Below, one piece after another: positions 1-64,000 of a DNA stretch of 64,000 nt (its first letter is position 1; each line of letters begins with the position of its first letter). A program made the translations under genes and the position numbers. The notes below the pieces were generated by a model that was not told the DNA's origin, made no database searches, and worked only from the letters and a program-made list of their open reading frames with translations. This DNA is from Apostichopus japonicus (taxonomy: Eukaryota; Echinodermata; Holothuroidea; Aspidochirotida; Stichopodidae): positions 21,935,917 to 21,999,916 of the forward strand of contig NC_092571.1 in the NCBI RefSeq assembly GCF_037975245.1, given 5' to 3'.

Positions 1-165
1 TCAGTCCATACAGTGGCGCGATGGCTTGGCGCGTTGTACGAGCTGATGATCGAGACTCTCTTTTGCATCCGTGGTTCGAAGCCCGGGTGATGACGTCTTT
101 TGCCGATCTTTTACAGCAAGTGCCTACACGGGGAGCTGTAAGTATTAGTTAATCCACCTAATATC
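1..165 (+). other. Satellite monomer with tRNA-like Pol III promoter boxes
   Basis: This is the first unit and represents the array. TGGCGCGATGG at 14-24 is one or two bases from an A box. It sits in a tRNA-like D arm: T14 G15, stem GCGC 16-19, nine-base loop, stem GCGC 29-32. GGTTCGAAGCC at 73-83 is a B box (GGTTCGAACCC in most units). Spacing between the starts of the two boxes is 59 bp, longer than in a simple tRNA and closer to a class II tRNA with a long variable arm. T-runs lie at 61-64 (between the boxes), 98-101 and 109-112, the last two positioned like Pol III terminators. The acceptor, anticodon and T stems do not pair well, so this is a tRNA relic or mimic and not a working tRNA gene. 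Confidence 0.6.
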
Positions 166-3100
166 TCAGTCCATACAGTGGCGCGATGGCTTGGCGCACT
201 GTACGAGCTGATGATCGAGACTCTCTTTTGCATCCGTGGTTCGAACCCCGGGTGATGACGTCTTTTGCCGATCTTTTACAGCAAGTGCCTACACTGGCAG
301 CTGTAAGTATTAGTTAATCCAGCTAATATCTCAGTCCATACAGTGGCGCGATGGCTTGGCGCGTTGTACGAGCTGATGATCGAGACTCTCTTTTGCATCC
401 GTGGTTCGAACCCCGGGTGATGACGTCTTTTGCCGATCTTTTACAGCAAGTGCCTACACGGGGAGCTGTAAGTATTAGTTAATCCACCTAATATCTCAGT
501 CCATACAGTGGCGCGATGGCTTGGCGCACTGTACGAGCTGATGATCGAGACTCTCTTTTGCATCCGTGGTTCGAACCCCGGGTGATGACGTCTTTTGCCG
601 ATCTTTTAAGGCAAGTGCCTACACGGGGAGCTGTAAGTATTAGTTAATCCACCTAATATCTCAGTCCATACAGTGGCGCGATGGCTTGGCGCACTGTACG
701 AGCTGATGATCGAGACTCTCTTTTGCATCCGTGGTTCGAACCCCGGGTGATGACGTCTTTTGCCGATCTTTTACAGCAAGTGCCTACACGGGGAGCTGTA
801 AGTATTAGTTAATCCACCTAATATCTCAGTCCATACAGTGGCGCGATGGCTTGGCGCGTTGTACGAGCTGATGATCGAGACTCTCTTTTGCATCCGTGGT
901 TCGAACCCCGGGTGATGACGTCTTTTGCCGATCTTTTACAGCAAGTGCCTACACTGGCAGCTGTAAGTATTAGTTAATCCACCTAATATCTCAGTCCATA
1001 CAGTGGCGCGATGGCTTGGCGCGTTGTACGAGCTGATGATCGAGACTCTCTTTTGCATCCGTGGTTCGAACCCCGGGTGATGACGTCTTTTGCCGATCTT
1101 TTACAGCAAGTGCCTACACGGGGAGCTGTAAGTATTAGTTAATCCACCTAATATCTCAGTCCATACAGTGGCGCGATGGCTTGGCGCGTTGTACGAGCTG
1201 ATGATCGAGACTCTCTTTTGCATCCGTGGTTCGAACCCCGGGTGATGACGTCTTTTGCCGATCTTTTACAGCAAGTGCCTACACTGGCAGCTGTAAGTAT
1301 TAGTTAATCCAGCTAATATCTCAGTCCATACAGTGGCGCGATGGCTTGGCGCGTTGTACGAGCTGATGATCGAGACTCTCTTTTGCATCCGTGGTTCGAA
1401 CCCCGGGTGATGACGTCTTTTGCCGATCTTTTACAGCAAGTGCCTACACGGGGAGCTGTAAGTATTAGTTAATCCAGCTAATATCTCAGTCCATACAGTG
1501 GCGCGATGGCTTGGCGCACTGTACGAGCTGATGATCGAGACTCTCTTTTGCATCCGTGGTTCGAAGCCCGGGTGATGACGTCTTTTGCCGATCTTTTACA
1601 GCAAGTGCCTACACGGGGAGCTGTAAGTATTAGTTAATCCACCTAATATCTCAGTCCATACAGTGGCGCGATGGCTTGGCGCACTGTACGAGCTGATGAT
1701 CGAGACTCTCTTTTGCATCCGTGGTTCGAACCCCGGGTGATGACGTCTTTTGCCGATCTTTTACAGCAAGTGCCTACACGGGGAGCTGTAAGTATTAGTT
1801 AATCCACCTAATATCTCAGTCCAAACAGTGGCGCGATGGCTTGGCGCACTGTACGAGCTGATGATCGAGACTCTCTTTTGCATCCGTGGTTCGAAGCCCG
1901 GGTGATGACGTCTTTTGCCGATCTTTTACAGCAAGTGCCTACACGGGGAGCTGTAAGTATTAGTTAATCCAGCTAATATCTCAGTCCATACAGTGGCGCG
2001 ATGGCTTGGCGCACTGTACGAGCTGATGATCGAGACTCTCTTTTGCATCCGTGGTTCGAACCCCGGGTGATGACGTCTTTTGACGATCTTTTACAGCAAG
2101 TGCCTACTCTGGCAGCTGTAAGTATTAGTTAATCCACCTAATATCTCAGTCCATACAGTGGCGCGATGGCTTGGCGCACTGTACGAGCTGATGATCGAGA
2201 CTCTCTTTTGCATCCGTGGTTCGAACCCCGGGTGATGACGTCTTTTGCCGATCTTTTACAGCAAGTGCCTACACTGGCAGCTGTAAGTATTAGTTAATCC
2301 ACCTAATATCTCAGTCCATACAGTGGCGCGATGGCTTGGCGCACTGTACGAGCTGATGATCGAGACTCTCTTTTGCATCCGTGGTTCGAACCCCGGGTGA
2401 TGACGTCTTTTGCCGATCTTTTACAGCAAGTGCCTACACTGGCAGCTGTAAGTATTAGTTAATCCACCTAATATCTCAGTCCATACAGTGGCGCGATGGC
2501 TTGGCGCGTTGTACGAGCTGATGATCGAGACTCTCTTTTGCATCCGTGGTTCGAACCCCGGGTGATGACGTCTTTTGCCGATCTTTTACAGCAAGTGCCT
2601 ACACTGGCAGCTGTAAGTATTAGTTAATCCACCTAATATCTCAGTCCATACAGTGGCGCGATGGCTTGGCGCACTGTACGAGCTGATGATCGAGACTCTC
2701 TTTTGCATCCGTGGTTCGAACCCCGGGTGATGACGTCTTTTGCCGATCTTTTACAGCAAGTGCCTACACTGGCAGCTGTAAGTATTAGTTAATCCACCTA
2801 ATATCTCAGTCCATACAGTGGCGCGATGGCTTGGCGCACTGTACGAGCTGATGATCGAGACTCTCTTTTGCATCCGTGGTTCGAACCCCGGGTGATGACG
2901 TCTTTTGCCGATCTTTTACAGCAAGTGCCTACACGGGGAGCTGTAAGTATTAGTTAATCCACCTAATATCTCAGTCCATACAGTGGCGCGATGGCTTGGC
3001 GCACTGTACGAGCTGATGATCGAGACTCTCTTTTGCATCCGTGGTTCGAACCCCGGGTGATGACGTCTTTTGCCGATCTTTTACAGCAAGTGCCTACACT

Positions 3101-6100
3101 GGCAGCTGTAAGTATTAGTTAATCCACCTAATATCTCAGTCCATACAGTGGCGCGATGGCTTGGCGCGTTGTACGAGCTGATGATCGAGACTCTCTTTTG
3201 CATCCGTGGTTCGAAGCCCGGGTGATGACGTCTTTTGCCGATCTTTTACAGCAAGTGCCTACACGGGGAGCTGTAAGTATTAGTTAATCCAGCTAATATC
3301 TCAGTCCATACAGTGGCGCGATGGCTTGGCGCGTTGTACGAGCTGATGATCGAGACTCTCTTTTGCATCCGTGGTTCGAAGCCCGGGTGATGACGTCTTT
3401 TGCCGATCTTTTACAGCAAGTGCCTACACGGGGAGCTGTAAGTATTAGTTAATCCACCTAATATCTCAGTCCATACAGTGGCGCGATGGCTTGGCGCGTT
3501 GTACGAGCTGATGATCGAGACTCTCTTTTGCATCCGTGGTTCGAACCCCGGGTGATGACGTCTTTTGCCGATCTTTTACAGCAAGTGCCTTCACTGGCAG
3601 CTGTAAGTATTAGTTAATCCACCTAATATCTCAGTCCATACAGTGGCGCGATGGCTTGGCGCACTCTAAGAGCTGATGATCGAGACTCTCTTTTGCATCC
3701 GTGGTTCGAACCCCGGGTGATGACGTCTTTTGCCGATCTTTTACAGCAAGTGCCTACACTGGCAGCTGTAAGTATTAGTTAATCCACCTAATATCTCAGT
3801 CCATACAGTGGCGCGATGGCTTGGCGCACTGTACGAGCTGATGATCGAGACTCTCTTTTGCATCCGTGGTTCGAACCCCGGGTGATGACGTCTTTTGCCG
3901 ATCTTTTACAGCAAGTGCCTACACTGGCAGCTGTAAGTATTAGTTAATCCACCTAATATCTCAGTCCATACAGTGGCGCGATGGCTTGGCGCGTTGTACG
4001 AGCTGATGATCGAGACTCTCTTTTGCATCCGTGGTTCGAACCCCGGGTGATGACGTCTTTTGCCGATCTTTTACAGCAAGTGCCTACACGGGGAGCTGTA
4101 AGTATTAGTTAATCCACCTAATATCTCAGTCCATACAGTGGCGCGATGGCTTGGCGCGTTGTACGAGCTGATGATCGAGACTCTCTTTTGCATCCGTGGT
4201 TCGAACCACGGGTGATGACGTCTTTTGCCGATCTTTTACAGCAAGTGCCTACACGGGGAGCTGTAAGTATTAGTTAATCCACCTAATATCTCAGTCCATA
4301 CAGTGGCGCGATGGCTTGGCGCGTTGTACGAGCTGATGATCGAGACTCTCTTTTGCATCCGTGGTTCGAACCCCGGGTGATGACGTCTTTTGCCGATCTT
4401 TTACAGCAAGTGCCTACACTGGCAGCTGTAAGTATTAGTTAATCCACCTAATATCTCAGTCCATACAGTGGCGCGATGGCTTGGCGCACTGTACGAGCTG
4501 ATGATCGAGACTCTCTTTTGCATCCGTGGTTCGAACCCCGGGTGATGACGTCTTTTGCCGATCTTTTACAGCAAGTGCCTACACGGGGAGCTGTAAGTAT
4601 TAGTTAATCCACCTAATATCTCAGTCCATACAGTGGCGCGATGGCTTGGCGCACTGTACGAGCTGATGATCGAGACTCTCTTTTGCATCCGTGGTTCGAA
4701 CCCCGGGTGATGACGTCTTTTGCCGATCTTTTACAGCAAGTGCCTACACGGGGAGCTGTAAGTATTAGTTAATCCACCTAATATCTCAGTCCATACAGTG
4801 GCGCGATGGCTTGGCGCACTGTACGAGCTGATGATCGAGACTCTCTTTTGCATCCGTGGTTCGAACCCCGGGTGATGACGTCTTTTGCCGATCTTTTACA
4901 GCAAGTGCCTACACGGGGAGCTGTAAGTATTAGTTAATCCACCTAATATCTCAGTCCATACAGTGGCGCGATGGCTTGGCGCACTGTACGAGCTGATGAT
5001 CGAGACTCTCTTTTGCATCCGTGGTTCGAAGCCCGGGTGATGACGTCTTTTGCCGATCTTTTACAGCAAGTGCCTACACTGGCAGCTGTAAGTATTAGTT
5101 AATCCACCTAATATCTCAGTCCATACAGTGGCGCGATGGCTTGGCGCGTTGTACGAGCTGATGATCGAGACTCTCTTTTGCATCCGTGGTTCGAAGCCCG
5201 GGTGATGACGTCTTTTGCCGATCTTTTACAGCAAGTGCCTTCACGGGGAGCTGTAAGTATTAGTTAATCCACCTAATATCTCAGTCCATACAGTGGCGCG
5301 ATGGCTTGGCGCACTGTACGAGCTGATGATCGAGACTCTCTTTTGCATCCGTGGTTCGAACCCCGGGTGATGACGTCTTTTGCCGATCTTTTACAGCAAG
5401 TGCCTACACTGGCAGCTGTAAGTATTAGTTAATCCACCTAATATCTCAGTCCATACAGTGGCGCGATGGCTTGGCGCACTGTACGAGCTGATGATCGAGA
5501 CTCTCTTTTGCATCCGTGGTTCGAAGCCCGGGTGATGACGTCTTTTGCCGATCTTTTACAGCAAGTGCCTACACGGGGAGCTGTAAGTATTAGTTAATCC
5601 ACCTAATATCTCAGTCCATACAGTGGCGCGATGGCTTGGCGCACTCTACGAGCTGATGATCGAGACTCTCTTTTGCATCCGTGGTTCGAACCCCGGGTGA
5701 TGACGTCTTTTGCCGATCTTTTACAGCAAGTGCCTACACGGGGAGCTGTAAGTATTAGTTAATCCACCTAATATCTCAGTCCATACAGTGGCGCGATGGC
5801 TTGGCGCACTGTACGAGCTGATGATCGAGACTCTCTTTTGCATCGGTGGTTCGAACCCCGGGTGATGACGTCTTTTGCCGATCTTTTACAGCAAGTGCCT
5901 ACACGGGGAGCTGTAAGTATAAGTTAATCCACCTAATATCTCAGTCCATACAGTGGCGCGATGGCTTGGCGCGTTGTACGAGCTGATGATCGAGACTCTC
6001 TTTTGCATCGGTGGTTCGAACCCCGGGTGATGACGTCTTTTGCCGATCTTTTACAGCAAGTGCCTACACGGGGAGCTGTAAGTATTAGTTAATCCACCTA

Positions 6101-9073
6101 ATATCTCAGTCCATACAGTGGCGCGATGGCTTGGCGCGTTGTACGAGCTGATGATCGAGACTCTCTTTTGCATCCGTGGTTCGAACCCCGGGTGATGACG
6201 TCTTTTGCCGATCTTTTACAGCAAGTGCCTACACTGGCAGCTGTAAGTATTAGTTAATCCACCTAATATCTCAGTCCATACAGTGGCGCGATGGCTTGGC
6301 GCGTTGTACGAGCTGATGATCGAAACTCTCTTTTGCATCCGTGGTTCGAACCCCGGGTGATGACGTCTTTTGCCGATCTTTTACAGCAAGTGCCTACACG
6401 GGGAGCTGTAAGTATTAGTTAATCCACCTAATATCTCAGTCCATACAGTGGCGCGATGGCTTGGCGCACTGTACGAGCTGATGATCGAGACTCTCTTTTG
6501 CATCCGTGGTTCGAACCCCGGGTGATGACGTCTTTTGCCGATCTTTTACAGCAAGTGCCTACACTGGCAGCTGTAAGTATTAGTTAATCCACCTAATATC
6601 TCAGTCCATACAGTGGCGCGATGGCTTGGCGCACTGTACGAGCTGATGATCGAGACTCTCTTTTGCATCCGTGGTTCGAACCCCGGGTGATGACGTCTTT
6701 TGCCGATCTTTTACAGCAAGTGCCTACACTGGCAGCTGTAAGTATTAGTTAATCCACCTAATATCTCAGTCCATACAGTGGCGCGATGGCTTGGCGCGTT
6801 GAACGAGCTGATGATCGAGACTCTCTTTTGCATCCGTGGTTCGAACCCAGGGTGATGACGTCTTTTGCCGATCTTTTACAGCAAGTGCCTACACGGGGAG
6901 CTGTAAGTATTAGTTAATCCACCTAATATCTCAGTCCATACAGTGGCGCGATGGCTTGGCGCACTGTACGAGCTGATGATCGAGACTCTCTTTTGCATCC
7001 GTGGTTCGAACCCCGGGTGATGACGTCTTTTGCCGATCTTTTACAGCAAGTGCCTACACTGGCAGCTGTAAGTATTAGTTAATCCACCTAATATCTCAGT
7101 CCATACAGTGGCGCGATGGCTTGGCGCACTGTACGAGCTGATGATCGAGACTCTCTTTTGCATCCGTGGTTCGAACCCCGGGTGATGACGTCTTTTGCCG
7201 ATCTTTTACAGCAAGTGCCTACACGGGGAGCTGTAAGTATTAGTTAATCCACCTAATATCTCAGTCCATAAAGTGGCGCGATGGCTTGGCGCACTGTACG
7301 AGCTGATGATCGAGACTCTCTTTTGCATCCGTGGTTCGAACCCCGGGTGATGACGTCTTTTGCCGATCTTTTACAGCAAGTGCCTACACTGGCAGCTGTA
7401 AGTATTAGTTAATCCACCTAATATCTCAGTCCATACAGTGGCGCGATGGCTTGGCGCACTCTACGAGCTGATGATCGAGACTCTCTTTTGCATCCGTGGT
7501 TCGAACCCCGGGTGATGACGTCTTTTGCCGATCTTTTACAGCAAGTGCCTACACTGGCAGCTGTAAGTATTAGTTAATCCACCTAATATCTCAGTCCATA
7601 CAGTGGCGCGATGGCTTGGCGCACTCTACGAGCTGATGATCGAGACTCTCTTTTGCATCCGTGGTTCGAACCCCGGGTGATGACGTCTTTTGCCGATCTT
7701 TTACAGCAAGTGCCTACACTGGCAGCTGTAAGTATTAGTTAATCCACCTAATATCTCAGTCCATACAGTGGCGCGATGGCTTGGCGCACTCTACGAGCTG
7801 ATGATCGAGACTCTCTTTTGCATCCGTGGTTCGAAGCCCGGGTGATGACGTCTTTTGCCGATCTTTTACAGCAAGTGCCTACACTGGCAGCTGTAAGTAT
7901 TAGTTAATCCACCTAATATCTCAGTCCATACAGTGGCGCGATGGCTTGGCGCACTCTACGAGCTGATGATCGAGACTCTCTTTTGCATCCGTGGTTCGAA
8001 CCCCGGGTGATGACGTCTTTTGCCGATCTTTTACAGCAAGTGCCTACACTGGCAGCTGTAAGTATTAGTTAATCCACCTAATATCTCAGTCCATACAGTG
8101 GCGCGATGGCTTGGCGCACTGTACGAGCTGATGATCGAGACTCTCTTTTGCATCCGTGGTTCGAAGCCCGGGTGATGACGTCTTTTGCCGATCTTTTACA
8201 GCAAGTGCCTACACGGGGAGCTGTAAGTATTAGTTAATCCACCTAATATCTCAGTCCATACAGTGGCGCGATGGCTTGGCGCACTGTACGAGCTGATGAT
8301 CGAGACTCTCTTTTGCATCCGTGGTTCGAACCCCGGGTGATGACGTCTTTTGCCGATCTTTTACAGCAAGTGCCTACACGGGGAGCTGTAAGTATTAGTT
8401 AATCCACCTAATATCTCAGTCCATACAGTGGCGCGATGGCTTGGCGCACTGTACGAGCTGGAGATCGAGACTCTCTTTTGCATCCGTGGTTCGAACCCCG
8501 GGTGATGACGTCTTTTGCCGATCTTTTACAGCAAGTGCCTACACTGGCAGCTGTAAGTATTAGTTAATCCACCTAATATCTCAGTCCATACAGTGGCGCG
8601 ATGGCTTGGCGCACTCTACGAGCTGATGATCGAGACTCTCTTTTGCATCCGTGGTTCGAAGCCCGGGTGATGACGTCTTTTGCCGATCTTTTACAGCAAG
8701 TGCCTACACGGGGAGCTGTAAGTATTAGTTAATCCACCTAATATCTCAGTCCATACAGTGGCGCGATGGCTTGGCGCACTGTACGAGCTGATGATCGAGA
8801 CTCTCTTTTGCATCCGTGGTTCGAACCCCGGGTGATGACGTCTTTTGCCGATCTTTTACAGCAAGTGCCTACACTGGCAGCTGTAAGTATTAGTTAATCC
8901 ACCTAATATCTCAGTCCATACAGTGGCGCGATGGCTTGGCGCACTCTACGAGCTGATGATCGAGACTCTTTTGCATCCGTGGTTCGAACCCCGGGTGATG
9001 ACGTCTTTTGCCGATCTTTTACAGCAAGTGCCTACACGGGGAGCTGTAAGTATTAGTTAATCCACCTAATATC

Positions 9074-9416
9074 TCAGTCCATACAGTGGCGCGATGGCTT
9101 GGCGCGATGGCTTGGCGCACTCTACGAGCTGATGATCGAGACTCTCTTTTGCATCCGTGGTTCGAACCCCGGGTGATGACGTCTTTTGCCGATCTTTTAC
9201 ACGGGGAGCTGTAAGTATTAGTTAATCCACCTAATATCTCAGTCCATACAGTGGCGCGATGGCTTGGCGCGATGGCTTGGCGCACTCTACGAGCTGATGA
9301 TCGAGACTCTCTTTTGCATCCGTGGTTCGAACCCCGGGTGATGACGTCTTTTGCAGATCTTTTACAGCAAGTGCCTACACTGGCAGCTGTAAGTATTAGT
9401 TAATCCACCTAATATC
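9074..9416 (+). repeat. Two adjacent satellite units with a 13-bp duplication
   Basis: Two neighbouring monomers carry the same extra 13-bp copy of the D-arm-like segment GGCGCGATGGCTT (9088-9113 and 9253-9278). The first of them also lacks 13 bp, so CTTTTAC runs directly into ACGGGG at about 9200; the two changes cancel and the unit stays 165 bp. The second is 178 bp. Sharing of the rare insertion by neighbours indicates a recent local duplication by unequal exchange. Confidence 0.85.
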
Positions 9417-11886
9417 TCAGTCCATACAGTGGCGCGATGGCTTGGCGCACTCTACGAGCTGATGATCGAGACTCTCTTTTGCATCCGTGGTTCGAACCCC
9501 GGGTGATGACGTCTTTTGCAGATCTTTTACAGCAAGTGCCTACACGGGGAGCTGTAAGTATTAGTTAATCCACCTAATATCTCAGTCCATACAGTGGCGC
9601 GATGGCTTGGCGCACTGTACGAGCTGATGATCGAGACTCTCTTTTGCATCCGTGGTTCGAACCCCGGGTGATGACGTCTTTTGCCGATCTTTTACAGCAA
9701 GTGCCTACACGGGGAGCTGTAAGTATTAGTTAATCCACCTAATATCTCAGTCCATACAGTGGCGCGATGGCTTGGCGCACTCTACGAGCTGATGATCGAG
9801 ACTCTCTTTTGCATCCGTGGTTCGAACCCCGGGTGATGACGTCTTTTGCCGATCTTTTACAGCAAGTGCCTACACGGGGAGCTGTAAGTATTAGTTAATC
9901 CACCTAATATCTCAGTCCATACAGTGGCGCGATGGCTTGGCGCACTCTACGAGCTGATGATCGAGACTCTCTTTTGCATCCGTGGTTCGAACCCCGGGTG
10001 ATGACGTCTTTTGCCGATCTTTTACAGCAAGTGCCTACACTGGCAGCTGTAAGTATTAGTTAATCCACCTAATATCTCAGTCCATACAGTGGCGCGATGG
10101 CTTGGCGCACTGTACGAGCTGATGATCGAGACTCTCTTTTGCATCCGTGGTTCGAACCCCGGGTGATGACGTCTTTTGCCGATCTTTTACAGCAAGTGCC
10201 TACACGGGGAGCTGTAAGTATTAGTTAATCCACCTAATATCTCAGTCCATACAGTGGCGCGATGGCTTGGCGCACTGTACGAGCTGATGATCGAGACTCT
10301 CTTTTGCATCCGTGGTTCGAACCCCGGGTGATGACGTCTTTTGCCGATCTTTTACAGCAAGTGCCTACACGGGGAGCTGTAAGTATTAGTTAATCCACCT
10401 AATATCTCAGTCCATACAGTGGCGCGATGGCTTGGCGCACTCTACGAGCTGATGATCGAGACTCTCTTTTGCATCCGTGGTTCGAACCCCGGGTGATGAC
10501 GTGTTTTGCCGATCTTTTACAGCAAGTGCCTACACGGGAGCTGTAAGTATTAGTTAATCCACCTAATATCTCAGTCCATACAGTGGCGCGATGGCTTGGC
10601 GCACTGTACGAGCTGATGATCGAGACTCTCTTTTGCATCCGTGGTTCGAACCCCGGGTGATGACGTCTTTTGCCGATCTTTTACAGCAAGTGCCTACACG
10701 GGAGCTGTAAGTATTAGTTAATCCACCTAATATCTCAGTCCATACAGTGGCGCGATGGCTTGGCGCACTGTACGAGCTGATGATCGAGACTCTCTTTTGC
10801 ATCCGTGGTTCGAACCCCGGGTGATGACGTCTTTTGCCGATCTTTTACAGCAAGTGCCTACACGGGGAGCTGTAAGTATTAGTTAATCCACCTAATATCT
10901 CAGTCCATACAGTGGCGCGATGGCTTGGCGCACTCTACGAGCTGATGATCGAGACTCTCTTTTGCATCCGTGGTTCGAACCCCGGGTGATGACGTCTTTT
11001 GCCGATCTTTTACAGCAAGTGCCTACACTGGCAGCTGTAAGTATTAGTTAATCCACCTAATATCTCAGTCCATACAGTGGCGCGATGGCTTGGCGCACTC
11101 TACGAGCTGATGATCGAGACTCTTTTGCATCCGTGGTTCGAACCCCGGGTGATGACGTCTTTTGCCGATCTTTTACAGCAAGTGCCTACACGGGGAGCTG
11201 TAAGTATTAGTTAATCCACCTAATATCTCAGTCCATACAGTGGCGCGATGGCTTGGCGCACTGTACGAGCTGATGATCGAGACTCTCTTTTGCATCCGTG
11301 GTTCGAACCCCGGGTGATGACGTCTTTTGCCGATCTTTTACAGCAAGTGCCTACACTGGCAGCTGTAAGTATTAGTTAATCCACCTAATATCTCAGTCCA
11401 TACAGTGGCGCGATGGCTTGGCGCACTCTACGAGCTGATGATCGAGACTCTCTTTTGCATCCGTGGTTCGAACCCCGGGTGATGACGTCTTTTGCCGATC
11501 TTTTACAGCAAGTGCCTACACTGGCAGCTGTAAGTATTAGTTAATCCACCTAATATCTCAGTCCATACAGTGGCGCGATGGCTTGGCGCACTGTACGAGC
11601 TGATGATCGAGACTCTCTTTTGCATCCGTGGTTCGAACCCCGGGTGATGACGTCTTTTGCCGATCTTTTACAGCAAGTGCCTACACTGGCAGCTGTAAGT
11701 ATTAGTTAATCCACCTAATATCTCAGTCCATACAGTGGCGCGATGGCTTGGCGCACTGTACGAGCTGATGATCGAGACTCTCTTTTGCATCCGTGGTTCG
11801 AACCCCGGGTGATGACGTCTTTTGCCGATCTTTTACAGCAAGTGCCTACACGGGAGCTGTAAGTATTAGTTAATCCACCTAATATC

Positions 11887-14800
11887 TCAGTCCATACAGT
11901 GGCGCGATGGCTTGGCGCACTGTACGAGCTGATGATCGAGACTCTCTTTTGCATCCGTGGTTCGAACCCCGGGTGATGACGTCTTTTGCCGATCTTTTAC
12001 AGCAAGTGCCTACACGGGAGCTGTAAGTATTAGTTAATCCACCTAATATCTCAGTCCATACAGTGGCGCGATGGCTTGGCGCACTGTACGAGCTGATGAT
12101 CGAGACTCTCTTTTGCATCCGTGGTTCGAAGCCCGGGTGATGACGTCTTTTGCCGATCTTTTACAGCAAGTGCCTACACGGGAGCTGTAAGTATTAGTTA
12201 ATCCACCTAATATCTCAGTCCATACAGTGGCGCGATGGCTTGGCGCACTGTACGAGCTGATGATCGAGACTCTCTTTTGCATCCGTGGTTCGAACCCCGG
12301 GTGATGACGTCTTTTGCCGATCTTTTACAGCAAGTGCCTACACGGGGAGCTGTAAGTATTAGTTAATCCACCTAATATCTCAGTCCATACAGTGGCGCGA
12401 TGGCTTGGCGCACTGTACGAGCTGATGATCGAGACTCTCTTTTGCATCCGTGGTTCGAACCCCGGGTGATGACGTCTTTTGCCGATCTTTTACAGCAAGT
12501 GCCTACACTGGCAGCTGTAAGTATTAGTTAATCCACCTAATATCTCAGTCCATACAGTGGCGCGATGGCTTGGCGCACTGTACGAGCTGATGATCGAGAC
12601 TCTCTTTTGCATCCGTGGTTCGAACCCCGGGTGATGACGTCTTTTGCCGATCTTTTACAGCAAGTGCCTACACGGGGAGCTGTAAGTATTAGTTAATCCA
12701 CATAATATCTCAGTCCATACAGTGGCGCGATGGCTTGGCGCACTGTACGAGCTGATGATCGAGACTCTCTTTTGCATCCGTGGTTCGAACCCCGGGTGAT
12801 GACGTCTTTTGCCGATCTTTTACAGCAAGTGCCTACACTGGCAGCTGTAAGTATTAGTTAATCCACCTAATATCTCAGTCCATACAGTGGCGCGATGGCT
12901 TGGCGCACTGTACGAGCTGATGATCGAGACTCTCTTTTGCATCCGTGGTTCGAACCCCGGGTGATGACGTCTTTTGCCTATCTTTTACAGCAAGTGCTTA
13001 CACGGGGAGCTGTAAGTATTAGTTAATCCACCTAATATCTCAGTCCATACAGTGGCGCGATGGCTTGGCGCACTGTACGAGCTGATGATCGAGACTCTCT
13101 TTTGCATCCGTGGTTCGAACCCCGGGTGATGACGTCTTTTGCCGATCTTTTACAGCAAGTGCCTACACGGGCAGCTGTAAGTATTAGTTAATCCACCTAA
13201 TATCTCAGTCCATACAGTGGCGCGATGGCTTGGCGCACTCTACGAGCTGATGATCGAGACTCTCTTTTGCATCCGTGGTTCGAACCCCGGGTGATGACGT
13301 CTTTTGCCGATCTTTTACAGCAAGTGCCTACACGGGAGCTGTAAGTATTAGTTAATCCACCTAATATCTCAGTCCATACAGTGGCGCGATGGCTTGGCGC
13401 ACTCTACGAGCTGATGATCGAGACTCTCTTTTGCATCCGTGGTTCGAACCCCGGGTGATGACGTCTTTTGCCGATCTTTTACAGCAAGTGCCTACACTGG
13501 CAGCTGTAAGTATTAGTTAATCCACCTAATATCTCAGTCCATACAGTGGCGCGATGGCTTGGCGCACTGTACGAGCTGATGATCGAGACTCTCTTTTGCA
13601 TCCGTGGTTCGAACCCCGGGTGATGACGTCTTTTGCCGATCTTTTACAGCAAGTGCCTACACGGGAGCTGTAAGTATTAGTTAATCCACCTAATATCTCA
13701 GTCCATACAGTGGCGCGATGGCTTGGCGCACTGTACGAGCTGATGATCGAGACTCTCTTTTGCATCCGTGGTTCGAACCCCGGGTGATGACGTCTTTTGC
13801 CGATCTTTTACAGCAAGTGCCTACACGGGAGCTGTAAGTATTAGTTAATCCACCTAATATCTCAGTCCATACAGTGGCGCGATGGCTTGGCGCACTGTAC
13901 GAGCTGATGATCGAGACTCTCTTTTGCATCCGTGGTTCGAACCCCGGGTGATGACGTCTTTTGCCGATCTTTTACAGCAAGTGCCTACACGGGGAGCTGT
14001 AAGTATTAGTTAATCCACCTAATATCTCAGTCCATACAGTGGCGCGATGGCTTGGCGCACTGTACGAGCTGATGATCGAGACTCTCTTTTGCATCCGTGG
14101 TTCGAACCCCGGGTGATGACGTCTTTTGCCGATCTTTTACAGCAAGTGCCTACACTGGCAGCTGTAAGTATTAGTTAATCCACCTAATATCTCAGTCCAT
14201 ACAGTGGCGCGATGGCTTGGCGCACTGTACGAGCTGATGATCGAGACTCTCTTTTGCATCCGTGGTTCGAACCCCGGGTGATGACGTCTTTTGCCGATCT
14301 TTTACAGCAAGTGCCTACACGGGGAGCTGTAAGTATTAGTTAATCCACCTAATATCTCAGTCCATACAGTGGCGCGATGGCTTGGCGCACTGTACGAGCT
14401 GATGATCGAGACTCTCTTTTGCATCCGTGGTTCGAACCCCGGGTGATGACGTCTTTTGCCGATCTTTTACAGCAAGTGCCTACACTGGCAGCTGTAAGTA
14501 TTAGTTAATCCACCTAATATCTCAGTCCATACAGTGGCGCGATGGCTTGGCGCACTGTACGAGCTGATGATCGAGACTCTCTTTTGCATCCGTGGTTCGA
14601 ACCCCGGGTGATGACGTCTTTTGCCTATCTTTTACAGCAAGTGCCTACACGGGGAGCTGTAAGTATTAGTTAATCCACCTAATATCTCAGTCCATACAGT
14701 GGCGCGATGGCTTGGCGCACTGTACGAGCTGATGATCGAGACTCTCTTTTGCATCCGTGGTTCGAACCCCGGGTGATGACGTCTTTTGCCGATCTTTTAC

Positions 14801-15180
14801 AGCAAGTGCCTACACGGGCAGCTGTAAGTATTAGTTAATCCACCTAATATCTCAGTCCATACAGTGGCGCGATGGCTTGGCGCACTCTACGAGCTGATGA
14901 TCGAGACTCTCTTTTGCATCCGTGGTTCGAACCCCGGGTGATGACGTCTTTTGCCGATCTTTTACAGCAAGTGCCTACACGGGAGCTGTAAGTATTAGTT
15001 AATCCACCTAATATCTCAGTCCATACAGTGGCGCGATGGCTTGGCGCACTCTACGAGCTGATGATCGAGACTCTCTTTTGCATCCGTGGTTCGAACCCCG
15101 GGTGATGACGTCTTTTGCCGATCTTTTACAGCAAGTGCCTACACTGGCAGCTGTAAGTATTAGTTAATCCACCTAATATC
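11887..15180 (+). repeat. Two copies of a 10-monomer (1,647 bp) higher-order repeat
   Basis: Units 11,887-13,533 and 13,534-15,180 show the same order of variants. From the second unit of each block they run: short CACGGGAGCT, CGGGGAG, CTGGCAG, CGGGGAG, CTGGCAG, a unit with the rare GCCTATC change, a unit with the hybrid CACGGGCAG, then a GCACTC short unit and a GCACTC CTGGCAG unit. Marker offsets are constant at 1,647 bp: hybrid 13,166 and 14,813; short unit 13,331 and 14,978; GCCTATC 12,976 and 14,623. Differences are few (GAAGCCC at about 12,130, CCACATA at about 12,700, GCTTACA at about 12,996), so the block duplication is recent. Confidence 0.88.
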
Positions 15181-18100
15181 TCAGTCCATACAGTGGCGCG
15201 ATGCCTTGGCGCACTGTACGAGCTGATGATCGAGACTCTCTTTTGCATCCGTGGTTCGAACCCCGGGTGATGACGTCTTTTGCCGATCTTTTACAGCAAG
15301 TGCCTACACTGGCAGCTGTAAGTATTAGTTAATCCACCTAATATCTCAGTCCATACAGTGGCGCGATGGCTTGGCGCACTGTACGAGCTGATGATCGAGA
15401 CTCTCTTTTGCATCCGTGGTTCGAACCCCGGGTGATGACGTCTTTTGCCGATCTTTTACAGCAAGTGCCTACACGGGGAGCTGTAAGTATTAGTTAATCC
15501 ACCTAATATCTCAGTCCATACAGTGGCGCGATGGCTTGGCGCACTGTACGAGCTGATGATCGAGACTCTCTTTTGCATCCGTGGTTCGAACCCCGGGTGA
15601 TGACGTCTTTTGCCGATCTTTTACAGCAAGTGCCTACACGGGGAGCTGTAAGTATTAGTTAATCCACCTAATATCTCAGTCCATACAGTGGCGCGATGGC
15701 TTGGCGCACTGTACGAGCTGATGATCGAGACTCTCTTTTGCATCCGTGGTTCGAACCCCGGGTGATGACGTCTTTTGCCGATCTTTTACAGCAAGTGCCT
15801 ACACTGGCAGCTGTAAGTATTAGTTAATCCACCTAATATCTCAGTCCATACAGTGGCGCGATGGCTTGGCGCACTGTACGAGCTGATGATCGAGACTCTC
15901 TTTTGCATCCGTGGTTCGAACCCCGGGTGATGACGTCTTTTGCCGATCTTTTACAGCAAGTGCCTACACGGGGAGCTGTAAGTATTAGTTAATCCACCTA
16001 ATATCTCAGTCCATACAGTGGCGCGATGGCTTGGCGCACTCTACGAGCTGATGATCGAGACTCTCTTTTGCATCCGTGGTTCGAACCCCGGGTGATGACG
16101 TCTTTTGCCGATCTTTTACAGCAAGTGCCTACACTGGCAGCTGTAAGTATTAGTTAATCCACCTAATATCTCAGTCCATACAGTGGCGCGATGGCTTGGC
16201 GCACTCTACGAGCTGATGATCGAGACTCTCTTTTGCATCCGTGGTTCGAACCCCGGGTGATGACGTCTTTTGCCGATCTTTTACAGCAAGTGCCTACACG
16301 GGGAGCTGTAAGTATTAGTTAATCCACCTAATATCTCAGTCCATACAGTGGCGCGATGGCTTGGCGCACTCTACGAGCTGATGATCGAGACTCTCTTTTG
16401 CATCCGTGGTTCGAACCCCGGGTGATGACGTCTTTTGCCGATCTTTTACAGCAAGTGCCTACACTGGCAGCTGTAAGTATTAGTTAATCCACCTAATATC
16501 TCAGTCCATACAGTGGCGCGATGGCTTGGCGCACTGTGCGAGCTGATGATCGAGACTCTCTTTTGCATCCGTGGTTCGAACCCCGGGTGATGACGTCTTT
16601 TGCCGATCTTTTACAGCAAGTGCCTACACGGGGAGCTGTAAGTATTAGTTAATCCACCTAATATCTCAGTCCATACAGTGGCGCGATGGCTTGGCGCACT
16701 GTACGAGCTGATGATCGAGACTCTCTTTTGCATCCGTGGTTCGAACCCCGGGTGATGACGTCTTTTGCCGATCTTTTACAGCAAGTGCCTACACTGGCAG
16801 CTGTAAGTATTAGTTAATCCACCTAATATCTCAGTCCATACAGTGGCGCGATGGCTTGGCGCACTCTACGAGCTGATGATCGAGACTCTCTTTTGCATCC
16901 GTGGTTCGAACCCCGGGTGATGACGTCTTTTGCCGATCTTTTACAGCAAGTGCCTACACGGGGAGCTGTAAGTATTAGTTAATCCACCTAATATCTCAGT
17001 CCATACAGTGGCGCGATGGCTTGGCGCACTCTACGAGCTGATGATCGAGACTCTCTTTTGCATCCGTGGTTCGAACCCCGGGTGATGACGTCTTTTGCCG
17101 ATCTTTTACAGCAAGTGCCTACACGGGGAGCTGTAAGTATTAGTTAATCCACTTAATATCTCAGTCCATACAGTGGCGCGATGGCTTGGCGCACTGTACG
17201 AGCTGATGATCGAGACTCTCTTTTGCATCCGTGGTTCGAACCCCGGGTGATGACGTCTTTTGCCGATCTTTTACAGCAAGTGCCTACACTGGCAGCTGTA
17301 AGTATTAGTTAATCCACCTAATATTTCAGTCCATACAGTGGCGCGATGGCTTGGCGCACTCTACGAGCTGATGATCGAGACTCTCTTTTGCATCCGTGGT
17401 TCGAACCCCGGGTGATGACGTCTTTTGCCGATCTTTTACAGCAAGTGCCTACACTGGCAGCTGTAAGTATTAGTTAATCCACCTAATATCTCAGTCCATA
17501 CAGTGGCGCGATGGCTTGGCGCACTCTACGAGCTGATGATCGAGACTCTCTTTTGCATCCGTGGTTCGAACCCCGGGTGATGACGTCTTTTGCCGATCTT
17601 TTACAGCAAGTGCCTACACGGGGAGCTGCAAGTATTAGTTAATCCACCTAATATCTCAGTCCATACAGTGGCGCGATGGCTTGGCGCACTGTACGAGCTG
17701 ATGATCGAGACTCTCTTTTGCATCCGTGGTTCGAACCCCGGGTGATGACGTCTTTTGCCGATCTTTTACAGCAAGTGCCTACACGGGGAGCTGTAAGTAT
17801 TAGTTAATCCACCTAATATCTCAGTCCATACAGTGGCGCGATGGCTTGGCGCACTCTACGAGCTGATGATCGAGACTCTCTTTTGCATCCGTGGTTCGAA
17901 CCCCGGGTGATGACGTCTTTTGCCGATCTTTTACAGCAAGTGCCTACACTGGCAGCTGTAAGTATTAGTTAATCCACCTAATATCTCAGTCCATACAGTG
18001 GCGCGATGGCTTGGCGCACTGTACGAGCTGATGATCGAGACTCTCTTTTGCATCCGTGGTTCGAACCCCGGGTGATGACGTCTTTTGCCGATCTTTTACA

Positions 18101-19627
18101 GCAAGTGCCTACACGGGGAGCTGTAAGTATTAGTTAATCCACCTAATATCTCAGTCCATACAGTGGCGCGATGGCTTGGCGCACTGTACGAGCTGATGAT
18201 CGAGACTCTCTTTTGCATCCGTGGTTCGAACCCCGGGTGATGACGTCTTTTGCCGATCTTTTACAGCAAGTGCCTACACTGGCAGCTGTAAGTATTAGTT
18301 AATCCACCTAATATCTCAGTCCATACAGTGGCGCGATGGCTTGGCGCACTGTACGAGCTGATGATCGAGACTCTCTTTTGCATCCGTGGTTCGAACCCCG
18401 GGTGATGACGTCTTTTGCCGATCTTTTACAGCAAGTGCCTACACGGGGAGCTGTAAGTATTAGTTAATCCACCTAATATCTCAGTCCATACAGTGGCGCG
18501 ATGGCTTGGCGCACTCTACGAGCTGATGATCGAGACTCTCTTTTGCATCCGTGGTTCGAACCCCGGGTGATGACGTCTTTTGCCGATCTTTTACAGCAAG
18601 TGCCTACACGGGGAGCTGTAAGTATTAGTTAATCCACTTAATATCTCAGTCCATACAGTGGCGCGATGGCTTGGCGCACTGTACGAGCTGATGATCGAGA
18701 CTCTCTTTTGCATCCGTGGTTCGAACCCCGGGTGATGACGTCTTTTGCCGATCTTTTACAGCAAGTGCTTACACTGGCAGCTGTAAGTATTAGTTAATCC
18801 ACCTAATATCTCAGTCCATACAGTGGCGCGATGGCTTGGCGCACTCTACGAGCTGATGATCGAGACTCTCTTTTGCATCCGTGGTTCGAACCCCGGGTGA
18901 TGACGTCTTTTGCCGATCTTTTACAGCAAGTGCCTACACTGGCAGCTGTAAGTATTAGTTAATCCACCTAATATCTCAGTCCATACAGTGGCGCGATGGC
19001 TTGGCGCACTGTACGAGCTGATGATCGAGACTCTCTTTTGCATCCGTGGTTCGAACCCCGGGTGATGACGTCTTTTGCCGATCTTTTACAGCAAGTGCCT
19101 ACACGGGGAGCTGCAAGTATTAGTTAATCCACCTAATATCTCAGTCCATACAGTGGCGCGATGGCTTGGCGCACTGTACGAGCTGATGATCGAGACTCTC
19201 TTTTGCATCCGTGGTTCGAACCCCGGGTGATGACGTCTTTTGCCGATCTTTTACAGCAAGTGCCTACACTGGCAGCTGTAAGTATTAGTTAATCCACCTA
19301 ATATCTCAGTCCATACAGTGGCGCGATGGCTTGGCGCACTCTACGAGCTGATGATCGAGACTCTCTTTTGCATCCGTGGTTCGAACCCCGGGTGATGACG
19401 TCTTTTGCCGATCTTTTACAGCAAGTGCCTACACTGGCAGCTGTAAGTATTAGTTAATCCACCTAATATCTCAGTCCATACAGTGGCGCGATGGCTTGGC
19501 GCACTCTACGAGCTGATGATCGAGACTCTCTTTTGCATCCGTGGTTCGAACCCCGGGTGATGACGTCTTTTGCCGATCTTTTACAGCAAGTGCCTACACG
19601 GGCAGCTTAATCGGCCTAATATCTCAG

Positions 19628-20190
19628 TTTCAGTCAAATTATATTCGACGACATAGTGAATTATCAAAAAAATTATAGCCCTTTAGGCGTTCAATAGGAA
19701 ACGATTTGACAAGTCTATGTTCCTATGGTAGTATACGCCCAGTCATGTGGTCTCTAAGTCTAGATAGAAGTTTTCACTAGCTAAACTCTACCCATCACCG
19801 CATAGCTGACAAGTTGGCCTTTCATGGCACTATCAATTTTCCGTATCATGACCATGTAGATTTTTGGCTTTCCGAGCCTGAACTTTTCGTCACTTGTAAA
19901 CAAACCTCTTCACTCATTGGTAAACAAATTTCCTACGCTGCTCCTGGGAGGCCTAAAGGGGTCTAAACTTTCCTCAATTGACCCACTTTTCTCACCACAT
20001 GTACTTCCATTGATGCTTTTCAACATGCAAGCCATAAAAACTAGATTATGATTGATAACAGGTCACAAAAGATGTTCCCCCGTTGCTTTTTGGCACTTTT
20101 CCTGAAGGCGAACAATCGGGCGGATTGATATAGACTCTAATAAGAGTATGCCACCATAACGCGGATCGCAAAGTTACCAACCTGAAGCTA
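19628..20190. other. Single-copy stretch after the satellite, nothing recognised
   Basis: The sequence changes abruptly to AT-richer, non-repetitive DNA at the array edge. I see no ORF of note, tRNA, or transposon end here. The satellite stops within a monomer, with no inverted repeat or target duplication marking the edge. Confidence 0.5.
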
Positions 20191-20518
20191 TCCCAGGATT
20201 CATCACAGGATTCATCCCAGGATTCATCACAGGATTCATCCCAGGATTGAGATTCATCACAGGATTCATCCTAGGATTAAGATTTATCACAGGACTCATC
20301 CCAGGATTCATCAGAGGATTTAGATAATAGATTCATCACAGGATTCATCCCAGGATTCAGATTCATCACAGGATTCATCCCAGGATACATCATAGGATTC
20401 GTTCCAGGATTCAGATTTATCCCAGGATTCATCACAGGATTCATCACAGGATTCATCCCAGGATTCAGATTAATCCCAGAATTCATCCCAGGATTCAGAT
20501 TTATCACCAGATTCATTC
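20191..20518. repeat. 12-bp minisatellite (GGATTCATCCCA / GGATTCATCACA)
   Basis: Units of about 12 bp alternate between CCCA and CACA endings, with occasional GGATTCAGATT interruptions. The opposite strand reads as a low-complexity Met-Asn-Pro-Gly/Val-Met repeat of 79 residues. That is a by-product of the 12-bp period and gives no support for a gene. Confidence 0.9.
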
Positions 20519-21132
20519 ACCGGAGTTATTAATGCAGCGGGATGTTCGTCGAAAAGTTCTTTCATTTTCATATTTCGTGACGCACATCGGGGGGTGGGGG
20601 GGGGATGGAAAAATTAAGTCACCGAAGCTCCAGGAGGAATTGTCAGAAGCAACTCATTAGTTTATCACAACAGAATGACTTGGCCTTTGAAGAGAAATTT
20701 GGCTAAAATTCGCCAATTGTTTTCGTTAATCGGATAATACATGGACTGGTTCCACGAAATTCCATTCTGTACACTGGTGTACTGCAGCTATAACAATGTA
20801 GCGTTTAGTTCCATGTCGTGGTAAAACTAAAGACTTTTTCTTGGTGACTTATCTTTAAACTTATAGTACCATATGGCGATTTATGGAGTATTTGGAATCA
20901 TCAAACTTTGTATTGCATAAGGCTGGTAGGCTCATGATCTTGATACTTCCAGAGGTTCAACCAACTTTCCCAGCAGTTGCTGTGGTAGGTAAGAATTATT
21001 AAGATGAATGACTTTGTTTATTTATTTCCAACCACTAAGTAACCAAAGAGTCTTTTAACATACTTTGTTTTCGTCTAGTTATAATCAGTCTTCTTTGCAC
21101 TCATTACTTTGCTAGGATATATAGTGAAGGTT

Positions 21133-22070
21133 TCATAATTGACACACCCCCGCAATTGACGCACTCTCCAAATAGATTACTAGTGCGTTACAGAAGGGAA
21201 CCTAAACTTTTTGCAGCGAAGCAGAGTTATATATTCCATGAATTTGAATCCATTACAGATATGTGCTGATCAAATTGTGTTTTTTAAAAGCCTTCCCCCA
21301 GTTTTGCAAGTTTCTTGGTATTTGAAAATGTTACTCCCTAAAAATAACCAAAATTACCTTAATATGATACCACTACTCTCTGAGACTGACCTGTCAGAGC
21401 TTAGCGGCTCAGAGCAAAGCAAACAGCATCAAAAGTCAATAAATGTATACTTAGGCCAACATTACAGTTAGCTTATTGATGAATGCGTCAGTGTAGGCGG
21501 GGGTATGAAAGAACTTGACACGGAATACATTTTGTGGCCTAATTCTGCTTCAGTGTACGATGCGTAGTCACAAAAAATAAATACTTTGAGATCATTTCAA
21601 CTTTGAGGAACTACACATATAAAAATCTCATACAGTTGAGTGATTTGTACTTTTCGTTGATAGACATTATTAATCAAATCATTAAAGGGTGTGAAGACTC
21701 ATGCAAAAAGAAACGTCTAATGCCGGTAATCTGACCTAGTTTCGAATGAGGTGTAACAGAAGTGTTAGACACCACTACTGATCCTAGAAAATACACACAC
21801 AGCTTGCTACCATCGGTAATTGGACACAAATGTACAGTCAGTATGTACAGCTGCGGTCAATACCCACAGCACAGTGTATAAACGATACAGCGATGGACAT
21901 CTTAGGTCCGGCTAAAAAATAAATAACAAGGTATCACGTTTCATTTTTGTCTGCATTTTGTAGCTACACAAACAAAAGGTCACTTGCAAGCAACATAAAG
22001 TTAACTTTTTCAGATGGCTGCACTCGGTCTGGGGGGACTCTTCAATGCCTTTTAGGTGCGTCAATTATGA
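21133..22070. mobile_element. Possible non-autonomous DNA element with 16-bp terminal inverted repeats
   Basis: TCATAATTGACACACC at 21,133 is matched in inverted orientation by GGTGCGTCAATTATGA ending at 22,070, with 15 of 16 positions complementary. The 938 bp between them is AT-rich. Its longest reading frame (21,211-21,471, 86 codons) resembles no transposase I know. I see no convincing target-site duplication, so the boundaries rest on the inverted ends alone. Confidence 0.35.
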
Positions 22071-24220
22071 GCCCACCATGCTACTACTGCTCAGATTGAT
22101 AACATTTGTCTCAATTAACAAGTTTGCCCTTGGAAGCTAAAGAAGTAAAGAGTAAATATTTGATTGTTCATCTTGTTAGAGATTCCTTTAAAAGACCTAC
22201 TGTACTATGTTGGCCCCAATTTTAATATGTTCTTTCGCTTTGTGAATGTATATATTGTTACGTTGGGGTGTGCTCCGGCTCAATTAGTTTGGGCTCCGTT
22301 ATTAAATAAGTATAATGAACAACAGATAAAGAGAAACTCCAGACATAGATATAATTGTAATAGAATATGAGCTTTATTGCTGGAGTGTATCTGAAGTACA
22401 GTCTCTGAAGTCTGGAATCTTAGTCTTTTACATATTAAAAAACAACAGTATTTAAGTCATTTCAACTTCCTGTGAGGGGGCGATAACCTCTCTGTGACAT
22501 AAACTCTTGGTCTTACTTATAATTACTAAGGCACATGGAGATGACTATGACTAACCTTATTTGTAATACACATGAGATGCAACAGGTTATCATCTGTGTT
22601 TAAGCATGAGTATTTCATGGAATTAAGACAAAGGGGGCTTCTACGAATATGATGTGGGTGTAGGGTGAATAAGTCATGAACAGGAAGTAAGCAGTTACTC
22701 TTAAGACAAAGAGGCATGGAAGCAAATGTTTAAAGTAATATGATGGGGATATGACTACATACTACATTACAATATGCAAAACTCCATTGCAATGGTTTTA
22801 GAATGGCATATTCAGCAGGAACTGCTTCTTGTGTAAATATCTTGAATTTTACCATCATTAGCTATGTGGCCTTAAGAAAGTAAACTTAAGCAGACTTAGA
22901 AAAAACAATAAATGTTGTTTCTTGGCTGATAAGGTAAATAATTCAATGAGAGATTGAGCACAAAGTATTTGCAGTGTTAATTACCCCCTTATGAACTGAC
23001 ATGACGTTCACAGCAACAACCAGCTGCAAGTCAGATCCTACGGGAGATGAAAACGCCTTGAAATGCTACATGTTAATTTCATCTCAAACCGAAGAGCAAA
23101 TTCGCAAGTTCACTGTCATAGCACATGGTAGAACAACTTTTGATTTTCTCGTTAAATGTCACTCCCTGAGCGATGAGCAACATCATATAGCAACCTATTT
23201 GTTGCCAAGAGTTTCAATGTTTTTCTAATTTTACGATGTTTTTACCTAATACTAATTGAATAGCATATTATGATGTTAGGTAAGTGGTTGTCTGGTTGAT
23301 CAACTTCAAAATATAATCATACTACATAAGCCAGCTTCCTAGGCTAAATAATGTTTATCATTAATTGTTACAAAAATGTTTTAAAAAGGAAGCACTGCTA
23401 GCTAACATGTTTGTTACTTGCAATGGTACACTGGGAATGCAATAGGGCACAAGAAACTGGGGTTGCAGAAAATTAGGCAGACATGACATGAAATGCCCCT
23501 TACAGAAATTGACACAAATTATGCAGCCTTGCATCCAATGATAATCATTTGAGTCAACAAATCCACTGTCTCTGATTTCCTGGCTATGAGTCTTATCTGT
23601 CTAAGAAGGTATGAATCTTTCTTTGGAATGACAGTAACATAATATTTAATCACTCTGCAAAGAAGCCAACTCTGAAGTTATCCCAGCGTAATTAAAGAGT
23701 GGTCTTGCCTGGCCATGCAATTTGTGTACACAAGAGTGATAAGCACCCAGCTTTACAGCTGGAAGTGTGAACTCCAATATCAACTTTCTGCTGAAAACCA
23801 GAGTTGTGGCCTATATATCAGGAATTCAAGAGTGTTCAATTCTGTAAGGGTCACTTTCATAGCATGTGTAGTATAATTGCACTAGCCTAGTTCTCTGTGT
23901 TAGGGAAAGTTGTACGGTATGTGGTTACTGTAAGTGAAATTCTTACAGTGTGGACACTGGCATTTGAAGTTACTTGTGTTCACAAAATGGTTAACACTTG
24001 GGAATGATTTAAACGGCTTCAGTTTACATGGTTCTATTGCTTTTGATTTCTCTTTTGCTAACTGTTTTGGCAATTTCACAAATCTGTTCAGGTGATGCAG
24101 AATTTATTTTGCAGGTGGTTCAATTCCACCAACAGAAATGACTCAGCCATACAGTTTCAAGAAGGAATACAAAGACATAAACATGTATATACCGATAACC
24201 GACAGTGAAACAGTTAGTTT
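22071..24220. other. AT-rich intergenic stretch, no gene recognised
   Basis: Only short unrelated reading frames occur here (62-75 codons), none with a recognisable motif. TGTTACG at about 22,258, followed by LTR-like composition, was considered as a solo LTR, but no matching right edge or duplication was found. A short open stretch after a TTTATTTTGCAG acceptor-like site at 24,114 is too weak to call an exon. Confidence 0.4.
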
Positions 24221-24224
24221 CGCA

Positions 24225-24840
24225 CATGGGCGGCAATCATGAGGGAGGGGGGAGGGGGGAGGGACGGGGACAAGTCTCCCCCAATATTTTAGGTAGGGGA
24301 TATAGTATATAATATCCCACCAATATTTGGTGGCATAGTTTATTTTGTGTGACTATGAATAGAAATAATGCGTGACATTATTTATCCAAATCATATTTGG
24401 CGGTGGCGAAACCTTCATCCAACACATGCTGCATGAGGTAAGTGACACTTCGAGGTCGTTTCTTTGATCTGTGACCGTATAGTTGCCACTCATCATTATT
24501 ATCATGTCTGTACATCTATTGTGTATGAGTGTACAGTAAGTATCTGTTCGTACACTCATATATATGATCCACATCGATATGGGTTCCCTATTAATTTCTT
24601 TTTTATGTTTTTACGATATTGTTAGTAATTTCAAAAGAGAAAATGCTGAAGATGCAATTTACAAGGCCTGGGAAGTGCCATTTACAGCGATCTGGGAGGC
24701 ATTTTCAGCCAAAATTTTCTTGTACGCTTCGCTCCAAAAATGGTGGCGCTAAGCTTAGATAGTTTTCAATGCTGTATCTACGGCTCTGATAGTTTGCCTA
24801 CAGTTTCGCCCCTCCCTTGACAAATTCCTGGCTACGCGCC
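24225..24840 (+). mobile_element. Non-autonomous hAT-like repeat, copy with GGTGGCGCT core
   Basis: The left part is a G-rich end (GGGCGGCAATCATG, then G-runs and later CTCCCCC). The right end, CTGGCTACGCGCCTG at about 24,836, resembles a hAT terminus. The core at 24,663-24,762 holds a GGGAAGTGCCATTT block, AAAATTTTCTTGTACGC and GGTGGCGCT...GCTTAGATAGT. The same core recurs at 28,271-28,392, 28,995-29,095 and 50,516-50,606. No transposase is encoded, so this is a short non-autonomous element or a composite of two. Confidence 0.6.
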
Positions 24841-24906
24841 TGAAACCGAAACAAAGCGAAATTTTGTTCCCCGCTTAAATTGGGCTTAGTGATGAAATTT
24901 GATAAC

Positions 24907-24927
24907 AAAAAAAAAAAAAAAAAAAAT

Positions 24928-25002
<75 letters not shown>
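24907..25002. repeat. Poly-A run and (TA)n microsatellite
   Basis: About 20 A residues (24,907-24,926) are followed by about 36 TA dinucleotides (24,930-25,001). The A-run may be the tail of an older retroposed insertion, but no source element is evident upstream. Confidence 0.95.
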
Positions 25003-25006
<4 letters not shown>

Positions 25007-25084
25007 AAAGAGAAAATGAATCTCTAAATTTATTGGTGTTTAGTGTACATGCTGTACGCTTGTCTTTCTTCTGACGCAGTAGTT

Positions 25085-25155
25085 TGATTTGATTTATTTA
25101 TTTGTTTTTCACGTGTAAATTTACAGTGTGAAGGAAGTCTTCCAAAAAGCGTGCA
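25085..25155 (-). mobile_element. 3' end of a LINE-type element, reverse orientation
   Basis: On the minus strand this reads GACTTCCTTCACACTG, then CACGTGAAAAAC and AAATAAATAAATCAAATC. The same block with the same AAATC-type tail occurs on the plus strand at 52,155-52,222. Shared 3' sequence ending in a short tandem tail is typical of 5'-truncated non-LTR retrotransposons or SINEs that copy their 3' end. No coding part is left here. Confidence 0.55.
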
Positions 25156-25507
25156 ACAGCTTAACAAACAGTTTGGTTGGTTTGGTTGTTTAGTTTCCGT
25201 GCACAGGTGCTATGTAGTCACCGCTTTTCTTAGCAAGTTTTTTTTTTGTATATCATAATGTCACGTGACAATACAGGCTGCTATGCTGTTCTCCAGCTCC
25301 TCGGGCGTGACGAAAGCAGCATGTTTGTTTCATGACGTAAAATCCAAACGAATAAGCCATGGCACAATAATCATTTAAAACGTGCTAAACTTATATAATG
25401 TCGAAAAAGTAGGCCTATATAGAGCAAATTTGATTTCCAATCCGATGTCTATAGTTACAGATTTTGTCAATTATCTAAATGACTCAATCAAGGATGTAAT
25501 GTATTAT

Positions 25508-25625
25508 ACATGGGCGTCAATCCAGGGGGGGTGGGACGGGGGGACACGTCCCCCCCCCACATTTCGATGGATGGGGGAAACAATATCAAATGTCCCCCCA
25601 CACATTTGGAAAAAGAGTAGTGTGG
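25508..25625 (+). mobile_element. hAT-like terminal segment (GGGCGTCAATCC end)
   Basis: GGGCGTCAATCC at about 25,511 is followed by a G-run, ACACGTCCCCCCC and a second C-run. The inverse end GGATTGACGCCC is present at 29,157-29,168, so this is the left end of the same short-TIR family. It lies just upstream of the hAT transposase remnant, and could be the end of that element or an independent MITE. Confidence 0.5.
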
Positions 25626-25715
25626 TGGCTCTATTTGGTTACGGCTTACACATCTTAGGATTCATATCCTCGAATATCACTCAATGTTGCTGAATGGAGA
25701 ATTCCACCCAGATCG

Positions 25716-26010
25716 ATGAGTTGGTACCCTGAGCTCTCCAATAATCTTAAGCTTAGTCTGCCTTTCTTTCGAGGCCAGTTCCATTCGTCGTCGGTTGAAG
25801 GGTATAGACAAATATTCAAGTCGATGAATCCAGAGGTACGGGCTATGTTTGGTGAAGTCGAAGCTCTCTTGCGGTTGCTCCTCGTCTCCTCCGCCAGTTC
25901 GACGGAAGCCGAGAGATCTTTTAGTGCTCTGAGGCGTTTGAAGACAAGGCTACGGAGCACCATGACTCTACAGAGGCTGAACCATGTGATCGTGTTCCAT
26001 ATTCACCGAG
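25716..26010 (+). pseudogene. hAT transposase C-terminal dimerisation fragment
   Basis: About 98 codons match the C-terminal dimerisation region of hAT transposases (the ZMYM1-like/TTF-type group in animals). The signature is an LLVSSASSTEAERSFSALRR segment at about residues 52-71 of the reading frame, followed by LKTRLRSTM and RLNHVIVFHIHR. In this family the P-x-S-S-x-E-x-E-R-x-F-S helix packs against the catalytic core and mediates oligomerisation. The zinc-finger BED domain and the D-D-E catalytic core are absent upstream, where the sequence is a G/C-rich terminal segment. It is therefore a truncated, non-functional remnant. The frame runs on past the conserved part into CACCCCCC repeat sequence. 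Confidence 0.8.
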
Positions 26011-26150
26011 CAGGGACGTCGTTAGAGGGGGTGGGTGTGTCTCACCCCCCAAGCCATGGTAAAACTGACGCTAGTTGGAAAATTGGAGTGCGACAGTCGG
26101 AATTTCCGACTGTCGCACTCTAGTTTATCTAGGCCTTTTCATTTATCCCT
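26011..26150. repeat. G/C-rich hAT-like end plus a 35-bp near-perfect palindrome
   Basis: CAGGGACGTCGTTAGAGG at about 26,012 looks like a hAT terminus. Further on, 26,086-26,120 is a palindrome with two 17-bp arms (left arm GAGTGCGACAGTCGGAA) around a single T, with no mismatches. It could form a cruciform or a very stable RNA hairpin. No promoter or gene is placed so that the hairpin would serve as a terminator. Confidence 0.8.
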
Positions 26151-26335
26151 GTGATTGTGCATGACCTAAAATTTTTTTAAAAATTTCGGTCAAAATTGAC
26201 CTTTAACCTGTCATATTTACCACGTTTTCCTTGCCACTTTGGGAAATTGTTTCTCGCGATTCTTATACTCCACCGTACAAAACTTCTTATGATTTTGAAT
26301 ACTACAAAAAAATGCCTAATAGAACTACCGTCATA

Positions 26336-26880
26336 GGCGTAGGAGCCCAATTTGTTTTGTGAGGGGGGGGGGGGTTGTAACGACTTGCCCGAAAAATATA
26401 ACCAAAATTTTTCGCGCGCTACGCGCGCATCCCACATGATCATGTGCATATCATACAGGCATGCATCGGTTTTTACATCGCATGCAATATATCATACAAT
26501 CATTTTCCGTCTTATTACCCTTCCGTATTGGTGATAATTGTTGGGTAATAATAATATCAGTATAACCACTGAAAAACACATTGCAAATTATCAAAAAAGC
26601 TATCAGCATATTGCCCGAATTTCACAAAAATATTTGGTTGGGGTGGGGGGGGGCAATAAGTTTTTGAAATGAGTGCCAGTGGGTACAAATGTATCGCAAC
26701 AAGTTCGTAACAGAAGTGCAGTCGCGAAAGATTGGGTTTTCTGACTGACACTGACCGTATCGTTGACGAGTAGCGGGAGGGTAGGGGGTACAAAGCAGCA
26801 GTTGGAATTTTCTGGCTTCAAAACCGATTTTCAGCCACTACCCCCCCCCCCCCCCCAATCATCAGGCCTTAGCTACGTCC
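26336..26880. mobile_element. Composite of hAT-like ends with poly-G/poly-C tracts
   Basis: The segment begins with AGGCGTAGGAGCCC and a G-run. It contains TTTTTCGCGCGCTACGCGCGC and a second G-run at about 26,640, and ends with a long C-run and GGCCTTAGCTACGTCCCTG, the inverse of a typical hAT start (CAGGGACGTAGC). Different termini are mixed, so at least two nested or adjacent elements are present. I could not pair the ends or find duplications. Confidence 0.45.
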
Positions 26881-27385
26881 CTGGGTACATGGTGGTTACA
26901 TAGTACGCTCCGACCAGAATTCACCCGATAACCAGATGCAAATCCACCTAGCAACCGAGAGCTTGAGGACTCCAACGAACATCCACTGATTTATTTTCAT
27001 GCCTTCATCACTTTAGCCACCACTCACATGGGACCTATTCTAAGTCTGACGATACATGCGCATGTGTGAGGTCCTGAAAACATAATAAAAGTTGTTTGTC
27101 TTGCTATCCTTGTTTTCAAATTTCATGTAAATGTATTATCGTAGACCTAGCAACCTGGTTTAACATGCTGGCGCCAAATTTGCGCTAAGCTCGCTATACA
27201 AACTCGGATATGGGCTGTGCCTTATTAGTTAGTTATTTAAATTATTAATAATGGCGTATGAGGAAATGCACCATTTTGTGGTATGACTCCCAGGACAGAA
27301 AGTCGAGAAACTCACATGCAGTCGCGGCGGATAGCTTCCTTCGCCTATATGTCCGGGGAAATTTGGGGGCATCGTTCCTATAGAC

Positions 27386-27746
27386 CAGGGGTGGGCAACC
27401 TGCGAGCCACATGCGGCCCGCCAGTGATTTTTTGGCGGCCCGTGAGATGTCTCAAGAAAAAGAAAAAAATCAATCTATTTTGCATCATCACCAAAAACGA
27501 GCTAGCTGCTTAGAATTTATCTGCACTTATGATGCTGTCAGGTTGGTCTATTATCACCATTAATTATCAACAGGACTGTATTGGCATTATGGTTTTGTGA
27601 ATACAGATTAAGTACACACACCTATTGCTTGAACGTCCTCGGAATCAAAGGTTTGAAATCAGCAGCAGGCCGTTGGTTAGGTGCGGCCCTGTCAATCTTT
27701 CACTCCTAAAATCTGGCCCATTCATTCGAAAGGTTGCCCACCCCTG
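27386..27746. mobile_element. hAT-type MITE with CAGGGGTGGGCAACCT termini
   Basis: The left end CAGGGGTGGGCAACCT at 27,386 is mirrored by AGGTTGCCCACCCCTG ending at 27,746. The internal GCGGCCC motifs near both ends extend the inverted repeat loosely. Termini of this form are known from hAT (Charlie/Tip100-like) elements across animals. The element is 361 bp and non-coding. The flanking 8-mers (CTATAGAC and CAATGGGC) do not match, so the target duplication has decayed or the ends belong to different insertions. Confidence 0.75.
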
Positions 27747-28160
27747 CAATGGGCCTATATATGAGGCCCTGGGGTCAGTGGCGTCGTGCCCATTGGGGCC
27801 CGGGGGCACAGCCCCCCCCCCCCAAAAAAAATTGTCAAAGGTGTCATAAAATTTTGTCATAATTTAAATAAAAAGTGTTTTCGAAATCGAAAAGTAGACT
27901 AAATATTCAATTGCTCTTTGATGGCCGTTGCGGATTTTCCACACACCTCAAAGACGACATATCGGGATTAGTAATGCCATTACCTTTGAATATGTTTGTC
28001 CTAAGCTCGCGTTTGATACAGTCTCAATTAACCTGGAAAATAATCACTTCGTTATCGCGCGTTTTACCTTAGGTTTCGCTACTTTCACTTTTTCTGCCCA
28101 TGTTTTCAAACGGCATGGCTTTTTCTTCACCCAGTTACCACTTCTCACGGGCTTGGGCGG

Positions 28161-28429
28161 CAAGGGCGGCGGAACCGGGGGGCACAGGGGGCACGTGCCC
28201 CCCACTTTTCCCCAGGTTAAAAATGTGCCCATTTTCTACATAAAAATTGAGGTGTCTCAAGTTAGCAAGAGGCCAGGGAACCAGAATGAACACTCGGGAA
28301 GGGCCTTTTTCCGGCCATCTGAGGGGTTTGTAAAACCAAAAATTTTCTACTACGCTCCGCGCCAACTGATGGTGGCGCTCCGCTCAGATAGTCGTGCATA
28401 CAACATTGCAACTCCTGGCTACGCCTCTG
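28161..28429 (+). mobile_element. Non-autonomous hAT-like repeat, second copy of the GGTGGCGCT core
   Basis: The left end CAAGGGCGGCGGAACC at 28,161 is followed by a GGGGGCACGTGCCCCCC hairpin. The right end CCTGGCTACGCCTCTG finishes at 28,429. The core 28,271-28,392 shares CTACGCTCCGCGCCAA and GGTGGCGCTCCGCTCAGAT with the other copies. The inverse end TTCCGCCGCCCTTG also occurs at 28,796-28,809, so another insertion of related type lies just downstream. Confidence 0.6.
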
Positions 28430-28984
28430 ACTCTTAGTGAATTTCTGTGGGTCAAACTCAAAGCTATTTCGAATGAAACAAATTTGTTAAGATATTAACA
28501 AGAAATAATCTCTAATTCGGAAGATTCCTACATTAGCAATTAGCATGATTTCGCCTCATTTTGTCTCAAAAGAAAACTTGTTCCTTGTTTCCCAATTTGC
28601 ACATTGCATATTGCAGTGCTAGTATGCATATTTTCCTTGAGAGGGGGGGGGGGGGGCGTTGATGGAGTGATGTGTGTACACAAATTAGATAATACAATAA
28701 GAGTTGTAAAGGGTACTAAATATAAGGCTGCATCAGTCCAATCGAATTGCTGCAAAGTGCCCCTTGATGTCGGTGCCCCCCAGATTAAAAGTGCTTCCGC
28801 CGCCCTTGATGGGCGGTGATCATGGATCAGCCAACACGAAAATGTTTCGATATCTTAAATTTTGGGCGCTTCTGGGAGACGAGGAATTGGTAAACTTAGG
28901 AATAAATGGCGATCACTTCCTTCGAGAATATTTCCCAAAATTAAAAATTGCCGGAAATTTTTATCAATTTTAGGGGTGTTGCTT

Positions 28985-29170
28985 TCTGCCATAATGCACG
29001 GGAAGTGCCGTTTCCTGCAATCTGAGGGGTCTGCCAGAAGAAAAATTTTCTTGTACGCTGCGCGCCAACCGATGGTGGCGCTCCGCTTAGATAGTACTTA
29101 CGGCCGGAATACTCGAATCGATTCCGTCCCCCCCCCCCCCCCCACGTTTCAAATCGGATTGACGCCCCTG
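28985..29170 (+). mobile_element. Non-autonomous hAT-like repeat, third copy of the core
   Basis: The core 28,995-29,095 contains GGGAAGTGCCGTTTCCTGC, TTTTCTTGTACGCTGCGCG and GGTGGCGCTCCGCTTAGAT. It is followed by a C-run and the terminus GGATTGACGCCCCTG ending at 29,170. That terminus is the inverse of GGGCGTCAATCC seen at 25,511, which ties the core and the end type together as one family. The left boundary is not clear. Confidence 0.6.
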
Positions 29171-29231
29171 AATGTATATATTTAAATTTAACAGGAAAAA
29201 CCGATTGCGATGCTTCCTAATGCTAAAAATT

Positions 29232-29336
29232 TGGACGGATCGGAGATTGATAGGACGGGAAGCGATAGGACGGGGAGCGATATGACGGGGAGCGATTGAA
29301 CAAAGAGCGATTGGACGTTGAGCGAGTGGACGGGAG
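29232..29336 (+). repeat. 15-bp minisatellite (GGACGGGGAGCGATA)
   Basis: About seven imperfect units of 15 bp occur in tandem, drifting at the 3' end (GGACGTTGAGCGAGT). There is no reading frame of interest. Confidence 0.85.
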
Positions 29337-29676
29337 AAGCTCTGTGCTCCCTCTGTATACTATGCTCAACGAGATAAATGATTCATTTACCTCGTTGACT
29401 ATGCTTTACGTAGCATCGTTCAAGCTTAATTGTATAACGTTATTTTCAATTTACTGCGTAGTAGTGTCATTCTTTTTATTTTCTTGACACCAGTTTGTTT
29501 TGATACTCCTAACTATAATAAAAGTTAAATACGGGGTACCGTTTCGAGACAAATGTTGGTTATTTCCTTTCTACGTTGTTATTAAAGTTTAACAACTAAC
29601 ATGAACATTGATAGTGATTTTGTTTTCTGTAGGAATGAACATGATCAACCAACACTCTACCGTGCGTTTATCACAC

Positions 29677-29785
29677 GGATAATGCAGGAACGGGGGCTCA
29701 ACGCTATTGTTGGATGAACTACAGTACAGTAACTCTATACGGCTTCGTGCATTACTTGCGCCATACACCCGTTCGTGCATTATCC
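29677..29785. repeat. Small inverted-repeat element, 109 bp
   Basis: GGATAATGCAGGAACGGG (29,677-29,694) is complementary to CCCGTTCGTGCATTATCC (29,768-29,785) at 17 of 18 positions, around a 73-bp loop. This could be a miniature transposon or a solitary hairpin. No target duplication is visible. Confidence 0.45.
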
Positions 29786-30942
29786 TGCGATGAAAACACG
29801 GTACTGAGACTGTTTTGGTTAACATCTAGTTATTTTAAAATGGTAACATTTGCCCAAACTGTGTTACGTTAACCCGCGGATAGTTGAAATGAGCATGTTT
29901 CTCCTGCTTTAAATGAGTTATTTAGTCATGCTCATAATACCTGAGAGGTTTCACGTGACCGTGCATGCTGGTTTATACTCCATACTTGGGTAGTATGCTA
30001 TAAACATTATGCGAGGGACAGGAGGACCGAGGTGTTTTTGGGCCTTCACAAGCATCATTTAATTATTGTAGAAATTACGGTGGCCCAGATGAGACATGGA
30101 ATTTTCGAACGTTTCATGTCATATGTATTACCTTCTTTAAACTGTCCAAGTTTTGAGTGTGTGACTTTCTATAGAAGAAAAGAAATAAGATCGGAAATTA
30201 GATGTATTGTGTGGTGAATGAAACGAACATTGATCATTTGTTTGCCAAACACTCTTCTGCTAATACAATGGATCCAGTTGAATGATTTAGTACTGCCGTG
30301 TAGTAAATCCCTCGTTGACGAGTAACAAATAGAAACGTAGGCTTTGTACTCATTTCCCCCATTTTTCTAAGTGAGCGGAGGTATGTCGGTGCATGTAATG
30401 GGGCAGTAGCCCTCTCTGCCCTCCTGTGTACGTAAGTATATATGTGGTTGTAACGGCATCCCGCATTTGGGGTATCAGAAAAGTCGATGTTCAAAAGCTG
30501 CGAAAATTTACCGGACATTCGCTGAAATATTAACCATATTCAAGTTTTTTTTTTTTTTCTACCACTCATCCAGTTCCTTCCCGTGAAAATTCATCCTGAT
30601 AGAAAATTAATATGTTGTTGTAAAGTTAGTGGCGCTATTTGTATTTGCCTAAATAATAATTGCCAAGGACATCTCTTTCTCTTTTCAATCATGTTGGTTT
30701 GAAAAACTCACTGTGAAAACAAACACTCCTATTTGTTTATTTGAAATCTCGCTATGAATATCAGTCATTTAGACGGTTGTAGAAGCGAGATGTGTGAAGT
30801 AACTTTAAGTCCATCCAAAAAAAATTAAACAAATACCTCCATAGCACCCAATGATCGATTACCATTTCTCTGTGACGAAAACTGAACCGAATTTGCTTGA
30901 TGTGGGGTTTTCGAACTTCAACTCGATCTCGAAGAGAAGAAA

Positions 30943-33900
30943 ATGAAGAAGACCGTAGTCGGGCCTGCATCTATATTTCTCTTCTGTAGCGCGAAAAGAA
31001 CTTTAAATATTCCATTTAGAAGCCAAGGTAGCTCGAGTGGTATAGTGAGTGAAAGTGGTAGAGTGAGGGTTGGAGTAACAGGAATAGGTAAGTGGATTGT
31101 CATATTATCTCAATTATGAAGGTTACAGCGTTGTGCATGTACTAGATTCGCGACTAGGCCTAGCCTACTTAGATTGCTGTGTAGTAATAGCATGGTGTAC
31201 GGTACTGTAACTTCGCGTGTTCCCTAAATTCGCGTTACTGTGTTATACATATGTAGTTGCACAAATAGTCAAATTGTAACCACTTTCATTCATAATTTCA
31301 ATATACAAAGCATGAACAAATGCAGCCAAAACAAGGCATCATCAATAAACAAGTTCACGGTAACCGTCGCCATCTTGCTCACGGTGCACGTCGTTGACCA
31401 CGCGAACTCATCTGCTTAGTGACCGTCACTAACGTGCATGAATAACATAAGGCTACGGATTATACTTACAGGGAACTTGCGTTGGAGAAATTTACTTCGA
31501 AATATTAATCTGATCGTTGTAGATCTTGATTGATATTTTAACGACATATACCGGTAAATATTAATAAGAATAAGGTTCCAAGGCACACAAGAAAACTCGA
31601 GTAGGACCATATAACGAGCTAAGCTGCCTAGCCTAGTCTGTTGAATATACTGGGCAGCGCATGTATAGTGTAGGTGTAGTAAGTTCATGCTGTGGAATGC
31701 CAATGGTCATGAGAAGCTGATGAAGTCAAATATCGCAATAGGGATTTCGCTGGAATGCAAGGGCGCAGCCACTGGGGGGGGGGGGGGGCGGGGGTCGTAA
31801 CCCCCCAACTTTTGGGAAGTTCTCCATACATAATGTTTTTCACACACAAAACGTTTCTCATGACTGCCTTGGCCCCCCCCCAACTTTCAGCCAGTGGTTG
31901 CACCCTTGCTGGAATGTGCTTGTTAGGGCCGGCGGTCAGGGGCGGGGAGTGAGGGAATAACGTTTCGTTCCTGGGAATAGTTCAAACACCTATACGATAC
32001 ACAGTCGTTCGTCACTCGCCTAGACCCTCCCCTGCCCGCGGGCAGCCAGAGGATTTAAAATGTTCCAAGCCTCCACGGTCTGGTGAGGCATCGGCGGGTT
32101 TTGTTTAGGGGAGGGAAGTGGGGGGGTGGGACAGAAACCCGACATGCACCCCAATATTGATGTTGTATTTTTCACGCACCTACATTATTTAAAGACTCAT
32201 TGGTCATGCAAACATGCCTCCTCCTTCCTGGGGTTGTCGTTGATGCATGGGACTTTTTCAATATGTTGGGCAATATGTCTGCGAACAGGCCTTGGACCGG
32301 CCCCTCAACCGTTTTCAACACGGGCCTTTCTGGGTCGCCATTTTGCCGTAAGGGTGTAAGAACTTTTTGAACAAGTTAAAGGCAGAAAGGCCCATGGGCT
32401 GAATGTCAAAAATAATATTTGTTTTTTTTTTAGTATATACTTCTATTTACAGTAGATGAGGAAGTCGGGCTTCATAGTTCGGGGCCCGATAATGTCAGGC
32501 CCCACGCGCTGCCGAGTCAAACCACAGAGTTATATTGCAACAGTAGTAGGGAACATTCGTTCAGTTTTGTAAATATATAGACCAACATCATTTTTCGCTC
32601 CAATTTCCAGGTAAACGACGGCCACTAATGCTTGCTTCGGTCCCGAACTGTTTATGCCTCGTAACACGAGATACTTGACAAGTTCACTTTTAGGCATTTG
32701 TAGGAAATTTTAGTAGCCTACTCCTGATGTACATCGTCGCTCTTCCATTCCACGGTAGAATTCATACTGGCCACTACCTAAAATAGAGGGGAAAATAATG
32801 TATTGGGCCCTACTGATATTTAACTTCAAATAATATCACAGAATCCCCCGCCACCACCACAGAGCCTTACCCAACTTCAGCTTCGAGCATCAGGCTGGAC
32901 TCAGTCATAGACCTACTGTAGGCTAGCCGACAATGGGAGGCCTTGACTGGGTGAAAGATATATAGGCCTACATAATTGGAGGAACATCAATATGAGCCCC
33001 CTCCCCCCTTATAAAACAGCCTTCATTTGGCTCAGACTGACACCATCCCCCCCCCCCCCCCCCCTTCATGTTATGTGGATAAGGAACTGTTCCATTGAGT
33101 ATAGGTCACCGGGAGACTACGCAACACATGATAATTGTTTCCATTTTCGATGACATTACCCAAATTTTGTGTGATGATTTCGGGATATATTTGACGGAAA
33201 CTTTGGAAATCCTGAAGCTATGCAAACTACTAGTAATCACCAAAGACATCTAGGCTACATCCACAGCCTCCTCAGGAAATGGTTGGCAGAAACCTGCGAA
33301 TGAAATGAGATTTTTCGGGAATTAAGTGTTTGAAATGTGGACACTTAACAAGTTAGCTAGGCTGTCTCGCTGAGTGGCATCGATCGCCAGGCTGATGAAG
33401 TTTCATTTATCCCGGATATTATTCATTTATATCTTCCGTTAGGCCTACATTTGATGGTTTGAGGTAACATTATTTGATATCCACTCAGGTAACCCCTCCC
33501 ACTCCCCTCCCCAATACAATACACGAGAGTACAGTAGCCTACCATCCGATAGTCGAAAAGATTGTCCGAGTGCACGAGCAGTATTCATCGCAGTGCATTG
33601 ACTGTACTGCAGATTGCGGAGGTGCAATTTCGCAGAACTGGTTATGCACCGTGTACAAAATGGCCGCGGTTTCCGTGATAGTGTTTATTTTGTGATCTGA
33701 GACACTTTCATGGATTATTCCACAGAGTCAGGGAAATTTTTCCTTGCTTTGAGCAGTTTGACTCCCAACCTTTACAAGTATAAATTTTCTATTTCCCGCG
33801 GAATCTGATCAACTAATTGATGAAATCACATGGCTGAATTGAAAGCACTAAGCCACCGAGCAAAGTAAGCTAGATGATAGATCGTGATCGCAGTTATCTT

Positions 33901-36900
33901 TTAAAATAACTTTAATGCTATTACTAAAGCGAATTTACAGTATAGGCCTACCATCATCTAGTATTTCTACCGGGAATTTACTGTCTTGGATCGAGAATTG
34001 GCTTGGTAATAGGAAACAGAGGGTGGTAATTAAAGGCTGTGCTTCTTCTTGGCAGGACGTTACTAGTGGGGTTCCACAATGGTCTGTAGTGGGTCCCTTG
34101 TTGTTTGTTGCTATATAAATGACATCGACGGAGATATTTTGTGTACAGCTAAAAAGTTTGCTTATGACACCAAATTGTATTCTGAGGTCTCTTCCAAAAA
34201 CTTATAAGAAGTTTCAAATGGATTTGGATCAGGTTTTTTCCCGGTCTCAGGGGTGGCAAATGCTTTTTAATATTGATAAATGCAATGTAGTGCACATTGG
34301 TAGTACAGTAACCAAAAGTTTATATACAATCTTAACGGTGTGGAGTTACAGGAGGTCTCTGTTGAAAGAGACCTAGGTATCTACATTGACTCATCTCTAC
34401 AACCTTCTAAACATTGTCTTGAAGCTGCTAACAGAGGTATATAATAGGGTGTTAGGTATGATCAAGAGGAACTTCAGTTTTCTGAAAGAGGACATCGTAG
34501 TTAGGCTTTATAAGCAGTTGGTTAGGCCTCATCTGGAGAATGCTGTGCAGGCTTGGAACCCATATTTTGCTAAGGATAAGGAAGTACTTGAAAAGGTCCA
34601 GGGGAGGGCTACTAGGATGATTAGTTCCTTAAAGAGTGTTCCTTAGTATAGGCGGTTACAACTGTTGAATCTTACCACACTAGAGCTTAGGAGGTTACGT
34701 GGGGACTTGATCCAGGTTTTCAAGATTGTGTATGGTTTCGACAATTTATCCTTTACCGACTTTTTCATGTTTGCTAACAGTAGTTGTACCAGAGGTTATT
34801 GTCTTAAACTCCATAAGTCACATAGTAGGATTAATATTCAGCATAACTTTTTTTTCTAATAGGGTCGTGAATGAGTGGAATGGTTTGCCTGAGAAAGTTT
34901 TACTTGCAAGTAGTGTCAATGGGTTTAAGAATACTTTGGACAAGCACTTTAAGCATTGTAATCGGGTCTGAGTGTTTGTGTCTTCAGTTTTTCTTTTCTC
35001 TCTCTATAGGGTCCTTGATGGGGACTTGAGTGTCCCTCCTGATCCTTTTTTTCTACTAAACTAAACTAAACTAGTATTAGTAACCAGACCCTGGAAGTGG
35101 AAATCATCACAAAGGATCACAAGGACTTAAATCAAAGCCCCCCCCCCTCCAACACCCCCCCCCCTTTTCAGCACAAGTTTTTATCTGGTATAAGAAGCTT
35201 TATGATCTTGGTGGAACTTCAGGGAGAATGTCAGACATCTCTTACCAAACCATGATCAGATGGTCACAGCTAAAAAGATAAAAATGCAGGGTAGTCTGCA
35301 ATTTACAGTAGGTTAACACTGATAAATTACAGTGTCCAATTACAGTACAAAGTAATCACTTACCTGAATGTTATGAAGATGACCAAACTTGTCAGAACTT
35401 GTTCATTTTTTGTTGTTGTCTGAAATCATTATTTTCATACCATCACAGTCTCTTGTGAATAATTTATATCTTCCAGGAGTTGTAACACCATTGGGGATTG
35501 GTGTCAGCAATGTATGGTCAAAATTACTTCAAGGCAAGAGTGGCATTGGATTGCTGAGTGGAGAAAAATATGAAGGAATACCAAGTAAAGTAGGTAAGAT
35601 GTTTGAGGATGAAAGAACTGAACCATTTATTTCGTTTTCATGTCTTTTGTGGGTAGCCAAAACAACTTTGGCAAATCTTTTCACTGGTCACTGAGTTATT
35701 AGTAATTACTTTTTCTTACCTGTCTTAATTCAATTAAATGAGCCCATCTCTAGGGCAAGCTTTTGACCAGTACTTCGATTGTATGCAATGACCAAATTTC
35801 TGTTTGGACAATCACGTAAGCTTTTGAGATCATCAGGTGAAGGACTTGTTGTTTACATCATATACAGATTGCATTGTAAGTAAATACTGTACCTTCAAAA
35901 TAGTAGATTGGCATCGCCCCATCATCTTGGAGGAACTGAAATTAAACAAAAAATAGTAGTAGGCCGTTGATCCACTCAAAGTTAAATTTTAATGGCCCAA
36001 AGCTGGTGTTCTATTCACCAAACCCACACAGCTCTCCTGCCATATACACCTTGGTTGTTGTTTTTGCTACCTTTTTTGGGCATCAATATTTGTTTGGACC
36101 ATCAAGAAATACAATAAGAATTGTTTGTCCAAGGGATAACCTGAAAGAATCTTTAAATATCTTGTCCAATTAGTTATAATAATGATTCTGTTTTGTAGGG
36201 TATGGCTGTTGGTGTCAGTTTACCAGGACTCCAGGAAATTGTTGACACCGGTAGAACACTAGAGACAAAGGTAAGTCATCTGTTTTGTTCCATTTTCCTT
36301 AATGAAAAGAAATGATTTTGATTTGCATCAATCTAGAACATGCAGTGAACAACACTTACTGGTCAGTTATACGTTTATGTGTTTAACAAATAAATAAAGA
36401 GTCCAGTCACCAGAGGGCAATATTTGTCACTACGTCAAAGTGTATTTGTTGCCAAACTTCAAAGTAGTCTTACCAAGATATCTTATCTTTACAAACAAAG
36501 TAATACCAATATAACAGGACACGTCTTGTCTTTATATACTCTAAGTAATAACTGCCTCCTAATCCGTTCCAAACCCTATTTAAAGAAAACATGCGCAACA
36601 CGCACCATTCAAACAAATCATGCACCACACACATCCCAAGCAACACGCACAACCGACACACGCATAAACATTGTTAACACCGTCACACACGCACAGTTGA
36701 CGCCAACATTAATTCAATCACACATTACAATGTGATAGAACTTGAATGGATCAGCATGTGTAAGGGTACAAGGAAGGATTTGCAGGTTTTTCTTGTGGGA
36801 GACATTTTGGTTTGTATAAACTTATAGAACTGCAGTCATTTTTGCAGCATAGCCTGCAAAAAGTTGACACATTCTCTTGTTCTCTCCCCCACCCCCCTTT

Positions 36901-39900
36901 ATGCCATCCCTGACAACGTCTGTATTTCTTTATAGATTACTGTATCATCATTACCTGTGACAATAAGTTCAGCACATAGTGCAGAAAGAAAAGACTTTAT
37001 TCTCCTCTTCTCTCTCCATGATACCAATTAGTGTCCCCCATTAAGTCACTGTATCATTACCAGTGACATTAGTTTAAAGAACCAGTGACATCCTTTAATA
37101 TAACCTTTTGTTTTCCAGGGGTACCGCAAAGTCAGTCCTTTCTTTGTGCCAAGGATCTTACCTAATCTCACAGCTGGACACATTGGCATCAGGTATGGCT
37201 TCCAGGTAAGAGTGATGTACACAGAAAAAGGAAGGAATCAGAAGGGGACAATCAAATAATCCCTTCTGCTGTGCTCTGCCATGTGGTTATTTGGCCTCTT
37301 TCCTATTCAGATCTATAAAGAATCCATGATTGAGATGTATCGAATGTCTCCCTTCATTAAATCTTCTGTTTTCGTTCAGAAAAAATAAGACACGTATTAC
37401 TTGTTGCCAATTTTTGCTATAATACAAAATCGACAGGTAGAGGTTGTACCCATCGTCCTTACCTCTCCACAATGGTACTACTCTTATCCCTCCTCAACAG
37501 GGCCCCTTCCCCACCAGATTACTATGTAAACTATATATCGCATAGATCTGTTATGTACACATCTGTCATGACCTATATGAGAACTCTTGCCCCTCTACAT
37601 AATGTAGCTGCTCCTTCCATGCACCCCCACCAGGTGAGACCCATCTGCTAACACCACTGGTAGTATCTGGAAGTTTTCTCTAACTATTTTGTATTCCTTT
37701 TCTCATAGGGACCTAACCACTGTGTGTCCACTGCATGCACCACAGGCTGTCACGCAGTTGGTGATGCCATGAGGTTTATCCGTAATGGTGATGCTAAGGT
37801 CATGGTAGCAGGAGGAGCGGAGGCCTGCATATGTGCGGTAGCAGTGGCAGGCTTTTCAAGGTATTAAGAAATGCAAGTGATTGTTTTTTTCCTCAAGACT
37901 AGTATCAGATTTTTCTTCTTCTGTATCTGTCAAAAGGAAGAAAACAAAATCTAACAGATAGAAATGTGAAGATGGGAAAACATCTTTTACTTTGCTGAAA
38001 CCTGTTAAATAGTTATATCTTCACAAGTGATCTGTTTTACCAACAAATTTTATCCTTAACTATTCATAAATATTGTTATTATTTTGTCAGAAAAAAAATG
38101 ACTAAGTGAAAGTGTTACATGATAATAACAATGTATTCATGTCATGGTTAAGGATCAAATAATAATTTATTATTTATCACAGTTTTGTCTGTGTGGCATG
38201 CCTTAGCAAATGTTTCAGCTAGACAATAACTGTCTTTATATTCTCAGAAGTAAATGCTGAAATAAGGAAACAGATTCGATGGAATTTATGAATATACTTG
38301 TTGTGCCCATATGTTAGGATGTTATAGTAATCTTCTACAGTAAACTATATTTAACAGCTCTTTGGATGATTAACATATAAAAACATGTGACAGCAAAGAA
38401 TACAAATGTGCTGCCGAATGAGTAGACATTTAGGATCCTTGGTCAAAAACTTTGATCCCTTATCATTTATATTTCCCAGGGCACGTGCTGTCAGCACCAA
38501 GTATAATGACAGACCACAAGAATCTTCCAGACCTTTTGATGCAAGGAGAGATGGTTTTGTGATGGCTGAAGGGGCAGCAGTTCTCATATTAGAGGTTTGG
38601 TCTGCTAAGGTTGATCTGATCAATCAAAAATACCCATATTTAGATGGTTACAATTGTCAGTCAACAATTTGCCTGTTGAAATATGGATTTATTTTAGCTA
38701 CTAGTAGTATGTGTGTCTGCAAGATCAAGGGTAGGGACAGTTTATAGTGGGGGTGGGGGTGGGGGAGGGGAGGATGGATGTTGCTTAGTGGCAGGATTCC
38801 ACGATCGATTAGATCAAAGTATTGTTTACTTGTACAAGGCACTTTAGCTCAATTGCCTCTTAGCAGCCAGGTGTATAAACAGGGACTTATGTTTATAGCT
38901 TGTGTATATAGTTGTGTGCACTGGATTGTGGCTGCATCCTTTGGGATACTCTATAAAGGACCCATAGATGTGGTGCTGTGTAATGCTCAGACAGCAACGT
39001 GCTGAATTGTTCACAGCTGGTGTGTCTTGGTTTGACAATTTAACCATTGAAAGTTATTTGACAGACCTGTCAACCCCTAAATTTGTAAATCTGGAGAGAT
39101 TTGAAAAGACAAAACCCAGGGGGTTGGTACCTGAAACCAGGAGATTTACAAACTATTGTAAAGTCCAGTAAGACTCTGAGTGTTGGAATGTCAGGTATAG
39201 GAAAGCCATTGATACAAATAAACAATCAATTTCCTTTCTTATCTTACTCTTTAAAGCTAACACTTGTCATGTTTTCTCTCACTTAGGAGTGGAATCATGC
39301 GGAGAGTAGAGGGGCAAACATTCTAGCAGAGATACTCGGCTACGGTCTTTCAGGTGAGGTTGAACAACATTTGTAGCAATAAAAGGAATCTTGTTAGAAT
39401 AATAGATGATAACAAAGTGCTGTGAATCAAACAGAATAAACAAGGAAAATGGGATATTTTGCTAGAAACATAAAAAAATCAAAATCACAAGGGAGTCTAA
39501 TATCAACAAAGCTTTAGTTTCTCAAAAGACTCATCTACAACTTTGCCATTTTTTGTACAAAAGAATTTTACTGGTTCCTTTTTTCTATTGGAATATTTAC
39601 AAATTTATTTGATGGTCACATGTATATTAATTTATTGCACAATTATTGTTATATGTGTTTTCTTGTTTCTTTTGAGAACTAAAGTACTCATTTTCAGTAT
39701 TCTCCCTGTAAAAGTCTAGTTTGATATATGCAGATGCGGGAAATTCAATGCTAATGGTACCAGTAAATAAAGGACCATATTTCATGTTCTACATTGGTTT
39801 ACCACTTACAACTTTACATTTAATGTAAACAAATGAGTTAACCTATGATACATTGTCCTGTGAAGTCTAGTTACTACTGTCCCAAGCTCTGCTAGTTTTG

Positions 39901-42234
39901 TAAATTAAACTTTTTCCCATCCAATGACAGGTGATGCCAGTCACATCACCGCCCCTAGGGGAGATGGATTCGGTGCACAACGATGCATGAAGGCTGCCCT
40001 GAGGGATGCACGTGTCAGAGTCGAGGATGTTGGATATGTTAATGCTCATGCAACTTCAACACCTCTAGGTAAGGTGAAAGTATTGTAACATTCAGGTAGT
40101 GGGTTTGACACCCAATGAAACAGCAGTTACATTCCAGTTTGATGTTTACCATTTAAAGGGAGTAGTCATTAATAAAAGTCAAATATATTAGAAATGTTGA
40201 AGTAAGTTTAAAATTCACTGCAATTGTTAACATCAAGATCTGATCACATCACAAAGATGGAGGGGGGATGGGGTTATTGGGTTGGAGAGAATCACAGCAC
40301 TGAGTTAGGGTAGTTTGGTTGGAAAGAGAGTTGTGCCCTTTATTTGATCAAATTTCCTGTTTGCTTGCTGCAAGTAGTAGTTCTTCCCTCCTGTCCCGCC
40401 CTCCAAACTGTTTACTGCTTTAACCAGTGGCTGCACTTGGTGAATGGATTTCTTAATATTTTGAAGTACTCCATTAAATTTAACAGATTTGAGAAGTCCA
40501 ATTCATTTCCTGGAAAATTTGCTAGTACTCTTATGAGAGACTAAGTTTTTTATGCACCCAATGGGGCAATGATTGGTTATAGAGTTTGAAACATTAACTG
40601 TATATTTATTGCTCCCGATGGTACCGTAATAAGTTGTCATACATTTTTAAGGGACATTTTACCTTTGCAGATTAATTTTTGGTGATTTTGTGAATTACCA
40701 GATGAGAAAGATTATAACTCTGGATACTAAACAAATTGACCAGAACATGTTCATTAACAATTACATTCAGATTTATATCTCATATTATTGTACAGAAAAA
40801 AAACAACATAACATACGGCACAGTAATAAAATAACATAGTATGAAAATAGTGATTCTGTTAATAAGGCTAGTGACCATAGAACCAAAAAAAAAATAGTGA
40901 AGAATGATAAGAATCTCAATTCAACAAAAGATATTTACAAAATATAAGGAAAGAAAGAAACAGGACAGAGAATAAGCTGAAAAGTAATAAAAAGGAAATA
41001 AGAAATAAGAAAGGGATAGAACGCAATCAGCAAAAGAACAAATTCACAAGAGATGGCCAGGAAGAAGAGTAGCTCACAAATAATTGCTTAAAATTTTAAC
41101 CCAATGACCCCAAATGACTGTTGATCTCTTCTAAAAGAATGAGGTATCTGAGCAGATTTAACAGAAGGAGAAAGTGGCTGCCACATGGTAATTGTTGAGG
41201 TGTAATTTGCCATGCTGATTATTTGTGACAGGTAACTGTCAAAATATGGTACAAATGGGTATGATCAGTACCAGATTATGCAATGGGAAGATCAGATCAG
41301 TGCTTAAGGCCCCCCAAATTCAAGGGGCTTGAAAGGTGAAGCATCCCCCTGAGGTCACAGACTGCTGTGAACACTGCCAAGAAAGACTTCTAGTTTGGGT
41401 TGTGCATTCACACTTTAATGGGGATGTGGAAAGAATATGGTGCTGTAGGATCACCAGAGGTTGTTAATGTGGCACTGGGTGATAAACAAGTATTTCATCA
41501 CTTCTCCTACAGGCGATGAAATTGAGAATCGGGCAATCAAGTCTGTCTTTGGTTCCCATGCCAACAACCTGGCTGTGTCTTCCACCAAAGGAGCGACGGG
41601 TCATATGTTAGGTGCTGCTGGAGCATTAGAAGCAATATTCACTGTACTAGCATGTCAACATGTAAGTGATAATAAGCTTAATTATCTTCCGTGTTAAAAT
41701 ATAATTTAAATCTACACTTCACATTGAGCATCGATTGCTGGTTGGAGTGTTAGCTCAGTGGTTAGCGCCGGTGCCTTTCAATCATAAGATCCCGAGTTCG
41801 AGTCACTCAAAGATTAATTTATGTCGTCCAGTTACAGAGTTGTTGACAATTGACAATTCATAATCATGGACATTAAATATGAATGTAAGAGACTGACTTC
41901 GGTCAGCTTGCGGATGGCTTCTTCGCGAGTTCCTGCTTGCAGGAGGATCTAAACTACATACATACATACATAATCTTTAGTACCACTGTGAAGTTATTTA
42001 AACTATTTCTACTCCTCCCTAAAGTATTTTTTTATTTTCATCTCCAATTTTCCTCTCTTCCAGGGTCAGCTGCCTCCAACAATTAATCTAGAAGAGACAG
42101 ACGATGAATTTGATCTGAATTATGTGCCTAATAAATCTCAGGTTTGGCTGGGAGATGGTAGACGGATTGGACTCACAAACTCTTTTGGGTTTGGCGGTAC
42201 CAATGCCTCTTTATGCATTGGAAGCGTCAGATGA
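30943..42234 (+). CDS. OXSM: 3-oxoacyl-[ACP] synthase, mitochondrial (KAS, OXSM), ten exons found
   Basis: This condensing enzyme of mitochondrial type II fatty-acid synthesis joins malonyl-ACP to a growing acyl-ACP. Exons: 30,943-31,087; 35,477-35,593; 36,199-36,270; 37,119-37,205; 37,709-37,860; 38,480-38,594; 39,287-39,353; 39,931-40,068; 41,513-41,661; 42,064-42,234 (TGA 42,232-42,234). The start ATG is the first after an in-frame stop at 30,898. Exon 1 encodes a basic, mitochondrial-type presequence and RVRVGVTGI, which splices in phase to GVVTPLGIG. The catalytic triad is visible: Cys in STACTTG (exon 5), His in [10 protein letters not shown] (exon 8), and Lys/His in [16 protein letters not shown] (exon 9). 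The C-terminal [10 protein letters not shown] motif is intact. About 58 residues between exons 2 and 3 are missing. The exons total 1,213 nt, so the missing exon must be 2 modulo 3; with about 170 nt the protein reaches about 460 residues, the family's usual length. Confidence 0.93.
31758..31908. mobile_element. hAT MITE, 151 bp, perfect 8-bp target duplication, OXSM intron 1
   Basis: The terminal inverted repeats are CAAGGGCGCAGCCACTGG (31,758) and CCAGTGGTTGCACCCTTG (ends 31,908), differing at two positions. The flanks are identical 8-mers, CTGGAATG at 31,750-31,757 and 31,909-31,916. Eight-bp duplications and CAAGGG/CAGGGG-type ends are hallmarks of hAT insertions. A G-run and a C-run lie just inside the ends. 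The element is non-coding and was mobilised in trans. Confidence 0.93.
31917..33909. other. OXSM intron 1 sequence, no further gene
   Basis: This intronic stretch has homopolymer C-runs (for example about 33,045-33,064) and short G-rich segments, with no recognisable exon. I looked here for missing OXSM coding sequence and found none. The rest of intron 1 is the LINE at 33,912-35,073 and a C-rich tract at 35,140-35,165. Confidence 0.5.
33912..35073 (+). mobile_element. 5'-truncated non-LTR retrotransposon (CR1/L2-type), OXSM intron 1
   Basis: The reading begins within reverse transcriptase ([15 protein letters not shown]), passes the GVPQ-S-V-GPLLF block, and ends with the thumb/C-terminal region ([20 protein letters not shown] and [10 protein letters not shown]). 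The family's GVPQG is GVPQW here. The catalytic FADD box is disrupted, and frameshifts split the frame into pieces at 33,915-34,118, 34,119-34,376, 34,386-34,646 and 34,665-34,971. The 3' end is a short tandem tail, (ACTAA)n, at about 35,055-35,073. The tail and protein resemble CR1/L2-like members of the Jockey superfamily; the exact clade needs a tree. It lies in the same orientation as the host gene. Confidence 0.88.
41740..41972 (+). mobile_element. tRNA-derived SINE in OXSM intron 9
   Basis: The head has a clear A box (TTAGCTCAGTGGTTAGCGC) and B box (GAGTTCGAGTC) at about tRNA spacing. It is followed by an unrelated body containing the hairpin-like GACTTCGGTCAGC and CTGCTTGCAGGAGGATC, and a (CATA)n tail ending near 41,972. 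This is the standard layout of a tRNA-headed SINE whose 3' part is borrowed from a LINE. It sits between exon 9 and exon 10 and does not touch the splice sites. No target duplication is obvious. Confidence 0.85.
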
Positions 42235-42834
42235 CAGTGGTCTATGATTGTTCATGTCTTTGATGGACAAGGGAAAGAACAGACGAAGGCAATTTAAGAT
42301 TTTAATTCTTGATCTGTCGTGATGAAATATCGATGTTCGATGAAAAGTAATATCCAATTAAAGGAATGATTACAGCTATGACTATTTAAATTTTATTAAT
42401 ATGAGATTTAAAGAAGTCAAATGGGAAGATGACTGATGATATCACCCTTTGATATGTCAAATTTACCACTTTTTATGTTTTTGTTATCAAATTTACCAAC
42501 CAGTTAAAGCAGAATTTTTGGATGTTCTTGTAGTCTCAATTAGCATCTGCTTATTCATAAATATAATTGTGCATGCATATGTTAAAATTGTTGTTTTGAC
42601 ATGTATAAGGCCGTTAAATTTGAATTGTTCAAAGTGTACTTTGTGATGTTGTGTAAGTGCAACATTTTACATATAATCCTGTGTCTTAAACAGTGTTTCA
42701 TATTCGGTCGCTACTGCAGCAATATTAAAGGCTTTACTATGCATTGAGCTGCATATCATTGTCAGACATATTACGTATATAGTTACCTTTCCAGTCCTTA
42801 CTCCTGAATTGAACAGCATATTTGGCTAGTTAAG

Positions 42835-43162
42835 GTTAGTAGAAAAAGGATCAGGGGGGACACTTAAGTCCCCATCAAGAACCCTATAGGAGAGAAAAAA
42901 CACAGAAAACACAAACACTCAGACCCGATTACAATGCTTAAAGTGCTTGTCCAAAAGTTTTCTTTAATCCATTTTTACTTCTTGCAAGTACAACTTTCTC
43001 AGGCAAACCGTTCCACTCATTCACAACCCTATTAGAAAAAAAAGTTATGCTGAATATTAATCCTACTTTGTAACTTTTGGAGTTAACGTCAATGACCTTT
43101 GGTACAACTACTATTAGCAAACATGAAAAAGTCAGTGAAGGATAAATTGTCAAACCATACAA
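42835..43162 (-). mobile_element. 3' fragment of the CR1/L2-type LINE, reverse orientation
   Basis: On the minus strand this matches the last third of the LINE at 43,668-44,609: the YGL...PSLTFSCLL and [17 protein letters not shown] segments, then the GGTTCTTGATGGGGACTTAA 3' UTR block ending in GATCCTTTTTCTAC. It is truncated at 43,162 on its 5' side. It forms an inverted pair with the downstream copy, about 0.5 kb away. Confidence 0.88.
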
Positions 43163-43667
43163 AATGTCGGAAACTGTGTTAACTGATGGAGGAGAGATGT
43201 GTAGGTTTGAGTGAATATACCATATGCCGTCTACTTAGAAATTACATTAAAACACCGTGATGACATTCGTATCAACTGGTTACATTGAACTTTTTTTCTA
43301 ATAAGCTTTATGCTCTATTGAAGTTTTTTTAGACGAGAAGAACACAATGAATGTGATTGAGAGAGAGCAAGAGAATAAAATGTCATTTTGGTTTTTTTGT
43401 TGTTGTTCATGTCTATGTTACTGGAATGCTATTTTCCATTAATTAATGCCTATTAAGTGTCCAGTGTCCTGGAACTTTTTCACATCCAGGACAATTTGAA
43501 GGTGAAATAATCTGAGACAAATTGCGCTAAAACAGAATTGATGGTAATTGCAACATATTTACATTCACAAGGGCAGGGCTATGATTTTATATTTAAATCC
43601 GTAAAAATATCAAACCTACACCATTACGATAAGAATGATCCATCCTTTGACACATTGGTGTGAATTC

Positions 43668-44609
43668 GACGGAGATATTTTGTGTAAAGCTAAGAAGTTT
43701 GCTGATGACACTAAATTGTATTCTGAGGTCTCTTCCAAAAGCTATTATGAGAAGTTTCAAATGGATTTGGATCAGGTTTTTTCCTGGTCTCAAGGGTGGC
43801 AAATGCTTTTTAATATGATAAATGTAAGGTAATGCACATTGGTAGTAGTAACCAAAAGTTTACATACAATCTTAATGGTGTGGATTTAGAGGAGGTCTCT
43901 GTTGAAAGAGACCTAGGTATCTACATTGACTCATCTCTGCAACCTTCTAAACATTGTCTTGAAGCTGCTAAAAGAGGTAATAGGGTTTTGGGTATGATCA
44001 AGAGGAACTTCAGTTTTCTGAAAGAGGACATCGTAGTTAGGCTTTATAAGCAGTTGGTTAGGCCTCATCTGGAGTATGCTGTGCAGGCTTGGAACCCTTA
44101 CTTTGCTAAGGATAAGGAAGTACTTGAAAATGTCCAGAAGAGGGCTACTAGGATGATTAGTTCCTTAAAGAGGGTTCCTTATTATAGGCGGTTACAACTG
44201 TTGAATCTCACCACACTGGAGCTTAGGAGGTTACGTGGGGACTTGATCCAGGTTTTCAAGATTGTGTATGGTTTCGACAATTTATCCTTTACTGACTTTT
44301 TCATGTTGGCAAACAGTAGTTGTACAAGAGGTCATTGTCTTAAACTTCAAAAGTCGCATAGTAGGATTAATATTCGGCATAACTTTTTTTCTAATAGGGT
44401 TGTGAATGAGTGGAATAGTTTGCCTGAGAAAGTTGTACTTGCAAGTAGTGTCAATGGGTTTAAGAATGCTTTGGACAAGCACTTTAAGCATTGTAATCGG
44501 GTCTGAGTGTTTGTGTCTTCAGTTTTTTCCCTCTCTTTATAGGGTCCTTGATGGGGACTTAAGTGTCCCTCCTGATCCTTTTTTCTACTAAACTAAACTA
44601 AACTAAATT
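43668..44609 (+). mobile_element. 5'-truncated CR1/L2-type LINE with a 224-codon C-terminal RT frame
   Basis: The element enters in reverse transcriptase just before the catalytic box, which is intact here as KKFADDTKLYSE. A one-base deletion near 43,818 (TTTAATATGATAAATG; the sister copy has TTTAATATTGATAAATG) breaks the frame. From 43,832 to 44,506 the frame is open for 224 codons: thumb, [29 protein letters not shown], and a C-terminal NEWNSLPEKV segment. The 3' UTR ends in (ACTAA)n at about 44,588-44,609. This is the best preserved of the three copies and therefore the youngest. It cannot encode a complete protein. Confidence 0.9.
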
Positions 44610-46119
<1,510 letters not shown>

Positions 46120-46551
46120 AATTGTACAATTGTGCTATGAAACCAACTGTGGCTGGTCTGGAACTCGACGACCGAGTCGTCGGGAACACGATGCGTTTCG
46201 GTATTAGACCAGGATCTATATGATCCGTAACTCATACAATGAATCTAAAAATAAATTCCGCATGTGATTGGAGAATTGAGCACATCTCCTGTGAATATCA
46301 TGTAGTGCGTGGGGGGGGGGGGGCAGGCGGATGCACCTATCACTTCTTGAGATTGTTCCAATCTGCGTGAAAATGCCCCACCACCCACCCCCCACAACCC
46401 CTACGCCCCACCCCTCTTATCACTTCCCGATGGGTTACAAAACTTAAACAACCTTCGCCCGTAGTACCAAAACCTTGACAAAATCCGGCAACACACCACT
46501 TCATCGATAGATAACGAGTCTAGTGATCGGGCTGTGTATTAGTGATGCTAG

Positions 46552-48101
46552 AGGTCGTGCATATGGCAAGCCCTTTAACATTTACCTCGCAATTAGACTT
46601 AAGTCGAATACATTTCACTTAAGTGGAATACATTCTACTAAAGTGAAATGTTATTCCACTTAAGTAAAATGTATTCCACTTAAGTGGAATTCAATATCCC
46701 TTCAGTAGAATTCCTTTTCTCTTAAGTGGAAATGGACATTTCTATTTCACTTAAGTGGATATGCCTCCCACTTAAGTGGAATTGTATTTCACTTTAGTGG
46801 AAATGCATTCCACTTAAGTGGAATTGTATTTTAAGTGGAATACATTTCCACTTAAGTGGAATACATTTCCACTTAAGCTAAATAGCCCATCTATTTCACT
46901 TAAGTGGAACACAATTCCACTTAAGTGAAATGCATTTCCACTTAAGTGAAATACAATTCCATTTAAGTGGAATGCATTTCCACTTAAGTGGAATTGTATT
47001 CCACTTAAGTGGAATACAATTTCACTTAAGTGGAATAATATCTTTTGCTCGTCAATTTCACTTAAGTGGAATTCTATTCTGCCAAAGTAAAATACAATTC
47101 CACTTAAGTGGAATAGACTAGCCAATCACATTCCACTTAAGTGAAATAGACTATCCAATCACATTTCACTTAAGTGGAATTGTATTCCACTTAAGTGAAA
47201 TAGAAAGGAAATTCCACTTAGGTGGAATTGTATCCACTTAAGTAGAATACAATTCCACTTAAGTGAAATGCATTTCCACTTAAGTGGAATTGTATTCCAC
47301 TTAAGTGGAATACAATTTCACTTAAGTGGAATAATATCTTTTGCTCGTCAATTTCACTTAAGTGGAATTCTATTCTGCCAAAGTAAAATACAATTCCACT
47401 TAAGTGGAAGTGTTGATATGTGGCTTATATATAAATACAATTTAGGGTAATGTTCGGTAATGTTATTTTGGTAATGGTATTCATCTGGTACCAGGTCAGG
47501 TATGTACGTACTCACCTTGCACGGATGTTAAGTGCTAGCTGGATCCCGATGGACAGCCGATATTCATTGTGCACATATCGACACCACGTATTGCGGCAAG
47601 TTGTTTATAATGGCGCGCAAAGGCATGGGCAAAGTTTGGCGTTGAATGTACTAGCCAATCACATTCCACTTAAGTGGAATAGACTAGCCAATCACATTCC
47701 ACTTAAGTGAAATAGACTATCCAATCACATTTCACTTAAGTGGAATTGTATTCCACTTAAGTGAAATAGAAAGGAAATTCCACTTAAGTGGAATTGTATC
47801 CACTTAAGTAGAACACAATTCCACTTAAGTGAAATGCATTTCCACTTAAGTGAAATACAATCCCCTTAAGTGAAATAGATTAAGCTTAAGTAAGATGCAG
47901 TGACAAGTTGATGAATTCAGCTTAAGTAAAATACAATTAAGCTTAAGTGGAATGGTATTCCACTTAAGTGAAATAGAATTCCACGTAAGTTAAAAAGTAT
48001 TCTGCTTAAGTGATATTGAATTCCACTTAAGTGAAATGTATTCGACTTAAGTCGAATTGCGAGGTAAATGTTAAAACGGCTTGCCATACGTGCACTGACC
48101 T
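46552..48101. mobile_element. Foldback-like element of palindromic CTTAAG subrepeats
   Basis: The outer ends are inverted: AGGTCGTGCATATGGCAAGCC-type sequence from 46,552 is mirrored by GGCTTGCCATACGTGCACTGACCT ending at 48,101. Next inside, both ends carry AACATTTACCTCGCAATT and CGACTTAAGTCG. Nearly all the interior is tandem 15-18 bp units in which TTCCACTTAAGTGGAA, a perfect 16-bp palindrome, or close variants recur dozens of times. About 47,410-47,655 is non-repetitive. The layout (inverted ends, short tandem subrepeats, small unique core) matches foldback transposons, including the sea-urchin TU family whose outer domains are tandem short repeats. No transposase is encoded, and no target duplication was found. 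Confidence 0.75.
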
Positions 48102-48456
48102 AAATGGAGTGTAACCACTCCCGATTTTGCAATTTCCCAAGATCAGGCCCGAAAAATCCCAAGACATTCCAAGAACACTGTGCTGTATGGATTTCTAGCA
48201 ATATCCAGCGATAGGGATGAATATCCCAAGATCTTACCTAAACTGAAGGCAGATAGAGAATCGAAACCTTCAGTGTACTGAACTTGAAACTGCGTCTTTC
48301 GAAATGAAAAGAATGTCGGGAATTGCACAATAAACAAATCAAAGTTATTTATTTCAGTCTCATTTCAATTATTCGAATTTGTTAAGCAAACAGCAGATAT
48401 CACATCATATAAGTGAGCATGAAAATGGCGTTCCAGGATGAACAGCCTCTAAACCA

Positions 48457-48626
48457 TGGGCGCAGATCCTGGTGCGGGACGCGTCCCCATCAACTTTTTC
48501 AGTAGTGGGGACATGATATACCGTGTCCCCACCAATTTGTCTTGACCAATAGCTGCATTTCAAGTTCCCCTGTATTGAACCTTGGCGCAGTTAGATCCAG
48601 CCCAGCCCCCGGTTCCTACGCCCTTG
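48457..48626. mobile_element. hAT-like MITE with GGGCGCAG / CTACGCCCTTG ends
   Basis: The left end ATGGGCGCAGATCCTGG and the right end CCGGTTCCTACGCCCTTG enclose about 170 bp with GTGGGGACATG and CCGTGTCCCCACC in inverted arrangement. The flanks CTAAACC (left) and CTAACC (right) are almost identical and may be an eroded target duplication. Confidence 0.5.
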
Positions 48627-49314
48627 CTAACCACTGCGTCACAGCAACTGTTGAGAAATAATGCTATTTTTTTCTTCAAAATGGAACGGAGGGAGATGTT
48701 CAAAATGCTGTACTTGTAAACAGGATAACTCAACACGTTCACCTTTATTGAACTTCATATTTCAAATGGTCTTAAAATTGACATTATTTTCAGTGATTAA
48801 TACTACATGACTCTAGGTTTGGCAGTGACTTGTGAAAATGTTTCATAGTGAAAATAAAACAATGTCATGTAACTCATTAATTATTAAAGGGGTGGCAGAG
48901 CTGCTTTTCTTGCTTAAATTGATCAAAGAATATGTCCATGTGCTCATACATAGAGCACCTGTATGTCTTTATTTCACATAGGAAGACTGTTCTCTCTGGG
49001 TATTGAAACATTTTGGAATATAAATTCTACATTTTTGAGTCCTTAAAAGATCTTAATTCTTTTGATTGCCTTGTTGCTAAAGTAATGGTCAAGGCAACGT
49101 TTCCTGAATCTGCATAGCTCATGTCGCGGAGCGGTTGAAAACTATTAATATACAACAACCAGTTAAAACAACAGTATCAGGCAGTATTTTAGCACCCTCC
49201 GTTCCATTTTTGAAGAAAAAATTACGATTAAAACATTGAACACTTCTATCGCTTAGCATACAATTTCCGAGGAAACAACACCGTGAAACTGGAGAACATT
49301 TATGAATAAGAATG
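48627..49314. other. Non-coding stretch, nothing recognised
   Basis: AT-rich sequence without a reading frame, tRNA or transposon end that I can support. Confidence 0.45.
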
Positions 49315-49480
49315 GTTTGATTTGACTGCTTTGAAATAACGTATGACTGGCAAGATGCGTCGAGCGCTCTCTATCGGCCTCGTTTTTGGTCAGTTTGCAA
49401 CTTCAGAGGAACAATAGAAACTCGAAAAAACTTTTAAAACGAACAAAGGATTCACAAACCTTTGTTCTGCCTAAAAGATA
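49315..49480 (+). repeat. Dispersed repeat, copy 1 (partner at 51,140-51,300)
   Basis: The block TTTGATTTGACTGCTTTGAA, ATGCGTCGAGC, TCAGTTTGCAACTTCAGAGG and CCTTTGTTC recurs in the same order at 51,140-51,300. There it lies inside an inverted-repeat element. This copy is outside any recognisable ends and is probably a truncated insertion of the same family. Confidence 0.75.
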
Positions 49481-49609
49481 AGCAGAATGAAAATAAAATA
49501 AAACTGTTAGCAAACTGCTTATCCACTAGAGAGCCTGTGCAATAGAATGTGTAAAAGTTTCGATCCTAGCAGGATCTTCTTCAGAGGCTAAAAAAATAAG
49601 ATAAGCAGA

Positions 49610-50420
49610 AAGTTTGGTTTATTGTAGATTTGTGTGCGCGGAATTAGCCCGATTGATACGGGAAAGGTGATTAATTTGCTCTAGGTGGGTTATGGTGCGG
49701 TTATCTATAATTCTTTCGAAAATCTTACCTAAGGCTGGGAGGAGACTAACTGGTCGATAGTTTTGAATTTTGGTGCGGTCTTTACTTAGTTTCGGTATTA
49801 AAATCTTTTTGGCGGATTTCCATGGGGTTGGGAAATAACCCAGTGTAAGGAGTTCGTTAAATAGTGGGAAAATATGAGAGTTAATGAATATCGGAGGGGA
49901 GTTTTTAGGCATTTGGTCATTTATGTTGTCAGGACCAGTGGAGGATGCATGTTTTAGTGGCACTATACCAATTGTTTATATCTATTTTATTGAGCAGAGG
50001 GATGTTTTTGTTGAGATATCCTAATGGGTTGGTGTTAAAGCTGGTTGCATTACTGATAATTGTACGGTCTATTTCGTGTTTACAGCTGATATCGTATGGG
50101 GGGCCATCGTAGATATTGAATATACTTTTAAAGTACGATTCAATTAGCTTTATTTGGTCTTGAGTTTTTGTGATGAGGTTACCTACGTTATCTCTAAGGC
50201 CTTGGTCTGTTTTACCTGTGTTTGGTGTTGTAATGGGGTTAATAATTTTTTTTTTTTTTAAAGTTTCCAAAAGTGTTTCGGGTTTTTATCATTAATGATT
50301 AAATCGCAGTTGTTTTGGACGCGGTTGTTCATCCGCCAATATTTGTCTGTTTATTGCTATTTAAGTTGGTTAATTTGGGTTTTCAGCTTTATACCACTTT
50401 TTATTTATATGCGATTATTG
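49610..50420 (-). mobile_element. Jockey-type LINE fragment: linker and N-terminal reverse transcriptase
   Basis: The minus-strand frames 50,270-49,929 and 49,963-49,619 encode the endonuclease-RT linker (LIESYFKSIFNIYDGPP) and the start of RT (SSTGPDNIND, FNELLTLGYFPTPWKSAKK and NYRPVSLLPALGKIFERII). A frameshift near 49,950 separates them. The same sequence exists in the longer copy at 58,856-59,650, and both break off near GGAAAGTTTGGTTTATTGTA. The endonuclease, RT palm and 3' end are missing. Confidence 0.85.
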
Positions 50421-50515
50421 ACGTTTTTAATGCGCTCTCATCTACCTATTGACATTTGTCACATTTTTTTTTGGCGATGACACCTATTTTTTCTTCATTT
50501 ATCTGCATATTAGCA

Positions 50516-50650
50516 AGGCCCGGAAAGGGTCATTTCCGGCGATCTAGGGAGCATCTTTATTCAAAAATTTCTCTACGCTCCGTGGTGGCGCTCCGCTTAG
50601 ATAGTGTCGAAAGCGACCCTACAGACCATCCTCGCCCCCCTCGACCAATA
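50516..50650 (+). mobile_element. Non-autonomous hAT-like repeat, fourth copy of the core
   Basis: GGCCCGGAAAGGGTCATTTC, CAAAAATTTCTCTACGCTCC and GTGGTGGCGCTCCGCTTAGA reproduce the core seen at 24.7, 28.3 and 29.0 kb. It is followed by ATCCTCGCCCCCCTCG. It directly abuts the Jockey fragment, suggesting insertion beside or into it. Confidence 0.6.
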
Positions 50651-50897
50651 CCCCTAGCTCCGATACTGCAGAAGACCCGATAGAAATACGTATTCTTTAT
50701 AAGTGCACAATTTTGAAAAACCCCTCTTTTCAGCCCCCTCTCATGTCCTCTCTGAAACACCCATCAACATTGAAATAAGACGTGGAGTAGAAGACACCCT
50801 TGTCTTTGTTATACACAAATTTCGTGTAATTATCTGACCGGGAAAGTCTTGTTGTTTATAGGCCTATGATTTCTACAGTTTTTCATAAATCATATAT

Positions 50898-51453
50898 CAG
50901 GTTTTTTGGCCCCCCCCCACCCGCACGCCCCCACACAACACCCAATTCCAAAATAAACTTCAGATTCGTAATCAGCGTGTCGCGAACTACCAGAAAAGAT
51001 ACACATTTATCGCCTTTGCGACAAAAAGTTTTTTCACCTAAAAAAACCGTAAGGGGTACGTACCTCTTGCAGTTTTTTTGCCAAAATTGACCCATTTATT
51101 CATAAATGTCAAGATAAAACTCAAGATGACAAACAAAGGTTTGATTTGACTGCTTTGAAATCACGTATCACTGGCAAGATGCGTCGAGCACCCTCTTATG
51201 ACACTTATTTCGCTCAGTTTGCAACTTCAGAGGAACAATAGAATACCGAAAAACTTTTAGGGACAACAAAAGGTTTTATAACCTTTGTTCGGCGTAAAAG
51301 TTTTTCGGTCTTACTTTTCTTTGAGGTGAAAAAAAAAATTGTCGCAAAAGCGATAAATGTTTATCTTTTCTGGTAGTTCGCGACACGCTGATTACGAATC
51401 TGAAGTTTATTTTGGAATTAGGTGCTGTGTTGGGCGTGGGGGCAAAAAACCTG
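50898..51453. mobile_element. DNA element with about 140-bp terminal inverted repeats
   Basis: The left arm starts CAGGTTTTTTGGCCCCC at 50,898 and the right arm ends GGGGGCAAAAAACCTG at 51,453. Further inside, CCAATTCCAAAATAAACTTC, GTGTCGCGAACTACCAG and TATCGCCTTTGCGACAA on the left are mirrored between about 51,330 and 51,420. The centre (51,140-51,300) is the dispersed repeat also present at 49,315-49,480. The CAGG termini suggest hAT or a related superfamily. It is non-coding, and no target duplication was found. Confidence 0.7.
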
Positions 51454-52091
51454 ATTTGTAGTTTTGCCAAAACTGACCAAAAATCGATCCACAATCGATT
51501 TCGCCCAAATGACGTAACAGGGGGTAACCGATGCTCAGGAGCCCAAATTTGCAACTCCCAGGTCCATATCTGCTTCCGTGCGGGAGATACGTGGTCCCAA
51601 AGGAATCTGCATAGCCCTCCAAAAGATTTTATTGATAAGATCCAAAGTACTATTTTTGATTTATTTCGAACGGGAAAACTGATAAAGTAAGGAAAATTAC
51701 TATGTATAACCCCATTGAAAAGGGGGGTTTAAAAAAATGTATGTTCACAGCTTTGTTGGTGCTCTCAAAACCTATTAGGCCAAGCGTTATTGTAATAATG
51801 CCAACACGGGGTATTGGAAGCTCTTTTATTTCATTCCTCTCTGTCGCCGTCCGGTAAAGAGTTGCTTTTTAATTATAATTTTCATGACCAGGATATTTCC
51901 TGTACTTAAAAATACCTTCATTGGACAAATTTGTATGGTTTTGAGTAAGCTTAGCTACCTTTAAGAAACCATCGGAAATTGGGTGTGCAAATTCCTAATA
52001 ATTTTATTAGAATTGATAATACCATTGTTTTTGACAAAAAGCTTTTACGACGCCGGTTTACTGTTTGTTAGGGATATGTTTTTGCTAGATG

Positions 52092-52222
52092 GGAAGCAAT
52101 TGTCCAAATAATGCTTTTCTGACCAGTCTTCTACATTGTTAAGCTATTGTATGCTTTATAGAAGACTTCCTTTCACATTGTATATTTGCACGTGAAAAAA
52201 CAAAATAAATCAAATCAAATAA
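52092..52222 (+). mobile_element. 3' end of a LINE-type element, forward copy
   Basis: GAAGACTTCCTTTCACATTG, TTGCACGTGAAAAAAC and AAATAAATCAAATCAAAT form the same 3' end seen inverted at 25,085-25,155. The preceding sequence shows no clear reading frame. The 3' tail is an AAATC-type short tandem repeat. Confidence 0.55.
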
Positions 52223-52243
52223 CTAATAATTATTTCTAAACAG

Positions 52244-53465
52244 TTACGGTGGTTAGTGTTATGTACTTAGAAAGTAAGACAAACTCTCTGTCTAGAATTC
52301 AACTCCCAGAGGATGTATTGTTTTGGTATTTCTTTTCCTCATTTTGCAGTTAAAATATTAGAAAAGCCTATCATTTCTCAATTAACAGTTACTGTGGCAA
52401 AGTTGTTATGTTGTATAATTTTGCATATTTATTATTGTTTTGTACAATGAAATTGTCAATAAACTGAAAAAAATGAGACATACTCCTTGTCTTGAATTCA
52501 AACACCAGAGGATGCATTTGATTTTCTATTTATTTGCCTTCTAATGTTGTGAAGATTAAATATTAGAAACGAGTATTCAATCTCAACAGTTCTCGTGGCG
52601 CAGTTGGTAGTGCTCTGGACTGGAGAGACAGACAAACTCCATGTCTCCGGTTCGAACCCCAGACAGCATTTTATATTTTTGCTCTTTTACTGACTCCATT
52701 CTGGACTTTGAAGTTTAAATATTAGAAACGAGCATTAATTCTCAACAGTTCTAGTGGCGCAGTTGGTAGTGCTCTGGACTGGAGAGACAGACAAACTCCA
52801 TGTCTCCGGTTCGAACCCCAGACAGAGCATTTTATATTTTGCTCTTTTACTGATTTCATTCTGGACTATGAAGTTTAAATATTAGAAACGAGCATTAATT
52901 CTCAACAGTTCTAGTGGCGCAGTTGGTAGTGCTCTGGACTGGAGAGACAGACAAACTCCATGTCTCCGGTTCGAACCCCAGACAGAGCATTTTATATTTT
53001 TGCTCTTTTACTTATTCCATTCTGGACTTTGAAGTTTAAATATTAGAAACGAGCATTAATTCTCAACAGTTCTAGTGGCGCAGTTGGTAGTGCTCTGGAC
53101 TGGAGAGACAAACTCAATGTCTCCGGTTCGAATCCCAGACAGAGCATTTTATATTTTTGCTCTTTTACTTATTCCATTCTGGACTTTGAAGTTTAAATAT
53201 TAGAAACGAGCATTAATTCTCAACAGTTCTAGTGGCGCAGTTGGTAGTGCTCTGGACTGGAGAGACAGACAAACTCCATGTCTCCGGTTCGAACCCCAGA
53301 CAGAGCATTTTATATTTTTGCTCTTTTACTGATTCTATTCTGGACTCTGAAGTTTAAATATTAGAAACGAGCATTAATTCTCAACAGTTCTAGTGGCGCA
53401 GTTGGTAGTGCTCTGGACTGGAGAGACAGACAAACTCCATGTCTCCGGTTCGATTCCCAGACAGA
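52244..53465 (+). repeat. About 160-bp tandem array of tRNA-like units (six intact, two decayed)
   Basis: Six units share an A box TGGCGCAGTTGG starting at 52,596, 52,755, 52,915, 53,076, 53,233 and 53,393, and a B box GGTTCGAACCC about 55 bp later (GGTTCGATTCC in the last). The D arm pairs as GCGC/GTGC around AGTTGGTAG, as in tRNA-Trp or tRNA-Arg genes. The T arm does not pair normally (GTCT-CC-GG against CC-CC-AGAC), so they are unlikely to be functional tRNAs. The rest of the unit is an AT-rich spacer (GAAGTTTAAATATTAGAAAC). Two older, strongly diverged units precede the array at 52,250-52,560. Unit 4 has a short deletion in the variable-arm region. Confidence 0.85.
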
Positions 53466-53562
53466 GCATCATGTCTGCGGTTCATGTCCAGACAGAGCCT
53501 TTTACTTTTCTACCCTCTGGAGGGAGTGGAAGTATAAATATAAGAAACAAAGTTTCTCCAGA

Positions 53563-53642
53563 GGGAACCGAAATGGTGTAATTGGTTATTCCATCGTTCA
53601 GTAAGCGATTGGTTTGGATTGCATCGGTTCAAGTCCCAGGTG
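53563..53642 (+). other. tRNA-Gln-like relic
   Basis: ATGGTGTAATTGGTTA is close to the D-arm region of animal tRNA-Gln, and GGTTCAAGTCC is a B box. The part between is longer than in a tRNA-Gln and does not form an anticodon arm, so it is a degenerate tRNA or SINE head. It follows the 160-bp array and shares its TATAAATATAAGAAAC spacer, so it appears to be a related unit with a different tRNA-like insert. Confidence 0.5.
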
Positions 53643-53890
53643 AGTATTTGCAAAAGGAGTTCTGACAAGTGGATGAGGTGAATCCCGAAGGTGGGCGGCC
53701 CCTCCTCCTGACAGGTGGGTAAGGTGAGTACCAAGGTGAGAGGGGGTGAAGGTGTGGACAAGGTGAGGTTGCCGCCCCCTCTCCCTGACAAGGTAAAGGC
53801 GTGGACAAGTGGAGCTCGCCGCCACCCCCCCCATGACAAGGTTCACTTGCGGACAAGTGGAGTTCGCTGCCACCCCTCCCCCCCTGACTA
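53643..53890. repeat. Imperfect G-rich minisatellite (GACAAGGTG... units)
   Basis: Irregular units of about 25-50 bp share GACAAGGTG/GGACAAGTGGAG and GCCGCCCCCT/CGCCGCCACCCCC segments. The three overlapping minus-strand frames here are low-complexity by-products. Confidence 0.65.
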
Positions 53891-53999
53891 GCTAATCGGT
53901 AGTCGGGGGGAGGAGTAGTGGAGAAAATGTTTTATAAAAACGAAAAGTCCAAACAGCAGCATCTTTAAATATTTGTAAAGCTTTAGAAACCAGAGGCCC

Positions 54000-54075
54000 A
54001 TCTAATGGTCTAGTGGTAAAGACTTTTGCTTTTGCATCTCAAGGTCCCTGGCTCAAACTCAACCTCTGCTTTTCC
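54000..54075 (+). other. tRNA-like relic (A box TGGTCTAGTGG)
   Basis: CATCTAATGGTCTAGTGGTA is typical of the 5' half of tRNA-Glu/Asp-like sequences. The B-box position reads GGCTCAAACTC, two bases from consensus. No cloverleaf can be drawn. This is probably a SINE head or tRNA pseudogene. Confidence 0.4.
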
Positions 54076-54099
54076 TTTTACAATACTCATGTAAAAGGA

Positions 54100-55613
54100 A
54101 GAGAAAAATAAGGAAGAAAAAAGCGTGATACTTTGAAATAACTTCTTTTTTTTAATGACAAATCAGTTCATGGACAGGATATACCTTCATCCCTCCCACC
54201 ACGGTTAATACCCTTCAACTACCTGTCCAGAAACAGGTTATCCCTCATCAAATTATTATGCAAATACTAATCAAAACATGCAATACATATTTCATAAACA
54301 TTCTTAGTGATACCTGCATCTACTATTGAGATGGTTGGGTGACAACAGACAGTTATTTTCTATAATGTTTCTATTATTTATAATATCAGCCTGGAGGGCA
54401 GTTATTTAATGATACTAAGCAGTCACATGTACATATGGGATAAGCCTATGGCCTTTTTACTTCACACCAGGTGGCTATCCAATTCACACCAGTACATTCT
54501 TTTTGGACATTTTTTTTTAAAACATTTGGAAGACCATTTCAACATGAGGGGAAACAGAATTGATTTCTCCTAGATAAAAATAATAACCCCATCTTACTTT
54601 AGCCAGACAGGGCTTGAATCCATAGGTTTGCTTGACAACAAGTTCCCAACAAAACAAAGGAGTTGGCCTTCCATGGCTGATTGATTATTCAGTTTACAAT
54701 ACCATGGCACCCCTGCCACCATCAATAAATTTTTCTTTAACTTTCATTTACTAACTAAACCTGATTTTGAATTAATTTTAGATAACTTAATTTTTACATT
54801 TTTTGCCCTCCAGTTTGAAAAAGGAAACGATACTACCATAGCACAAACAACATATATGTGGAAAGGTTGCTCCCTTTCATTGCTGTCTCAATCACACCCC
54901 CCCCCCCCCCCCGCTCCGACTACCACACCCCAAATTATATACATGAAGAGTGCATTATTGAAAGTTTCTTTAAATATAGCCTTTTCATGCAGTAAACCTG
55001 TGCTGCTGCAAACTGAAAATTCAATTCAAAGATTCTCCCTCTTCACTTTCAACACTTTCATTTCTCCTTCTCTATCCTTCGCCTCACCACCCCCCCCACC
55101 CCTGGTCCTTCCAACTATCATCCATAACTCCTGCCAATATCGAATTCAGTCACCTTAACATCCCCCCATAAAGTGTCAGTCAGTCAAGCACCGCAATGTT
55201 TGTAGACCAAGAAATCAACACCCGAAACCCATTTTTAAAACTTTAAAGCCCCATCAAATAAAGATGCTATTTTTTTCTTCTTTTTCTCTGAACAAGATAA
55301 ACACACAAACACCAAATCCAAAATATATAAAATTCCAATTCCCATTTTGAATATTCTTCAAATTTTGTTTGCCAAGCCACGTTAAAAAAGTGAGTGTTAT
55401 TGTTTTTGGCCTTCCCCCATCTTTGTGTTTGCATTGCAACAAGGTGTAGTTTTCTATACTAAAAAAAACAAATGAAATCAAATAAAACTTAAATAAAAGA
55501 TGATTACAGCACATGCAGGAGAAGAGTGAGAGCCCTCCCAAATACTACCGGCTTATGTATACAAAAGACCTTTCTTCCGAAATCCTTTTTCCGACATCGT
55601 GGCAAATCGAGAG
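54100..55613. other. 3' flank and possible 3' UTR of SRP68, non-coding
   Basis: AT-rich sequence with a C-run at about 54,897-54,912 and CCACCCC-rich patches. The part nearest 55,613 should include the SRP68 3' UTR (minus strand). I could not identify a polyadenylation signal with confidence. On the minus strand, GGATTCAAGCCC at about 54,607-54,618 resembles a B box without a good partner. Confidence 0.4.
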
Positions 55614-57183
55614 TTACTTTTCACCCCCGCTCCACCATCCACGCAGGAACCCACCCAGACCCCCCTGCAGGGACGATTTATTCTGTTCCAGTTTCTCGTC
55701 CAAGGAGGGTAACTCTATATGGTTCAGAGCTATGTCAAAGAAGAGCGGTTTGCACGGTGACGGCTTAAAGTCCAGTGGAAATGTGGTGAAGTTGGGCTTG
55801 GCGGCCAGGTCCGGCTGGTTGGCGTTGTACCAGTCAAGCCATTCCGCCAGCGGTCGATTGTCCTTCAGACCGAGTTGCGCCATTCCTTTGCTGATGGAAG
55901 GTTCATTGGAATCTGAAAAATGAACGCAGAGAGGTTCTTGGTAAGCCATGGTTTTTTTTTTAAAGTATTCTTGGGTGGAGGGTATTTTCTATGGGTGAGG
56001 ATAATCCGGAGGGTGGGGGAAGTCAATTCAATTAACTGTGAGAAACGTCATTGAATTAGGAACCACCTAAGGCCTATTGTCATCTTTGTAGTAAGTTTGT
56101 CACCTTGAGCTACGTTACAGTTCATAAGTAGGGGGGGGGTATATTCGAGTGGAATTTGGGATTCGAATCCCCGAATAGAGAAAGTTTACAAAAACTTGTT
56201 AATTTGCAGTCATTTTATGTTATTGCTGTCACAAACAGAAATGGATACCCACTTTCTATTATTTGTAGATGACAGAGACTGGTTCAATCGCAGTCTACAA
56301 GGCCAGATAAACTCTTTATATTTTGGCTTTCAATTTCTTTATTCTGACAAATTTCGATAGTACAAAAAACAGCAGTTTTGATCGGGCTTTTGATACTTCC
56401 TTGTGATCCCTGGACATCATACATTCAGCTACAAGCAAAAATAACTGTTGTCTGTCCTGTCCACCACGATAATCCTATTGTAATATTTTCAGACCCTAAG
56501 GGCTAATAGGTCTCTTCCCCCCCCCCCCCCCCAAAAAAAAAGTGTGAAAAGGGACGGTGCTGCTTCCAACCAAATGAATCTTTTCACTCATTGTTTAACC
56601 AAAGAGAAAAATTTGGGAAAGAAAACAACAGATTATTAACATAAAGGCCATATTTCTCTGAATCATTGTCTATGCTCTGATGGAATACATTTGTTCCAGT
56701 AGCAGGGTTCAATTCCCAGGTTCCAAATGGACATGGCAGTTTAATCTGCATTTTCCTGACGATCAGACCCAAAAGAGAACATCGATATGTCTCTCCACCA
56801 TTATCCCAAAGAAGAAACCTTTCAGAAACTCAAGGGTACTAAAGGGATTTCTTCCTTTTAAATTAACCAGGGTCCTACACAAAATTAACAGGGTAGTAAC
56901 ATGATGGTCTCTGCCTGATTCCCCCTCCCCCCACCCAATTTCTTTTCTTAATTTGTTGGTATTCATCCTTTCATATATAGTCCATCTTGCATTTTGCCTT
57001 TTGAAAAACAAGAATCCTTAATCTTCATCCAAAGCAGCAAAAAGTTTCTTTCCAAACACAGTAAATTGAATATTATTATTATTATATTATTATTAAGTAC
57101 ATACCTAGAATGGAGGCCACCTGAGCAGAGTACTTCAAGCCGTTGATATCTTGTGCAAGAGTGTCCAATTCCTCTACCTCCAC
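55614..57183 (-). CDS. SRP68: SRP68, last two coding exons (C-terminal part)
   Basis: SRP68 is a subunit of the signal recognition particle and works with SRP72 to bind the S domain of SRP RNA in the cytosol. The terminal exon 55,912-55,614 encodes 99 residues ending in a stop. It contains FPLDFKPSPCKPLFFDIALN and LPSLDEKLEQ, which correspond to the conserved C-terminus of animal SRP68, and ends in a Gly/Trp-rich tail. The preceding exon 57,183-57,105 encodes VEVEELDTLAQDINGLKYSA and continues in phase (G|AT, Asp). It has a CAATAG acceptor and a GTATGT donor, and the terminal exon has a TTTTTCAG acceptor. The C-terminal region of the family binds SRP72. The exons for the N-terminal RNA-binding part are not in the window. 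The large upstream intron contains the LINE at 57,393-61,765. Confidence 0.85.
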
Positions 57184-57244
57184 CTATTGATTAAATGAAA
57201 CCAAAATCTAATCATGATGTCTTCCACATTAAGTTTTTAGGGAG

Positions 57245-57386
57245 TGTCACTACCCGACAAGCCCTATAGGGTTTTTTAGTACACTTCCTTTCACAAGTTT
57301 TGTTTCTTATCTCCTTCTATGTCATATGTCATACTTATGTTAAAATAGAACAAAAATCAATAAATGAAATGAAATAAATGAAATTA
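57245..57386 (+). mobile_element. 3' end of a LINE-type element in the SRP68 intron
   Basis: CAAGCCCTATAGGGTTTTTT can form a short stem. It is followed by GTACACTTCCTTTCAC and the tail AATAAATGAAATGAAATAAA. Hairpin plus AAATG-type tail is the usual 3' end of L2/CR1-like elements. No coding part remains. Confidence 0.5.
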
Positions 57387-57599
57387 GTTACCTTTTTTTT
57401 TAATTGGAGTAAAAGTTTTGTTTTTGTTGTTGTTGATATCAAAACAAAAGGAGTTTAACCCCTGGTCGACCTGGCGAGAGGTCCTACGGGGGATAATAAG
57501 TTTGTTTTTATAGAATAGACATTTTTTTTTTTTTTCTTGGAGAGGTTGTCTATGTTCAGTCAGGGAATGGCTGGTAAATGAAGTCTTATATATTTACAT

Positions 57600-60575
57600 A
57601 GGACAGGATAGCCATAATCGTACCCGAGGTCAGAGTCGAAGAGTCAAATAGGGAGGGATTTCTAAAGGAGAGGAACTTTTTAAGTACTGAGAATTGTGGA
57701 GACGGAGTGGTTTCTATTGTTTGGGTAGGGAGTGGTTGTGGTTTCTATTGTTTGGTAACAATATAATCTGTATATATAAGTATACTAGACCCATTTAGGG
57801 AAGGATTTTTTTAATGGAATGAGACTTTAAGTAGTAACAATTGTGAATACAGAAAGGGTTTGGTTTTTGGGTAGTGAGTTGTTGCGACTTTGTATTTCAG
57901 GCGGAGGTCTTCAATCAAAGGGTCGTTCTCGAGGTTGTTTTTGTATAACTTGTGTTGAATTCTTCAAGTCGGGTGAAAGTAGATTTTGTGTTTCCTGCAC
58001 GGAGAACGTACAAAGTAGCAATATAGGTAGGGATTTTGAGTGCGAGTCGATAAGCTGTGGTGTGGATTCTGTTTAAAATTTGTTTATTGGGATTAGAGAT
58101 GGTAAGCAGGGAGATTCTCCCGTAACTGAGAATCGGTTTTACTTTGGATTTATAGATTTGGATAATTGTTTTCGGAGGGAAGTTATATTTGTGTGAGAGG
58201 ATTTGAATGGATTTAAGTTGGAACCAGCAGCGTCCTGCAGTTCTGTTACACAGTAGATTAAACGATAATTTGCTATCGAAAGTGGTACCAAGGAAGGTTG
58301 CATTAAGAGTAGCAGTGATTGAGGTGTTGAAAAGATTAACTTTGGAAATATGGTTATGGTATTTTGAGTTTATTATGGAGAAATTGGCTAGGTTAGATTT
58401 TGAGGGATATATTTTTGTTCTCCACATCGAGCACCAATTTTCGAGATGTGTAATTGCTCTTTTAATATTTAGTTCCATCATATAGACATTTTTACTGGTG
58501 CTCCAAATGGCTATGTCGTCAGTGTACTGACTATAGTTGCATTCAGATAGAGGGGGGATGTTCAAATCATTAACAAATAGGGTGCAGGGGAGGGGGCTGA
58601 GAACAGCGCCCTGTGGAGTACCTGCACCAAGTGGAATAGGTTTTGATTGTTGGTTTTTGTAGCATATTTTGGCATTGCGCTCACTAAAGAAAGAGGAAAG
58701 AAGTCTGGTGTAATTGGAGGGGAGATTAAAGTTAAGTAGTTAAATTCTTATGCCGTTGTGCCAAGTTTTGTCGAACGCCTTTTCGGCATCAAGGAAGAGG
58801 GCAGTGGTATCATGTCTTTTTATGAAGCTGATGCGAATTTCTTTGGAAAGGTGGAAAGTTTGGTTTATTGTAGATTTGTGTGCGCGGAATTAGCCTGATT
58901 GATACGGGCAAAGTGATTAATTTGCTCAAGGTGGTTTATGGTGCGGTAATCTATAATTCTTTCGAAAATCTTACCTAAGGCTGGTAGGAGACTAATTGGT
59001 TGATAGTTTTGAATTTTGGTGTGTCTTTACTTAGTTTCGGTATTAAAATCATTTTGGCGGATTTCCACAGGGTTGGGAAATGACCCAGTCTAAGGAGTTT
59101 GTCAAATAATGGGAAAATATGAGAGTTAATGAATATCGGAGGCCGACGGAGGGGAATCTTTTAGCATTAGGTCATTTATGTTGTCAAGACCAGGGGAGGA
59201 GGCATTTTTGCATATTCAGTGGCACTATACCAATCATTTATATCTATTTCTTTGGGTAGAGGGATGTTTTTGTTGAGAAATCCTTAGAAGTTGGGGATAA
59301 AGCTGCATTACAGATAATTGTACGGTCTATTTTGTGTTGGAATCTGTTATCGTATGGAGGGCCATCTAAGATATTGAATATAGTTTTCAAGTATGATTCA
59401 CTAAGCTTTATTTGGTCTTAATTTTTGTGATGAGGTTACCTACTTTATATCTAAGGCATTCGTCTGTATTACCTGTGTTTGGGTTGTAATGGGTTTATGA
59501 TACTTTTTTAATTTTTCCAAAAGTGTTTTGGGTTTTTGTCATTAATGATTGAATCGCATTTGTTTTGGATTCGGTTTTGGTCGACCGCCGATATTTGTCT
59601 ATTTATTTGTTTTTTAGGTTGTTTAATTTAGGTTTTTAGAGTTGGATCTGGGGAGATCATATAGGTTCTATGTAGGCGACGTCTGAGTTATTTAGTGTAA
59701 GAATATTCCTATTTAGTTTTGGATTTCTGTTTTGTTTTTAATGGGCAGTGTTGTTTGAAGGTATTAAAGATATGTTGGGCAATGCTGTCACAATATATGC
59801 CGATGTAATTTAGCTTGTTGTTGTGGTAATTGGCAATAGTGTTGTTTGTTATGATCCCTTTTTAAATGATGTCCAGTCTGTTTTATTGTAATTATACGTT
59901 ATTTCGTTATTTTGGATGCGACTGAGGTTTATGTCTAGCTCAAAAAGGAGTGGAAAATGGTCACTGATTAGGTCATCTTCTAGGATTTGAATCGAATGAG
60001 TTTTAGTTGCAAGGTGGTTTGAGGTTATGGCGTAGTCAAGTAGTTCAGTATTATTGTTTATTGGGTTTATCCTAGTTTTGGTATTTTGGTTAATTATTGT
60101 TAAGTTGTGTTTATCACATATTTCTAAGAGGGATATGCCTTTTTCAGATATTTTGGTGCTACCAAAAATGATGTGGTGGGCATTTAAATCTCCTAGTAGT
60201 ATTGTATTTTTATTAGAACTTTTTTTGATTGTGGATATGGGCTCCTTTGGGGACTATAATAGCTAATAATGTGGAGAGGTTTATTGTCTCTTTCGAGTAC
60301 AATTTCAATTGTTTGGGTTTGTTTGGGAGGAGGGTGGCTTTGAGGTTGTTTTTTTCAGCAATAAGTACTCCTCCCATAGAGTGAGAGATATCGTGTCTGA
60401 AACTTTGGTAACCAGGGATGCTAAGGTGGGAATTTTTATTTAGTTTAGTTTTGTTTAACGAAATGATATCCGGGGAGTGGTTGGCGAATATAGTAAGTAG
60501 GAGGCTTAATTTTGGAAGGATACTGTTGATGTTTAGGTGGAGGAACTTGACCGAAGGAGGGAGTGTGCTTGTCAT
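57600..60575 (-). pseudogene. LINE ORF2 (AP endonuclease and reverse transcriptase)
   Basis: The first 115 or so codons (60,575-60,213) match an APE-type endonuclease: KFLHLNINSI, PDIISLNKTKLN and an MGGVLIAEKNNL block. The usual catalytic Glu of the QET motif is Lys here (LNKTKL). Reverse transcriptase follows: the linker and fingers (about 59,650-58,856), palm motif A as LFLDAEKAFDKTWHNG (about 58,800-58,755), GTPQGAVLSPL (about 58,613) and the catalytic YTDD (SQYTDDIAIWS, about 58,527). A 216-codon open frame covers 58,565-57,915. Stops and frameshifts elsewhere, and the Glu-to-Lys change, mean it cannot be active. The 3' limit is approximate. Confidence 0.85.
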
Positions 60576-61729
60576 GTAGGTGATTGAGGAGGGCTAAATA
60601 TTGAAAGATGGTGGAGACGTTCCATAATTACAGTTTCTGGGATATTTAAGTTTAGGTGTTTTAGTGCTAACACGGCGGCGTAACTGGCAAGGTCGTCAGA
60701 TTTAATATTAATGTTGGCTTTTTGGAAAGTGTATTGTACTAATTCAATTACAAAGGTTGCGATATTAAGTTTTTTTTTCAGTGACGATTTTATTTGTTAT
60801 TTCAATTTTAGGGGTAAAATTGGTTACATTCGCGTAGGTTCTTTGTTCTTGTTGTTTGTTATTATTTTCAGTTTTAGCTTCTTTAAATTTTGGGCATCCT
60901 TTGTAAAGGGCGACATGAGTCCCTGAGCAATTGGCACATTTTGGGTTTTCTTTTGGTTTGGGACAGTCTTTAACTCTGTGGTTTTCGCCACATCTGAGAC
61001 ATCTGGTTTGATTGTTGCAAGTATGGTGGGTGTGTCCAAAGAGTTGACATTTGAAACATTGAGTGATTTGGGGGGTTTGTGGTATTCTTCTGTTTTGTGT
61101 TTAGAGTATCCTAAGTAGAAACCTTGTTTGATTAGGGATTGTTGAGGCTCTTGTTCTTCAAACGTCATTTTTACTTTCCAAGTTGTATTGTTTGTGGCAT
61201 GACTAATGAGTGTTTTAGTTTGTATTGGGGTGTATTCTTGGTCTTTGAGTTCTTGTTCAATATCTTTGATTTGAATTTCAGGGTTTATGCCACAGGCTAC
61301 TACGGAGAAGTTTCCTTGTCATACTTTTTGGGGGATTCTTGGTTTGGGGTTGCCTAGTTTAGTCTTTTGAGTCCATGGTTTCAGGAGGATATTTGCAGAT
61401 TTAGGGTCATGGGGGTGATTAGGATGTCGTTACTACGAAGACGGTTTATATTTGAGATCATGGCATTTGGTTTTTCTTCATTGATTAGTTTAGCAAGTGT
61501 TTATTGGGTTTTTTGATAGTTCTGGTAAGATTCCTGATACAATGATTGTTTGAGCGAACTTTTTGGTGGTTGGTTTGGAGTTAGGAGATGGGTTTATTTC
61601 AACGTAGATTGGACGTTGTCTTTTTCTGCTATTTTTGTACAGGGATCCAGTCATTAATGTCTATGTCAAAATCAGAGAGGTTTAGGTTTTCGACTAGGGG
61701 GGCGGTTATAGGTGGGTAAGGGGTTGTCA
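60572..61729 (-). pseudogene. LINE ORF1 (gag-like, three zinc knuckles)
   Basis: ORF1 starts with MTTPYPPITAP and carries a DWIPVQK motif typical of Jockey ORF1 proteins, followed at once by an in-frame stop. Between about 61,063 and 60,905 three CCHC-type zinc knuckles can be read: C-x2-C-x4-H-x4-C, C-x2-C-x3-H-x4-C and C-x2-C-x3-H-x6-C. In this family the knuckles bind element RNA in the ribonucleoprotein. The distal part runs to a TGA that overlaps the ORF2 start. A frameshift at an A-run (about 60,770) and several stops make it inactive. Confidence 0.8.
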
Positions 61730-61988
61730 TATTGGCAAAACAGCCCCTCCCTACGGGTTTTAAATGGCTTCTATACAATGAAATTGATCATAAACTTCAC
61801 TTACCAGAAAGAATTAGTCTCCAACCTAAGACGGCAGACGGAAAGAATAGGAACTCCTTTTGAAGAGACACACAAATGAATTGAAAGTGTACTCGGCAGC
61901 GTTGTGTTGGTATCCAAGGACGCGTACGTTTTGTAAATGGCGAGTAAGTCATAGAGTGAAGGATGATGGGGTGGCGCTATGTCAAAAA

Positions 61989-62072
61989 GCTAACTGTTGA
62001 CCAACATAATCCACAGAACCCTAAGAAAAGGAGAGGAATGCAAAAGAACTTAGCCAGTTTTCTTCAAAGTAA
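61989..62072 (-). pseudogene. Partial duplicate of the ABCC exon start and its flanking intron
   Basis: On the minus strand TCTGTGGATTATGTTGGTCA encodes SVDYVGQQ, the equivalent of SVAYVAQQ in the exon at 62,794-62,970. The upstream intron sequence (CATTCCTCTCCTTT and AAGAAAACTGGCTAA) also matches that exon's intron. The acceptor AG has become GG, and the exon stops after about ten codons. This is the broken edge of a local duplication. Confidence 0.65.
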
Positions 62073-62084
62073 GTCTCGTACATT

Positions 62085-63003
<919 letters not shown>

Positions 63004-63159
63004 TCACTTTTCTTCAAAGTAACAGCAAAAGTAAAAAAGTCAAACCCTGTTAACAACCAAACTGTCAGCCGTGAGACAAAACATGTATACTCTTCTAGAG
63101 GGGCAATTTGTGAAAGAAATGGAATTTTATGTTCAGATCAAAGTTATTGGACACTGGTT

Positions 63160-64000
63160 TGAACAACTCTCAAAAAAGACCTCACTAAATACCAACTCGT
63201 TCCATCAAACTAGGTACAATGTCTTATTAATTTTAGACAACCAAAATACTTATTACAAATTCATTCCAACAAACTAAGGCAACAGGTTTCATTAATTTAG
63301 CACAAAACAGACCACACTAATTAGCAACTCATATCAATAAACTAAGGCAGAACTTATCAATTTAATACAAACACACCACACCAATTACCGACTGGTTCCA
63401 ATAGGCTAAGGCCGAGGTCTTATACATTTAGCACAAAAATGTCTCCTACATTTCTAATTAAAAACTAATACCAATAAACTAAGGCACCATGTCTCAATAA
63501 TTTAGCACAAAAACAGACTACTGTACATTAATTAGCATCTCATGCCAATACACTAAGAAACCAATTAGCTTCATTTTGATGTTGTCATGGTTGCTTGGAA
63601 TGAGTGGAATGTGTCACTCTGTACAAACTATATCATGGAACTTGTTCAGCCTTTCTGTAAGAATAGTAGTTTAGCACAAAAAAAACAACATCAAATACCG
63701 ACTGGTTCCAACAGGCTAAGGCACCATGTCTCATACATTTAGCACAAAAACAAGAACACACCAAATACCCACTGGTTCCAACAGGCTAAGGCACTGTGTC
63801 TCGTACACTTAGCACAAAAACAGACAACACCAAATACCGACTGGTTCCAACAGGCTAAGGCACCGTGTCTCGTACATTTAGCACAAAAACTGACCACACC
63901 AAATACCAACTTGTTCCAACAGGCTAAGGCACCGTGTCTCGTACATTTAGCACAAAAACTGACCACACCAAATACCAACTTGTTCCAACAGGCTAAGGCA
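63160..64000. repeat. About 69-bp tandem repeats, right block running off the window
   Basis: Units of 69-70 bp (CTGGTTCCAACAGGCTAAGG, CACCGTGTCTCGTACATTTA, GCACAAAAAC and a GACCACACCAAATACC segment) are nearly identical after 63,690. They become progressively diverged towards 63,160, with a non-repeat insert at about 63,560-63,665. The array continues past 64,000. The minus-strand 79-residue frame here is a by-product of the period. Confidence 0.9.

Follow-up and report, generated by a model that had tools for sequence, protein, structure and literature searches.

A foldback element with arms of operator-like palindromes and IS3EU-like ends in the genome of Apostichopus japonicus

Structure of the element

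The window (the whole stretch of 64,000 nucleotides that was analyzed) is part of contig C11 of the host assembly, which comprises 671.6 Mb in 35 contigs. The first-pass annotation, made from the sequence alone, had proposed a foldback element built from a repeated palindrome at positions 46552–48101. A feature is present there, its true ends lying slightly inside this span, and its parts are as follows (TSD, target-site duplication; TIR, terminal inverted repeat).

46556–46561, no strand: left TSD, CGTGCA, read directly; single copy at four empty sites
46562–48088, no strand: complete non-autonomous foldback element, 1527 bp, TATGG..CCATA, from TIR alignment, TSD and genome copies
46562–46629, plus strand: left TIR, 68 bp, with the CGACTTAAGTCG unit in altered form inside, from alignment with the right end
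46593–47409, no strand: left palindrome array, 34 units, from the unit table
47097–47290, plus strand: 194-bp stretch within the left array that recurs with 98% identity at 47663–47856, from the repeat family
47410–47663, no strand: 254-bp centre without palindrome units, between the arrays
47664–48056, no strand: right palindrome array, 16 units, from the unit table
48020–48088, minus strand: right TIR, 69 bp, from alignment; terminal pattern with 0 mismatches at 48064–48088
48089–48094, no strand: right TSD, CGTGCA, in the flank of the element

Fifty 16-mers with no more than five mismatches to TTCCACTTAAGTGGAA were found inside the span 46552–48101, and 14 in the rest of the 64-kb window, all of the latter with at least four mismatches. 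Likewise, 44 of the 51 CTTAAG occurrences in the window fall within the element. It also contains 41 perfect palindromes with a length of 10 bp or more; 300 dinucleotide shuffles yielded a mean of 2.1 such palindromes and a maximum of 7. The median for 27 other window stretches of the same length was 2 and the second highest count was 8; one stretch contained 68, likely because of a TA run. These counts bear out a foldback element with a repeated palindrome at the place where it had been proposed. The exact 16-bp form, which the annotation had taken to be repeated throughout, is present in only 11 of the 50 units, and the arrays account for ca. 80% of the feature, separated by the 254-bp centre, rather than for almost the whole 1.55 kb. 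The TIRs are identical in 66 of 69 aligned columns, start with TATGGCAAGCC and contain the CGACTTAAGTCG layer.

Units of the left array are mostly spaced by 20–21 bp, with spacings of 17, 27, 29, 33, 36 and 42 bp also occurring. The repeated 194-bp segment is a rearrangement of the array within the window copy. An Rfam search of window positions 19600–64000 at gathering thresholds returned no matches.

Copies, target-site duplications and empty sites

A pattern of 29 terminal bases, with up to three mismatches allowed, matched the host genome at 552 places (278 forward and 274 reverse), the reversed control giving none on either strand. The palindrome-pair and TIR patterns had no matches in a viral contig collection, nor had the palindrome-pair pattern in a separate genome contig collection; the copies compared below all come from the host genome. 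TSDs were surveyed in 20 regions around paired, perfectly matching ends, chosen among the termini matches listed. Seventeen of the 23 end pairs were bounded by perfect 6-bp duplications and three by duplications with one mismatch. The remaining three lacked a TSD: an L039 pair and an L058 pair each involved an inner end from a nested arrangement, and the third, L049, is a damaged copy of the window group. When copies with the window's flanks were collapsed, 18 distinct insertions were obtained, 15 with perfect 6-bp TSDs and 3 with one mismatch. In a comparison of 400-bp flanks, which did not include L045, L046, L049 or the flanks that face each other in two neighbouring L039 elements, an insertion site was common to the window and L044 only; the two flanks of L055 are alike over 74 bp. 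The TSDs include GGGACG, CGCTCG, CGTCCG and CCAGCG, which suggests a preference for GC-rich, CG-containing targets. Independent copies are 98.5–99.1% identical in a group of five and 95.8–98.0% identical in a group of three, suggesting recent spread.

The insertion site of the window copy lies inside a dispersed repeat. A query of 490 bases made by joining the two flanks (240 and 250 bases, junction at 240) returned 41 rows, 40 of which span the junction without an insert (40 of 734 candidate places were scored, the 41st row being a side piece of a counted place). Four empty places were read and contain ...GGTCGTGCACTGACC... with a single CGTGCA; these empty sites are other copies of the dispersed repeat and not the allelic site. 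The window's flanks recur together with the element in L002–L008 and L044–L046, as would be expected if the locus were a local inversion or a satellite block and not a mobile element. However, 17 other distinct insertions have TSDs of their own and empty sites exist, which refutes this alternative; we give it practically no credence. The common flanks instead imply that the window insertion happened once and was then multiplied with its surroundings by larger duplications. The annotation had named two outcomes that would speak against a mobile element, namely the absence of a second copy with the same ends and an outer-end similarity due to a simple local inversion. With 552 termini, TSDs and empty sites, neither occurred, and the genome-wide search confirms that the feature in the window is a mobile foldback element.

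A transposase-bearing relative and the affinities of the element

Positions 5792413–5813831 of contig C16 are occupied by an element of 21,419 bp, both ends of which were found, with CGAACC as TSD on both sides. Its end on the transposase-exon side matches the right end of the window element in all of the terminal 25 bp. There are 23 palindrome units at this side and 20 at the opposite end; the centres of the first ones lie at +40, +60 and +81, positions also seen in the foldback copy L052. One strand contains, in this order, the 25-base terminus, the 23-unit array, a predicted first exon, an exon with a helix-turn-helix-like (HTH-like) stretch and a DDE domain; the exons were predicted from open frames, and ca. 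8 kb of the 21.4 kb lie outside the part read. The transposase gene gives the best match in the genome to the Pfam domain rva_4 (PF24764, E 4e-74), which we take to be the integrase core of IS3EU type; as a probable mark of IS3EU the domain is supported by the ends and the TSD. The HTH_7 profile scores 22.7 bits on the C16 exon, just below the Pfam cut-off of 23.8, and neither the exon 1 peptide nor the ORF in the foldback core matched any Pfam family above its curated cut-off. At least 143 rva_4 matches are present in the host genome (150 of 224 candidates were scored), and none in 14 controls; a second copy on C1 shares 97.6% identity with the C16 copy across 3.5 kb surrounding the catalytic domain. 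As a separate observation, 59 of the 143 listed rva_4 matches, many of them broken, lie on contig C17. A search for element ends up to 1.5 kb away from 20 transposase loci brought up none that belonged to the foldback family and none that was convincing; the C16 arms lie beyond that range. The search for an autonomous partner with the same termini, suggested at the outset, thus produced a transposase-bearing relative with matching termini, but not the closest transposase source of the foldback.

IS3EU elements are described as having TA..TA ends and, usually, 6-bp TSDs (PMC10045372), and fungal IS3EU families as having TIRs longer than 30 bp and TAYGG..CCRTA ends (PMC12730594). The window element ends in TATGG..CCATA, has TIRs of 68 and 69 bp and belongs to a family with 6-bp TSDs, in the 18 insertions above as well as in the C16 element. 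Its long inverted repeats of subrepeats around a small middle are those of a foldback element. It encodes no transposase; the rva_4 integrase core is encoded by the element with matching ends and arrays. The likeness to IS3EU/GingerRoot as described in Repbase and in the accounts cited (PMC10045372, PMC12730594) extends from the ends, TIR length and TSD to the integrase-core DDE domain and the HTH-like exon (below Pfam's cut-off) of the 21.4-kb relative. Unlike IS3EU/GingerRoot, the elements studied here have ca. 20 palindromic 18-bp units per end and a foldback plan, and the transposase-bearing one contains a convergent ORF with a HECT domain. A literature search found no link between IS3EU and foldback elements, the two terms meeting only in unrelated places. 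The window element is a new, well-delimited foldback of IS3EU-like type with operator-like palindrome arrays as its arms, and the host genome also contains a relative that bears a transposase gene.

The annotation had likened the feature to the sea-urchin TU elements, which have 8-bp TSDs and 15-bp subrepeats in their foldback arms. The foldback plan and the presence of arm subrepeats are indeed alike, but the 6-bp TSDs of 18 distinct insertions and the 21-bp units speak against the comparison. P-type elements have TSDs of 7–8 bp, as opposed to 6 bp here, and a Pfam search of three C16 exon peptides at E up to 1 detected no THAP domain, only rva_4 and sub-threshold matches; membership in the P/Galileo group was rejected on both counts. 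As a model for the mode of working, Galileo, a P-superfamily foldback of Drosophila, is nevertheless the nearest, having long TIRs and internal repeats with extra transposase-binding sites (PMC3688188). It differs in its THAP-domain transposase and in its three reported sites, which the relevant section of that paper does not describe as palindromic (PMC3688188). The Mutator-type foldbacks Tetris and Tm1 are similar in their long TIRs, tandem subrepeats and variable middle, and Tetris is non-autonomous (PMC4079207). Tetris, as described there, has TSDs of 8–10 bp and TIR-220 repeats, compared with 6 bp and 21-bp palindromic units here, and the TSD length speaks against a Mutator-type foldback.

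Many foldback copies have a centre of ca. 650 bp with a TATA-like stretch and a 74-aa ORF, which is interrupted by a stop in some, for example L052. The ORF has at least 117 matches in the genome. It is 38% identical (E 2.4e-7) to the predicted exon 1 of the C16 element, which precedes the DDE match by 3.2 kb; the foldback therefore appears to have arisen by deletion from a related element. The other 116 ORF matches are all more than 50 kb away from every listed rva_4 match (143), both numbers being lower bounds, and an intact form of the related element was not found in the host genome among the matches listed. This distance, and the 62% difference between the foldback exon 1 and that of C16, count against the overall explanation offered below and leave the C16 enzyme as at most a candidate mover of the subfamily. 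The centre of the window copy (47410–47663), compared by eye side by side with the core of sister copies, looks like a shortened form of it without the 74-aa ORF; none of the 117 listed genome matches to the ORF falls in the window copy.

Composite copies (L014, L015, L026, L027, L029 and L032) contain an additional TATGGCAAGCC-like terminus where a palindrome array ends on its inner side, preceded by CGGTCG in all but L032, and the array of L026 is of the C16 type; they seem to be elements inserted beside or into each other's arrays. At L049:1327–6431, a copy of the window group is interrupted by sequence with an open frame of 866 aa that reads like a non-LTR retrotransposon protein.

The second gene of the C16 element is located as follows.

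L080:2919–4007 (C16:5803918–5805003), strand opposite to the transposase gene: HECT-domain ORF, convergent to the transposase

This ORF of 362 aa matches the C-terminal part of the HECT profile with E 1.1e-11 and has 48 matching stretches in the genome. When all listed rva_4 and HECT rows were merged into loci, 22 of 82 rva_4 loci had a HECT ORF within 15 kb, convergent in 21 cases, and 22 of 37 HECT loci had an rva_4 neighbour; 1000 random shifts of the HECT loci gave a mean of 0.5 and a maximum of 4 of 82. Among the 26 best rva_4 rows, 16 had a HECT ORF, always convergent. No association of IS3EU with HECT was found in the literature search, and Tet_JBP, a cargo of some fungal IS3EU, was detected only on C6, with none in the C16 element. 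We tentatively suggest, at slightly less than even chances, that a large IS3EU group here consists of two-gene systems with a DDE transposase and a convergent, ubiquitin-ligase-like HECT gene; that in at least one lineage arrays of ca. 20 symmetric operators at each end serve both to assemble the transposition complex and to control the adjacent transposase promoter; and that the window element, which has only the operators, parasitises such a system. If the HECT association is general, a eukaryotic cut-and-paste family would carry cargo resembling a ubiquitin ligase. In the 21.4-kb element, a 161-bp satellite of ca. 18 units with matches of 96–98% separates the transposase gene from the HECT gene (L079:1–1133, L080:4094–5901).

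Constraint on the palindrome unit and its possible role

The unit conforms to an 18-bp motif, ATT-N3-CTTAAG-N3-AAT. A strictly kept CTTAAG core had been noted at first; the core is indeed kept, but the conserved part is wider and includes the outer ATT and AAT. In 821 units from 19 elements (TTAA was required for a unit to be called), the C/G beside TTAA and the outer TT/AA are kept at 98–99%, and positions ±5 and ±6 at 67–81%. In the C16 arms, 41 of the 43 units are perfect at all 12 fixed positions, and differences from the commonest base of the arm number 2 of 516 at fixed and 100 of 258 at variable positions; pooling the arms with one spurious unit included (centre 159, right arm) gives 6 of 528 and 102 of 264. 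The contrast is weaker in the window copy, with 41 of 648 fixed and 73 of 324 variable positions differing.

Nine independent insertions contain distinct changes at 21 of 468 fixed and 29 of 234 variable positions (p 2.6e-4). In ten copies of one dead insertion the corresponding counts are 23 of 432 and 11 of 216 (p 1.0). Pairwise changes amount to 48 of 3192 fixed and 19 of 1596 variable positions in the copies of the dead insertion and to 24 of 3528 and 45 of 1764 in the independent insertions; since pairs share branches, only the counts of distinct events carry weight. In both groups most distinct changes occur only once; units with gaps or strong divergence were excluded, and units were picked partly by the positions later called fixed. 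The simplest reading of a contrast that is present in independent insertions and absent in dead duplicates is selection while the element can move, and it suggests that the constraint acts during transposition.

It may be asked whether the palindromes of a genuine IS3EU-like foldback could be a homogenised by-product of slippage or unequal exchange, with nothing bound beyond the first unit or two. The 21-bp tandem periodicity and the 194-bp segment duplicated at 98% show that the arrays do expand and rearrange. Homogenisation, however, should affect all positions alike, whereas positions ±4 to ±6 vary freely and ±1–3 and ±7–9 hardly at all in two diverged subfamilies, and the contrast between fixed and variable positions is missing in duplicates of the dead insertion. 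We therefore regard this explanation as unlikely.

A protein-binding role had been proposed for the palindrome, with a half-site likened to the NKX2-type homeodomain motif. The constraint at fixed positions fits a putative binding site and agrees with the spirit of that proposal; the binder is read here as the transposase and not as a homeodomain protein. If a host homeodomain factor similar to NKX2 bound the units and had been recruited to aid expression or targeting, one would expect the NKX2 core, CACTT/AAGTG, to be kept. It is present on at least one side in 45 of 54 window units and in 35 of 41 units of L052, and the double T..A form at −6/+6 is rare (12 observed, 75 expected), a skew that could also reflect one inherited variant. 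But the half-site falls partly in the variable part of the unit: only 19 of 43 C16 units have CACTT/AAGTG, the other 24 lacking it on either side, and CCACTTAA/TTAAGTGG is kept in 4 of 43. Moreover, the outer ATT/AAT, which lies outside the NKX2 core, is almost invariant. With its core lost from so many units of the C16 arms, the NKX2 proposal has little in its favour and we consider it very improbable. A literature search did not find three longer forms of the palindrome CACTTAAGTG; the 10-letter CACTTAAGTG does occur, for example in work on a bacterial megatransposon.

The transposase is the most obvious binder of a symmetric, constrained site that is repeated at either end of the element and next to the transposase gene. 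That the units may be sites of the transposase itself is also supported by analogy with the TIR repeats of Galileo, as far as these are described (PMC3688188). We thus consider it quite likely that the window element is a non-autonomous foldback-type IS3EU-like DNA transposon whose 18-bp units are sites for a transposase, presumably a dimer. Its nature as a mobile element is secure, and the support for the binding mechanism is indirect. In the mechanism that we envisage, each ATT-N3-CTTAAG-N3-AAT unit would be a symmetric site for a transposase dimer, probably contacted through the HTH-like exon, and the ca. 20 sites per end, mostly two helical turns apart, would gather a multimer able to locate both ends and bring them together; cleavage at the outer TATGG by the catalytic domain and insertion with a 6-bp stagger would follow. 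Spacings of 27, 29, 33 and 36 bp break helical phasing and count against this scheme. Foldback copies would have lost the gene body and kept the arrays, which should make them good competitors for the transposase. As the left array of the C16 element stands directly before the predicted first transposase exon, expression of the transposase could be regulated through these sites as well. We infer promoter control, like dimer binding and the pairing of ends, from the arrangement of sites and genes.

An IS3EU-like lineage would thereby join the foldback elements, of which Galileo of the P superfamily is one known example. A palindrome constrained by position and common to a transposase-carrying element offers a testable account of why foldback arms consist of subrepeats, and dozens of near-identical sites with exact ends are suited to the study of multi-site transposase assembly.

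Several other features of the window and the assembly were noted. At positions 1–19607 a 165-bp unit is repeated 119 times in tandem; the copies are 98% alike and include a stretch that resembles a tRNA (GGTTCGAACCCCGGG), although ARAGORN, run with the bacterial code, reported no tRNA in positions 1–2000. A 161-bp unit repeated 5.8 times at 52550–53469, perhaps a tandem SINE, also has a tRNA-like stretch, and ARAGORN reported no tRNA in this repeat either. The ORF at 25659–26123 presumably resembles the C-terminal end of a hAT transposase, judging by its motif. Positions 57600–61600 have a GC skew of 0.35–0.47, and the ORFs there, judged by eye, resemble a non-LTR retrotransposon's reverse transcriptase and endonuclease. 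Contig C35, probably the mitochondrial genome, contains COX1 with 11 TGA codons, and pieces of COX1 are found on C29.
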